Assembly (NCBI RefSeq): GCF_037392515.1 | Contig: NC_090291.1 | Span: 1,266,501-1,330,500 of the forward strand | Length of the DNA stretch: 64,000 bases | DNA from: Haliotis asinina | Taxonomy: Eukaryota; Mollusca; Gastropoda; Lepetellida; Haliotidae | Direction of reading: 5' to 3' | Shown here: positions 1 to 64,000 of the stretch, piece after piece | Numbering within the stretch: the stretch's first letter is position 1 | How the letters are laid out: the number at the start of each line of letters is the position of its first letter | Notes under the pieces: model-generated | Told to the model about the DNA's origin: nothing | Seen by the model: the letters and a program-made list of their open reading frames with translations, nothing else | Database searches by the model: none | Made by a program: the position numbers and the translations under genes

Positions 1-219
1 CACTGTTGATCTGTGTTGTCACGCTAGATATTGATCAGCACTGTGGATGCTGCTGGTGCGACTGACCCCAAGATGACCGTGTTGATGAGGTAGGGGTGAA
101 AGGCTGAATGCCCACCGTTAAATGTTGATCATCCCAACTGTTCTCTATGCTTGCACAGAAAGTCATCCTTTCTATTTCATATCACCTCTGCTATCAATAA
201 ATAACAGACGAGTCCTGTC
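1..219. other. 3' flank of GPCR gene, no gene seen
   Basis: This stretch lies beyond the stop codon of the minus-strand GPCR and should contain its 3' UTR. I see no minus-strand AATAAA (TTTATT on the plus strand) here, so the polyadenylation site is probably outside the window or uses a variant signal. No repeat or second gene was recognised. Confidence 0.4.
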
Positions 220-1413
220 TTAAACAGCATCTGAGTGCTCCCAACTGTCTTCCGTTCTACAGCACCTACAGCAGCAACAGACTCTGACCACCTTCCTCAG
301 GAGATGCTTAGCGTCCCGCCGGAAACTAGCGTTCAGGAAGCTGTAGATGACCGGGTTAATAGCATTGTTAATGAAGAAGGATTTCACACAGAACTTGTAC
401 GCTACCTCTCCAGTGGGGGACAACCTACCCTCGAAGTCTTTGATGATGCTTCTGAGAACCATGACGATGAGGAACGGGAGGAAGCTGAGGATGTAGGCCA
501 AGGTTACAGCGAACAGAACTGTAGTGGTCTTGCCGACCCTCATCTTCTGGCGCTGCTTCAGCGTGTCTTTTCCCAGTGCTGGCACAGCTTCCTTTGTGTG
601 TTGGTCCTTGTGGGTTCCGTGCTCGTCAACTTCTGACGACACCTCGGTCGACGTGGGATCGGAGACTTGGCTGTTGATGCCCGACTTGGATACGGCGATC
701 TTGGCACCGATGGTGGTCTTTTTCCTTCGCCAGATGACAATGCCAATGCGACTGTACAGCACGACGAAGAAGGTGACGGTGATGAAGAAGAGGGTGAATA
801 GGAAGCCGTAGTAGAGGGTCGGGTAGATGGTTCCTTTAGCCCAGTCAGCCGTGGAACAGTCAATGCCTTCAACACCAGGAATCCCGAGATGGATGGTCTC
901 CCGTCCAAACAGAAGACATGAGGGCCATGAAGTGAGAATACCAAGTGAAATGGCCAAAATGCACAGCATCTTCGCCTTCTGGACACTATACTGCCGGCCG
1001 AGTTTACAGATCCGGAAATATCTGTCAAAGGCCACCTCGATAAGGATGCACGATGAGGCAATGATGGTTGAGGAATGGACAAATCGGAGGAGTTTACACG
1101 CTGCAGGGGCGTAGAACATGTACGGGTATCTGAGGTCGGCGATCTCGGTGGGGATGCCGATGACGCAGCTGAAGAGGTCGAGGATGGCGAGGGAGAGAAT
1201 GAAGTAGTGTGACGACGCCTTGTACGGCTTGCTCCAGTATACGCAACACACGAGGATGTTGCCCAACGTTCCCACAACGACCAGAATGATGAGGAAGACA
1301 ATGACTGGGATGTAGAGGAATGCCTTGGCGTCGTTGAGACGTTGCAGGATCTCACTGGAGTCGTTCCGTATGATGAGGTGAGCGATCTCTTCTCGAGCTA
1401 CCAGGTTAGCCAT
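220..1413 (-). CDS. Orphan class A (rhodopsin-type) GPCR, 397 aa
   Basis: Seven-helix plasma-membrane receptor expected to signal through G proteins; the ligand cannot be told. Seen in the 397-residue product: a short N-terminus with sequon N17-D-S; TM1 about 34-60 with the G51-N52 pair; TM2 68-90 with D79; C106 at the top of TM3 and C186 in loop 2 as the likely disulfide; D130-R131-Y132 ending TM3; W163 in TM4; Y220 in TM5; a long basic/Ser-Thr loop 3 at 225-295; TM6 297-322 with SFLPF where many receptors have CWxP; and TM7 with N353-P-V-I-Y357. A CCCCRCC cluster at 379-385 suggests palmitoylation. The start is the ATG in good context (AAAATGG). The open frame runs upstream through a splice acceptor, so the extra 11 codons that begin with TTG are not likely coding. 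The coding region is one exon. It looks like an invertebrate peptide- or amine-receptor relative, but I cannot name a subfamily. Confidence 0.93.
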   Translation of the reverse strand: MANLVAREEIAHLIIRNDSSEILQRLNDAKAFLYIPVIVFLIILVVVGTLGNILVCCVYWSKPYKASSHYFILSLAILDLFSCVIGIPTEIADLRYPYMFYAPAACKLLRFVHSSTIIASSCILIEVAFDRYFRICKLGRQYSVQKAKMLCILAISLGILTSWPSCLLFGRETIHLGIPGVEGIDCSTADWAKGTIYPTLYYGFLFTLFFITVTFFVVLYSRIGIVIWRRKKTTIGAKIAVSKSGINSQVSDPTSTEVSSEVDEHGTHKDQHTKEAVPALGKDTLKQRQKMRVGKTTTVLFAVTLAYILSFLPFLIVMVLRSIIKDFEGRLSPTGEVAYKFCVKSFFINNAINPVIYSFLNASFRRDAKHLLRKVVRVCCCCRCCRTEDSWEHSDAV

Positions 1414-1434
1414 TTTAGAGGACTGCTGGAGATT

Positions 1435-1462
1435 CTGAAATGACAAAAAAAAACGTTCAGTA
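1435..1462 (-). promoter_or_regulatory. 3' splice site before the GPCR coding exon
   Basis: Read on the minus strand, a run of T residues is followed by TGTCATTTCAG and then the exon, 21 bases before the ATG. This is a strong acceptor and implies that a 5' UTR exon lies to the right at unknown distance. The 5' UTR exon itself was not identified. Confidence 0.8.
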
Positions 1463-1468
1463 TAATAG

Positions 1469-1667
1469 TGAGTGAGTTTAGTTTTACGTCACACTCAGCA
1501 ATATTCCAGCTATATGGCGGCGAACTAGAAATAATCGAGTCTGGACCAAACAATCACAGGATCAACAGCATGAGCATCAATCTACAGATCTGGGACACGA
1601 CGACATGTGTCAACTCATTCAGCGAGCCTGACCACCGCGACCTGTAAGTCGCCTCTTACAACAAGCA
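1469..1667 (-). repeat. Family A dispersed repeat
   Basis: Copy of a roughly 260-bp interspersed element found about ten times in this window. Key pieces on its sense strand are GGCGACTAACGGGATCGGG near the middle, TCTGGTCCAGACTCGATT, and the 3' tail AGCTGGAATATTGCTGAG with a terminal CTCA run. This copy lies in the inferred 5' UTR intron of the GPCR, a few tens of bases upstream of its acceptor. Confidence 0.85.
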
Positions 1668-1780
1668 ACTCTAACCCGAATCTTTAAGGGTTCTAGTGTA
1701 ATATCACATATGATGTTCAATGAGAATGGTGATGCTGATGAGGTCGAAGATGATAGTGGAGAAAGACGAATAGTTTGGTC

Positions 1781-1878
1781 TGAGTGACTGAGTGAGTGAG
1801 TGACTTTTAGTTTTACTCCAATTTTAGCAATATTCCAGCTATATCAAGGCGGGCGACACCAGCAATATCACCGCGGGG
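1781..1878 (-). repeat. Family B SINE, truncated
   Basis: The 3' half only of the tRNA-related SINE (family B): GTGAGTGAG run, TTTTAGTTTTAC, AGCAATATTCCAGCTATAT and a CAATATCACCGCGG piece, read in antisense. The tRNA-like head is missing. Confidence 0.65.
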
Positions 1879-1882
1879 GATT

Positions 1883-3230
1883 CCTGCAATAATCAGTAGC
1901 AACGACAATGGCTGTATACAAGGTAACCATGCTCGTTACTGAACGAAGAATTTAGTCCAAAAGAAAAGTTGATTGTAATACATTCTTTTCTGTCATCCCG
2001 CCGGAAGAATTTAAAAACATAATTATCGTTATCGCCATTATGAACCAGTGTAAATTAGGAATGGTGTTCGACATTGAAGAGAATCTTGACCTCTGTCCAA
2101 AACATCAGATTTACCATATACTAGTATCTAAACTTGGGAGCTAAAACTTTGCTTGGATTGTGCTAAAGGATGTGAACGACAAGCAAGAAGGCAAAAAAGC
2201 CAATATGTAAAACATATAACAGTACATGGGGTTAAAAAGTAAAGCGATATACTGCCAGTATTTTATGCTACATGTAAACACTTCCATAGTGGGTATATAT
2301 GATTTCTTTAAAACGAATTATCACAAAAACGTTTTAATGGGTTTTTTTTCCCGCAATCTCACTACGTGTTACCCTTCACTTGCCACGCGTGTAAAATACC
2401 CTATCTCTATTCCATGGCGCAAAACAGACCCCCCATATATCTGTGAAGGAGCGACGACCCAGGACGAATTGATGACTTTTACAGGCACAGGGTCCCAACC
2501 GTCACTAGTCAGGCTCAGCAGAAAGTGTTGCAGAGCCCCCTGGGTACTTGTTATTTAGAAAACCTGTGAACCTGAAAAAACGTTTAAATGTCAGCTACAG
2601 CACCTACCACCATCTGTCACTATATCTTTGTTTCTGCTCTATCGTTTCGGAGACTCAAGCGGTGTCTGGTACAAGCATGACATCTTAAGTGCCACTTGAA
2701 TGTTTTTATCGACATCCATTTTCCACAAGTCGCTAGTTAATACACAACTGTTATTTTCTCAGAGTGTCCCGGAGCCTTGTCCCTGACAATGTTTATTTGC
2801 TTGTTTAAGATTACGTTTTATTGTATAGTTAAAACAAAGTCCTGGTTTCCGATCTCGGGAGTATGTTCGCGGTATTGTTCCAACCTCTAGGGTTGTTTTC
2901 AAATTACATGGATCAGGGGTCCAAGATGTCTTGTACACTCAGAAAGATGAAACTAAAATGGCAGGGTAAAGTTAGCAAAACATATTAGAGGTCAACAACA
3001 CAGCAAGTAGAAATTCTTATCACCGGCAAAGTGTTTCAAAACAGATCCTCACTTCGCGGTAATTGAAAACAGTCTGTAAAAACAAAGGGTTTATGCTGAG
3101 AGCAGCCTGTGTCTTCCACTTTGTCAGTGTTGGGATGTAACAGTTTCTGTTTTTCTGTTATTTAATTGCGTTCTTGTAAAGTACAATGAACACAATAGAA
3201 TGATTAGCAAGAAAACTCGTTATATTTTGG
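1883..3230. other. Non-coding, no gene seen
   Basis: AT-rich unique-looking sequence with scattered stops. The 110-codon open frame at 2226-2558 shows no recognisable domain, codon pattern or splice context, so I treat it as chance. Confidence 0.5.
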
Positions 3231-3231
3231 C

Positions 3232-3234
<3 letters not shown>

Positions 3235-3301
<67 letters not shown>

Positions 3302-3304
3302 ACA
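3235..3304. repeat. (CT)n-(CA)n compound microsatellite
   Basis: About 21 CT units run directly into about 14 CA units. This is a simple-sequence tract that should be polymorphic. Confidence 0.97.
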
Positions 3305-3305
3305 T

Positions 3306-6300
3306 TTGGGCATTTGACTTTGAATGTGGATTTTGTATTATCTCATTCGGCAAACATCTGCATCTAATGTCAAACGAGTAGTTTATGGTGGAAACACTCA
3401 CGGCAGCTCTGTTACCTGGCGTACAGCAGTCGCAAGTGTACTTCACATCTTTTTTTGGTCCATGCGTAACATAAGGCAATGTTCCTTTATAAAAGGGGTA
3501 ACTGATTATGTGTGTATTGATATAATCATAAAGTGTTAGTGGACAAAATGTCCGGCTCGCTTGAACTGCTGAAGCTACCAACATTCCAAACCTCGTCTCC
3601 CGGACAGACGGAGGCTGGACAATGGCGACTTGGTTACCGTTAAGCAGCCTCCGTTTACCCTTGAAATGATATCACATGGTCTTCAGGGATACATATACCC
3701 CTCAAGACATGATTCCCTGATGTTAATAAAGCTGCCTAAATTAGTATACAGTCTATTGTATTGTCTGAATCAACGATATTAGACAGAGATGACCTTCTAG
3801 ACATTTGCGGCACCGAGGTCGGCTTTCACGGATTTAATATCTTGTAGGTTTTAATATCGTACCTTTCATTTGAATTATTTCAGAATATGATAATTGGAAA
3901 TGACAAAAAATGACTGATAACTTTGATTGGGTGAATTTTCCTCATTGCTGCCTGGTCGGTGCGCGTCCAAGGGTGTAGTGGACAGAGTGCGATTCCTAGT
4001 GTGAAGCTTTGAAAAATATTCTCTGTTTCCATGGTATCGCTGCATTTCCCCCGGTAATTGTTTATAGAGGCAACTATTTGAGGTCTTGTGGTTTCATGTG
4101 TGATCGCGTACCTTGAGTCATCGTTCACTGACAGATCATTTAGATCAACTACAAGATAAATATACAGACAGATTTGTCATTACAGTGTCTTGCTCTTTCA
4201 AAAATAGAAATTGAGATAAGGGTGTAGACGCAAATTCCCCCAGGGAATATTTCAAAATACGTTTTTTCATCCTATCATGGGTTTTAATGAAATCTCACGA
4301 GCTTTAGTTTGCGAGAGACGATAAGAATGTATTAAATGTACAGTCAGCACTTAATGCCTCACACAGACGACAGTGTGTAAGCCGATGGGGAGATCTGCTC
4401 TTCTTAAACTCACAAGTCTCGTGCTGATAATAGAAGCCTGCAACGACAAGAATCTTGATACACTTGGTGTTTGTTCTTCTCTGTACACTGCAAACGGCCT
4501 GACGTCTGCGTACTACTACTTGTCGTCTGCTTGTATCAGTTTGTATGGGTAAAGGCGCTGATATCAGTACGCCAACTCATCATATCTCGCCTCCTTGTTG
4601 CAGGAATATTCACGTGCGAGGAGTCTGCCCGAAGAGCTATAGGTTGTAAGTTGTATTCCTCTCTCATTCTACCAAAACATGTTCTCAGCTCTTAATCTGG
4701 ATTTGTTTTGTTTAATAAACTACATAAATTCCCCGGTCATGGTTCAGCCAACATGTCATGCTGAATACATGTCGTCCCCGCCCTCCACTCCCCGCAACTG
4801 TCGTCCCCCCAGCGTGATACTACCAAGGCCCGGGGGATGATATCCCAGCTCGTATCACCCACAGCGCTGGCTCCAACGTAAATATCTGACATACTCAAGT
4901 CGCTGTTGGTGGAGGCAAAACCCAGGATCGCGTTGCAACGGATATTTTGACTGATTACATTAAGATATCATGTTATTAGTTTTGACATGGGCGCTGCCGA
5001 CACCAGCGGTAGCAGTATCATTGAGTGATCATTTCCTACGCATGATTTGTACAAGTGGCGGACCGCTCCGGTCCACTGTCTGTTTGTTCGCGTGTTATGA
5101 ATATATACAATAACCTCTCGGGAAATAGTTGAAATGGCGGAATGGTTGAAACCCACTTGAAAATTCAAGGACCATTTTGAATCGCTCTATCGAAAAACTG
5201 TTTTGAAAGAGAGACGTTTATATATTAGACCCTTTTTTAACATAAACAATCTTACAACTGGAAATTAAAAAGTAGAATCCGTCTGTTCCTCCTTGTTTTA
5301 GACTTTGTTGTCAAAAACTGTATGTCAGTCATACAGACCCTGAAACAAGAAAGCCTACACAAGTCTAGAAAATGTGGCGAGTCTAGATTTCCACAGCTCC
5401 TGAAAATGAAGAAAGTCTCAGGGCTTGCTGTTTATTTATTGTTTTTTTTTCACTATGAATTTCTTTTCTGTGTAACATGTACATTTCAGAGACAAGTTGT
5501 TAGTCTTCACTTCCCTGAAACTGAGATTTCACAGTTGCGATCTCGTTTGGGTCATCATTAATAGCTAACCTCATACACTTTATACATTAGAAGAAGCTTA
5601 TTGTACATGAGGATCCATGGGGGACAGAGGTACAAACGTAGATATAATCATAAAGTTATAAAATCTCACGTGTGCAAGATCACATGCATGTTGAACAACT
5701 GAAAACATAAAACTGTTTGAAGGACTTTTACTGAGTGTAAAAATCTGGTTCCTGGGCTTTGCATCCTTTCCCCTAGTAAAAGCCCCCTTTGCATTGATTT
5801 AACATTTACATGTAGTTGTATCATACCTTTGCAGCCTTTTCAGGTCACAAGGTAACATTTTCCAGCTAAATACGTGTATTAACTATTGTCCATTGTTAAC
5901 TCGGACTAAGAACATGATACAGTGGTATCATCGCATGTTTAGCGCTGTGTTTTCGTTTTATAAACCATCAATCTTGAGAAGTTCACTTGCTAACAGAGTT
6001 ACCAAAATATAAGCTCTAAATAGAAGAATGCAAAACTGGTTTTCAAAGTTCTTTTTTAATTCATTGTAGAATCTCAGATGCCCACCTTTAAAGACGCAAG
6101 AAATCTTGACAACCTAAAGAATTGTAGGCATGTTGTCGTTTGATATTCTCCTTCACAGTCCATACGATAATATTTCGTACCTCAGGCACGATATTGCTAA
6201 AATATGGATGAGCACAAACTAGCATAAATGAGATACCCAACCCGTGCTTTATACAAAAATGTAAACTGAAGATGTCACTTCAATGCCAGACCTCTCCATT

Positions 6301-6334
6301 TCCAACATGATTTTACAGTTGCGAGTTGTGTGAA
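3306..6334. other. Non-coding, no gene seen
   Basis: Roughly 3 kb with only short, unsupported open frames (for example 3880-4128 and 4471-4695). No conserved motif, RNA gene or clear transposon end was recognised. Confidence 0.5.
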
Positions 6335-6380
6335 GCCTAATTCACTTGTGACATTACTGCTGAAGGCGGCGTAAAACCAG
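6335..6380 (+). repeat. Family B SINE 3' tail fragment
   Basis: The sequence TGACATTACTGCTGAAGGCGG followed by CGTAAAACCAGACTCACTC is a diverged SINE tail. It passes without a break into the 17-bp minisatellite that follows, whose unit matches the last bases of this tail. Confidence 0.75.
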
Positions 6381-6868
6381 ACTCACTCGAATACCAGACT
6401 CACTCGAATACCAGACTCACTCGAATACCAGACTCACTCGAATACCAGACTCACTCGAATACCAGACTGACTCGAATACCAAACTCACTCGAATACCAGA
6501 CTGACTCGAATACCAGACTCACTCGAATACCAAACTCACTCGAATACCTGACTCACTCGAATACCAAACTCACTCGAATACCAGACTCACTCGAATACCA
6601 GACTCACTCGAATACCAAACTCACTCGAATACCTGACTCACTCGAATACCAAACTCACTCGAATACCAGACTCACTCGAATACCTGACTCACTCGAATGC
6701 CAAACTCACTCGAATACCAGACTGACTCGAATACCTGACTGACTCGAATACCAGACTGACTCGAATACCAGACTGACTCGAATACCAAACTCACTCGAAT
6801 ACCAGACTCACTCGAATACCAGACTCACTCGAATACCAAACTCACTCGAATACCTGACTCACTCGAGA
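6377..6868 (+). repeat. 17-bp minisatellite, about 29 copies
   Basis: The unit is CCAGACTCACTCGAATA with point variants at two places (CAG/CAA/CTG before ACT, and CTCAC/CTGAC). Variants are interspersed in mixed order, as expected from repeated slippage or unequal exchange. The array begins at the terminal CTCA-type end of a SINE fragment. Confidence 0.95.
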
Positions 6869-6869
6869 C

Positions 6870-7744
6870 TCAATTAATTTATTACAAACGTTTAATTCGT
6901 GTACTCGCCAACTGCAATGACGTATACTTTCAAGTTATTTTGATGCGTTCATTTGGTGCAGGCGCTTAATTGAATAATCTGAGAGACAGCTAAGCTTGAG
7001 CTCAAACTCGTGGTTCAACTTTCAACCTTCAAGATATATCTAAAGGTCACGGGAAACGTTTCGGCCGGATATCTTAACATGCATCGCTCCGCTCATTGTG
7101 TGCTGTGGAACATCACGTGACATCTTCAACCTAATGTCACGACAGAATTCTTCACATATCGGTCACAATCCACCGGAAACGGCTGTATCCGATCGTAATC
7201 GAGGTTACGCATGACCCCGTAAACACGGACACGCCGAACAACGTCTCTGGCGGCCACGGCTCCCTTACCCGTTATGAACTCAGGAAACGATGAATTAAAT
7301 GTTTATGTCTAAGGCTATGTCGTACTCGAATGTATTGCTTAACTTGTAAACAGTTCGGTGAGATTTGTTAACACAGAAAAGCCATTAAAAGATAACGATA
7401 TTCTGAAAGATACTCTCTGACTGCATACTGTAAAACCTGTCGTCGTTTTTATTTGTTTATTTATTCGGAACGTTTCCTTTTGTACAGGAACGAGACACAA
7501 GCTGATAGGAAACATATTTTCTGGCTTTGGGGATGTTTTTATCTTGAAATCTTAAACATCGTTTGTCATTTCTTATCTTAAAATCTGGAACAGCAGTTGT
7601 CAATACAGCAAATAAAGCGGTAATTGTTGGACCGACATGTGATTATTTTTCTAATATCCACATACCCTGACTCTTAGTCTTACTAACCCTTAGCCTCTGT
7701 CTATATATCATTTGGATAGTAGTAACAAATAAACACATTTGAAT
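6870..7744. other. Non-coding, no gene seen
   Basis: Unique-looking sequence with no open frame of note and no recognised repeat. Confidence 0.45.
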
Positions 7745-7855
7745 GGAAAGGGAGCCCAATCAGATAGAAATTGTGGAGCTTTGACACTACAGGGAGAGCT
7801 AAGCAGTAGGGGAAATAATGTGGTTTTCTGGAAGTGTGAGGCAGACTACCATACT
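7745..7855 (+). repeat. Family C dispersed repeat
   Basis: Copy of a roughly 150-bp element with the landmarks GAGCCC near the 5' end, then AGGGAGAGCTAAGCAGTAGG, GGAAATAATGTGG and GTGAGGCAGACTA. Six copies are recognisable in this window. Confidence 0.65.
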
Positions 7856-8194
7856 CTGTGTGTACAACACCGCCCTATAGGGCAGTGGAGTCATGTATGA
7901 CTTGTGGAAGTCGGTGGTTCGATCCCTGACTGAGATATATAAAAAAAACCGCAGAGAACATGGCATTATGTTGTTATTCTGACTGGCAGATATAACAATG
8001 CCTAGACGTTTGTACTGTTAAAGTACACTGTCTGACGTTGGAGGGGCAATAAAGTATATGTGACCGAAACTGGGGTTTCTGGAGCAAGGCTGCAGCACAG
8101 CTCTGTCACCGGCTTACTCACAACGCTAACTAACGCTTACTCTCTGAATACTTACAATTTTGATAGTAATAAATAACTCCGTCTAAATTTATAC

Positions 8195-8460
8195 GGAACC
8201 CGTGGAGGTCCCGGGGTAGAATAGGCCTTCAGCAACCCATGCTTGCCATAAAAGGCGACTATGCTTGTCGTAAGAGGCGACTAACGGGATCGGGTGATCA
8301 GGCTCGCTGACATGGTTGACTCATGTCATCGGCTCCTAATTGCACAGATTGATGCTTATGTTGTTGGTCACTGGATTGTTTGGCCCAGACTCGATTATTT
8401 ACAGGCCGCAGCCATATAACTGGAATATTGCTGAGTGCGGTGTAAAACTAAACTCACCCA
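8195..8460 (+). repeat. Family A dispersed repeat, near full length
   Basis: Starts at ACCCGTGGAGGTCCCGGGG and ends with GTAAAACTAAACTCACCC. It contains the diagnostic GGCGACTAACGGGATCGGG and the GGAATATTGCTGAGTGCGG tail. The 78-codon open frame across it is a product of the repeat, not a gene. Confidence 0.92.
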
Positions 8461-8475
8461 AACTCGCTAAATTTA

Positions 8476-8592
8476 AAAGGAGCCCCAGTCAATTTGGGAA
8501 TCTAGACTTGCCTCAGGGTTATAGCATTGCAGGGAGGGCAAGGCGGTATGGAAATAATGTTGCTTTAGGGCTGTGAGACAGACTAACAACAG
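8476..8592 (+). repeat. Family C dispersed repeat
   Basis: GAGCCCCAGTCAATTTGGGA, TCTAGACTTGCCTCAGGG, then GCAGGGAGGGCAAGGCGG and TGTGAGACAGACTAACA. It lies directly after the family A copy. Confidence 0.75.
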
Positions 8593-9254
8593 GACAACAG
8601 CTCACCCCACTGGTTGTATGTAGTGGGGACATCTTTAGAACAGTGCCCGGAGATGTGGTTGATTAGGCGTCAACAAAGGAATGGACGTGTGCTCATGATA
8701 TCAGTCATAGTTTATCCGATCCATCTTTGCCATATTTGGTCTTACTTAAACATTATTCCCGTTGTTATTGTTTTGAAAAGTCCACCAAATCGACTAAAAG
8801 GGGAATTAAAATTCATGTTGAGTTATCTGGACATTTGAGCTGTGAGCACACAAAGAGATGGCATGAACGTCTGAACAACGCTGTCGATATCCGACAAAAA
8901 CCAAGACGTAATGAAGGCATTAACGACACAACTAAACCAGAATTGATCATGTTTCAAGTAGGCATGTAACTGAAGAGGTTTTGGAACTGTGAGTCCCCCC
9001 TTACCTTACATGTGTTTCAAGTTCAAAAATAGTTTTATAATCTGCCTGAGTTAACGATGTTGCTACAGATTGTACACCGGTGCATCGGCATCACGGGTCT
9101 TCATTCACGTGGCTGCAGGCTCGGGTTACCTGGGGTTTAATTAACCTAAAAATAATTTTGGTTTGTCACGCGTGATAAGATTACACAAACTTAATATGAG
9201 TCAAACCATTTCTCGCCAGTGGTGCAAATCCATTCAGATAACGCCATGCGATGA

Positions 9255-9400
9255 TGAGTGAGTGAGTATGTTTTACGCCGCTTATAGCAATATTCCAGCA
9301 ATATCACGGCGAGGTCACATATTTTACCCATGTGAGGAATCGAACCCAGACTTTCGGCGTGACGAGCGAATGCTTTAACCACAGGGGTACATCACTACCC
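9255..9400 (-). repeat. Family B SINE with tRNA-like head
   Basis: On its sense strand it reads GTGGTTAAAGCATTCGCTCG, then a pol III B-box-like GGGTTCGATTCC, then the GTGATATTGCTGGAATATTG tail and a CTCA run. This is the clearest evidence that family B is tRNA-derived. Confidence 0.88.
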
Positions 9401-11790
9401 ACATGCTCATTCAGTAACTTGCACTTTTTATTTCACTGATGATTAAACGCGGGTTGCATTGAAGCAAATACGTATACTGTCTTCGAATAAATGTTTAGAA
9501 CAAAAACCGGTATAACATTCGATGGAAAAGGGAGACTTCTGAAAATAAATGATGCAAACTCTGTAAAAAAAAGCCCAAGTTTTTAAAATAACCGACTTTC
9601 TTCTGAATACCCATGGAAAACATTACCGGTATTTGAAACTTCCTTTGAATTAACGTCGAATCTAAACCGCCTTGACTATGAATAAATACTTAAGACTTAT
9701 TTAAGGATTAAACAAGTATGATACGCCGAGTTGGGACGCTGATTATCATCGTGTAATATTACACTTATAAATGATAGTACAGACTTCAAGCTTTATCTTA
9801 AGCTGTACCTTTTCCCAGCGCCAGTATTGAAAAACGCGTCATTAAGTGACGTGTGCAGTTGAGGGAATTCACGTATTAATGCGTAACGTTGCGGTTGTCG
9901 CAATATTTTTCAACAGACATGTCGAACCGCTCTGGTTAGCAAAAATAAAATCAATTGCTTTATCACCTGGCAGTTGGCAGATGATATACCACACTTGATC
10001 TCTTCACCACGTTCATGGGATACAGTGATACGATACGCCTTTTCATTCATGCTGCCGAACGTCGACAGGGCGGCTCGCACTATTCATTCACACTCTATCG
10101 AATAACACCGACCTCTGACTTGCATCGTTTCCATATGTAGCTGCACAGAACTAACGGCACGTTTCCACACTGTTAATATTGATCATAACTTAAACCATTT
10201 TGCGCGTGGTAGTGGCTTTTTTGTTTCAACACCGACCAGCGTCCGCCAACAGATGGCGTTGATGACGATGACAGTGATTACATGATCGCTTGATACTGCT
10301 CGCGCCCACATGTTGGGGTAAGAGATCGCAATATGATAACATAGCTGAGATTATCATTCGTCCCTTCATGCCTCAAGGCATTTTCTTTATGCAAAGGAAA
10401 ATATGGAAAAACAAAAGAAAGCTGAAGTGAGAAGTGACTAACAGATGCTCTACTCAGGCTTGTGGAAATTACGGGCATAAATCTTATTTTCTTTCAACTT
10501 TATCGTTTTGTCGTAATAAAAGATGGACTTCTTTCAAGCATATTTAATGCTCGGAAATAATACTGAAATGTGCATGTTTATGACTTAAAGTAACAGCGAC
10601 TCTGAAACTGTATGTTTACTGATTTAATTAAAAGATAAAATTTAAGTGCTTTTTTCTATAAAGATGTTATGCAATTTTAAGCATTTATTTGCTTTAATGA
10701 AACATCGGAAAATGAATATGGTCCTGCTGCTAAACTTAAATCTTGAAAAAAGCCTCATATTACTTTTTAAGAATCAGCTACTTAAGACTAATTTGCCGAA
10801 ATATCACTGAATGTCCATAACAGAACGATAAACACCAGAACATTACACTTAAAAGGAAATATATTTGCTTGTGAAAAAAACCAGTATTTTTTATGAAGTA
10901 GCCTTCCGTTCAATACATTAATCGGCCGTACGTCCCGCGGATAAAAGAAATAATCCTGTAAAAAAAAGAATATACTCAAAATAAAAAAATCTGCAAACCG
11001 AAAAAGTTCAATACTTACCCGATATTTCAAAATAATGATCCGATGTTTTACATCCAACAATTGACAAAGTGACGGAGTAATGTCCCTCTGCTGGACCGTG
11101 TTTGTGTATCAAGTTGTCAAGGAAGACTGTTTCAAGCCTGTCGAACTCGGCAATATATAGATCCCGACTGTAACATTGACGGGCGAGTCCATTAATTACA
11201 GTTTTTCGCGGCATGCCACTGGTGAGCCTCGAGCTGGGAAAGGAGGTGGGTTTACACTGGATGGACTGTGCTTGCCAGCACGTCACTGTTATGAGTCGAC
11301 GCGAGGTTCTACGTTGACATGCGCACTGCAGTCCCTCTTATCTACGCATCAATTGAAATGAAGTGTTTTAAACTTGTCTATCAGTTTACAAAGTTTGGAG
11401 TGCTAGGGGTCGGTTGTTGGAAGCCAAATCATTTCCTACGGTTAATTGAAGAGCTGCAATTGACGGACCCAGCTCAGTTGGTGTAATTGCCCTTTGCATG
11501 ACGCACTCCCAGATAGACGAGGGTCGTGCACACCACAACGTCTTCAGTCGCATTTCATCAGATTCCTTGAGATAGTTTAACCGCTTTGACCTCACTAATG
11601 AAATGGAGCAAGTATCTATAAATCGCGTCACACTTCTGTAGTGGTGTGTGTAAGTTTTGGGCACAGCTACGCCCATTCGTTCAAGTGGTGACGTAACTCA
11701 AACGCTACTACGTCGACGTAACAGGGGCCAATAGGTGCAAGACAGACGGTGCATGCACGTGAATGCGCGAGACATTTGTCAGGCAGTGCA
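9401..11790. other. Non-coding, no gene seen
   Basis: AT-rich, with no open frame over about 100 codons and no recognised motif. Short frames at 11008-11286, 11176-11361 and 11386-11676 lack any supporting feature. Confidence 0.45.
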
Positions 11791-11794
11791 TTTC

Positions 11795-12130
11795 TGAACA
11801 TGTGAGAGACTGAATATTTGAACTTGTCAGAAACACTATATGCTAGAGATATGCTAGTATGAACTCAGATACTGTATACTTGAATGTGTGTGACACTGAA
11901 TGCAAAGCGTGTCAAAGAATGCATATACATGAGCTCTTCAAAGATGTTGTACATGAACTTGTCTGACACTGAACATACGGGTTTGTCTGAGACGGGATAC
12001 TTAGGTTTATCTCAGATTAAATGCAAAGTTTGTTAATGAGTGTATACTTGAATGTGTCAAAGATTGTATACATAAACTTTTCTGAGACTGAACACATGAA
12101 CTTGTCAAAGATTGCATGCATGACCTTTGA
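11795..12130. repeat. Degenerate tandem repeat
   Basis: Phrases such as TGAACTTGTCTGAGACTGAA and GTCAAAGATTGCATAC recur at intervals of about 35-40 bp with many changes. It appears to be an old, decayed minisatellite. Unit length and copy number are uncertain. Confidence 0.5.
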
Positions 12131-12984
12131 GGCTTGACCGAACTAAGGTGCATCAATTCGCTACTATGTCGTACATGCCATAATCAGGTTTGTTCATCAG
12201 TTCAAATCTCGTATGCGTTCTATTGTTCATTGTCGGTTTGCCATAATCATAGATGAATTTCAAATGAATTTTGTGTGTTACCTCATATTGTTTCCATGCG
12301 ATTGTACCACATATGATTTGTAAAATTGTTATGTACATTATTTATGTATTTATATTTCTTTGTTTTGTAACTACTGTGTTCATGTACCTACAGTGTTCTT
12401 AAATTCCATATTTATTTATTCGATTTCTGATTTCTGTAATTTTAAGCATATTTTTCTTATACCAAGATCCAACTTTGAGATAAATTCGAATTACTGAGAT
12501 TACATCTTTAACAATAGCTGACTGCAATAGATGCACGGGATGTATTCGGTTACACAGCGCGTGAACGCACGTGGCTGCACGGCAAGAAGTGCACCTCCAG
12601 TGTCAGCGTGTGAGTATTATTTCACGTAGAAAACTGGAAAAAAACTCCCTTAACAAATAACCCCCAGCGTCTTTAATTAACGCTTACACGTTACTTGCGA
12701 AACAATACAGGAAATAAGTTGTGAAAAATAGCACTGCAGGCACTTGTAATAAGGCGACCCCTCTGATAGAATTGTGGCCGTGGTCGAGACCGTGGGAATA
12801 GCGTGTGTCATACAGTATGGGGTTGGTAGCCGGCAGGGCCGCTGTAACCGTAGTCAGCAGGAACAGGGGCAATTGTAAGGGGAAGTTGTTGCCTGCCATC
12901 GTATCTGTCGTATTTCCTAGGTGGTCAAGTGTCGTAAACATATGTTTGTCGAGAAGGCTGGAATGCTTGGCGTTTGGCGTGAGT

Positions 12985-13285
12985 GTTTGTTAAGTTGTTG
13001 TTAAACACCGAAGTCGGCGGTATTCCAGCTTTATGATGGCTCTTTGTAAATAACTGGGTCGACAAACCAGACAAACCAGTGATTGATATCATGAACGTCG
13101 ATCTACGATGACATGCGATGGCATGCATCATCCAAGTCATCTTACAGAGGCAAGAGTGTTGACTACCCTGTGCCAAAGTCAAGTCTTCACAGGAATATAG
13201 TAGAATCGTGGGTACTCTTGGTGCGGAGAGATATAACCAATATTATTCAACGAGCCTCACAAACCGATCCTTTAGTCGTTTCGAT
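12985..13285 (-). repeat. Family A dispersed repeat, old and interrupted
   Basis: Pieces of the family A tail (GGCGGTATTCCAGCTTTATG) and head (GAGCCTCACAAACCGATCC) appear in order on the minus strand, but are much diverged and separated by about 85 bp of other sequence. Confidence 0.6.
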
Positions 13286-13289
13286 AGAC

Positions 13290-13790
13290 GAGCAGGGGCT
13301 GCTTCAGACCACCTAAATGGATATCCATGGGCTGGTGTGTGTTATGTTTATGCATGAACTTGATTCCACCTTGCCTTTTCAAAGAAATAAGTTATATAAT
13401 AATGCGTGTAACGGGTGAAATCGATAAATTGAGAAATTTTACACCAGTATACTGGTATACTGTAACTGTAAATAACGAGCTTAGGCTACAAGAACTGAAT
13501 CCTGTGTGAATAGTTCTGTAACAACTTGTGAAGAACTACTACTTCACTGTGACTGGGAACTTCGAACTTGTGTACTTACAGAAGTCTCACTGATGATGAC
13601 GGCAAAGTTTAGACATGAATAACCCATACTGTATTCTATGGTAATTCCGAAGTTAGAACTTACAGAATTGGCCTTGATGAGTCTAAGAAATTTCGGACTG
13701 AAGAACTCTTAGAAAGCACACTTTGGAGATGTCGAACTGTCTTTGATATGCCAATCATCTGTCGAAAATAACAATATACTTAGGCATTAA
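13290..13790. other. Non-coding, no gene seen
   Basis: No gene or named repeat recognised. Confidence 0.4.
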
Positions 13791-14213
13791 ACTACGTTTA
13801 TAAAGAATTGATGAATATAACGGGCTTCGTCAACATTTGCCAGGACACTTGCCGTGTAATTTCGACAAAATGCTTCAGACGAACTGTGGTTACGACGAAC
13901 TAACCTTATGGTGTTTTCGAGTTCGTTACAAACTACGTTCATAAAGAATTGATGAATATAACGGGCTTCGTCAACATTTGCCAGGACACTTGCCGTGTAA
14001 TTTCGACAAAATGCTTCAGACGAACTGTGGTTACGACGAACTAACCTTATGGTGTTTTCGAGTTCGTTACAAACTACGTTCATAAAGAATTGATGAATAT
14101 AACGGGCTTCGTCAACATTTGCCAGGACACTTGCCGTGTAATTTCGACAAAATGCTTCAGACGAACTGTGGTTACGACGAACTAAGCTTATGGTGTTTTC
14201 GAGTTCGTTACAA
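13791..14213. repeat. Three head-to-tail 141-bp units
   Basis: Three nearly identical copies differ at only a few bases (for example CGTTTATAAAG against CGTTCATAAAG, and ACTAAGCTT against ACTAACCTT). The near identity points to recent duplication. Because 141 is 47 codons, the minus strand stays open across copies and gives a 47-residue repeated peptide beginning MNVVCNELENTIRLVRRNHS. No family is recognised and there is no sign that it is expressed. Confidence 0.95.
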
Positions 14214-14215
14214 AC

Positions 14216-15514
14216 GTAGCTGACTTTAATTGCTAATGACGGTATCTCAGCGAGTGCAGTCTGCGTTGGTCGTCAACAACGACGTCGGGAAACAGCGACG
14301 GTAATTACCCGTGGCCCGTCAATGGCTGCGTTCATATCAAACACTGTCAACTGTGCCCAGCTGTTCGGAGCTTGACTGACGTATGGCTTGCTAACACATG
14401 CAGTTTGGCAGCGTGCCAACTGAAGGGGGAGGTGTGGGGGTTGGCCTGGTGGTGGGGGAGGTAAGAATTCATCCATATTTTACATTTGTTATTATCAATT
14501 ATTTTGCATTCAACATAGAAAACGTATTGAACAGCGATGGCAGAAAAGCCATGTATAAGAAGTAAGCGGCGTAAAACGACCCTCATTCATTCAATCAGTA
14601 CAGCAGCATATTTCGCGCTCATTTCTCAATAACATGTGGTTTTGTTCCCTCTGTTGATACAAGTTTTTATTCCAAGACATGCCAAATACGGGGTTTACTT
14701 TGCATACAATGGAAAGAAGGTAAAATATCTCCGTCATGTCGCCTTTAAATGTGAATTAGCCTCATGCCTTCGAGCCTGCCCGTGTACAAGCTGAACGCGT
14801 GACTCTCTCATCACGTGATTATTTCCAGAAAAACTTAGATGTACTTTGTTCGGCGGTTTCGTAAAAACGCTCTTCTTAGTGTGAAACGGATGAAACGGTA
14901 ACCGAAGCTTAATGCAAAAAGTTATATTTTTGTAAAGCCTCTAGCAGAACCTGCTCAGCTCTTCTTCTGAGGAAACTTTATATGTTTACATTGACAAAAG
15001 ACTAGATTGCAACAGCCCGAGGGTTGGATGCGTTTTTTAAAACAAACATCATCCGGTTGAAGTGATATATTTTCACCTTCATATCGGAGAGTTGGTTTAT
15101 ATTATGGGTATAGTTATCGAGGTTCAGGAGTTAGATCTAGAGATGCTCCCCAAGATGACGCCGTTGCCGAGTGTGGTATGGTCAAGGCGCACCACACGAC
15201 CGCGCCTGTCTGTGATCTCACAGAAGATGTTCAACATATGATTACAACTGGACGTGCATCTACTGTAGTTTGACTTTTGGGAGCCCCCGTGTGGGTGCAG
15301 GAGGTACCCCTACTGGGAGGCCTGTACAACAGATCCTATCTCCGTCACAACTCACAATACTTGATACTCCTAACTGTTACTCAGTCGTCGTGTAAAGCGC
15401 TTCAGTTCACCGTGCAGAATTTCGTCCCCACGGCGTGCAATGGAGGTATAGTTACTGGTTCCAATCCGAATCAGACCTGACTATAATCTGGAACTGTCAC
15501 CACCACATCCATTA
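14216..15514. other. Non-coding, no gene seen
   Basis: Mostly unique-looking. A fragment of the common SINE tail (GCGGCGTAAAACGACCCTC) lies near 14565-14600. No coding exon is supported. Confidence 0.45.
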
Positions 15515-15665
15515 TCAGTGGGCTTGTTAAACCATTCGTTAGTCACTCCGAAGATCCGGGTTCGATTCCCCCATGGGTGCAATGTGTGAAACATACTTTC
15601 GGTGTCCCCAGGCGTGACATTGCTAGAATATTGCTCAAAACGGCGTGGACTAAACTCGCTCACTC
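15515..15665 (+). repeat. Family B SINE
   Basis: Shows the tRNA-like B-box GGGTTCGATTCC, the GTGTGAAACATACTTTCGG linker, the GTGACATTGCTAGAATATTG tail and a terminal CTCGCTCACTC run. Confidence 0.85.
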
Positions 15666-15721
15666 GGATGGTCACGGGGTTCACCATGAAATAAAATCAA
15701 ATGACGTATTTCAAATACTGT

Positions 15722-15862
15722 TAAGTGAGTGTGGTTTTATGCCTCTTTTAGCAGTAATCCAGCAATTTCGCGTCAGGGTACAATAGAAATGTGGGGAATC
15801 GAACCCAGGTCTTCAGTATGACGAACGAATGTTTTACCCTGTATGCTACCCCACCACCCCAT
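15722..15862 (-). repeat. Family B SINE, inverted partner
   Basis: Antisense copy with AGTGAGTGTGGTTTTATGCC at its tail, GGAATCGAACCCAGGTCTTC as the B-box complement and GTATGCTACCCCACC at the head. It faces the preceding copy about 55 bp away, so the pair could form an imperfect hairpin. Confidence 0.85.
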
Positions 15863-16551
15863 GATTATGAATGTGGTGGAGACAATTCAAATACAATTTA
15901 TTTCTTTTTTTAAAAAATATCAGACATTGAAGCATGTCATAGTGCGCTGACTTCTCCATTTCACCAATTTTGTCCCTATAATCAAATCCCAATAACTTCA
16001 TATCACACGGAATAATATGCTTTATTTCAGTATTAATAATTATAATTATATATAATAATAATAAGCTTTTGGGTTACTGTGCTAGGTGAGGTTAGTGACT
16101 ACATCTGTGCCCTACTTCCCTGGCTCTCGTTTCTCACACAACCCGATGAGAATCCAAACACTTTACTCTTTTTCTCACACGACGTAATGTCCACAGAAGC
16201 ACGCGACGTGTTGACAAAGGTCACGACCGTGACCTGGACATTCACTTGTCCAGCTATTAAGAGTCTTGGAGAGCAGATATCCTGAATCTCATTTATTAAG
16301 CTACATCAAAGCGAGAACATCTGTGAAATATTCAACACTGTGCTGCTGTGAGCCAATATAGTTCCTTATTCTGTAACTCGCCGAATTAAAAGCCAAGAGA
16401 TGTTATAGATAACTACTTCTATATTTCACAATAGCGATGCTTCAGAACAATCAAGCCAAGTCTTGCCACTTCATCGGGAGCAGCCGTGGCGAATTATAAA
16501 GAATTATGTATTAAGTGGTTATCTGTATCTTAAATGCTATATGTCTGGGAA

Positions 16552-16803
16552 AGTACGGGGTAGAATAGAACTTCAGCACCCCTTGCGTTCCATAAAAGGT
16601 GACTATGCTTGTCGTAAGAGGCGACTAACGGGATCGGGTGGTCAGGCTCGCTGACTTGGTTGACTCATATAATCGGTTCCCAATTGTGCAGATCGATGCT
16701 CATGTTGTTGAACACTGGATTGTCTGGTCTAGTCTCGATTATTTAGACCGCCGCCATATAGCTGGAACATTGCTGAGTGCGGCGTAAAACTAAACTCACC
16801 CTC
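16552..16803 (+). repeat. Family A dispersed repeat
   Basis: CGGGGTAGAATAGAACTTCA, then GGCGACTAACGGGATCGGG, and the tail ATAGCTGGAACATTGCTGAG with GCGGCGTAAAACTAAACTC. Confidence 0.92.
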
Positions 16804-16869
16804 TTAAATGCTGTATTATAGATAGCCAGATAGAACATGTTGTCTATTCTGCCTTATCTAACATTTTGA

Positions 16870-17012
16870 GGCAGGTGGGTACGCTAGTGGTTTGCTTGAC
16901 TCACTGAAGCCCCGGGTTCGATGTCCGATTTGGGTACGATGTGTGAAGCCCATTTCTGGTGTCTCCCGCCGTGATATTGCTAAAAGCGGCGTAAAATCAT
17001 ACTCACTCACTC
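16870..17012 (+). repeat. Family B SINE
   Basis: Head GGCAGGTGGGTACGCTAGTGG, B-box-like GGGTTCGATGTCC, linker GTGTGAAGCCCATTTCTGG, tail CCGTGATATTGCTAAAAGCGG and a CACTCACTC end. Confidence 0.9.
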
Positions 17013-17121
17013 TAACAATTTAGTAAAAGCCACCAAGCCCTTTCCATAACGTACAAAACGCACCTGCTGCTTGACTAATTCATATATCTAATTTTCACGA
17101 TAAAAGGTAATCCCATTTAAA

Positions 17122-17262
17122 TTGAAAATGAGCCCAAGTGAGACAGGAGATCCTACACCTGAGGAAATATACACTTGCTTCAAGCAGGGCTTCATGCAGG
17201 GCTTCATGCAGGGAGGGCTGGGCAGTCAGGAAACGAAAGTGCTGCAGGGCCTCTGAGACTGC
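17122..17262 (+). repeat. Family C dispersed repeat
   Basis: GAGCCCAAGTGAGACAGGAG, ACACTTGCTTCAAGCAGG, a duplicated GGGCTTCATGCAG segment, then GGGAGGGCTGGGCAGTCAGG. Internal slippage has duplicated a short piece. Confidence 0.65.
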
Positions 17263-17264
17263 TG

Positions 17265-19090
17265 CAAGCAGAGTCCAGTGTCTGAGTCGGACTGTATTAT
17301 ATGTATGTACATGACTATTAGTGATTATTAATTATTATTATCATGAATATTAAGTAGCGGAGGTAGTTCGGGGAAGTATGTTTCCATATCGGTGATACTT
17401 ACCACAAACACATGCAAAAGCAGGTCAATTGTTCACCTAACAAATGTGTCAGAACATGTGGAACAAACCAAAAGAGAACCTTTCATTGAGCTCCATTTTG
17501 TAAGGTTTGAAATGCCCTCCTCATATTTACATGACTAGAAATTAACACAAACACAAGGACTTGTTCTTGCCGTGACGTATATACACTCGCCTTTTAGTAG
17601 GTTTACATAGCATGCGGAAGAGAAAAACTCCACCAGATGTAATAAAAATAATATTTCAAAAGAAAACAAGAAATATATAAATGGAGTTTAGTTTTCATCT
17701 GAATTGCTTTATCTTCAGCTAAAGATTCGTGACTTCTGTTCAATACATGAATACAAATCCCAAATTAACCAAAATTGAAACTCGTTCTGATAATATTTTG
17801 TTGTTATTTCGACATACGATCGTTTAAAAGCAGTAAGGAAATCTTTTGAACAACCTGTGAATGACATAAAGTTGAAAATATACATTTCAGCATTTGGTGA
17901 GAAAGGTGACTCAGAGTCGAGTTGAATGGCCGGTTGTTAGATAAAGCTGAAACCTAATGGCAACATAATGATCCTGTTATTTGGGTATGTAAATCATACA
18001 CGTCTCCATATCAGTATTCATGTTTACATGTATTATGAGACACAATAAAAAGACTTTCTGATGCTATCAACCGTCAAAATGATCGAGTGGCCACAGAGCG
18101 TCAAAGTGGCAGAGTGCAATCGTGAACGATTTGAACACACTCGACAACGCAACCCTATACTTTAATCATTAAATTCCGTGTGTAAATAATCATCTGTCTT
18201 TTAGGGAAACCATTTTGTTTGCTGAAACATCATAACTTTTATCAAGCATCAAGAGTTTTTCAGTGCAATTTCTCAGATCCCCGCTAGTTTGGCCATTATT
18301 CCAAAGGAGCAGTATTTGAGTGATGAGAGATTAGGCATACGATTTACAAATTCCCCTTCTTTGGGAGACCCGGGGCACGAATTTCACTCAACGGCAATTT
18401 AAACGAGTTTTTTAACGACAAAACTATCTGTTGTATAAACCATCAGATATCGGGGAATATTTGATACGGGGTCATGAGGCGCGATATGTCGCCCCGCCGA
18501 TAAACGAGGCTATGGATTGCAGGGAAAACAAATGTCCTCGGGATAAGAAGACATACGCAGCTTTCTTCCTGCGGCAAATTGGGCTAATTCTTATATCATT
18601 AAAGAGCGGTGCCATTCTTGGAATCGGTAATTGTCATGGTTTCGGTGAACCCAGTTTCCGGATGCTCCCCTTACTACTGCAGTGTTTCATACTTAAGAGT
18701 TATTCTGTACAAGTGGACTGAGCTGTCCTGGAATGGAGGGTTCCTGGAGGTATCCTGAATCCCGGATCAACAGCTTCTCGCGTTACTTCTACCAGCCACC
18801 ATCTGTAACGTTAGGAGAGGGGACGTGTGTGATTGATGACGACAACGATGAAAGAGCTTGTGTTTCTGGCTGTGACACACGGACCATTATTCATTCGCAA
18901 AGTACATTTCTACAGTACAAGCTTAACGAAATTCAGATGCCATGTATCTAGCATGTTGCCACAAATAGTTTAACGTGGTACTCATCAACTCCAATATTTA
19001 CAGTTACACCTGATTGACACACTGGCGAACAACAACGACATGTTACGCTAAGTCTGTGAATGTAGTCTGATGGTAGAAACACATAGTTCG
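17265..19090. other. Non-coding, no gene seen
   Basis: AT-rich. A 96-codon open frame at 18431-18721 has no recognisable domain, start context or homologous motif and is not called as a gene. Confidence 0.45.
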
Positions 19091-19094
19091 TTTT

Positions 19095-19240
19095 AAATTG
19101 AAAAGATGCCCCAGTGAGATCTGAGATTAAAGAAATGTAAATCTGCTTCATTTGGGAGCTTTAGGGTTGCAAGGGAGATAGCAAGGGAGAGGGGAAAGCA
19201 AGACTATCATAGATTGGACTGTGAGACAGACTAAAATGTT
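19095..19240 (+). repeat. Family C dispersed repeat
   Basis: GCCCCAGTGAGATCTGAGAT, AAATCTGCTTCATTTGGGAG, a GGGAGATAGCAAGGGAGAGG region and GACTGTGAGACAGACTAAA. Confidence 0.7.
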
Positions 19241-19572
19241 AAGTTATCTAAACATTTGTTCATAAACAACATGCCACAATCATGATCATGATTAACACTG
19301 GTTGAGATAATTTATCTCCGCTGTGTTAGGGGCATAGTTTCAACAGAGTACAATCTAGTGTTTTAGTCCCTGGAGAAAACAGAATAAAAGGGTCCAACTT
19401 TAGACTGTGAAATAATTCGTAAAAGTCCAAATTGACTCAGCTTTATCCAAATCTTTTCCTGGGCTCCATTTTTATTTGATTTAATTTTTATCTTGTAGGT
19501 AACAGATTGAAATGTTATCTATTTCTCAGAGTAAACGTCAGGTTAATGGAAACTGATACAACGGTTGAAATT

Positions 19573-22536
19573 TGACAAAACCTTCATTACCCGTGAACAG
19601 TGTTACAGTAACCGACAAAACCTTCATTACCCGTGAACTGTGTTACAGTAACCGACAAAACCTTCATTACCCGTGAACTCTGTTACAGTAACCGACAAAA
19701 CCTTCATTACCCGTGAACTGTGTTACAGTAACCGACAAAACCTTCATTACCCGTGAACTGTGTTACAGTAACCGACAAAACCTTCATTACCTGTGAACTG
19801 TGTTACAGTAACCGACAAAACCTTCATTACCTGTGAACAGTGTTACAGTAACCAACAAACCTTCATTACCCGTGAACAGTGTTACAGTAACCGACAAAAC
19901 CTTCATTACCAGTGAACTGTGTTACAGTAACCGACAAAACCTTCATTACCCGTGAACTGTGTTACAGTAACCGACAAAACCTTCATTACCCGTGAACTGT
20001 GTTACAGTAACCGACAAAACCTTCATTACCCGTGAACTGTGTTACAGTGACCGACAAAGCCTTCATTACCCGTGAACTGTGTTACAGGAACCGACAAAAC
20101 CTTCATTACCCGTGAACAGTGTTACAGTAACCGACAAAACCTTCATTACCCGTGAACTGTGTTACAGTAACCGACAAAACCTTCATTACCTGTGAACTGT
20201 GTTACAGTAACCGACAAAACCTTCATTACCCGTGAACTGTGTTACAGTAACCGACAAAACCTTCATTACCCGTGAACTGTGTTACAGTAACCGACAAAAC
20301 CTTCATTACCCGTGAACTGTGTTACAGTAACCGACAAAACCTTCATTACCCGTGAACTGTGTTACAGTAACCGACAAAACCTTCATTACCTGTGAACAGT
20401 GTTACAGTAACCGACAAAACCTTCATTACCTGTGAACAGTGTTACAGTAACCAATAAACCTTCATTACCCGTGAACAGTGTTACAGTAACCGACAAAACC
20501 TTCATTACCCGTGAACAGTGTTACAGTAACCGACAAAACCTTCATTACCCGTGAACTGTGTTACAGTAACCGACAAAACCTTCATTACCCGTGAACTGTG
20601 TTACAGTAACCGACAAAACCTTCATTACCCGTGAACTGTGTTACAGTAACCGACAAAACCTTCATTACCCGTGAACTGTGTTACAGTAACCGACAAAACC
20701 TTCATTACCCGTGAACAGTGTTACAGTAACTGACAAAACCTTCATTACCCGTGAACTGTGTTACAGTAACCGACAAAACCTTCATTACCTGTGAACTGTG
20801 TTACAGTAACCGACAAAACCTTCATTACCTGTGAACAGTGTTACAGTAACCAACAAACCTTCATTACCCGTGAACTGTGTTACAGTAACCGACAAAACCT
20901 TCATTACCCGTGAACTGTGTTACAGTAACCGACAAAACCTTCATTACCCGTGAAATGTGTTACAGTAACCGACAAAACCTTCATTACCCGTGAACTGTGT
21001 TACAGTAACCGACAAAACCTTCATTACCCGTGAACTGTGTTACAGTAACCGACAAAACCTTCATTACCCGTGAACTGTGTTACAGTAACCGACAAAACCT
21101 TCATTACCCGTGAATTGTGTTACAGTAACCGACAAAACCTTCATTACCCGTGAACTGTGTTACAGTAACCGACAAACCTTCATTACCCGTGAACAGTGTT
21201 ACAGTAACCGACAAAACCTTCATTAACCGTGAACAGTGTTACAGTAACCGACAAAGCCTTCATTACCCGTGAACTGTGTTACAGTAACCGACAAAGCCTT
21301 CATTACCCGTGAACTGTGTTACAGTAACCGACAAAACCTTCATTACCCGTGAACTGTGTTACAGTAACCGACAAAACCTTCATTACCCGTGAACAGTGTT
21401 ACAGTAACCGACAAAACCTTCATTACCCGTGAACTGTGTTACAGTAACCGACAAAACCTTCATTACCAGTGAACTGTGTTACAGTAACCGACAAAACCTT
21501 CATTACCCGTGAACAGTGTTACAGTAACCGACAAAACCTTCATTACCCGTGAACTGTGTTACAGTAACCGACAAACCTTCATTACCCGTGAACAGTGTTA
21601 CAGTAACCGACAAAACCTTCATTACCCGTGAACAGTGTTACAGTAACCGACAAAGCCTTCGTTACCCGTGAACTGTGTTACAGTAACCGACAAAACCTTC
21701 ATTACCCATGAACTGTGTTACAGTAACCGACAAAGCCTTCGTTACCCGTGAACTGTGTTACAGTAACCGACAAAGCCTTCGTTACCCATGAACTGTGTTA
21801 CAGTAACCGACAAAACCTTCATTACCCGTGAACTGTGTTACAGGAACCGACAAAACCTTCATTACCTGTGAACAGTGTTACAGTAACCGACAAAACCTTC
21901 ATTAACCGTGAACAGTGTTACAGTAACCGACAAAGCCTTCATTACCCGTGAACTGTGTTACAGTAACCGACAAAGCCTTCATTACCCGTGAACTGTGTTA
22001 CAGTAACCGACAAAGCCTTCATTACCCGTGAACTGTGTTACAGTAACCGACAAAACCTTCATTACCCGTGAACTGTGTTACAGGGACCGACAAAACCTTC
22101 ATTACCCGTGAACAGTGTTACAGTAACCGACAAAACCTTCATTACCCGTGAACAGTGTTACAGTAACCGACAAAGCCTTTATTACCTGTGAACTGTGTTA
22201 CAGTAACCGACAAAACCTTCATTACCCGTGAACTGTGTTACAGTAACTGACAAAACCTTCATTACCCGTGAACTGTGTTACAGTAACCGACAAAGCCTTC
22301 ATTACCCGTGAACTGTGTTACAGGAACCGACAAAACCTTCATTACCCGTGAACAGTGTTACAGTAACCGACAAAACCTTCATTACCCGTGAACAGTGTTA
22401 CAGTAACCGACAAAACCTTCATTACCTGTGAACTGTGTTACAGTAACCGACAAACCTTCATTACCCGTGAACAGTGTTACAGTAACCGACAAAACCTTCA
22501 TTACCCGTGAATTGTGTTACAGTAACCGACAAAACC
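19573..22536 (+). repeat. 40-bp minisatellite array, about 74 copies
   Basis: The unit is about 40 bp and includes GACAAAACCTTCATTACC followed by GTGAACTGTGTTACAGTAAC. Main variants are GAACTG or GAACAG, AAAACC or AAAGCC, and occasional 39-bp units that lack one A. Some rare variants recur as blocks: ATTAACCG plus AAAGCC near 21.2 kb and again near 21.9 kb. This suggests duplication of multi-unit segments. The array is non-coding. Confidence 0.97.
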
Positions 22537-22539
22537 GGA

Positions 22540-25500
22540 ATGATGATTGTTGAGGGAAATAATTAAAAATCCTTTTTTCGGTTAAAGCTAGGATATAGGT
22601 TTTGGTGTTTGAATATCAAATTTCCGAATTCATCAAGAAAAAAGTAGCAGTTATGTTATGCATAATGGAACAATATTTAAACAACAATTTCTGAGGCAGG
22701 TTATTTGGATTTGAAACCTTGACCAAGGATGTTCAGGCTGGGGCACTCAAGGACATGTTGATCTGACTTGAGACTCTCGCGTTCATCACTCATGTCACCA
22801 TCTCACCACAAAACGGACAAATCCTAAAGTAGGTCATATGGAAAATAATACTTGAAATCAGTTAAAACCACACAAATTGGCCTGAATACTTTTTGTCGGT
22901 TACTTTTCTGAGAAAGGAATTTCACTGATTTTTATTCGTTATTTTCAAGGGTGCTTAAGGGCCTCGCCAGATCTAGGCCCTAGGACCAATGTCTCTCCCG
23001 GGCTGATGTATTAGTCACTGTTTATGATTCTCGAAATTCATCATAATATGTTTTAAGCATGAACTCATTAATATTATGTTAGCGTCACACGCTGGACTCT
23101 AACCCTGTTTACACTGGAACATACGCGGGTGTCTCGTGCACGGGTCCAAGGGTCCAATATTTGACTGACATGCAGGGTCAAGAAGTGCACGTTTATGATA
23201 AACACATGGCGGTCTTGTGTCCATGTGTGCGGAAGGTCGCTGGTCGCCCGGATACATACCCGCACGACGGCGACCTTGACGTCATCCCAGCATCCGTCGT
23301 GACGGTATTAACTGTGCAACACCCGGATGGAAGCTAGCTGTATCTCTATCTGTGAATGTCGCACTTTAAATCATTGTTGTCCGGCTCAATCTGCTATTGT
23401 CCTCATTAGTAAACAGAGGACCTGTGACTATTATTAGGTGTATGCAACCCATGGCTCATCCTGCTTTAACGCGCACGGGTTGCCCTTTCGCAACATCGCT
23501 GTGCAGAGTTGTGTCCCCTTGGCGATCCACTCACGTGTGGCTCTGGGTTCGAATGTCCATACCTCCCGTTACGTTTCTACGTTTGTCAACACCACAGTCG
23601 AGCTTGGTGATTTCACTGAAGTGGCCCTATAAAGCTGTGGTGGAACACGTGGAGTGCATTTCTAAATCGGACACCTCAGCAAAAAATAATAATGCAGTTT
23701 CTTATTTTGAATTCCCATCACTTGACATGCCTCTGCGTGTTTTACGACGGTTGCCATGGGTCGGGCAGATGCACAGTCCCACCAGTGTGAGAAAAAATGC
23801 TTTGTATGTGCAAGGTTCTATTATGGACGTTGAGTGAAGAGTGATTTAACTTTTACAAAATAAAGAATTTGAAAAATGTCTGTTTTTGCCACATAAGATG
23901 GTATTTCGTTTGGCCATGTGGGAATACTCTTGATTCCAAACACTCTGGGCAAACCCACAAAAGCGGCATGCGTTCTGTTAATTGTGATGTTACCATGCGT
24001 TATTCTGCCAACAACAAAAATTCCACATGTGATTGTGTTGTGTTTAAAGAAACACACAACGCATAATGTGTTCTCGTCCATAGGACACGATATATGTAGG
24101 CAATCATAGTTTCTATCTGTGATGCGTTCGCACATTAGGAAGTCGTATCACAGCTTGAGCCATTTGCGATGTCCCTTCATAAGCCATAATTACCTAGAAC
24201 TGTATTTCCAACATACAAGGACGCTCTTCATCAGAGTTTAGCAAATAGAAACTGACGATTCGAATCAGTTCCTTACACACATATATATGACTACACTTGA
24301 GCGCGAAAAAACCTAGGGCCCTTCACAATGACAACCGCCAGTGGCCTGCACTCGTACCTGCTAAGAAGGGTCAGGTTCGTGCTCAACCTATCCTTGTTTA
24401 CCAGATATCATGCATCATGCATTAAGGGGTGTAATTTCACTTCTCTGAGTGGCATTTTAGAAACTGGGAAGTACAGTACAGACAAACTTTATGGATAAAA
24501 ACTTCTTTATTACGACATTGCTATGTTTCGATATAGATTCATGTATCGTTGTCAAGCAGGAATGTCATAAAGTTTGTCAGATACCATTTTATCTCATAAT
24601 ATTTCCTGATGAAGTTGATAGAATAATAATTGGTGCCGTGGTATTTACTGCCACTGGAGTTTAATCGGTTAGTCCGGATATATATATCCTTGCTTGCATC
24701 TTTATCCTTGCAGCACATGATGAGAATCCTTCCTCTTGGCTAGCGAAGCAACTGATGCAGCGAGTCAACGCACGGCAGTGTAGCGCGCTAGACTTGCACC
24801 AGTCCCTGAGGTCATAATTAGTTTTTTTAAATGATTTTTGCTTTCTTCAATGTACAAGCAAAAACTATGACAGTGTCCCTCTAACAGATTGGTGCGTTTT
24901 ACTGTCCATATATCTAAACTTGCCTCTTTAATAAAGGGTAGAATTACTATACGTATATCCACAGACTTAGCATTGAGTACAGCACCCAGCAAGGCTGTGG
25001 CAAGCTCGTGAATGGAGATTCGCACTGCACAACACATGCATCTATCATAAATCAGTCAGCCACTCACATCGTCTGATAAAGTACGCGCTATGCAATGATT
25101 TCTAGTTAGAAACGAACCTTTAATCAAGATACGAAAATACACTTTTGATATAACATCGTGTGCGTGTCGCACTTCAGTCGTAAGATTGGGTCTACAAACC
25201 GAGATCTGACTGGCAAATAAAAACTCGACATTGATAAGTATCACCTGATTGAGAGATCAACTGAGTATAGGCAACGGAAGATCGTGTTGATGTGAGTCAT
25301 TGTATATATCATATGGTCATTTATTGGGTGAGATGTGCGTCTATGAGATCACCGGGCGTCTGAATCTGTTCCAGCAGGAATTATGAGCGCCAGGTGTTTC
25401 TGAGCACAACGTTATGCGCCCAGGTTGTTGTAAAAGGAATGTCGCCGGTACTGGCCACGCACAGACACCGATAATACAAGCGGCAGACAAACATTATCCC

Positions 25501-25870
25501 CGAAATAAAGATATTTTAGAACTGACATCATTTCTTGCGTTTATAGAGGTGTAAACGTTAAAACAGGGGCACAGATGTTTTAAGATTTAACCTAACTGAT
25601 CACATGAAAATTACCCAACATATGGAAACAGATTGGTCGGGGAACGTTGATAAAAAACAAACAAATTATTTAATCATTAGTGCAAAACAAAGTAGAAAAC
25701 AAAACGAAATCAGTGACGTCAGTCAGTGTACGAACACACACCCGCCCATTCCGTTATCAGGAAACAGCCTAATTATTGGTTTATGTAGCCATGATCGAAA
25801 ACATCGAATGCCTCGGAAAACTTACAATATGACATTATTTGTCACAACTCTGGCAATACACTGGTGATGA
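22540..25870. other. Non-coding, no gene seen
   Basis: Includes a 146-codon open frame at 23397-23837 with no recognised domain or splice structure. A short reversed piece of the 40-bp unit lies near 22903-22916. No gene is supported. Confidence 0.45.
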
Positions 25871-25877
25871 TAAAGAC

Positions 25878-25962
25878 CCGTATTCGATTGCCGTATTTAC
25901 AAATTTACAATGTGTGAAGCCCATTTCTTGTCTTGTATCATTTCAGCAATATTGCAGGAACG
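25878..25962 (+). repeat. Family B SINE fragment
   Basis: CCCGTATTCGATTGCCG resembles the B-box region. It is followed by ACAATGTGTGAAGCCCATTT and TTTCAGCAATATTGCAGGAA, a diverged tail without its CTCA end. Confidence 0.65.
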
Positions 25963-25964
25963 TA

Positions 25965-28920
25965 AGTTAGTTTGGGGCACAGGTTGGACAAAACATCGTT
26001 GGAAGACCTCGAGCACCACATGCCTCGTGCTCTAAAAAGTATAATTTGGTTGGATTCAGACCCAAAGGCAGACTGAGGTTGCGTCTGGCGCGTCTGGTCT
26101 TCTCTCGTCAAATGGGATAAATATTACTTGCTAGTACTATATGTGACTTGTGTGATATGTGAATTAGCGAGCCAAACATCGTTACATACTCATTTATCTA
26201 GTGTATTCTGTTTCTCGATTACTACGAGTATCCAGCATCCCAAATCCTGGTTTGGAAACTGACCTTTCTCTCATGGCTTCAGTTTTGCACACGATGTACC
26301 ATGAATGTAATGATCTGATTGGATGGCTACGTTCATCAAAGTCGTGTCTCTTGATACATTCAAAACGAAGCTTTGATTGGAATGTCGTCGTTTTAGCATA
26401 AGGATACAACATACTAAACAAAATTAAGATGAAATATATGCTTTTGTGGCTTAAGCAAGAAAGGCTATCAGCTAACAGTAAGTCAAACGAACTAGACAGC
26501 GAAAGCAATGACGACTACATGCCATCGAACATTGCAGCGCAAAGACAGCTCATAACCAGTAAATGTTTGAAGTAAACCAGAACTGGAAATAATACATTCT
26601 TTTCGTTTTTGCCGATGTTTAAAGGTTGGGTATGGATAAATGAAACTGAAACCCATTATTCAGATGTCCTGCATTAATGGATGAATGCAGCCTGTAAATC
26701 CAACGTGACCATGACTGCAGATGGCGCCCTTTCATCTTCTGCATCCGGGGACTGAGGGCAGGGCCAGTTAAAGGAGATCAAAAATGTCCAAAACATTTTT
26801 TTGTTTTAGAACGATTTCATATCTTACCATACGAACATTTCTATTTACACTCGAAATTTGACCTCTTGACGATATTAAATATAAACCCCACTACCAAAAT
26901 ATAGTAGGAAATTAATACATACTGTGAACCTGTTTTCTCTCTCCCCCGTTGTGCTATCTGTCGTGATCTGATGGCGAACACTTTCCCGCCTAAACCGCTG
27001 CTGCCAAGAGTCGCGAGCGATATCTATTCCTATTAGTCGTGTGGGTTTGAGTGACGGGATATGTGTAAACATCTTGTCAATCTCACCGACCTTCTCTCTC
27101 ATTGGTCAATCCACTTCTCTAGCGCGATGTATGTTTACAATGATCTCTGCTGAACTACGATACTTCCTGAAATATTGACTCACGACTCACCATCTGGGAT
27201 GGAAACAGATTATATTGGGACGAAGACAGATTATATTGACAATATTGTTTATTTAAAATAATTGAAATGGGAGATAACCTTTCATTCAAAAAACAATTCG
27301 TGCTTTCTCCTGATTCTTTGGAGTGAATACCCAAACATCATGGGAGACTATTTAAGTAAGAATTATGTACCCAGTAATGAGTTTATAATCGAAATATTAA
27401 CTTTAACTCCGGGACCGTGTGCCGACATAATGGCAGTTTTCGCGTGTTTATTTCACATTTAGACGTCACAACCATTTAATAGAGACAATTATATCTGCCT
27501 CAAGTTATGAATGCGCGTTGCGTTTGTTTGTTACGCAGATCGGAATCGGTCATCAAAAACAATGTTTGTTTAAAAAGACGACTAAACATGACCGGCTACT
27601 CGCCTGCTGTCCTGGTTGGTGTAAGTCACTGTGGCCCTTTTGATTGGATCGATGCTCACGATACTGGTTTGTCGGATCAAGAGGCAGTTATTTACTGCTC
27701 GCCTAGATTTGCACAAGCTTCTAAGGTGAAAATCGATTGTCTAACTGATATTTTCTGAAAACAAGAATAAACAACAGACTACTGCGCAGACTTGCATCTT
27801 TGAAGGCTAGAGTTACCATACATCCATTGGCTCAGCATTCAGTACAGAATGGGAGCAAGGTTGTCATCCACCATCTTATATATAACTGGAATAATGCCGT
27901 GTCCAAATTTTGCACACATCACGAAACACATCGATCATTAACCATACAGTTCCACAGGTTCGGATTCTCTGTTGTGGAGAGTGTAAATGAAACTTTATTT
28001 TCAAAAGAGTCCTTATTAGATATTTAAACATAAATATTATTTTACTTGCTTAGATCCTGGCTATTGGGCTTTCACAAATTAATGAGTACGATGGTCAAAA
28101 TGTTTGTTTAGAATGCCGTTTCTGCTAACTTCCGATCGCGATCTTCTGTTATAGATACTGCCCTGCCCAGAATATATATGTGGGCTGAAAAAAAAACAAG
28201 TAAACAAAACTATAAGCGTATAATCGCAACTCAAATGTGCAACATTTTGTATTTGGGTTTATCGGTTTCTATCCGATATTATCAAAATATTTAGTTCAAT
28301 TCACAATCTCTCGATAGACGCAAAAACTGATATTAGGTTCAAAGTAAAGACCCATTAATTTGTAGACAACAAATCTCCACACATGTTGTGAACATTGACC
28401 GGCCGTTTCGTTTCTTCTTGAATGGCCAATTACCGTTCTAGTGCAGGTCGGAGATACGAGCTAGGGAAATAACACTCAAGATCTTACACCCTACAGAAAT
28501 ATTGCTCTGTTTGGATTTAGAACCACTATTCGATCAATCACCATGCATTAACGTGTCTGGCAACTTTAAAGGGGAATACAGACATCTGAGGTTAAAGATT
28601 TCGATTATACTTTTTATTGAATCATTTACAACCCATGTAGAAAAAAACGTATGCACAAAGAAAAGATATATTATATTTTGGCAGGGTGCCAAAGAAAGTT
28701 ACACACAACACAGGGGGTCGTTTCATTCGATTTGATCCTTGTCATCGTTTGCAGGAATATCAGAATAGCAATACTGCCTATCTTAATTCAGTGTGTGATT
28801 TATGTGAAGCTTGGGCGGGGCCGCCATCACTGTGTCAAACTGCGTTGTTCTCATTAACCGTAATGTTTGTTTTTACCAGGGTGTGTATATGTGCGTACGT
28901 GCGTAAGTGTGCATCCTCCT
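25965..28920. other. Non-coding, no gene seen
   Basis: Only short open frames; no domain, RNA gene or complete transposon recognised. Confidence 0.4.
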
Positions 28921-28925
28921 CTGTG

Positions 28926-28971
<46 letters not shown>

Positions 28972-28985
28972 TCTCTCTCTCTCTC
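28926..28985. repeat. (CT)n microsatellite
   Basis: Nearly pure CT tract of about 30 units with one CA interruption, followed by a short CACACA. Confidence 0.95.
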
Positions 28986-28989
28986 ACAC

Positions 28990-29940
28990 ATCAGGCAACA
29001 GGATGATTTTCTAAGATTTTCAATTTTACATTGTTCAACAAATTTGATTTTCACTATCACCCTGAAGACACAAACGGTTACCTATCTGTTGCTTGCATTT
29101 GTAGTTGGTAACGGATTCTACCACCTGCCCGAAACGTTAACTCTGTGTTCTGTTTTGGGTGTGGTTAGTGAGGTGTTTTGTGCAAACTGTTAAATTTCCA
29201 CTCTTTATTGTGGCCTTTGCAACATTACCTTGCTCCGAATTCAATCTGGACACATTTAATGTTCCAGATCCAATTATTTCCTGAGTATCACCTTCACATC
29301 TTGAACAGCTGTACGTACTCTGTTCTGCGCTGCGCTCATTTTCGTCATATGTTTAATTCTTACCTTGTCTTGACCTCTTAAATTCAATGGCAATGCGAAA
29401 GGCTGGGATATGTATTGCATACAATCAGCATTAGCTAGTATATATACAAGTATGTCTCCTCAGAGAGCATGGACGGGGTTAACGCTAGTTATAACTGTAT
29501 ATAATCATACACACCCCTGCGTTTGTTTCATTTGGTCTGCATGTGCTTTAAATTTGGATTGAGTTTTAAAAAACGCACCGGTCCCGAGCGATGTCAGTTT
29601 AGAGAGGGTCCACTGTGTTTATTTTGTACTTTGTTCAATGATGCAGATGTCATTTCCTACAGTTAATCACCAAGAATAGCAAGACTCAGAAACCCGAAAC
29701 GTTGAGTACATATGCATGGTACTGGCCAATCAGCGTATATAGCGACACAGGGCATCGCGAAGTCATTTAATACAGACGATGCTGTAATAGCATTTTCAAT
29801 AAGATTCACCACTTTGCAAATACACTTGTCGGCGAAGAATGATGAATTTCCCAAAACAAATTAACTACATGTAAAAATAGCTCATGGATAAAAGACTTTC
29901 GGTAAATCTCTCCACATATAAATGTACATGTTTGTTTGCA
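28990..29940. other. Non-coding, no gene seen
   Basis: No supported gene, repeat family or RNA. Confidence 0.4.
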
Positions 29941-29942
29941 AT

Positions 29943-30092
29943 GCAGGTGTCTGTCTCATAGTCCCTAAGCCACATTATTGTGCCTAATGCCAAGCCTTCT
30001 CTACAGTGCTAAAGCCTTAAATGAAGCAAATCTAGATTTGTTCAGGTTCTGAATCTCTGGTCTCCCTGAGGCTCCTTTTCAATTAAAATAGG
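29943..30092 (-). repeat. Family C dispersed repeat
   Basis: Antisense copy: GTCTGTCTCATAGTCCCTAA, GCCAAGCCTTCTCTACAG, AAGCAAATCTAGATTTGTTC and CTGAATCTCTGGTCTCCC in the order expected of the reversed element. Confidence 0.75.
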
Positions 30093-30094
30093 TT

Positions 30095-31585
30095 TGTTTG
30101 TTACTATCATAATTATACATATTCAGAGACTAAGCCTTAGTCTAGCAATGCAGCTGTTTGACTGATGTGTCGAGTAATATTCATTATTTGTGAAGGGAAT
30201 GTGCGGTAGCTTTGTTTAATGGATGTCTTTTATGCAGTTTAGTAGTAAGAGTTACACGTCACACATGCATTATTGATACTGGCTTGGAATATTTTTGACT
30301 AGCTTCTTTGTGTGTTTTTTGAAATGTTTGTTTTCATAGGCTGGAGAAACTATTTTGTATGTTTGTATAACACGTATTTCATCTCGTGTGGACATCCAAT
30401 CATACGATCATTCTGGCTGTGAAAGGATGGCCCACACGCTTTATCTTCAGACTAATTTAACAGAGGAATGGGGAGGATTGGCCTGTCTCCTGTTGACGAG
30501 ACTAAACATATCATCCCTGAAAACATTAGAACCATTGTCAGCATGAGTTATTGGTAGCGAATATAAACACAATAAATCCAGTCCCTAAAACAATACAACC
30601 GCCGACTGGAAATGCGCCCCGAAATCTTATGACAATATATCAGTACTTTTCAAACCATATCATCGATTCTTCTAATATTCCCGTCCCTTGGTTAATGGTA
30701 ACAGTTGTGATACCTAGAACACAATATTATGTATTTGGGCACCTGGGTAGTGTGCTTGCTCCATATGGAAAACAAAACATTCCCAGCTGGTGAACACGAA
30801 ATACGACGCCAGTAACTAAGTATGTGCTTTGTTATATAGGGCGTCCCGCCTTAAATGTATATACCATAACGAATTTAGGAGACGTCTAATACAATGTTAT
30901 CTGTGAGACACAAGATGCCAGTGTCGTTCTCCCTGCTTGACGTATCATACGATAGGACATACAGACATATAGAGGCTGTTTGTAGGAGAATCTCAAGAAC
31001 GCGGTTCCTGAAGTTGAGGATTGTCGTTTTCTTTTCAAGACATCTCAATCATCTAGGTCCCGCAGTGAAGGTAATATGGTGCTTAGAAAACAAGTCTTGG
31101 AATCCTGGGGAAACTATTTGATAAATAGGCATGACATTGCCTTATATGTCACTTGTTTATAGACTCTTTGTGACGATGTCACGCCAATTATTGTGGAAAT
31201 GCTATGTTCCTAATGACTACTGTAGGAGCCTGGTGTGTATACAATCATATACAGCTTGTTATCATTAACTTCTTGTTTTCTTGTGCATGACCTTCAGAGA
31301 CTCAAATATATAATAAATTCATAAAAAATTTTCAAGTTACATTTTTTTCAAATCGCATTTCAGTTTTGCAAATTTTCCAGCATTTTACTGGGTGTCGGTC
31401 TTCTTTTTTTGAGCTACACTTGCGTCATGGTCCACCAGTGCAACCAGGTTTTTCCCTTCAACTGAAACTGTATTAGTCTTTAAGGTAAACATTATTAGTT
31501 TAAATGATAATTTCTATTTAAAAAATACTAAGTAGCAGACTAGTCTCTGTGTATTGTCCTCTTACTTAGAGTTGCCTCTGCGAAG
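30095..31585. other. Non-coding, no gene seen
   Basis: Nothing beyond short chance open frames was recognised. Confidence 0.4.
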
Positions 31586-31690
31586 GTGGGCGGTGGGGTA
31601 GGCAAGTGGTTAAATGCCCGGGTTCGATTCCTCGCCAGGATATTGCTGGAATATCGCTAAAAGCGGCGTAAAACTAAACACAGTCACTCT
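31586..31690 (+). repeat. Family B SINE, internally deleted
   Basis: Head GGTGGGGTAGGCAAGTGGTT and B-box GGGTTCGATTCC join almost directly to GATATTGCTGGAATATCGC and GCGGCGTAAAAC. The linker between head and tail is missing. Confidence 0.85.
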
Positions 31691-31694
31691 TCGA

Positions 31695-33110
31695 AGGATG
31701 AACGTTTTATACACCCATGGGCTCAGCGTTAAGAACAACCTTGGAGCACGCCTACCATTAAACCTCCAGTGGTCTTTAGTGTGGAAGTTCAGGAGTGGTC
31801 GGGGCACTTAAAACCATTGCAGACATTGCCTTGGGATCACTTGATGTGTTTTCAATAAATTTGAAAAATGACAAAACATCCAAACAAGATAGTACTGAAG
31901 AAAACGTCATGTGAAACAAGAACATTAACCAAAGTCATTCCGGATATCCATGTGTTGCAAAGTTAGTGGTGGTATTGTGTGAAACACATACCAAAGAGGA
32001 TAACACCTGTGAGAATTTATCTCTCCTTGGGAACTGAATGAGTATCGGGTGGTTGTCATGTAGGGAGTTTTGTGTCTGTGACTTCTGATTGCGGAGACCG
32101 TCATTTGTACTGCCTACTACAGATTGGGCTAGCCCAGAGAGTCAGTTACAATCAACCGTTAAGTGCCTAGAGCAACACAGGACAGCGGAACATATACATC
32201 AAAGGTCTAGATGTTACGCATATATATGTGGTTACATCGATGATGCACGTCTCCACTAACTTGTGGGAACCAACTGCATGAAGAAGCATGTGCAAATATC
32301 GTGCATGTGGAAAGCTGCGTTTTGGTGTAAAGTCTTGTTAAAAATTCACCAATTTTCATTATTAATTTTACTAAACCTTTTCAGCACTATGAATTTGTTT
32401 TACAATACTTCGGTTCTACCATTACCGTGTTATTCAGATTTTAAACAAATACTTAACGTGTTGAAAAATCAGAGGTATATAACGTGATTATATACCTCTG
32501 GATGACTTGGATTAACCAATCACAACCCAGTATTTACTGAAGTCATGGTAGAATGTATAGTTACAGTCATTTCACATTATTTTCAAAATAACCAGATCAT
32601 GTATATTAACCCAAAACTAGACAATACCACAATTACAACCAGTGCGGTTAATGGAGGGTGCCACTCTCCCTCCCAGCCATACGGCCTACATACGACCTAA
32701 TCTGTCGTGGCATCCAATTTAAGACCTCCTGAGTCGTGTCATTCTATATAGCCACTACAAGTCAGTGAGACCGGGTCTTTCAAATAAAACACTCAACTAT
32801 TCCAGCTCATAAACATGGAGTCATTTATTTTAAGTTATGTTATAACCGTTCGATAGAAAAGCAAAAGATGAAAATACATGTTCATAATAAAATATTGTAT
32901 CAAGCGAAAACTGTGTACCGGTACACGGCGTCGGGCGTACAGATAACGGATGGCACTAATAATAATACTCATGATAACAATAATGGTTATCGATCAAGCG
33001 CCTGTTTCCACGTACTTATGCATGATTAAATGTTGATGCATTAATACCCCGGTTAACCCATGCTGGCTGTGAGGCGATAGAAGGTTGACAGCCGTATGAC
33101 CATTCACGGC
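31695..33110. other. Non-coding with a small hairpin
   Basis: Contains a perfect inverted repeat at 32470-32500 and no supported gene. Confidence 0.4.
32470..32500. repeat. Perfect 12-bp inverted repeat
   Basis: Arms CAGAGGTATATA and TATATACCTCTG are separated by 7 bases. It could fold as a hairpin. No flanking duplication that would mark a transposon was seen. Confidence 0.85.
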
Positions 33111-33165
33111 TCTGTGTGTGCGTGTCTCTTTCTCTGTGTGTGTGTCTCTGTGTGTGCGTGTGTTG
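33111..33165. repeat. GT/CT simple-sequence tract
   Basis: Imperfect mix of TGTGTG and TCTCT runs. Confidence 0.85.
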
Positions 33166-33267
33166 CTTAACGACAGAGAACTACAAGGGATTCAAGTGTT
33201 CCACTTTTATGGAAGGAGATAAGCGTAGTAATAATCGGGGTAAGGAAAATAAGACAGTAATGTCTGT

Positions 33268-33458
33268 AAGTGAGTGCGTTAAGTTTTACGCCGAACTCAA
33301 CGATATTCCAACTATATGGCGGCGGTCTGTAAATAATCGAGTCTGGACCAGACAATTCAACAGTGAACAGCATGGGCAATCTACGCTGTTGGGAACCGAT
33401 GACATGTCAATCAAGTCAGCGAGCCTGACCACCCAATCCCGTTAGTCGTCTCTTTCGC
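33268..33458 (-). repeat. Family A dispersed repeat
   Basis: Antisense copy with TTTTACGCCGAACTCAACGA at the tail, ATATGGCGGCGGTCTGTAAA, and GAGCCTGACCACCCAATCCC toward the head. Confidence 0.9.
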
Positions 33459-33714
33459 TCACCTTCTATATTCTCCCTCAATCACCCAGCGGTGGTGCAA
33501 GAGTACAAAACATCGGGTGGAGTACAGTTAGTGTTTAAAGTGTGATAGTATACTATTAATAAACATCGTGAGCTTTTTCAATTCAGCTGTTTTCTTATTG
33601 TACACATTAGTTCATTGTAGCCAGTTTTTTCCATTTAAGGCACCAGTTTTCCTTCCTGAAAATAAGTGTCAATTCAATGGTTTTGACTGACTAACTATGA
33701 CCTAGCCTGTAGAT

Positions 33715-33768
33715 GTGGTGGCTGAGTGGGTTAGATGGCTGACTCTCTGTGCTGACTCCATCTATCAG
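33715..33768 (+). repeat. Possible tRNA-like SINE head
   Basis: GGTGGCTGAGTGGGTTAGA followed by TGGCTGACTCT resembles the A-box half of a Ser/Leu-type tRNA, but no B box or complete cloverleaf follows. A truncated SINE head is the most likely reading. Confidence 0.4.
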
Positions 33769-34047
33769 TAGTATATGAGAAGCAGTGTATGAGAAGCAGA
33801 AAGTGTAATCTCAAATATTACTTACTGCATTGAACCATGCAGTTTCTGGGTGGCATTGCGTATTCACTGCTGTGACTGGATTGTATTTTCATTGCAAGTG
33901 CGTTCCAGTCTCGAAATAACTTTCCCAGAGTGAGAATATTACAGAAAAGCAAGCGTGCCTCGTCCGAAAACGTCGCCATACGCCTCGACACTGGCCATGT
34001 ATGCAGTCTCCATCTTGACAAGCCAATGAAGATCCAGGTTAGAACTG

Positions 34048-34245
34048 ATTTTCAGCAACCCATGCTTGTGCGACTAACAGGATCAGGAGGTCAGGCTCCA
34101 GGACTTGGTTGACTAGAGTCATCGTGTCTCAATTGCTTGGACCGACGCTTGTGGTGTTGGTCACTGGATTGTCTGGTCCAGTATTTACAGACCGCCGCCA
34201 TATAGCTGGAATATGGCTGTGTGCGGCGTTAAACAACAAACCAAG
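34048..34245 (+). repeat. Family A dispersed repeat, shortened
   Basis: TTCAGCAACCCATGCTTGTG, GCGACTAACAGGATCAGGAG, then ACAGACCGCCGCCATATAGC and the GGAATATGGCTGTGTGCGG tail. Confidence 0.88.
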
Positions 34246-34639
34246 CACCACTGTTAAAGTGCAATAATACATTCCATAGCTGACGTTCTGTATATATGTC
34301 ATGGAGTCTTTGTTTATTTTTCAGCTCAAGGAAATGTCTCTGCTGGAATATCTACAGGCCACCGTTACATCAATGTCGATGTTTCTGTTGATAGTGACCT
34401 TAAACAACAGTCAGCCTTGTGTGAGAGGGATAATGATAAATGTTTCACTGATGAGATTCTGTCTTGTTCTGGAACAAACGGTATATGTCTTCCAATAACG
34501 TCACTTCGAAAGGTCCTTGCCTAAGATTTAGATGTGGTCGAAAAATATGAATTACTGTATGAGATTCAAGGCTTGGTAACACACTTTGTTTAAGTTACCT
34601 TGAATCACATTAAGAAACCTTTGTATACTGAATATAAAT

Positions 34640-34686
34640 GGAACATTGCTAAGTGCGTCGTAAAACTAACCTCACTCACTCACTAA
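34640..34686 (+). repeat. SINE tail fragment
   Basis: GGAACATTGCTAAGTGCGTC, then GTAAAACTAACCTCACTCAC: the shared family A/B 3' end alone. Confidence 0.7.
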
Positions 34687-34799
34687 ATAGAATGAACAAA
34701 ATACGTTATGGATATTGGTATTTTAATTATTGATATTTTATCAGTGTGTCAATAAGTAGATAGGTCATTATTCAAAATTTGCATACATCCCTACCTATT

Positions 34800-34945
34800 C
34801 TTGTCTAGTCCCGGGGTCCTGGGGTCCCGGGGAAGGCTGAGATTCAGAACCTGGAGAAATCTAGACTTGCTATATTCAGGGCTTTTTCACAGCAGAGAGG
34901 GCTAGGCAGTAGGGAAATTGACTGTGAGACACACTACTAATCCAA
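34800..34945 (+). repeat. Family C dispersed repeat
   Basis: GGCTGAGATTCAGAACCTGG, AAATCTAGACTTGCTATATT, AGAGAGGGCTAGGCAGTAGG and TGACTGTGAGACACACTAC. Confidence 0.75.
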
Positions 34946-35029
34946 GTGTTTTCATTGTTCTTCAAAATAAACCTTAAACGTCTATACTATTTAACTGAAA
35001 TATTGTGCAAAGCGTGGTGTATTACGAGG

Positions 35030-35112
35030 TGTGCGTGCGTGTGTGTTTATGCATGTGTGTGTTTATGCATGTGTGTGTGTGTGTGTGTGTGAGTGCGCGC
35101 GTGCGTATGTGG
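35030..35112. repeat. GT-rich microsatellite
   Basis: Alternating GTGTGT runs with GTTTATGCAT interruptions and a GCGCGTGCG end. It abuts the 34-bp tandem repeat that follows. Confidence 0.85.
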
Positions 35113-35115
35113 TGA

Positions 35116-35258
35116 ATAACGGCGCCCTCTGATATTATGATCAAGTTACATAACGGCGCCCTCTGATATTATGATCAAGTTACATAACGGCGCCCTCTGA
35201 TATTATGATCAAGTTACATAACGGCGCCCTCTGATATTATGATCAAGTTACATAACGG
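35116..35258 (+). repeat. 34-bp tandem repeat, four copies
   Basis: The unit begins AACGGCGCCCTCTGATATTA and ends TGATCAAGTTACAT. The copies are identical, and a fifth breaks off after AACGGCG. Identity implies a recent origin. Confidence 0.95.
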
Positions 35259-35564
35259 CGATATCCAGCGACTAACATAATCAACAACGTTCCATGACAC
35301 GCAGTCAACAAGTCACCATGTCTGGCCACCCAATCTTTCTAACAGATCAAATGTGTAGCTCAGGTTAGTTCCAGATAAGATGCCAGAATCACGCTACTTT
35401 ACATACACTAGCCAAAATACCTTTTGGGAATCAACCTTGGTTGCAATTTTACATGCGACAAGTGAGACGCAAATTGTCGGCTGGAAAGATTTTGCGAGGC
35501 GAAGACTTTGAGTATACAACCACGTTCTGTGTGAGACGCAAACAAGTAGAACACGTCAATAGTG

Positions 35565-35675
35565 AAGTAAGTGAGTATGGTTTTACGACGTTCTTAGCAA
35601 TACGCCAGCAACATCACAGCGGAAGACACAATAAAAGGGCTTCACGAATTGTACCATGTAGGGTACCAGTAATGG
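35565..35675 (-). repeat. Family B SINE fragment
   Basis: AAGTGAGTATGGTTTTACGA, CTTAGCAATACGCCAGCAAC and GGGCTTCACGAATTGTACC: antisense tail and linker of the SINE without the tRNA-like head. Confidence 0.7.
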
Positions 35676-35679
35676 ATAC

Positions 35680-36348
35680 CTGTGTCATCGGCGAAGATGT
35701 TTATGCCTCTGACTAAATTCGGAATATCTGAGAGTAGAACTGGAACAATTACAATTTGGTAAACACAATCAAAGATACCTAGATACCCATGATATTTACA
35801 AAATGCATATATATTTTTACATAAATCTTCAGTAGTTGTTCGAAGGAATCATTTTATACACTGTAGGATATCATTATTTGTCACGTTTGTTTAGATGGAA
35901 ATCATATTCCGCATTATCTTTTCATTATCAGGGACGATCTCTGTCTTTACGATCACAAAAATATTATTAATAAGGTAGGTATCGCCCTCACGATGATTGT
36001 ACTAACGCTTCTTTTCATCCTTGTTAATATCAGAGACCATACAATTATATGGTCTCTGTTAAAATACTCTCATCACATGTCATTCTCGCTGCCAGCTTTC
36101 CACATTTTGTTATTACTACCAAAGATTCTACCAATTCTCTTCCCCAGTTCGTGCTCCACGCTCGTGTAATACAAAAGGAGACTCATTTTAGTGCATTGCA
36201 AAAATTCTTAGTGGTACGCAGATTTGTCATGTTATCGCCCTTTAAACTCTTCAGAGAAGTTATGTTTTACGACCGATAAAGACTCGTTCATCCACCCAAT
36301 GCTAAAATTTATAGTGTTCATAAATGGTTAAATGAAAGCATAAACAAC
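35680..36348. other. Upstream flank of DIS3
   Basis: Should contain the DIS3 promoter. No TATA box in a clear context is seen. It includes a perfect inverted repeat at 36031-36058. Confidence 0.4.
36031..36058. repeat. Perfect 11-bp inverted repeat upstream of DIS3
   Basis: Arms CAGAGACCATA and TATGGTCTCTG with a 6-base spacer, about 360 bases before the DIS3 start codon. Function unknown. Confidence 0.85.
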
Positions 36349-36379
36349 ATGGTTCCCACGTGCTGAAATGAAGTATTGA
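36349..36379 (+). promoter_or_regulatory. E-box and two minimal upstream ORFs before DIS3
   Basis: A five-codon ORF (ATG at 36349, TGA ending 36366) and a three-codon ORF (ATG at 36368, TGA ending 36379) lie 40-70 bases before the DIS3 start. The first contains a canonical CACGTG E-box (36357-36362). If this DNA is 5' UTR the ORFs could damp translation; if it is promoter the E-box may matter. Transcript start is unknown. Confidence 0.4.
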
Positions 36380-36420
36380 CTATTTTGGATTTCCTTTGTA
36401 TTTGACACAATCTACTCAAA

Positions 36421-36645
36421 ATGTTGACGAATAAAGTATTTGTCAAGAAGACGAAGAAAGGCAGTGTGATGAAAATAGTCAGGGAGCACTACCTCAGAGA
36501 TGACATAACGTGTGGATCGGAAATATGCAAATCTTGTGAACATTCTGATGGCTCCCAAGTGCTGGTGTCGGAGCCATCCACTGACAGCAGCCTGTGTCCG
36601 ACACGCCACTACATCGTCCCGGACACAAACGTTGTCTTGCATCAG
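36421..36645 (+). CDS. DIS3 exon 1
   Basis: Residues 1-75, ending in phase 0 at CATCAG before GTAATC. Carries [12 protein letters not shown], the Cys cluster and PIN acid D68 in PDTN. The ATG is the first in frame and matches the N-terminus of animal DIS3 proteins. Confidence 0.95.
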
Positions 36646-39600
36646 GTAATCAGACGATTTGAAGTTTTAGATGTGTGGGATGTGTGAGCAGTGTCAGAGA
36701 GTATGATAGGGTCAATTTCTTCTGATCAAGTGATCGCCACAATTAACAGCCCGTCTGCATAAAGGGATGTATTGCTTTTTCAGTATCACGGATATTCATG
36801 TTCAAATGATCTGGGTGATCTGAAGCCTGTGCAGTGTGTTAATGTAGTGTAATCGTCAGATGATGTGTTTTCAGACACCTGTGTATCACGCTGACATTGT
36901 GAACATGGTTAATTAGTTGAATGAAACTTGAAAGTTTCTGTTCAGACACGAATTCAGTGGTCAGTTAGCCATGCAATGAACAATAAAACAATGGATCTTG
37001 TTCAGCATCTGAAAAGCATCTGAGGACAGTTAAGAGCAAGTTTAGTCAAATGTGTTTAAAAAATGAAACATATGTGATAAGTGGTTAATAATAAATGATG
37101 TCCCCCAAACAAGGAATTTTTGTTTGCTGTCTTTCAAGCTGTTCTATTGTTGAGTGTAAACAATGTTTTACTCAAATGATGCCCATGACCGAACAATAAC
37201 ACACAACAATATCTATCTATTGTAGCTGTAACATAGGTGAATTCAGAGCGGGGTGCAGGCCCCCGCGCAAACTCTCTTGTGTCCCAAAATTTTGATAAAT
37301 GACCATTGAGACTCATTTGAAAATGAAGTGTGCACTGCATTATATTTTTGTGTTAAAGGGGCACTGATGCGGAGCGAATAATGTTTCTCGCCAACGGTCT
37401 AATTACGAAACCAAACCGCAAATTGGTCAGCGCCCGCTCCTTCGACCGTGACGGACAAAGGAACTGGGCTCCTGTCCATATTAGCACAATGTCTTCGCCT
37501 AAACAGTCAGGAGGCCGGATGCCCATCATATGCCATTTGTTTAAAAATATCCATGGTATTCCTTGTCTGATCGTAACCAAATATCCCAGCAGTATAGTTC
37601 TTTTCTGATGCTTGGATGGTATAGTTACTGATCCAATTTGATCCTATTTCTGTGTTTTTAACCTCGATATTTAATCATGTTACATGAAAATATGATGTCT
37701 ACAGGCACGTAGCAAGCCATTTGTTTCAGTACGGAAGATTGCAAAGCTTTATATTTAGGTAGTTTTGAGTGTTGGTTCAGCTGTGATAGCAAATATCGCA
37801 CGTAAATTTTGGTAGCTATGGTAGCTACAATGGTTTATTATTTATGATAATAAAAACACACGGTTGATTTATTTGAATTCGTAAACAAAAAACGATGACG
37901 CCTTTGGTAGAGAAATCTGAAAATTTTCTTACGTAAAAACCCCTTATTTCACCTATTTACCCAAGTACACAGCAAATGCCTGTGTGTATTCCTTATGTAA
38001 CGAAATTCAGTTGGTATCCTCAAAACAGTATCGGCCCATAAGTGTTTTCAGGCTGCATGCGACACAGAGATTACATCTTCCTTGCTGTAACTCGTGTTTG
38101 AACCTACACGTGTTATTTGTCATCATTCAGGTATAATCAGGTATGATTAGTAGTAACACCACTTCGGTTACTCAACAAAGGTTCCCATTTGGCATTTCTC
38201 CTGTCTGGAGTAAATACTCAACATTATAAATTAAGGTCTGTAATGGCAAATGTATTCTATGTTATGTAATATATGCATGTAAGTGATGCAAGAGGGTTTA
38301 TCAGCTGAGTTGCAAAAACAAACATCGATCAAAGGATTAACCGATAACACACTGATTGATTAATTACTTTTATCACCTAGCGGATTTGTCAAAAGGCAGT
38401 GTGTGTAGATGACTACACCCTGTCGTAAAGTACAAGTGCAAAAACAACATCCTCCCTTCAAAGAATTAACCACCCTTGCGCTGATTGATTGATTGTTCAT
38501 TATTGGTTAACTAAATTACTTAGAATAGTGGACATCATACAATTAGTTGCCAGGTGTGCTATCTTGGGAGACCAATGAGAGGTTTATCTGGTTTTCACTA
38601 ACAAAAGACGTGAAACGATGTGTTACTTTTTCGCAAACTAGACAGTTGTAAGATGCGACACAGAGCATGATTATTTACCAGCTGCAGATGAATGGAATAC
38701 GATTTCTTTTACGTGGATATTGATGGATGCATTCCTGAACAAGGTAGTAGCCTGACATTGTTGCTATAAAATTAGTCTGTTTTACTTTCATTATTTGCAT
38801 TTTGTTTTAATTTATTTGTTGTAGCATTCAGCAGAATCTGTATGACAGAAAACACACACTAGATCGCGTATATGTGTGAAATAGGATCCAAATTGACAAT
38901 GTATAAATGTTGCTGTTATGTTAAAAATTTACTATGAGTATAAGCAGATCGTGTGTTCTTTCATTAATTTTCAGAATCATACAAATATGACAATAAACTA
39001 ATCAGGGTTATGAGACAAAATATAGAGACGTACATTGGCTTCGTTATTGTTCTGTCCTAATAGTTTTTTACCATTTCTACCACTGGCAGATGATTAACCT
39101 TCAAAGTGTTTCATTTGTTTTCATAATACATTTGTAATGAAGTAAAAATGACTTCACCAAAGTTGATCTGTCTATAATTAAACTATCAGTTGCTTTTACG
39201 GAATGCGCAGCAGAGGTCACGAACCAGTCACGAATTCTGGGATATCATCCGGGTACTCACGGGAGAAAAACAATAACAAACGTTTACACCAGTCCACGGA
39301 AATTGCTCCGCATCAGTGCCCCTTTAAGTTACAGTGAGAGCAATATGGTTCAGTCAAAAAACAAAACTAGTGACTTTGCTATTGCTAATTTTATCTTCTA
39401 ATACTGTTCTTTTTCACAGTTTGATGTTCTTGAAGATAAAGGCATTCAGAATGCAATTATTCTTCAAACAGTCATAGAAGAGGTAAGACTGACATTTTCA
39501 TAATTATGGGAAATTCTACAAAAACTCATGATGACTTCAGTATGTCAAAGGTTTGCATGATTTAACATGTTTATGTGTCCATGACTGTCACAATTCGTAC

Positions 39601-42600
39601 GATTACACATGTTTGAAGTTTGAAAATGCTCAACCCGATTATTCTAGGGATCATTTAAAGACGTAAAATATTGATCCTGAGCATGATGCATAATGCTGTT
39701 ATATTGATTGTAGTGCAGTACATTATACATATCCTCCCACTTTATTCAGAATCAAGTTTGTTTATATGATGTCTTCAAGACAACTTATTTTATATCCATT
39801 GACAGAGCAGTTCCATTTTTCAGGTGAAACATAAAAGTATTCCTGTGTACAAGAGGTTAAAAGATCAGCTGGGAAACTCGGACAAGCACTTCTACACATT
39901 CTCAAATGAATACCACAGGTCAGAGAGGCTATGTCACAGGAGAATACCAAAGTGTAATTACAGATACGGAAACAATACTTTCAACTCATCTTATTAGGAA
40001 CTGTTTTACAGATTCTTTTGGAAGTAACAAACAGTCTCTTGGGGATCTAATATGAACATTATAAAGAAAGGTTTTCATCTTGGAAAAATTCAAATCGTGG
40101 CTTATTCCAGTTGGATTAGGGCCTTGTGTAGAAATGTCTCACTGTATTAATGATGTCATTGAAGTTTTCTTACTGTTTGACATCAGAGACACGTTTGTGG
40201 AGAGGAAGCCAGGGGAGTCTTCCAATGATCGGAATGACCGAGCTATCCGCACAGCATGCACCTGGTACCAGAACCATCTGAACGGTGCCTCCCCAGCCAT
40301 TAACATTGTACTGCTCACCAATGATGTTGACAACAAGGTCAAGGCCACTAAAGAGGGGATAACCTGCTATGCTTGTAAGTTTTTTAAACCATGGGAGTGG
40401 ATGTCATTTCACCTCTGCAGACTGTGTCATGTATGTTACAATATCGGCAAACCTGACTGATAGCAATTCCTTTTATTTCATGTATTTCACTATATTACAC
40501 ACTGTATTACACAAATTCATTGAAGCCATTCATGTCAAATGCTAACAGTCACTATCATCCTCCAAGCATAATGAACTGTATGAACAGCTCCTTTCTAAAC
40601 TACCGCCGTTAATTTGTACACCTCTGGGTCCCACCTATTTTCACTATGTTAACTCACAAGGTCTATCAACGTGCTGCCTAGCCAATTATGTTAGTTTTGT
40701 TGTTTTCTTTGTTGGACTCAATTTACATGCATGCATGCATGCATCCATCCATCCATCCATCCACCCACACACCCACACACCCACACCCACACACCCACAC
40801 CCACACCCACCCACCCACCCACACACACACACACACATCTTTACATACATACGTACATCCATACATACATACATCCCTATATACATACATACGTCCCCCT
40901 CCATTTCATCATATTCATGGTACACTCAATCTTGACAACGCTACAAGAATAGGTATCGAAATGTCACTTATGACATATTAGGGGTTGTTATCTGTTAACT
41001 GTGTCAATATTGTACCTTCGAAAATGGTACTCAGTGAAGCTGTCATGAATCATTGCCAATTATTGGGATCATGGTTCGCCAAGGAGCTTGTATGACTTAT
41101 GCGAGAGTGTCAGACATTCAGAGTGCACCATTAATATGACAAATTAGCTAAGAACTGACCAAGAAACTCCCATAACTCTTAACACTTGCCCCTGTCCTTG
41201 TCAGACTGTAAAATCATGTGCAGGTGACAGGGATTTGTACATTAACAAGGGCATGCATTGCTTCCTCCAATATTCATGTCTGACAAGATTTGGGCTATTT
41301 ATTCCCAGAATCCTAAGCTGCTGCTGTCTCAATGTTTGCATTATGAGCATGATAAATATCAGTATTATCAGAGGCCATGATATTCGACAAAAACAACTTC
41401 TTAAGGGAGTTTATTGAACTTGTTTTTGTTGTTTCAGTTGAAGAATATGTAAATAGTCTGAAAAATGCTTCTGAACTTGTGGACAGACTGGCAAGCTCTG
41501 CTCGTTCCATGGTAGGTAATTTCTTCTTGGGGTTATGAGAGTTCTTGTTTTGAGGAGTTTTGTTTTATTAATATATTGTTATGTTTATTGTTTAACAACA
41601 CCCTCAACAGTATTCCAAATCTATGATGTTGGGCTGTAAGTAATGGAGCCTGGGCTCGACAACCCAAGGATTAACATCATAACTATTGATCCACGCGGCT
41701 GGGATATGATAACCTACAATCAACCAGGTCTTTTTCAGCATTGACATAACACACATTTATATCATTGGTAGTGTCCGATTAATGGAGGTCGTTACTAACG
41801 ACTGTAATTTATCTGTGCATGAGCAGTGAGTAGGCAAGCTACACTAACTAAAGGAGTGACAAGTTCTGTGTTTTAACGAGGACTGTAAGTAATGGCGTTA
41901 CTGTCTATGTTATACAGATGCAAATTAAATAGCCTGGCATCAGTTTCAGTATCTTATCACCATCCTTTCAAGTTTTCTGTAATAATCTCTGTCACATCAT
42001 GATTGAATATTCAGAAAGTTGGCTGAAACACTGTATTCCTACCGGGTATTTGATTCAGATTTGGGTAAGTGATTGTGGGTACTTGATTCCATTTTTTCGT
42101 ACCCCTCCCAGCCTAAGTCAGTATGTGGAGCAGTACAGGTGTCAGTTCACTGAGCATAGATGTGCCTCAACCCTGTGATTATGGGTTGGGATCCTGGTTT
42201 GCCATCATTTTTTAACTAAGTTTGTCAGTACTTTTCTGAGTCTTTCTACTGACATTTATGTCAAATGTAACAATGTAAACATATAATCTTTAAGTTTACA
42301 TTTAGCTTGATTAAAATAACAACCCTGAAATATATGACTGACTGAGTGAAGTGCTGAAGTGAAGGTGAAATATGTACATGTATATGAGGGTTTGAGGTGT
42401 CCTTCATGCAGGTCGGAGACAGTCGTGTGATGTACCCCGAGCACCTGGGTCTGTCCGAGATCCAGCGCGGTATCAAGTCTGGCAAGTATCACCAGGGCAG
42501 TTTCCTGGCAAGCCGGGAAAACTACAAGGAGGCCAGCGTCAGTGCCCACGACCAGGAGAGGATGGTAGGTGGTCTGATTTGTAATCGCAGCAGTGAAACA

Positions 42601-45600
42601 CGGGATGATGGAGTGGTTAAACTGTCAGTTTGTCTTCTTGAGAACTTTTGATTCTTCACACATAGTTTAACACTACAAAAGTAAAATAATCTTGAAACTC
42701 ACCTCATGTAGTATTTACTAATAGCCACTGTCTGATGGATCGTTTGTGTTTCAGATCTTTGTACAAGGTCTGCAGAACATGAACCGTGCCGTCCATGATG
42801 ATATTGTCGCAGTAGAGATGTTGCCAGAAGAGGAATGGAGTTGTCCGTCGTCCCTGGTGCTGCAAGATGAGGCTGATAAGACACTGGATGAAGAAGACCT
42901 AGCAGATGTGAGATACTGATCAGGGTGGACTTGACTTTGAACAGTGGGTGGGTACGGGTGACTCCCACAAGTAGGTGTGACCAATTAGGGCACAAACATG
43001 GTGTGTTTGTTGTGTTTAACAAATAAGCAAGTTGATATCCAAAATATCTTTGACTATATTACCTGTAGAGCTGACACTGCTGAACTGAATTTGGAACTAA
43101 AAGTGCATCGTGAAAAGGGATGAAATCCTGGGAGGATATGATGTAATAATGTATGACATGATGTGGGTCAAGGGTCAAGGGTCATTGACATGACCTTGTT
43201 GCATATGTCTGGTCGTTCATGTTTCTAAAATACCACTATATTTTACCACAAATGAATGATATAGTTTTTATCCACTGTGTGACAAAAGACTGAAAACATT
43301 CTAACATAGTCTGTACATGACATGATAGCAATGACTTGACCTTTGATATGAGTGTGCCATTACTTGGTTACAAATTAATAATTTTAAATGAACTATTCTT
43401 AATTTTAGTCATATTCAACACGTGCATTGACACAGATTATCTGAAAATTCGAAAAAATGTCCAAAATAGTCAAACGCCTTGGATCAATCAATCAATCAAG
43501 TTTATTTCATTGTAAGGCCTAAGGCCCATGTACAATACAAAATAAGTAAGTGTAATTATAACATAGTGGCAACTGAAGTCAGATTCGCATATATAAAGAA
43601 TGTAGTGACAATGCTTCCTAATGTAAGAAGAACAATCAGTTGCTGTTGAGAAGTTAGTGCATGATAATGTATTGAGAAAGTATTGCTGATCTAAGTAGTG
43701 CGGTAGTGCGGTAGTGCTTTGAAATACTTACAGTGCAAGGCATGATACATTTTACATTCAAATAAGAAGTGAAATTCATTTTCAACAAAATTATCATTAC
43801 AAATATTACAAAGTCTTTGGTGCCTCGGAACTCCGTCCAATCTACCGGTATTTTTATATATTGGAAGTGCACCAATTTGTAACATTGTTATTCTATACCT
43901 CGCACCTTTAGATTTCAAAAACGTTAAATATAGCTCAATGCAAAATACACTTTTAATACTGGAATACTTAGATGAAAATCTTTCAAAAACTGTTCCTCGT
44001 TGCCTACTCCTTGAGCTTCCCACACAAAATCAAAACCATAATTGAACAATAATTGCCTTGAATTTATCCACAAAGACTGGGTCCTGCTCTTCAGAGTGAT
44101 CTTAACGTTAAGAGGATCATTGTAACCACATTTTTTCATTGACCTGCTACAGTTCATGGATGTGCTGCTGCTTGTTTTAGAAAATATGCAATCACATGAT
44201 GATAAACTACTGGGTTTCCAGGAGAAACAGGAGAAAAACAAAGTCCCGAAGGATCTGCGACAACCGACTGGGAGGATTGTGGGTATTATCCAGAGAAAAT
44301 GGCGTCAGTACTGTGGGATGTTGAGACCATCACAGCTCAAAGAGGTACAGATCCAATCAGTTTCCTTACACTTAACATGGCACTCTATAATCTCATGGTT
44401 AATCTGCCTGCCTGAAAATCAGGAGGTGGTAGGTTTGATTCCTGTCATCCATGATGAAACAGTTACAGTACTTGTCTTTGATTTTAGGCATACGACATAT
44501 TGAGTGACAACCTGATCATACCAGGAAAACCCTAATTTTTCCTTATCCTGACTCATGCTTAATTGCTTACTCTCCTCTTCCTGGCGAAGGTAGTGGAACA
44601 CCTGAAATCCCTTGAAGTTCCCTTCTAAAAGAAGCAGAAATAAAATCACACTCACCCAAGTATTACCTCCCTTTTCCCGTGTACATGGTCAGCTGACCGC
44701 CATGCTACTTCACTTTCTCCCTATTGCCCGACGAGGGTGGCGGAAGGCAACTGGGGTCCCGTACACGACGATAAGTCTTTCATTCTTTCGATTTTTTAAA
44801 CTAAATTTGTGCTGTATACAGTCTTTGGCTTGTATGTATTTCTTATTATTATACAATTTTGTAATTATTGTGTCTATTTCTAAAACATATTTCGTCAACT
44901 GAGACTTAGTCTCAGTTGATGAAATCGTATTTTCAGTGCAGATTACGGCTGTCGGCGGTTGACCCGTATGTAAACCTTCATGTTCTGCTCAGATTTGTTG
45001 TGCATTAAATTGTCTGAAGCAGAATTCTTATTATATTTACGGTCTGTTCATGGACATGCTAGAGACAAGCAATGTCGACTCGCATTAGCCATGTCTAAAT
45101 CTAATGAGACAAAGTTGGGTAACCGTTTAATTGTTGATGCTGAGATTCATTCCAGACAGAAGCCAGACGTATCTCCAAGGTCGTGTCCAGGGTCAGGTGA
45201 GTCCCAAGACTCCCAAGACTCAGAAGAGATCATCCGTTGAGACAGGACCGTCTCAGACTAAGAAAATTAAGAAGTCGAACTTGAAGTCGTCATCTGCAAG
45301 ATCATCGCAGAATCATCCCTCACTGATAAAGAAGTCATTCGGGGAGGAGATAGTCAATATTTTGACAAGTCTTCGTTAATGATACGGAGTGAAGACACCA
45401 TGCATCGGACATCGGCAACTAGATCGACACCGACGGCATCTTCAACACCTCATCTACAACAGACATCGCAGACTGCATTCATGAACATCGTAGACAACTC
45501 TTGAACACAGTCGTCAATGCACACGCCACATGCATTCGACACAGGCGTCTTCATGCAACAATTCACAACGCAGATGATGAACTTTATGGAATGAAGATAG

Positions 45601-48600
45601 GAAGAGGACTGTTGACTGTGAATCAGCGAGAGCATTCATCTAGACCAGCTGACCGTCTGAGGATGAAGAGGAGGTGCACGCATGCACTCCAGAAGATCCA
45701 GGAACTGATCATCAGATCGCAGCACAGAGAAGGATATACCCATGCCAAGTGAGTGCACTCACACAAGCCGCCATACTCTGATGAGTGACGTCATGTGCTC
45801 GTGTGAGTGCACTCGTGGATGGACTCTTCAGCATAGAATGTCTCCTTCAGTCTCCCCTATTTATAGAAGACGTATGCAGTTATCCTCCCCTTCGGACTTA
45901 GACTCATGCAGTCGGGATCATCGGTGATCTTTGGATTCATCTTTCTATAGGAAGAATGAAGTTAGACATCAGCGTGAATTGTCACTGGAGGAAGTCTTAT
46001 CTCAGAAATCACTTCGTGGATCACAGATGTTTTAAACCTGGCTTCCCCATCTAAGGATACCAAGAAATTCAATGGTAGGGAGGAGAAATCGTCTTCTTCA
46101 TTTCGTCGCCCCTATGGAGGAAGTAGACGTACTTAGACATCAGGAAGATCATATAGGGGCAGTGGAGGAAATAAACGTTGAAGATAAGGTTCGGAATGAC
46201 TGGAGTCTTCCACCCCCAGCCGTTCCCATACAACCATTTCAAGTGGGTGGACGTCTCCAACACTACTGTGAAAATTAGGGAATCCTCAATGACAACTATG
46301 TCATAAATATTCTACGAGACAGCTACAAGGTTCCGCTGGAGGATACGCCGCCGCTCACAAAACAACCACTTTTATGTAGACGCATCTCTACAAGGATGGG
46401 GAGCTCATCTGGGAAACGAGGTAGCAGCAGGAATCTGGAACAAAGCGGAACAAGCTCTTCACAATAACCAGTTGGAAATGAAAGCAGTCATTCATGCCAT
46501 TCACCACTGGTCGACAGCATTGAGAAACAAGTTACTAATGATCTACATGGACAACTCAACAGTAGCGTTTTATATAAACAAACATGGATCAACAAGATCA
46601 CTATCACTGCTATGCCTAACATTTCAACTGTTCAACCTAGTTGACAGTCTGAATCTTCAAGTAAAAGCATGTCACATACCAGGAGCATGCAACGTCATGG
46701 CAGACGCCTTATGTCATCCCCTACGTCCATCTCCAACAGAATGGATGCTGCATTGGGAAGCGTTTCATCTAATCAGTCAAACTTTCGGATCACCGCAAAT
46801 AGACCTATTTGCAATGAGAGTCAACAAACAGACAACAACCTTTGTGTCGCCAGTACCAGATCCCCTAGCCAGGGCAACGGACCCTCTCAGCATTCCATGG
46901 GAAGGACTAAATGTGTAGGCGTTTCCCTCTCCAGTACTGTTGCCAAAAGTCATCTAGAAAATCAGACAAACAAAGAGGTTACAACTGATTTTGGTCGCGC
47001 CTTACAGGCCAACGAGAGGTTGGTTTCCAACACTTGTAAAAGAGCTAGGACAACCAACACTACAGTTACCAGAGTGGAAGAATCTTCTCATTCATCCCCT
47101 TACTAAACAAGTGCGAACCATCGTTATTCCATCTTCATGTATGGACCGTATTATAACTTGTTTGAAACGCAGAGGATATTCAGCAAGAGCAGCGAAAACA
47201 GTCATCCTAGCTTTAAGGAAATGCTCTCTCACACTTTATGATGACAGATGGAAATGGTTTGAGACATACGCCAGGAAAAGGTGATTTTTGGCGAACAAGG
47301 CAACTTATCCTCAAATAGTCAGTCTAAAGCTCTGAAAGGTTCTACATTATCTACATACTTAGCTGCTCTCAGCTCAGTCATCACCGTGGGAACAGGGACC
47401 AAACTGACTAAAGTACCAGAGCTCATTGCCTTACTACGTTCGTTCAAGTTGGAAGATCAACATCACAGATTTAGAGCTCCAGCATGGGATCTAAATATTG
47501 TACTCCAACATCTAACAAGTGATGCATATGAACCACTTGATCAAACTTCAGTTGAAATGTTGACTCAAAAGATGCTATTTTTACTTGCTTTGGCTACAGC
47601 AACAAGAATATCAGAAATTCATGCTCTAGACTTTAATTGAACGAGTTTCGACACAAGTCACCAGGAAACAGCTCATTTAGGTCTAAGATGGGATTTCATA
47701 GCAAAGAATCAATTGCCAGGTCAACCGGATAGACAGTTCCGTATACCGGCTTTGTCTTCAATCTCAAGAATGCATGATACACAAGATTTACCATTATGTC
47801 CAGTGAGAGCATTGAAAATATACATTGCACGTACCAAGTCTAGAAGACAACTGTTTAAGCACCTATTTATCCGTATATCTACTGAGACACCCATGGAAGT
47901 ATCCCACAACACTATCTCAGTCTGGATCAGAGCTGTTATACTTAGAGCATATAAAGCAGCAGGATTAAACCCTCCATGAGCCTCTAATCCACATGAAGTC
48001 AGAGCTCTAGCCTCTACACTAGCGCTACATGGTAATTGCTTGTTATCTACTATTATGGAAGGCTGTTTTTGGAAGTCAAATACAGTATTCGCCAACCATT
48101 ATCTGCGAGACATAGCCACAGAGGACGTCACTGGCATTCATCAGTTTGGACCACTTGTTGCTGCTCAGCAACTAACAGTTCCCCGATGACGCTGACTTAA
48201 CTCACCAGATTTATCACGTGACTTATGGAAGCCAGACGCTGTGCGGAGTATTTTGGTGGAAAGTCTATGTGCACATCTTGAACAGACTAGCATGAGTGAT
48301 TAGGACCTTGCATTCATTATGAAGGTAATTAAACATGAAGAAAGATAGCAACTAGTTCCGATTGTTATATCGTGATATTTAGTTACATCAGAAACTAACA
48401 AGACACTAGCTGTATTAGTGTCATCATTTACCAGTCAACAAAACCTTTTTTCGACTGGATGTGATTCCCCCCAAAATCTACAATGAATACGAGAAGAATA
48501 AGACTGAATTATCGCCGTTGCAAGTTCCCGTTAAGGGGGGAAAATATTGGACGCAATTGACAGCAGAATCCAGCATGGATTGACCCACCACCATTTCGAT

Positions 48601-51600
48601 TCTGTAAGCAATTAAGCATGAGTCAGGATAAGGAAAAATATGTAATTTTCTGAATAAAATTAATATTTTATACTTATCCTGACTCATGGCGAAAGCCCTC
48701 CCAGCCTCCCCTCACAGACACTGTGAAATCTCGCATTCTTGCATTGGTTGAGTGTGATTTTACGTCCGCTTCTTTCAGAAGGGAACTTCAAGGGATTTCA
48801 TGTGTTCCACTACCTTCGCCGGGAAGAGGAGAGTAAGCAGTTAAGCATGAGTCAGGATAAGTATAAAATATCAATTTTATTTAGAAAATTACATTATCAG
48901 GGGTGAGGCTTAATATGGGAAAAGTATCCTTCATCTCACTGTCTGTTGAATAGTTTGGTTGAATGGCAAGTTCCAGATGTTGGGTTTCGTAAGTAACTGT
49001 AGCAGACAACTGGGAGAAGAAGATGCTACTTTACTACAACTATTGTTCTATACGGGAGAAGAAGATGCTACTTGATTACAACTGTTGTTCTATACGGGAG
49101 AAGAAGATGCTACTTGACTACAACTATTGTTCTATACAGGAGAAGATGCTACTTGACTACAACTGTTGTTCTATACGGGAGAAGAAGATGCTACTTGACT
49201 ACAACTATTGTTCTATACAGGAGAAGATGCTACTTTACTACAACTATTGTTCTGTATGGGAGAAGAAGATGCTACTTGACTACAATTATTGTTCTATATG
49301 GGAGAAAAGATGCTACTTGACTACAACTATTGTTCTATACGGGAGAAGAAGATGCTACTTGACTACAATTATTGTTCTATATGGGAGAACAAGATGCTAC
49401 TTGACTACTACTATTGTTCTTTACGGGAGAAGAAGATGCTACTTGACTACAACTTTTGTTCTACTTCAGTAACAATTTTCAAAGTGCATGTGCTTTTTGT
49501 GCTGTGTAGTTGGTAAACCATGTGTCATTATTTCAGAGTCGGCGTCATCTGTTTATACCAGCAGAGAAGCGTATACCTCGTATACGTATAGAGACCCGTC
49601 AAGCCGAACAGCTAGCTGGACAACGGATTGTCGTTGCTATTGACAACTGGCCGAAGAACTCCCGGTATCCACAGGTAAAATTTGAAACATCTTTCTGTTT
49701 ATCATGTGCTCGGACAGAGTGCATTTAAGTGGATATGAATTTTTCTCATTATTATTTTATAGACTAGTCATGTGTTATATTTTAAACCTTCAAATACAAG
49801 GAGAAATTTTGCTGAAGAGACATAGATCTGTATCTATATCCCCGAGTTTGGAACTTCAACCCGAGTCAGTGTCAAAGTTGTTTCTGTAGCTTGAAGAACT
49901 TGCAAGACGGGAGCGTAGTAAGCACAACAACTCTGTCTGCCAAACTGTCTGGCAGGAAATTCGATGTCAAACTTTCGTATTTGACAGCTGAACAACATTT
50001 TATAAATACAATACTAAATAGGAAAGAAAGGAAGTTGAAGGAGGTTTTCAATGCAGAGCATGATTGCTGCACAAGGAAAACTAAATCATACATTACTAAA
50101 TGTAAATAACTTTGGATACATAAGGGTTTAATTAGTAACATCTGGCTAAAAACATGTCAGATGTACCATGTTTAAAGATTCTCTGTGGTACAATTAACTT
50201 TATTATTTCCACCACAGTATGATTTCCAACCCTATGGGTAATACGCTTGAGGCTTGAGCCTTTGGTGTTAGTCCTGTCAGTTGAAATCTACAGCAGAGGT
50301 TAGTATTGAGGGTAGGCTCTCCACCAATGCATGCCTATCAACCATTACATGTCTATCAACCAATGCATGACTATCAACCAATACATGCCTATCAACCAAT
50401 ACTCTATGTACAGGGCCACTTTGTGAGGAAGCTGGGTGCTGTCGGGGACAAGGAGACAGAGAACGAGGTGCTGCTGCTCGAACATGATGTCCCACATTCG
50501 AACTTCTCTGAGACTGTGCTCAGCTTCCTGCCTAAGATGCCGTGGAGCATCTGTGAGGATGTGAGTAGATTGTCTTAAGCTGTGCTGCATGAAAGGGGTA
50601 CAGCCACTGAGCTGTGTGGCTATGTGAAGTATGTTAATCCATTGTGTTATATGAAAAGCTTGTACGTCAACTGATTTGGACAGAGCATGCGTGTCCATCA
50701 TCTTGTGGAGAGGGTTTTGCAAGGAAGACATCAGTCAATATTTACGACACTGCATAATGTATTTGTTTGTAAATCTTATCTATTGTGTCTATGAACAGTA
50801 AATATCATGCAAAAAAATATATACTAGTTCATAACTTTACAGCCATATTTCCAGGCATGACTGACCAATCTAAATGTGACATTATTCAGTATCATGATGG
50901 TATGTCTGGTGTGATGGTATGTCTGGTGTGATGGTATATCTGTTGTCATGGTATGTCTGGTGTCATGTGTCATGGTATGTCTGGTGTCATGGTATGTCTG
51001 GTATGTCTGTTGTCATGGTATGTCTGGTGTCATGGTATGTCTGGTGTCATGGTATGTCTGTTGTCATGGTATGTCTGGTATGTCTGTTGTCATGGTGTGT
51101 TTGTTGTCATGGTATGTCTGTTGTCATGGTATGTCTGGTGTCATGGTATGTCTGTTGTCATGGTATGTCTGGTGTCATGGTATGTCTGGTATGTCTGTTG
51201 TCATGGTGTGTCTGTTGTCATGGTATGTCTGGTGTCATAGTATGTCTGTTGTCCTGGTATGTCTGGTGTCATGGTATGTCTGGTATGTCTGGTGTCCTGG
51301 TATGTCTGGTGTCCTGGTATGGCTGGTGTCCTGGTATGGCTGGTGTTCTGGTATGTCTGGTGTCATGGTATGTCTGGTGTCATGGCATGTCTGTTGTCCT
51401 GGTATGTCTGATGTCATGGTATGTCTGGTGTTTTGGTATGTCTGATGTCATGGCATGTCTGGTGTCCTGGTATGTCTGATGTCATGGTATGTCTGGTGTC
51501 ATGGTATGGCTGATGTCATGGTATGTCTGGTGTTCTGGTATGTCTGATGTCATGGCATGTCTGGTGTCCTGGCATGTCTGGTGTCTTGGCATGCCTGTTG

Positions 51601-54600
51601 TCATGGTATGGCTGGTGTCCTGGTATGTCTATGTCCTGGTATGTCTGGTGTCCTGGTATGTCTGTTGTCATGGTATGTCTGGTGTCCTGGTATGTTTGAT
51701 ATGGTATGGCTGGTGTCATGATATATCTGGTGTCATGGTATATCTGGTGTCATGGTATGCCCATTTCTGGTACCTGCTATGATATTGCTGGAATATTGCT
51801 CAAAGTAATGTAAAAGCATTCTCACTCACTCACTCACTCCATGTAGGATATGAAACATCGCCAGGATCTACGCCACATCACAGTGTGCAGCGTCGATCCT
51901 CCTGGCTGTACCGACATTGATGACGCCCTTCATTGTCGCAACTTAGACAACGGCAACCTGGAGGTTAGTTGATCTTTCAGTTATCATCATGTATACGTCA
52001 TATGGTTAACTGTTGTTGACATGGTTACAGTACTAACGTAGGAGTTTGTCATCATACCACTGTCTTGTCTACACAGCGATCAGAGTGAAAGGATGATATG
52101 CTCTGTGGAATAATAAGCTGTGAAATATGACAGTTATTCCCGTACTTCTGGCCTCTAGTGTTTGTACTGAATAAACACAGAATTGTCAAACAGGTGATAC
52201 ACTACAAGGCATTACTTTATTTAGCATGTTCAATGCTGTTAATGGTCCACTGTGCCTTTAGATGGGCCTGTGATATGTTGGCATGGAATTCTGTGAAATG
52301 CAAAAGTGTGTGTAAAAACATTTGAATTTTGTGTTTGGAGTACAGTAAACAAAAAGTATATGCCCCCCCCACCCCCCCAAATCTTAACAGTGTATTTTGG
52401 GAACTTTTTGTGTAGAAGGATCGACATTCATGTGTCATCTTGTGCTGTCATTATTGTTTAGACCAGGATATCTCCACAGTTTGTTTGCCCTCAGTGGGTA
52501 AACAGTGAAAAAGACAAAAGATCTAATCGATGATATTTACTATCGGTGTCAGTTGCTGTACTTACCAGTCTGTTTATGATATGAAGCATGTTTTCTCCCT
52601 GGTGTAGGTTGGAGTTCACATTGCGGATGTGTCACATTTTATCCGCCCTGGCAATGCGCTGGACAAAGAGGCCGCTAACAGAGGAACCACAGTTTACCTC
52701 ACTGATCGGGTCAGTACAACCCAGTTGTAGTAGATGTGGAGCTACATTGTCAAAGTTCTCCTATCTTTAAGATGGTTCGTGCCATACGTTTACATCAACT
52801 CACGAGTGTCTTTGCCCTAAGAGAGCTTGAGAAATCTAGGACTAGGTCTTTAGAACTCAGTAGTAGTAAGATCAGATTGTGTGGATCTCTCTGTCAAATT
52901 GGCTGTTGCTGAGGTTTTGTGATTTGATACCTCTGAATGACTCAGAATCATAGAAAAATTGTTGTATCACTTATAGGTTAAAATTATTGAACATACTTCC
53001 TTCATCTCACTAACGTTTCTTTACAGAGAATCGATATGGTGCCAGAACTCCTCAGTTCAAACCTGTGTTCCCTGAGATGCAATGTAGACAGGTCAGTGTA
53101 CCCATGGTAACGGATGCCAAAGATGTGTGCTATACCTTAGAGGGTCATCCCTGAATAGCAAGATTAATTACAGATTGTCTTATAAAATTGCAAAATCTGT
53201 GATCTGGGGACAGTCTCCGAACCCCACATACCGTATGTATTCTAAAAAGCACCTGGTCTCTAATAAGCACCGGGCTCAAAGCAGCTCACTGGCACTTGCA
53301 CTATTTACACCCAGTAAGTGCAAAAAGCATAGGGTTTCTAATAAGGGGCTGGGTCAGGAAGTCTGTTGGAAAAATACGTGGACAGTTGCTTATTAGAGGA
53401 AATATGGTAGCCATTGATAACATGATATTTAACCTCTGGACAGACTGGCCTTCTCAGTGCTGTGGGAGATGACACAAAATGGGGACATTGTGAACACCAC
53501 CTTCACCAAGAGTGTCATCGATTCAAAGGTAGGACAGCATGTAAATCATTGGTCCTTTTGTTCAGACAGTAGTTAGTCAATACCTTCATTTACATGTCTT
53601 TATCTATGTCTTTATCCTGAACTCTACAAAATTTGATGTTACAAAATCATATTTACAGTCTTCCTGTAAGTCATGTTCCTTGGGACCACTACAGTGGAAG
53701 TTGATGGACATGAAGACCCCCAATGCTTTGTGGTGCTCAATACAAGATGAAGAACACCAGTAGTGTTAAGGCTGTCCTCACCCACCTGCCATGTCTGATT
53801 ACCATAAATAATGCCACTTCAGGCATAGCCACGTGAAATACCTGTGTGTCCTTAACATCTTTTCAGTGGTTCTTGTTAAAACAAATACTTGAGTAGGAGG
53901 AAGTTCAGAGTGTCCTCTTATCATGCTGACGTTAAAAAATTAAATGTTTGATTCTCCTTATGGGCATGGTGTTTTGGACGTCATTTCTGGTGTTCCTTGC
54001 CCCAGTATGACCGAAATATTGCTGATGGTCATCTGTCACTCACGCAGACATGCAAGCATGCAGTCACTCACACATGCACTCACCCACATTCATTTTTCTC
54101 TGCTTCCAGGCTTCACTGACATATGCTGAAGCGCAGATGAAGATAGATGATCCGACTCTGACAGATGAACTCACAGTCAGTTTACGGGGATTAAACAGAC
54201 TTGCAAAAATCTTGAAAAAGCGAAGAATTGACAATGGGTAGGACAAACGTTGGCTATCAGTATTTATCACCCAACCAACTGATATTAAGAAACACATGGA
54301 AATTAGCCTTGCCCATCCATCAAATTTCATTTTATGAACATATCTGATAAACCAATGGATATTGTTTTCAGAAACTTTTTGCTCCAAGTAGAGCTGAACA
54401 GTGAAACTTTAAAATGTAGAGTTTATTTCTTATTTCCATTGAATAAGATCTCTCATACAAATATTGATTGAAACATTTGTTACTAAGCTGTATTGTATGT
54501 ATGTTTCAGTGCCCTGAGCTTAGCGTCGACAGAGATCCGGTTCTATGTAGACAGTGAGACCCATGACCCTATAGAAGTTCAGACAAAAGAGCTTAGGTGA

Positions 54601-57600
54601 GTCGAATCACACAGTGACTCCAGACTGTGGTGATTGTTTGTTCGTTAAACTCATCAATATTCCAGCTGTGTGATGGTGATGTAAGAAATTGCATCTGGAT
54701 TAGGAAGTTCAGTGATTGACATCATGTGCACCAAGGTATATACCTAAGAGCTCTTGCAATCAGCCTCTGGCTTGTCAGATCTGTGTTTTAAGCTGTTGTA
54801 CCGAGGAATAATGTGATATAGTGTGTCTTGACCTCAATGTACCCATGAAAATCTGGGTGAGAATTTATCTTAAGCAGCCCATGCTTCTTTGTCAAAGGCG
54901 ACTAACAGGATCGGGTTGTCACATTCGCTGATTTTGTTGACACATATCATGTCCCAGTTAAGTAGAATGATTCTCATGCTGTTTATCATGGAATGGATAA
55001 GCTGTGGTTGGAGCTGAATTTGGTCAGTTTTTTTCCCACAGGGAAACCAACTCTATGGTGGAGGAGTTCATGTTGCTTGCTAACATCTCGGTTGCTGAGA
55101 AAACTCTCAAGGAATTCCCAGACTGTTCTTTGCTCCGACGTCATCCAGCTCCACCACCATCCAACTTCGAACCTGTCATTAGAGCTGCCAAGTCCAAGGT
55201 AATAGCAAAGACACCATCAGCTTGATTTGATTCCTGTCTGAAGTGACATTGTTTGATTTCTGTCTGAAGTGACATTGTTTGATTTCTGCCTGAAGTGACA
55301 TTGTTTGAAACCATACAAAAAATTTACTATTTGTGGTTTTTTTGCCCTGTCAGTTAAGTTTCTCAACATTTCTGTGTTGTATTGTTTTAAGGGTCTTGAC
55401 CTTGCTGTATCATCGGGGAAGGAACTTGCCGACAGTCTGGACAAGGCTGTGTTTCCTGACCAACCATTCTTCAACACCATGCTCCGTATCATGACCACTC
55501 GGTGCATGATGCAAGCTGTGTACTTCAGCAGTGGTACGCTACCATTTGAAGAGTATCAGCATTACGGCCTGGCTACACCCATCTACACCCACTTTACGTC
55601 TCCCATCAGAAGGTACTCCACTCTTGCATGCTTTACATCTCCCATCAGAAGGTACTCTGCTCTTGCCCACTTTACATCTCCCATCAGAGGGTACTCCTTT
55701 CTTGCACACTTTACATCTCCCATCAGAGGGTACTCCTCTCTTGGACACTTTACATCTCCCATCAGAAAGTACTCCACTCTTGCCCCACTTAAAGTCTCCC
55801 ATCAGAAAGTACTCCATCCACTCTTTCCCACTTTACATTTCCCATCAGAAGGTACTCCAGTCTTTCCCAATGTTACATCTCCCATCAGAAAGTACTCCAT
55901 CCACTCTTTGTCCACTGTACATCTCCCATCAGAAGGTACTCCACTCTTGCCCACTTTACATCTCCCATCAGAAAGTACTCCGCTCTTGCCCACTTTACAT
56001 CTCCCATCAGAAGGTACTCCACTCTTTCCCACTTTACATCTCCCATCAAATGGTACTCCACTCTTTCCCACTTTACATCTCCCATCAGAAGGTACTCCGC
56101 TCTTACCCCACTTTACATCTCCCATCAGAAAGTACTCCGCTCTTGCACACTGTACATCTCCCTTCAGAAAGTACTCCATCCACTCTTTGTCCATTGTACA
56201 TCTCCCATCAGAAGGTACTCCACTCTTGCCCACTTTACATCTCCCATCAGAGGGTTCTCTACTCTTACCCACTTTACATCTTCCATCAGAAGGTTCTCCA
56301 CTCTTGCCCACTTTACATCTCAGATCAGAAGGTACTCCACTCTTTCCCACTTTACATCTCCCATCAGAGGGTTCTCCACTCTTAACCCACTATACATCTT
56401 CCATCAGAAGGTTCTCCACTCTTGCCCACTTTACGTCTCCCATCAGCAGGTACTCCATCCACTCTTTCCCACTTTACATCTCCCATCAGCAGGTACTCCA
56501 TCCACTCTTTCCCACTTTACATCTCCCATCAGCAGGTACTCCATCCACTCTTTCCCACTTTACATCTCCCATCAGCAGGTACTCCATCCACTCTTTCCCA
56601 CTTTACATCTCCCATCAGCAGGTACTCCATCCACTCTTTCCCACTTTACATCTCCCATCAGCAGGTACTCCATCCACTCTTTCCCACTTTACATCTCCCA
56701 TCAGCAGGTACTCCATCCACTCTTTCCCACTTTACATCTCCCATCAGAGGGTACTCCATCCACTCTTTCCCACTTTACATCTCCCATCAGCAGGTACTCC
56801 ATCCACTCTTTCCCACTTTACATCTCCCATCAGAGGGTACTCCACTCTTGCCCTACTTAAAGTCTTCCTTCAGAAGGTGCACGACTCTTGTGCCACTTGA
56901 CATCCTATCAGAATCTGTTTTTGTTTTTAGTCTCTGACCATCTCATGTACAGACAATACATGAGGAGACAATGTGATATCTTTTCAGCCCACTTAAAACA
57001 GGGACACCATCCATATAATAATGGTGATTAACTAAATATAACACTTCATTTCCAGGACTTCTCAAGTAATTCGGAGGTTTAGTAGGCTGCCTGATACGTT
57101 CCGTGCATTGTATATTTTATTCACTTAACATTCACAAACACTGCTGCCGTGTACTGCACACCGCTTATAGTTGCGTGAGGATTGCTATGTGCGATTGACA
57201 AGACCCGTGGAGGTCCCGGGTAGAATAGGCCTTCAGCAACCCATGTTTGCTGTAAAAGGTGACTCAGCTTGTCGTAAGAGGCGACTAACGGGATCGGGTG
57301 GTCAGGCTTGCTGACTTGGTTGACACATGTCATCGATTCCCAATTGTGCAGATCGATGCTCATGTTGTTGATCACTGAATTGTCTGGTCCAGACTCGATT
57401 ATTTACAGACCGCCACCATATAGCTGGAATATTGCTGAGTGTGGCATAAAACTAAACTCACTCACTCACTGTTGGACAATTGCAAACATTTTCTGTCTTT
57501 GGGAGCTTTGATTCCTAATTGCACCAATATGAGGTTAAGCCAACTTCACACATAGATGAGATGAGTTGCCATGACACATTGCTATGCAACTTCTTTTCTT

Positions 57601-60600
57601 TGATGCAGGTACTCGGACATCATTGTCCATCGACTGTTGGCAGTGTGTATTGGAGCAGATGCCTCGTACCCAGCCCTCCTGGAGAAACACAAAACACAGG
57701 TACATTCCAGCGGATGCTGACAGCAGCCATGAAGGACCAGAGTGTCCCAAGCCATGACAGCAACACCAGTGTATGAAACTCCCCAGAACACGAAGGAAGT
57801 CCCCCGGGCTGCTAACTGAAAAATGTTGTTGGACCTGTTAACATGTAGCCAGCCCTGTATTGACAATAGGACACTGAGATAAGGTGTTAAAATAATGTAA
57901 TTAATGAATTACAAGTAGTGAGGTAAACCAACACGTCCAAAAGCTTTCTTGTTTTTTAAAAAAAGTAGTAGCCATTAAAAAACATAAGTGGGTGTACGCT
58001 GTTGATTCACTTACTGTCACTGCCAACTAAGTCTGAAAAGCCCCAGACAAGAACAACATTGTCCTTTGGCCTGTTTTCCCCTGTAGTCAATGACATGGTC
58101 AAATATATACTCTTGGAAAATGAATTGGCCCACAGGGCTGGCTATAAAATAAAATTGTAAGCCCACCTGGTAACTAGCAGATGCTATTTCACACACTGGC
58201 AACACTTAAACTGGGCTATAGAGTAGATTATATGATTGATCATGACTTCATGTGACAGTGAATCACTGCCATGGGATGAAGGAACATTTCTTCACTCTCT
58301 CTCACTGTTGGATATGGTTGTCTTGCAGTCCTTGTGTAACAACCTCAATTTCCGACACAAAATGGCGCAGTATGCTGGTCGGGCCTCTGTCAACCTCCAC
58401 ACTCACGTAAGTATTCTGGGCAACCAATCCATAACAACATGTGTCCACCGACCAGAAAAGTAATACCATGGTTACAGTAGTCATTCAACTGTCCTTCATG
58501 ACTATTGACCTGAAATGTTTTCACCCACCATTATAGTGTTACCATGGTTACAATGGCTCTTCATCATTGTCAACATTACATGTCACCACTCACCATTATA
58601 GTGTTACCATGGTTACAGTATGTTCTTCATGAAGAACTGACCTGTGAAGGTCCCGGGGTAGAATAGGCCTCCAGCAACCCATGCTTGACATAAAAGGCGA
58701 CTATGCTTGTCGTAAGAGGCGACTAACAGGATTGGGTGGTCAGATGACTTGATTGACACATGTCATCGATTCCCAATTGCGCAGATCGATGCTCATGTTG
58801 TTGATTACTGGATTGTCTGGTCCAGACTCGATTATTTACAAACCGCCACCTTATAGCTGGAATATTGCTGAGTGCAGCATAAAACTAAACTCACTCACTC
58901 ACTCCATGCAGAACTTTAGTCTTACAGTAATAGTCTTTCCATTGTTCTCTGTAACTATGACACCCTCCAAGCACTACTGCTGTGTTACTATGGTAACAAT
59001 TGTGTTTCAGTTCTTCATAACTTTGACAACCTCTACGCACTGCTGCTGTGTTACTATGGTAACAATTGTGTTTCATTTGTTCTTCATAATTATGACAACC
59101 GCCACACACTGGTGCTGTGTTACTATGGTTACGGTTGTGTTTCAGTTGTTCTTCAAGAAGCGAGTGGAGGATGAAGAAGGCTATGTGCTGTTTGTCAGGA
59201 AGAATGCGCTGCAGGTTCTAATCCCAAAATATGGTTTGGAGGGGACACTGTTCCTCAAATCAGATGACAGCGATACAATGTTTACATTTAATGAGGAGGT
59301 AAGTGACATAGTGCAACTGTTCACTGACAGAGCTGATTTCTATGTGGACAGTGATCCTATAACAGACTTAATGAACTGTATTCTGTGTGTCATGGTGACT
59401 GAACTATACACTATATTACCAGAATACTGTGTGCCACCCTGATCAACTGACAGTATTTGTCATTGCTTGTGCCATTAACCACAAGTTGCCTTGTCTAGAT
59501 TGATTTGCTGACTGTAACAGTAAACATTGTCTGTCTTGTTCCCAGTGCACCAGTTGAACCACCATGACTATTATTTTTATTATTAGTGTGGGACAGGTGG
59601 CCTTTGAATTTGGGCTTATGACTTGGGATGGGCATTAGGACTGCTTAAATGGTATGTTGTAGTACAAACTTCACAATACAATATATTGCCCTTTTCGCAA
59701 ATCAGTTCACCTGATACGATCGGTATTTTCCATGATTGGTAATTTTAGTGATGATGTACGCCAACACATGTCGCAATATTTCGCAATACAAAATTTTGGC
59801 AATACCCAACCCCACTGATGATCTGATAGGAACAAATTACCTTTCTTAAAGATATGCAAGGGATCTCATCACAGAACTGTTAAATATTAACTGTTGCTAT
59901 TCTTTGATGCGATTCTTATCATTTCCCTGTCACAACTTTGGACATGTTTGAGGCTAAGATAGGATATTTTCACAGCATACTCCCCCTCTTATGATGTGAA
60001 TAATATCCCCATTATTTTACGTGCAAGTATAGGTTAGCACTCACTCTTGTTTCCTGTTTCCTTGAGCTACAGGAGCAGACCCAGACTGGTGGGGGACACA
60101 CCTTCCACGTGTTTGACAGACTGGTTGTACAGCTCAGTATAGACAGGTCCAATGAACAACACATGAAACTCAGCATCAAGCTGGTTCAACCTCAGGTGAG
60201 AAGCCATCACTGGTTCAGTCTGTGGTGAGTAGCCATCACTGGTTCAGTCTCAGGTGAGTAGCCATCACTGGTTTAGTCTCAGGTGAGTAACCCTCACTGG
60301 TTCAGTCTCAGGTGAGTAGGCATTACTGCTCAGTCTCTGGTGAGTAGCCATCACTAGTTCATTCTCTGGTGAGTAGCCATCACTAGTTCGGCCTCAGGGG
60401 AGTAGCCATCACTGGTTCAGTCTCAGATGAGTAGCCATCACTGGTTTAGCCTCAGGTGAGTAACCATCACTGGTTCAGTCTCAGGTGAGTAGCCATCACT
60501 GGTTCAGTCTCAGTTGAGAGGCCATTTCTGGATCAGTCACAGGTGAGTAGCCATCACTGGTTCAACATCTGCTGGTGGCCACATCCGGTCCCATCTAGTT

Positions 60601-60885
60601 TGACAGGATTAACTGGTTGAGCATTAAGCCAGTTCAGCATTCGATGCGTACTAATTGAGCAATCTGACTTGTTTGAGGAGAATGTTATGGATACAGAGTG
60701 TGATATTATCCTGTGATATCTGCCATAGAATCCATGGTAATGAGATATATATTCAGCATTATCTTCCTGCAGCAACACCCATACCTACACACTAACTGTT
60801 CCAGATACCGGGTTTCAGTGTGGCCCCAGCTTCCACACAGGGACCTAATGATACAGAGCCACCCAACAAGAAGCGCAAGTCCTAA
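36421..60885 (+). CDS. DIS3/RRP44, exosome catalytic ribonuclease (23 coding exons, 948 aa)
   Basis: Catalytic subunit of the RNA exosome: processive 3'-to-5' exonuclease (RNB) and endonuclease (PIN), acting in nuclear RNA processing and decay. Exons found by splice sites and protein similarity join with consistent phase at all 22 junctions and give 948 residues, close to the 958 of human DIS3. Seen: an N-terminal basic segment with a Cys cluster (residues about 31-39); PIN acids D68, E96, D145, D174; two cold-shock domains (about 216-440); RNB with [12 protein letters not shown], acids D470, D476, D478, D479 (D478 aligns with the human catalytic Asp); [11 protein letters not shown] at 767-777; an S1 domain from about 831; and a basic C-terminal NKKRKS. 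No disabling change is seen. Introns carry several transposons and junction-derived minisatellites. DIS3L lacks an active PIN domain, so the intact PIN acids favour DIS3. Confidence 0.97.
37353..39327. mobile_element. TTAA-flanked non-autonomous DNA transposon in intron 1
   Basis: The ends are inverted: TTAAAGGGGCACTGATGCGG at the left and CCGCATCAGTGCCCCTTTAA at the right, matching over about 23 bases. TTAA at both outer edges is the target duplication typical of piggyBac-like elements. The 1.97-kb interior has no transposase-sized open frame, so it would depend on a helper. The family assignment rests on the TTAA and the end pattern only. Confidence 0.75.
39420..39482 (+). CDS. DIS3 exon 2
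   Basis: Residues 76-96, phase 0 at both ends, between TTTTTCACAG and GTAAGA. Encodes [20 protein letters not shown] plus one more Glu; that last residue, E96, is the second PIN catalytic acid. Confidence 0.93.
39824..39918 (+). CDS. DIS3 exon 3
   Basis: Residues 97-127 and two bases of codon 128. Contains [15 protein letters not shown] and [11 protein letters not shown] of the PIN domain, between TTTTTCAG and GTCAGA. Confidence 0.95.
40187..40374 (+). CDS. DIS3 exon 4
   Basis: Residues 128-190 plus one base. Carries [11 protein letters not shown] (D145) and LLTNDVDNK (D174) of the PIN site. The donor is GTAAGT. Confidence 0.96.
40725..40892. repeat. CATG/CATC/CACAC/CATA compound microsatellite (intron 4)
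   Basis: Successive runs of short C-A-rich units. Because most units lack stop codons, several overlapping His/Thr/Pro-rich open frames appear; none is a gene. Confidence 0.95.
41438..41511 (+). CDS. DIS3 exon 5
   Basis: Completes codon 191 and encodes [20 protein letters not shown] and on to residue 215, ending in phase 0 before GTAGGT. This is the end of the PIN domain and the linker. Confidence 0.93.
41578..41735 (-). repeat. Diverged family A-like repeat (intron 5)
   Basis: AACAGTATTCCAAATCTATG, GTAATGGAGCCTGGGCTCGA and CAACCCAAGGATTAACATC follow the order of a reversed family A element, with many changes. Confidence 0.5.
42412..42564 (+). CDS. DIS3 exon 6
   Basis: Residues 216-266, phase 0. 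Encodes the [20 protein letters not shown] start of the first cold-shock domain. Confidence 0.96.
42755..42907 (+). CDS. DIS3 exon 7
   Basis: Residues 267-317, phase 0. Encodes [19 protein letters not shown] and an acidic linker. The donor is GTGAGA. Confidence 0.96.
43475..44150 (-). mobile_element. LINE-type retrotransposon 3' fragment (intron 7)
   Basis: Minus strand encodes the C-terminal tail of a non-LTR reverse-transcriptase protein, with the Cys/His pattern [19 protein letters not shown] then ECKMYH, and upstream [17 protein letters not shown] in a shifted frame. The 3' end has AATAAA and a repeated TTGATT tail (43484-43499). It is a 5'-truncated, frameshifted, dead copy; the clade is uncertain. 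Confidence 0.8.
44222..44344 (+). CDS. DIS3 exon 8
   Basis: Residues 318-358, phase 0. Encodes [21 protein letters not shown] chose the acceptor GGGTTTCCAG rather than the upstream CTTGTTTTAG because only the former keeps frame with exon 7. Confidence 0.92.
44534..44666 (+). repeat. DIRS left inverted terminal repeat
   Basis: Starts ATTTTTCCTTATCCTGACTC and is about 90% identical to the reverse complement of the right end through AAATCACACTCA. The core CTTATCCTGACTCATG occurs four times in the element in alternating orientation. Confidence 0.9.
44888..44924. repeat. Imperfect palindrome inside the DIRS element
   Basis: ATTTCGTCAACTGAGA and TCTCAGTTGATGAAAT pair with one mismatch around a 5-base loop. 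It lies between the left terminal repeat and the remains of the coding region. Confidence 0.8.
45000..46229 (+). pseudogene. DIRS gag-like remnant
   Basis: Serine-, lysine- and arginine-rich open frames are broken by stops and frameshifts; one short frame reads [19 protein letters not shown]. The position between the left end and the reverse-transcriptase start suggests the gag ORF. No specific domain is recognised. Confidence 0.5.
46230..46918 (+). pseudogene. DIRS reverse transcriptase N-terminus fused to RNase H
   Basis: [11 protein letters not shown], then a stop at a likely Trp codon, then [20 protein letters not shown] resembles the start of DIRS reverse transcriptases. Near 46365 it jumps directly to the RNase H motif [12 protein letters not shown], followed by [15 protein letters not shown] and NVMADAL, the four acidic positions. 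The fingers and palm, including the YxDD catalytic motif, are absent. This is an internal deletion of the polymerase core. Confidence 0.82.
46991..48189 (+). pseudogene. DIRS tyrosine recombinase, interrupted
   Basis: Integrase-like core-binding part ([15 protein letters not shown]), then the catalytic Arg in [14 protein letters not shown] at 47992-48003 and the nucleophile Tyr in NHYLRD at 48100-48102. TGA codons at 47638 and 47977 and a frame change near 47280 break it. All four R-H-R-Y catalytic positions are still encoded, which suggests fairly recent decay. Confidence 0.88.
48617..48688. repeat. DIRS internal complementary region
   Basis: CATGAGTCAGGATAAG and CTTATCCTGACTCATG face each other around an AT-rich stretch that holds the complements of both outermost ends of the element (GGATAAGGAAAAAT for the left, GTAATTTTCTGAATAAAATT for the right). 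This is the template used to join ends in the circular DIRS intermediate. Confidence 0.9.
48741..48892 (-). repeat. DIRS right inverted terminal repeat
   Basis: Reverse complement of the left terminal repeat, extended outward by a roughly 30-bp AT-rich end (GTATAAAATATCAATTTTAT). That extension is echoed in the internal complementary region. Confidence 0.9.
49023..49462 (+). repeat. 42/39-bp minisatellite, about 11 copies (intron 8)
   Basis: The unit includes GATGCTACTTGACTACAACT and ATTGTTCTATACGGGAGAAG; some copies lack one GAA. All length changes are multiples of three, so several frames remain open and give repeated peptides such as [13 protein letters not shown]. It sits about 75 bases before exon 9 and is intronic. 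Confidence 0.95.
49537..49674 (+). CDS. DIS3 exon 9
   Basis: Residues 359-404, phase 0. Encodes [20 protein letters not shown] at the second cold-shock domain, between ATTATTTCAG and GTAAAA. Confidence 0.96.
50320..50400 (+). repeat. 18-bp tandem repeat before exon 10
   Basis: About five copies of CAATGCATGCCTATCAAC with point changes end a few bases before the exon 10 acceptor. Confidence 0.85.
50414..50560 (+). CDS. DIS3 exon 10
   Basis: Residues 405-453, phase 0. Encodes [20 protein letters not shown] and [10 protein letters not shown]. The donor is GTGAGT. Confidence 0.96.
50895..51765 (+). repeat. 17-bp minisatellite, about 50 copies (intron 10)
   Basis: The unit is GGTATGTCTGGTGTCAT, with variants TGTTGTC, TGATGTC and GTCCT. 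It contains no stop codon in any sense frame, so long repetitive frames of 165-186 codons arise; they are not genes. Each copy carries TGGTATGT, which resembles a 5' splice site. Confidence 0.96.
51768..51838 (+). repeat. SINE tail next to the exon 11 acceptor
   Basis: TGATATTGCTGGAATATTGC followed by a CTCACTCACTCACTC run: the 3' end of family B. The exon 11 acceptor ATGTAG follows at once, so the SINE tail forms the pyrimidine-rich tract. Confidence 0.85.
51847..51963 (+). CDS. DIS3 exon 11 (RNB active site)
   Basis: Residues 454-492, phase 0. Contains [16 protein letters not shown], the metal-binding aspartates of the RNB exonuclease site. Confidence 0.97.
52608..52709 (+). CDS. DIS3 exon 12
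   Basis: Residues 493-526, phase 0. Encodes [19 protein letters not shown] and [10 protein letters not shown] of the RNB domain. The donor is GTCAGT. Confidence 0.96.
53028..53092 (+). CDS. DIS3 exon 13
   Basis: Residues 527-547 plus two bases. Encodes [20 protein letters not shown]. The donor is GTCAGT. Confidence 0.96.
53229..53409. mobile_element. Small MITE-like element (intron 13)
   Basis: The left end TACCGTATGTATTCTAAAAA and the right end TTATTAGAGGAAATATGGTA are imperfect inverted repeats, and the interior repeats the phrase CTAATAAGCACC. It is about 180 bp with no coding capacity. The family is not assigned. Confidence 0.6.
53444..53528 (+). CDS. DIS3 exon 14
   Basis: Completes codon 548 and runs to residue 576. 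Encodes [20 protein letters not shown] and the KSVIDSK end. Confidence 0.96.
53985..54095 (+). repeat. Degenerate SINE fragment before exon 15
   Basis: TTTCTGGTGTTCCTTGCCCC, GAAATATTGCTGATGG and repeated CACTCAC suggest a decayed family B tail just upstream of the exon 15 acceptor. Confidence 0.5.
54110..54237 (+). CDS. DIS3 exon 15
   Basis: Residues 577-618 plus two bases. Encodes [14 protein letters not shown] and [19 protein letters not shown]. Confidence 0.96.
54510..54596 (+). CDS. DIS3 exon 16
   Basis: Completes Gly619 and ends two bases into codon 648. Encodes [20 protein letters not shown]. The donor is GTGAGT. Confidence 0.96.
54640..54985. repeat. Two old family A-like fragments (intron 16)
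   Basis: A reversed tail (CATCAATATTCCAGCTGTG) near 54640 and a forward head (AAGCAGCCCATGCTTC, GGCGACTAACAGGATCGGG) at about 54845-54985. Both are strongly diverged. Confidence 0.65.
55042..55198 (+). CDS. DIS3 exon 17
   Basis: Completes Arg648 and runs to residue 700. Encodes [20 protein letters not shown] and [16 protein letters not shown]. Confidence 0.96.
55224..55308 (+). repeat. 27-bp tandem triplet (intron 17)
   Basis: Three copies of a unit containing TGTCTGAAGTGACATTGTTT, about 25 bases after the exon 17 donor. Confidence 0.92.
55392..55612 (+). CDS. DIS3 exon 18
   Basis: Residues 701-773 plus two bases of Arg774. Encodes [17 protein letters not shown] and [18 protein letters not shown]. 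The donor is AAG followed by GTACTC. The last 30 or so bases and the donor are the first unit of a tandem array that fills much of intron 18. Confidence 0.95.
55585..56880 (+). repeat. Exon-18-junction minisatellite, about 31 copies
   Basis: Units of 39-44 bp, each containing ACTTTACATCTCCCATCAG followed by AGG, AAG, GGG or CAG and then GTACTCC. The first unit is the real end of exon 18 plus its donor; the rest are intronic near-copies. The first 21 units are mostly 39-40 bp and varied. The last ten or so are a homogeneous 43-bp form ending CAGCAGGTACTCC. An open frame runs to 56900 because the units lack stops. Confidence 0.95.
57203..57472 (+). repeat. Family A dispersed repeat (intron 18)
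   Basis: Near full length: ACCCGTGGAGGTCCCGGG through GGCGACTAACGGGATCGGG to a CTCACTCACTCACT end. Confidence 0.93.
57609..57699 (+). CDS. DIS3 exon 19
   Basis: Completes Arg774 and runs to residue 804. Encodes [20 protein letters not shown]. Its first bases, GTACTCGG, nearly match the GTACTCC that begins intron 18. Confidence 0.96.
58329..58406 (+). CDS. DIS3 exon 20
   Basis: Residues 805-830, phase 0. Encodes [20 protein letters not shown] at the end of RNB. The donor is GTAAGT. Confidence 0.95.
58463..59160 (+). repeat. Exon-21-acceptor-related tandem repeats (intron 20), split by a SINE
   Basis: Units of about 65-75 bp share TGTTACTATGGTTAC (or ACCATGGTTACA) and a TTCTTCA segment. The last unit is the genuine exon 21 acceptor and first exon bases; the copies at about 58978 and 59044 have GTGTTTCAGTTCTTC and GTGTTTCATTTGTTCTTC. 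A family A element splits the array. Confidence 0.8.
58637..58905 (+). repeat. Family A dispersed repeat (intron 20)
   Basis: GACCTGTGAAGGTCCCGGGG through GGCGACTAACAGGATTGGG to a CTCACTCACTCACTC end. It is inserted between units of the acceptor-related tandem array, so it is younger than that array's first expansion. Confidence 0.93.
59146..59298 (+). CDS. DIS3 exon 21
   Basis: Residues 831-881, phase 0. Encodes [20 protein letters not shown] and [14 protein letters not shown] at the start of the S1 domain. The donor is GTAAGT. Confidence 0.96.
60073..60195 (+). CDS. DIS3 exon 22
   Basis: Residues 882-922, phase 0. Encodes [20 protein letters not shown] and IKLVQPQ of the S1 domain. The donor is CAG followed by GTGAGA and is the first of a run of similar sites. 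Confidence 0.95.
60181..60568 (+). repeat. Exon-22-junction minisatellite, about 13 copies
   Basis: The 29-bp unit is CTGGTTCAGTCTCAG followed by GTGAGTAGCCATCA. The first unit contains the last 15 bases of exon 22 and its real donor. Nine of the later copies keep GTGAGT, a closer match to the donor consensus than the real GTGAGA. Confidence 0.95.
60805..60885 (+). CDS. DIS3 exon 23 (C-terminus and stop)
   Basis: Residues 923-948 and TAA. Encodes [16 protein letters not shown] and NKKRKS. The acceptor AACTGTTCCAG was chosen because it restores IPG, conserved after the PQ of exon 22; the upstream TTCCTGCAG would put unrelated residues in frame. Confidence 0.88.
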   Translation: MPGFSVAPASTQGPNDTEPPNKKRKS

Positions 60886-62850
60886 CACCAGGTGATGAAA
60901 CTCTCCAGTTGCTGTTTGTAGTTGGGAGTGAGGTTATGGCCTAGAAGGAACAACCTCACTCATCCTGATTTTTAAAACATTCCTATGCAAACAAACATTT
61001 TAGGCTGAGAAATGATAAAAATCAAACTTGAGCAATGACATTTAAAGTAACAATATATATATATTATTTTAAAATGGAAGAACTGTGAATGAAAGTTTTG
61101 TGCATGAGCGTCATTTTCATATTGGTGCAGTAAAAATTGTTGCTGATGTGTTTCAGAAAGTGTTCAGAGACAAAGTTTTATGTATTTACAAGAACCGCGA
61201 CAAAATATCATTATACCATGTGTTAGTATTTGTGCACATAAACAGCAGTGTAAATAAAAATTTACAGGTGTCATACTGGTGTCATTCTTTGTATTTTCAT
61301 GCTCATTATCATCTAGCATTTTCTGGAACAGACGGTATCCGAAAAGTTGGACTGTGGTTCAAATAACTGCAGAGGATTCAAATGATGGCAGGTTTTTGAA
61401 GCAAGAAGTCTTGAATTTTGTGTTATTCCTTCTTGGAACTTGTAATGCACATGCACCTTAAACATAAATCATCCAGACTTCAGGGTGACTCATCACACAG
61501 CATCACACACAGGTCAGGTGGTAGGGACACCAATAGCCTGTTTGCCGTGAAAACGTATGGATGAATTAGTTAAACAAGAGATCGTTATGTTTTACCTCTG
61601 CGAACTGTGTGTTCTATGTACATGTATGTGTTACGATTGTCTTATGTTGCTGTATATGTCATGTATCTTGTTTCATTGTATGATGCACTTTGAGATGTAA
61701 AGAGAATTCCCCCCTGAGGGTAAAAGTGTGTTGTCATTGTCATGGTTTCAAATCGCTGTTATGAGTTCGTATTGTATTACAAGGGGGTAAGCGCAGTAGC
61801 TGGAACAGAAGCATATGCATGTGCGTCAACTTAGACCAAAGTGAAAACTATCGGTACGTTTTCCCTCCAAACAGACTATGCCAATGGTCTATATGTTCAC
61901 AAGTTCACAATTTTATGACCTATCGTAACTATACCAATGGCACATGAATGGAATAGAGCTATGGGCATTTTGCGGATAGGCCTCGTGGGAGGTAATACTT
62001 CAGGCGACAGGAGACTTGAGCAGGTTACGGTCATCCGTATTTCCTTCTTATTCATGAGATGCAAGATCTGCAGCTCTCAGTTAACAACACGTCGCTGGCC
62101 CATTACTTGCCCAAGTCAGAAAACCAGGCCCATCAAGCATTCTGGAACTGGACCTGTACTATTCTGCATATTGGCATTGAACTGACCCAGTACAGGCAAA
62201 GAACTGTGGCCCACGATACACAACCATAACGGCTGCACATTGGTCGTTTTCAGTTGGGCCGGAGTTTATGTTCTTGAATGAGATATGTCAACAGGCACGT
62301 ACTGAATCAGTGAATTTTTCAAATCCTTTTGTCTCAGCAAAATTCACTCTGCATGTTATTTGTACAAAATTTAGCTCAACTCTTCACCTTAGTTGGAAAT
62401 GTAGTCTACAAAAGCTTCTCAACAAATACCGTTGCTTTTTAGTACCACATCAAACATGACATACTGAATGCATTCAGAAATGTAGAAAATGACACGCTCG
62501 AGCTTTTGTCCATCTCTCTCGATCACACGACATGGTCCTGAGATAATCCCTCACAATTCACAAGACAGGAGGTGCACTTTCTATACTGGGCCGGTACAGT
62601 ATTGCGGTGCGGTATTTAAGGTACCCGCCCATATATGACCCAGTACAATTTTGCCTGTAACGGGTCACTAAAGGAAAACAAGCACTGGTCCAATACTAGC
62701 TCTATACTGGAGTACGTTATTCCAGTACCAACGGTACAGGCCAGAATGATGCTAGTACTGGCCCAGTAATCTGATGTTAGCTGGACTTCTCCAAGGACAG
62801 ATGTCATCCACAATTCCCCTTACCCAGTCTAATCCTGTTCTGAGACAAGA
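60886..62850 (+). other. DIS3 3' UTR and downstream flank
   Basis: The first canonical AATAAA after the stop is at 61253. Beyond it, no gene is supported; a short segment near 61660-61720 (GATGCACTTTGAGATGTAAA) looks like an old retroelement end, but only weakly. Confidence 0.45.
61253..61258 (+). terminator. Candidate DIS3 polyadenylation signal
   Basis: AATAAA about 370 bases after the stop codon. No earlier canonical hexamer was seen. Cleavage site unknown. Confidence 0.5.
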
Positions 62851-62854
62851 CAGC

Positions 62855-63050
62855 TTCACAACCATTCACGTAGGGGCCGAAGATCTATCCCGTTAAGATC
62901 GCAGTTAGATTTGAGAGGCGACGAACGGAATCGGGATGTCATCATCGCAGCTCGTATCGCTATCACTCGATTGTCTGGTCCATTATTCAACGATTGACGT
63001 CATACAGCTGGAATATTGTTGGCTTGTGTCGTTTAACAAGAACTAAACAA
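62855..63050 (+). repeat. Family A dispersed repeat, degraded
   Basis: AGAGGCGACGAACGGAATCGG, CGATTGTCTGGTCCATTATT and ATACAGCTGGAATATTGTTG in the right order, with gaps. Confidence 0.7.
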
Positions 63051-64000
63051 CTTGCTCAGGTACCAATGTCAACCAAACGGGACCCCTGTGTGTACTCGGG
63101 TTGAAATATATCAACACAAATCAGACTGCATCACTGCTGTCAATATTCGACATACCCTGCACCTTCCAGAAATGGAATTTACGCGCATACTATGAGGGCA
63201 GATTCTTTCAACCAACATATGCTTCCTTTTTCATGAGACTGAAGCACAAATTCACTTCCGGATTATTGCGAAAATTCCGTCACCGGCATTTGGACCGCTC
63301 CGGATGGACAAAGCTCTGTTCCATCAGATAACAGAACTGTGGATTGAGTATCCATGGAGCATGTCCCATAACAACTCATAAAAACTATATTGCTTCTCAG
63401 TGTTACAAACACAGAAAACACCTCTTCATCCATTGAAAGCCTTGATCAGGAAAGCTACACTTGCGACATGACTTCAGAAAACATAGGAATCGTATAGAAG
63501 ATCAAGCATGAGCTCATGAGTTTTGAGCTAATTGTTGATTGGTCAATATTTTCGGACTAGTTTGATCTGTAAACAAAGATAGTCCGCTTGATTGAGCCAT
63601 GATTTGTTCAAAAGACATAAATGGTCGGTTAAATGCCAAGACACGAGGAAATTATTCATTGCAGAATTTAAAGCAATAAATGTTCGCACTGCTTTGTAAA
63701 TACTTGTTTTATGTCGTATGGTGTCCCTCGTTTCTTCTTCCACAACCCTTGTTCACTAAGATGTATTCATACGCAAGCCTTCAAATGAACTTGTTACAGG
63801 TGACAAAACACTCGGGTCAGATTCCCCACACTTGCGCGCGCACACACGTGTACAGACACTCGTGTGCAGCTGTCTTCTGCAGTGGATGAGTGAGTGTTTC
63901 TCTGGACGCGTGGTTTATGTAAATGTGTGTTTATTTATGTGTAGATTTTACGCAAAAGAACATGGTTCCTTCGCCTTCAGGTCTCATGTCTTCTAGGGGT
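63051..64000. other. Non-coding, no gene seen
   Basis: Short open frames only; a CGCGCGCACACACG tract near 63833. No domain or RNA gene was recognised. Confidence 0.4.

Follow-up and report, generated by a model that had tools for sequence, protein, structure and literature searches.

Minisatellites anchored on splice junctions of the DIS3 (RRP44) gene in the abalone Haliotis asinina

The 5' splice site of exon 18 in the DIS3 (RRP44) gene of the abalone Haliotis asinina is followed, within its own intron, by a long run of near copies of itself, and the question raised by this locus is whether these copies are donors among which the spliceosome chooses, coding repeats held in reserve for the catalytic domain, or intron sequence that is removed with the rest. 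A sequence-only reading of the window (the whole stretch of DNA analysed, 64,000 nucleotides from position 1,266,501 to position 1,330,500 of contig NC_090291.1) had made the exon 18 splice site the first of about 31 copies, and had argued that the splicing machinery meets a long run of near-identical donors, the downstream use of which could add repeats inside the catalytic domain through a frame that stays open.

The exon model of DIS3 was built by tblastn with human DIS3 as the bait, followed by a splice-site search in which the exon 21 donor, the exon 22 acceptor and the last exon were placed by hand (Table 1). The modelled protein has 100% identity over 100% of its length to the database protein named exosome complex exonuclease RRP44-like of H. 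asinina and contains the Pfam domains RNB, PIN_4, OB_Dis3, Rrp44_CSD1 and Rrp44_S1. Because the exon model matches this annotated protein, the array can be placed at the exon 18/intron 18 boundary, and the exon number proposed earlier is confirmed by the count of coding exons. Splicing from the first intron 18 donor gives exactly the annotated protein. Intron 8 contains, at about 44974-48186 of the window, open frames resembling a DIRS-type retroelement (a label taken from reading the translation).

Table 1. Positions of the DIS3 gene, its relevant exons and the junction-anchored arrays (window coordinates unless a locus is named; a caret marks a splice junction)
Feature	Positions	Strand	Description
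DIS3 (RRP44) gene	36421..60885	+	23 coding exons, 948 aa, 22 GT-AG introns
Exon 18	55392..55612	+	ends ...HFTSPIRR; donor AAG^GTACTC, phase 2
Intron 18	55613..57608	+	1996 nt, of which the array occupies ~1.29 kb
Donor-anchored minisatellite, intron 18	55588..56904	+	31 head-to-tail units, 39-44 bp
Homogenised 3' block of 43-bp units	56426..56855	+	units 22-31; CAG^GTACTC type in 8/10
Exon 19	57609..57699	+	starts GTACTCGGAC (RYSDIIVHR)
Acceptor-anchored array, intron 20	58940..59155	+	66-69 bp x 3.2, ends on exon 21 acceptor TTTCAG^TTGTTCTTCA
Exon 21	59146..59298	+	DIS3 exon model
Exon 22	60073..60195	+	donor CAG^GTGAGA
Donor-anchored array, intron 22	60181..60564	+	29 bp x 13, starts on exon 22 donor
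Exon 23	60805..60885	+	IPGFS...KKRKS stop; the model joins it to the first intron 22 donor
Donor-anchored array, Sushi exon	L017:5617-5865	-	67 bp x 3.7; PF00084, E 0.00017

Counted by their donors, the units of the intron 18 array number 31 at a spacing of 39-44 bp, and Tandem Repeats Finder reports the same interval with a period of 39, 32.3 copies, 87% matches and a score of 1521. Unit 1 is the end of exon 18 itself, the HFTSPIRR codons followed by the donor AAG^GTACTCC, and every unit carries 24 exon bases and 15-20 intron bases, that is, both sides of one boundary; the composition claimed in the sequence-only reading, the end of the exon with its RNB motif plus the donor, is thus borne out with about 24 coding bases. 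The GT that had been credited to most copies is present at the donor place in all 31, and AG^GT in 18 of them, the donor variants being AAGGTACTC and CAGGTACTC (8 units each), AAAGTACTC (6), AGGGTACTC (4), AGGGTTCTC and AAGGTTCTC (2 each) and ATGGTACTC (1). Since 12 of the 39 core columns are invariant, two given columns such as those of GT would both be invariant by chance with a probability of about 9%, which speaks neither for nor against constraint, and no claim of selection for GT is made. Units 22-30 are 98.3% alike in pairwise comparison, versus 84.1% for units 2-21 (39 nt, ungapped), a difference that points to a recent local expansion; over a 31-nt core the values are 97.8% and 88.2%. 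The edge units, 1 and 31, are no outliers. A 20-mer of the exon/donor core has 6 exact matches in the 1.14-Gb genome, all of them within the array.

The sequence-only reading had recognized one array in DIS3 and missed two sister arrays, in introns 20 and 22. For each of the 44 junctions of the 22 introns, the donor (30 exon and 20 intron bases) or the acceptor (20 and 30) was sought elsewhere in its own intron, introns of more than 3 kb being cut to the nearest 3 kb, and the other 21 introns served as the control. Three junctions recur in their own intron: donor 18 with a score of 71 (control at most 18), donor 22 with 58 (control at most 19) and acceptor 20 with 40 (control at most 26), the last by a modest margin over 35, the maximum of any cross-intron control; the own-intron scores of the remaining 41 junctions do not exceed 22. 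The intron 22 array keeps GT in 10 of its 13 units. The intron 20 array includes 10 bp of exon 21, and the copies directly upstream of the exon 21 acceptor have 88% (the nearest, by BLAST over 52 bp) and 84% identity to it; older, degenerate copies of the acceptor region lie 500-700 bp upstream, at 58464-58634, past a stretch judged SINE-like by eye. The upstream TTTCAG at 59011 would, if used, add 45 aa in frame. Random placement of the seven arrays in the gene with a unit of at least 15 bp and at least three copies (two-copy and simple-repeat rows left out) puts three or more of them on 8-30 exon bases with P = 0.003, on 5-40 bases with P = 0.009 and on 1-66 bases with P = 0.064; the overlap range was chosen post hoc, so that more weight rests on the junction test. 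An 18-bp x 4.4 array at 50323-50402 stops 11 bp short of exon 10 (50414), the acceptor junction of which does not recur above the background.

Tandem arrays are often mis-sized, and one amphioxus mirage (a minisatellite-like duplication of an exon-intron boundary) was judged to be misassembled in a draft genome (PMC3087553). That the intron 18 array is an assembly artefact, a repeat collapsed or inflated, is nevertheless very improbable given that its units differ (84.1% being the likeness of units 2-21), that it occurs at a single place of a 58-Mb contig and that two further arrays of other sequence are anchored elsewhere in DIS3, likewise at splice sites. The copy number is that of one assembly of one individual.

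The open frame that had been claimed is there: whichever of the 31 donors ends exon 18, no stop is met through exon 19. But the two other frames across the array have one stop each and are otherwise open, so that the open frame carries little information and reflects a G-poor unit (9.7% G). As for repeats in the catalytic domain, only donors 2-5 would, by translation, add a clean 13-aa repeat; the donors in frame number 13 of 31, donor 1 included, and the consequence implied for the catalytic domain is not supported. Changes in the 24 exon-derived columns of units 2-31 fall evenly on the three codon positions (13, 15 and 14) and comprise 37 nonsynonymous and 5 synonymous changes, where 55 to 17 would be expected if every base change were equally likely, which indicates no protein constraint on the intron 18 copies. 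The part of the array up to donor 8 of the hypothetical isoform was searched against 5.8 billion proteins, with 7999 candidates scored, and the best 120 of 296 matches were listed, with a top score of 59 bits. None of the 203 database proteins among the matches listed from this search and from that with RRP44 contains array words, and each has the motif TSPI[RSK] once. A coding function of the array is therefore rejected on the near-open other frames, the lack of constraint and the lack of an array-reading protein among the listed matches. The same observations bear on the possibility, for which human IFI6 is the parallel, that splicing draws on several of the copies as donors and yields 13-aa insertions in the RNB domain from intron 18 or tail-less isoforms from intron 22. 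This explanation has in its favor the GT of all 31 units and the freedom from stops through exon 19 whichever donor is chosen, but is unlikely in view of the unconstrained and mostly out-of-frame copies, the absence of the insertion from the 203 proteins among the matches listed, and the position of the insertion, which would adjoin the equivalent of human R780, an RNA-binding arginine and mutational hotspot (PMC4694891).

The strength of the donors was estimated by a PWM with vertebrate-like weights. By these weights none of the intron 18 array donors scores above 3.7, a value exceeded by 20 of the 22 authentic donors of the gene. The authentic donor 18 scores 3.5 and is the second weakest of the 22, next to the intron 8 donor (3.3); by pairing with U1 (-5.6 kcal/mol) it is the fifth weakest. 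Of the 31 donors, 16 (counting donor 1 itself) equal or exceed the score of donor 1, a further point for alternative donor use, and units 22-28 and 30 pair better with U1 (-7.1). Sites with a PWM score of at least 3.4 occur at 12.6 per kb in the array versus 9.8 per kb in other introns (1.3-fold); an exceptional donor density is thus rejected, and with copies so weak and a density so near to background, the intron 18 array is hardly the special run of competing donors for which it had been taken. The weakness of donor 18 and the better U1 pairing of the late units would suit a mechanism in which the run of donors concentrates U1 snRNP, aids the weak authentic donor and is kept for that reason. 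Such a role is improbable: in intron 22 a comparable array sits on a donor that is already strong (PWM 10.9), in intron 20 one sits on an acceptor, the weak intron 8 donor has no array, and the site density is as stated. For recursive splicing, in which a pyrimidine tract with AG^GT serves as a ratchet point, there is a crude score: as acceptors, units 22-28 and 30 score 3.4 versus an authentic median of 2.9 by a crude PWM. A literature search on recursive splicing gave no match.

Intron 22 differs from intron 18 in this respect. Eight sites with a PWM score of at least 10 lie in 370 nt of its array, compared to one in the 18.6 kb of introns other than 18 and 22, and the array is, by these weights, a special donor environment. 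Six downstream CAG^GTGAGT donors score 12.5 versus 10.9 for the authentic CAG^GTGAGA, which is a point for alternative donors and means that exclusive use of the first donor is not guaranteed there. The first donor yields the IPGFS tail, similar to the IPGIS tail of human DIS3; splicing from any of the 12 downstream positions, 9 of which have GT, would lead to a stop 9-10 codons past LVQPQ and truncate the C terminus. A pattern of three strong donors has its sole occurrence, across the window and the first 104 kb downstream, at window position 60251; its reversed control is absent from both. The intron 22 array is a better test case for splicing than the intron 18 array.

The age of intron 18 can be estimated from human variants. 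R780K and R789W of DIS3 are located at 73336064 and 73335930, respectively (PMC4694891), 134 genomic bases apart where only 26 coding bases are expected, which by our own arithmetic leaves a 108-nt human intron between codons 780 and 789. The abalone position falls within this 8-codon interval, and the abalone intron is therefore probably old; the array would then have expanded later, at the 5' end of a probably ancestral intron 18. The reverse order, in which intron 18 was born from the array when a proto-splice site AG^GT within an exon underwent tandem duplication and turned into intron (a Rogers-type intron gain), is a route proposed by the authors of the amphioxus mirages (PMC3087553), and exon 19 and intron 18 do share their first six bases, GTACTC. 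The match is partly forced by a conserved Tyr codon, the exon 19 acceptor is an ordinary pyrimidine tract and no repeat unit, and the human coordinates disfavor this order, so that intron gain from the array has very little probability.

The reading that best accommodates these observations, and one to be held with considerable confidence, is that the intron 18 array belongs with the mirages, as a minisatellite anchored on a junction, the extra copies of which are intronic, spliced out and drifting. Most likely it is neutral, like the two other mirages of DIS3, and leaves normal splicing undisturbed; the annotated protein agrees with use of the first donor. According to this model, a tandem duplication across the exon 18/intron 18 boundary would have come first, and slippage or unequal exchange would then have extended the repeat into the intron. 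The copy next to the exon would remain the real end of the exon and the donor used in vivo, being kept because its loss would destroy DIS3. The other 30 copies would belong to the intron and leave with it once the first donor has been joined to exon 19; they would drift and homogenize like ordinary minisatellite units, presumably with selective neutrality.

Structures of this kind are rarely described but known from amphioxus, a class that the sequence-only reading had not recognized. The mirages are tandem duplications, resembling minisatellites, that span exon-intron boundaries and have a unit length of 10-72 bp in Adh3. They affect 5' and 3' boundaries, carry AG/GT in many copies, are unstable in length (even somatically) and, as RT-PCR suggests, are regularly spliced; they were found in Adh3 and the globins BflGb6 and BflGb9 (PMC3087553), with TnC and PGBD5 added later (PMC3902484). 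As in the published descriptions of those cases, the units in abalone DIS3 span exon and intron sequence of a junction that recurs only in its own intron, both types of boundary are hit (donors 18 and 22, acceptor 20), GT is kept by the copies of arrays 18 and 22 in the proportions given above and a normal protein is still predicted. Mirage units evolve in concert inside the cluster, with the boundary units left out; in array 18, units 22-30 are more alike than units 2-21, but the edge units do not stand apart. Unlike the amphioxus cases, the abalone case is from a mollusc and has three arrays in one gene. Intron 18 has 31 units, compared to 3 and 6 in two haplotypes of BflGb6 (PMC3087553). 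Literature searches on DIS3 or molluscan splice-junction minisatellites showed none among the papers listed; the claim that no such case is described in DIS3 holds to that extent, although structures of this type have been published. Within the reach of these searches, abalone DIS3 is the first case in a mollusc, and in a new phylum, of a kind already known.

Human IFI6 (6-16/G1P3) has a minisatellite with a 12-nt unit in 26 copies, reportedly a supplier of multiple splice donors in work ascribed to Turri in 1995. Like IFI6, abalone DIS3 has a run of donor-like repeats at the 5' splice site of an exon; unlike abalone DIS3, IFI6 is described as using two downstream repeat units as donors (PMC4526556), a precedent for alternative donor use. 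Within the genus, intron 3 of the TSSK1-like gene of H. discus hannai holds a minisatellite with a 27-bp unit, the copy number of which varies between individuals; it resembles the DIS3 arrays in being an array of tens of copies of a similar unit length in a Haliotis intron, and differs from them in that the passages of the source drawn on here mention no overlap with a splice site (PMC6905558).

Beyond DIS3, the 200 kb downstream on the contig (L008-L027) contain 20 minisatellites, all in the first 103 kb, the remainder being a macrosatellite. Six rows (5 arrays) have a coding-like segment near the array edge; two arrays were inspected, which does not amount to a frequency. One is anchored on the donor of a Sushi exon (Table 1), flanked by phases 1-1 as judged by eye, with the exonic part of the unit ambiguous; the other (in L012) is not donor-anchored. 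A paralogous Sushi exon about 44 kb away (51513), with 73.6% amino acid identity over 53 residues, an identical intron start and no array reported, resembles the pre-expansion state, but its donor side scores 32 (control 39) and may hold a degenerate copy. The recurrence of edges was examined for 17 coding stretches, of which 15 are Sushi-like and 2 belong to another gene, with 34 edges, defined by BLAST or segment ends rather than by verified splice sites. The Sushi donor scores 47 versus a control of 30. The 86103 acceptor (54 versus 46) and the 87536 donor (49 versus 25) also exceed their controls, probably because of neighboring paralogous exons; the 86103 donor (29 versus 19) and the 74601 donor (26 versus 20) exceed theirs too. 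The macrosatellite extends from about 1434700 to at least 1528700 of the contig (L018-L027), with units of ~1709 bp, ~56 copies by spacing and a 111-aa open frame starting INIMEKFHLYAELYEAESR. The largest minisatellite of the window, 40 bp x 74, is located at 19574-22536. On the minus strand at 223-1488, 422 aa without interruption form an open frame that contains a receptor domain of the rhodopsin type (PF00001, E 3e-33).

With these arrays, splice-junction minisatellites have an example outside the chordates, and a single essential gene holds three independent ones. Intron 22 offers a natural test of how a spliceosome would choose the first of ten GT donors, six of the later ones being stronger. 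A more speculative proposal, for which the probability is low, is that abalone splice junctions are preferred birthplaces of minisatellites and that some of these, above all in intron 22, act as switches of variable length that set the isoform or the mRNA level. If junctions are such birthplaces, a measurable share of introns would have runs of authentic-looking donors or acceptors; if the arrays are switches, the downstream donors of intron 22, stronger than the real one, would lead to a truncated DIS3. If such arrays are common in abalone, they would contribute to intron growth and to variation in splicing, a contribution that gene annotation overlooks.
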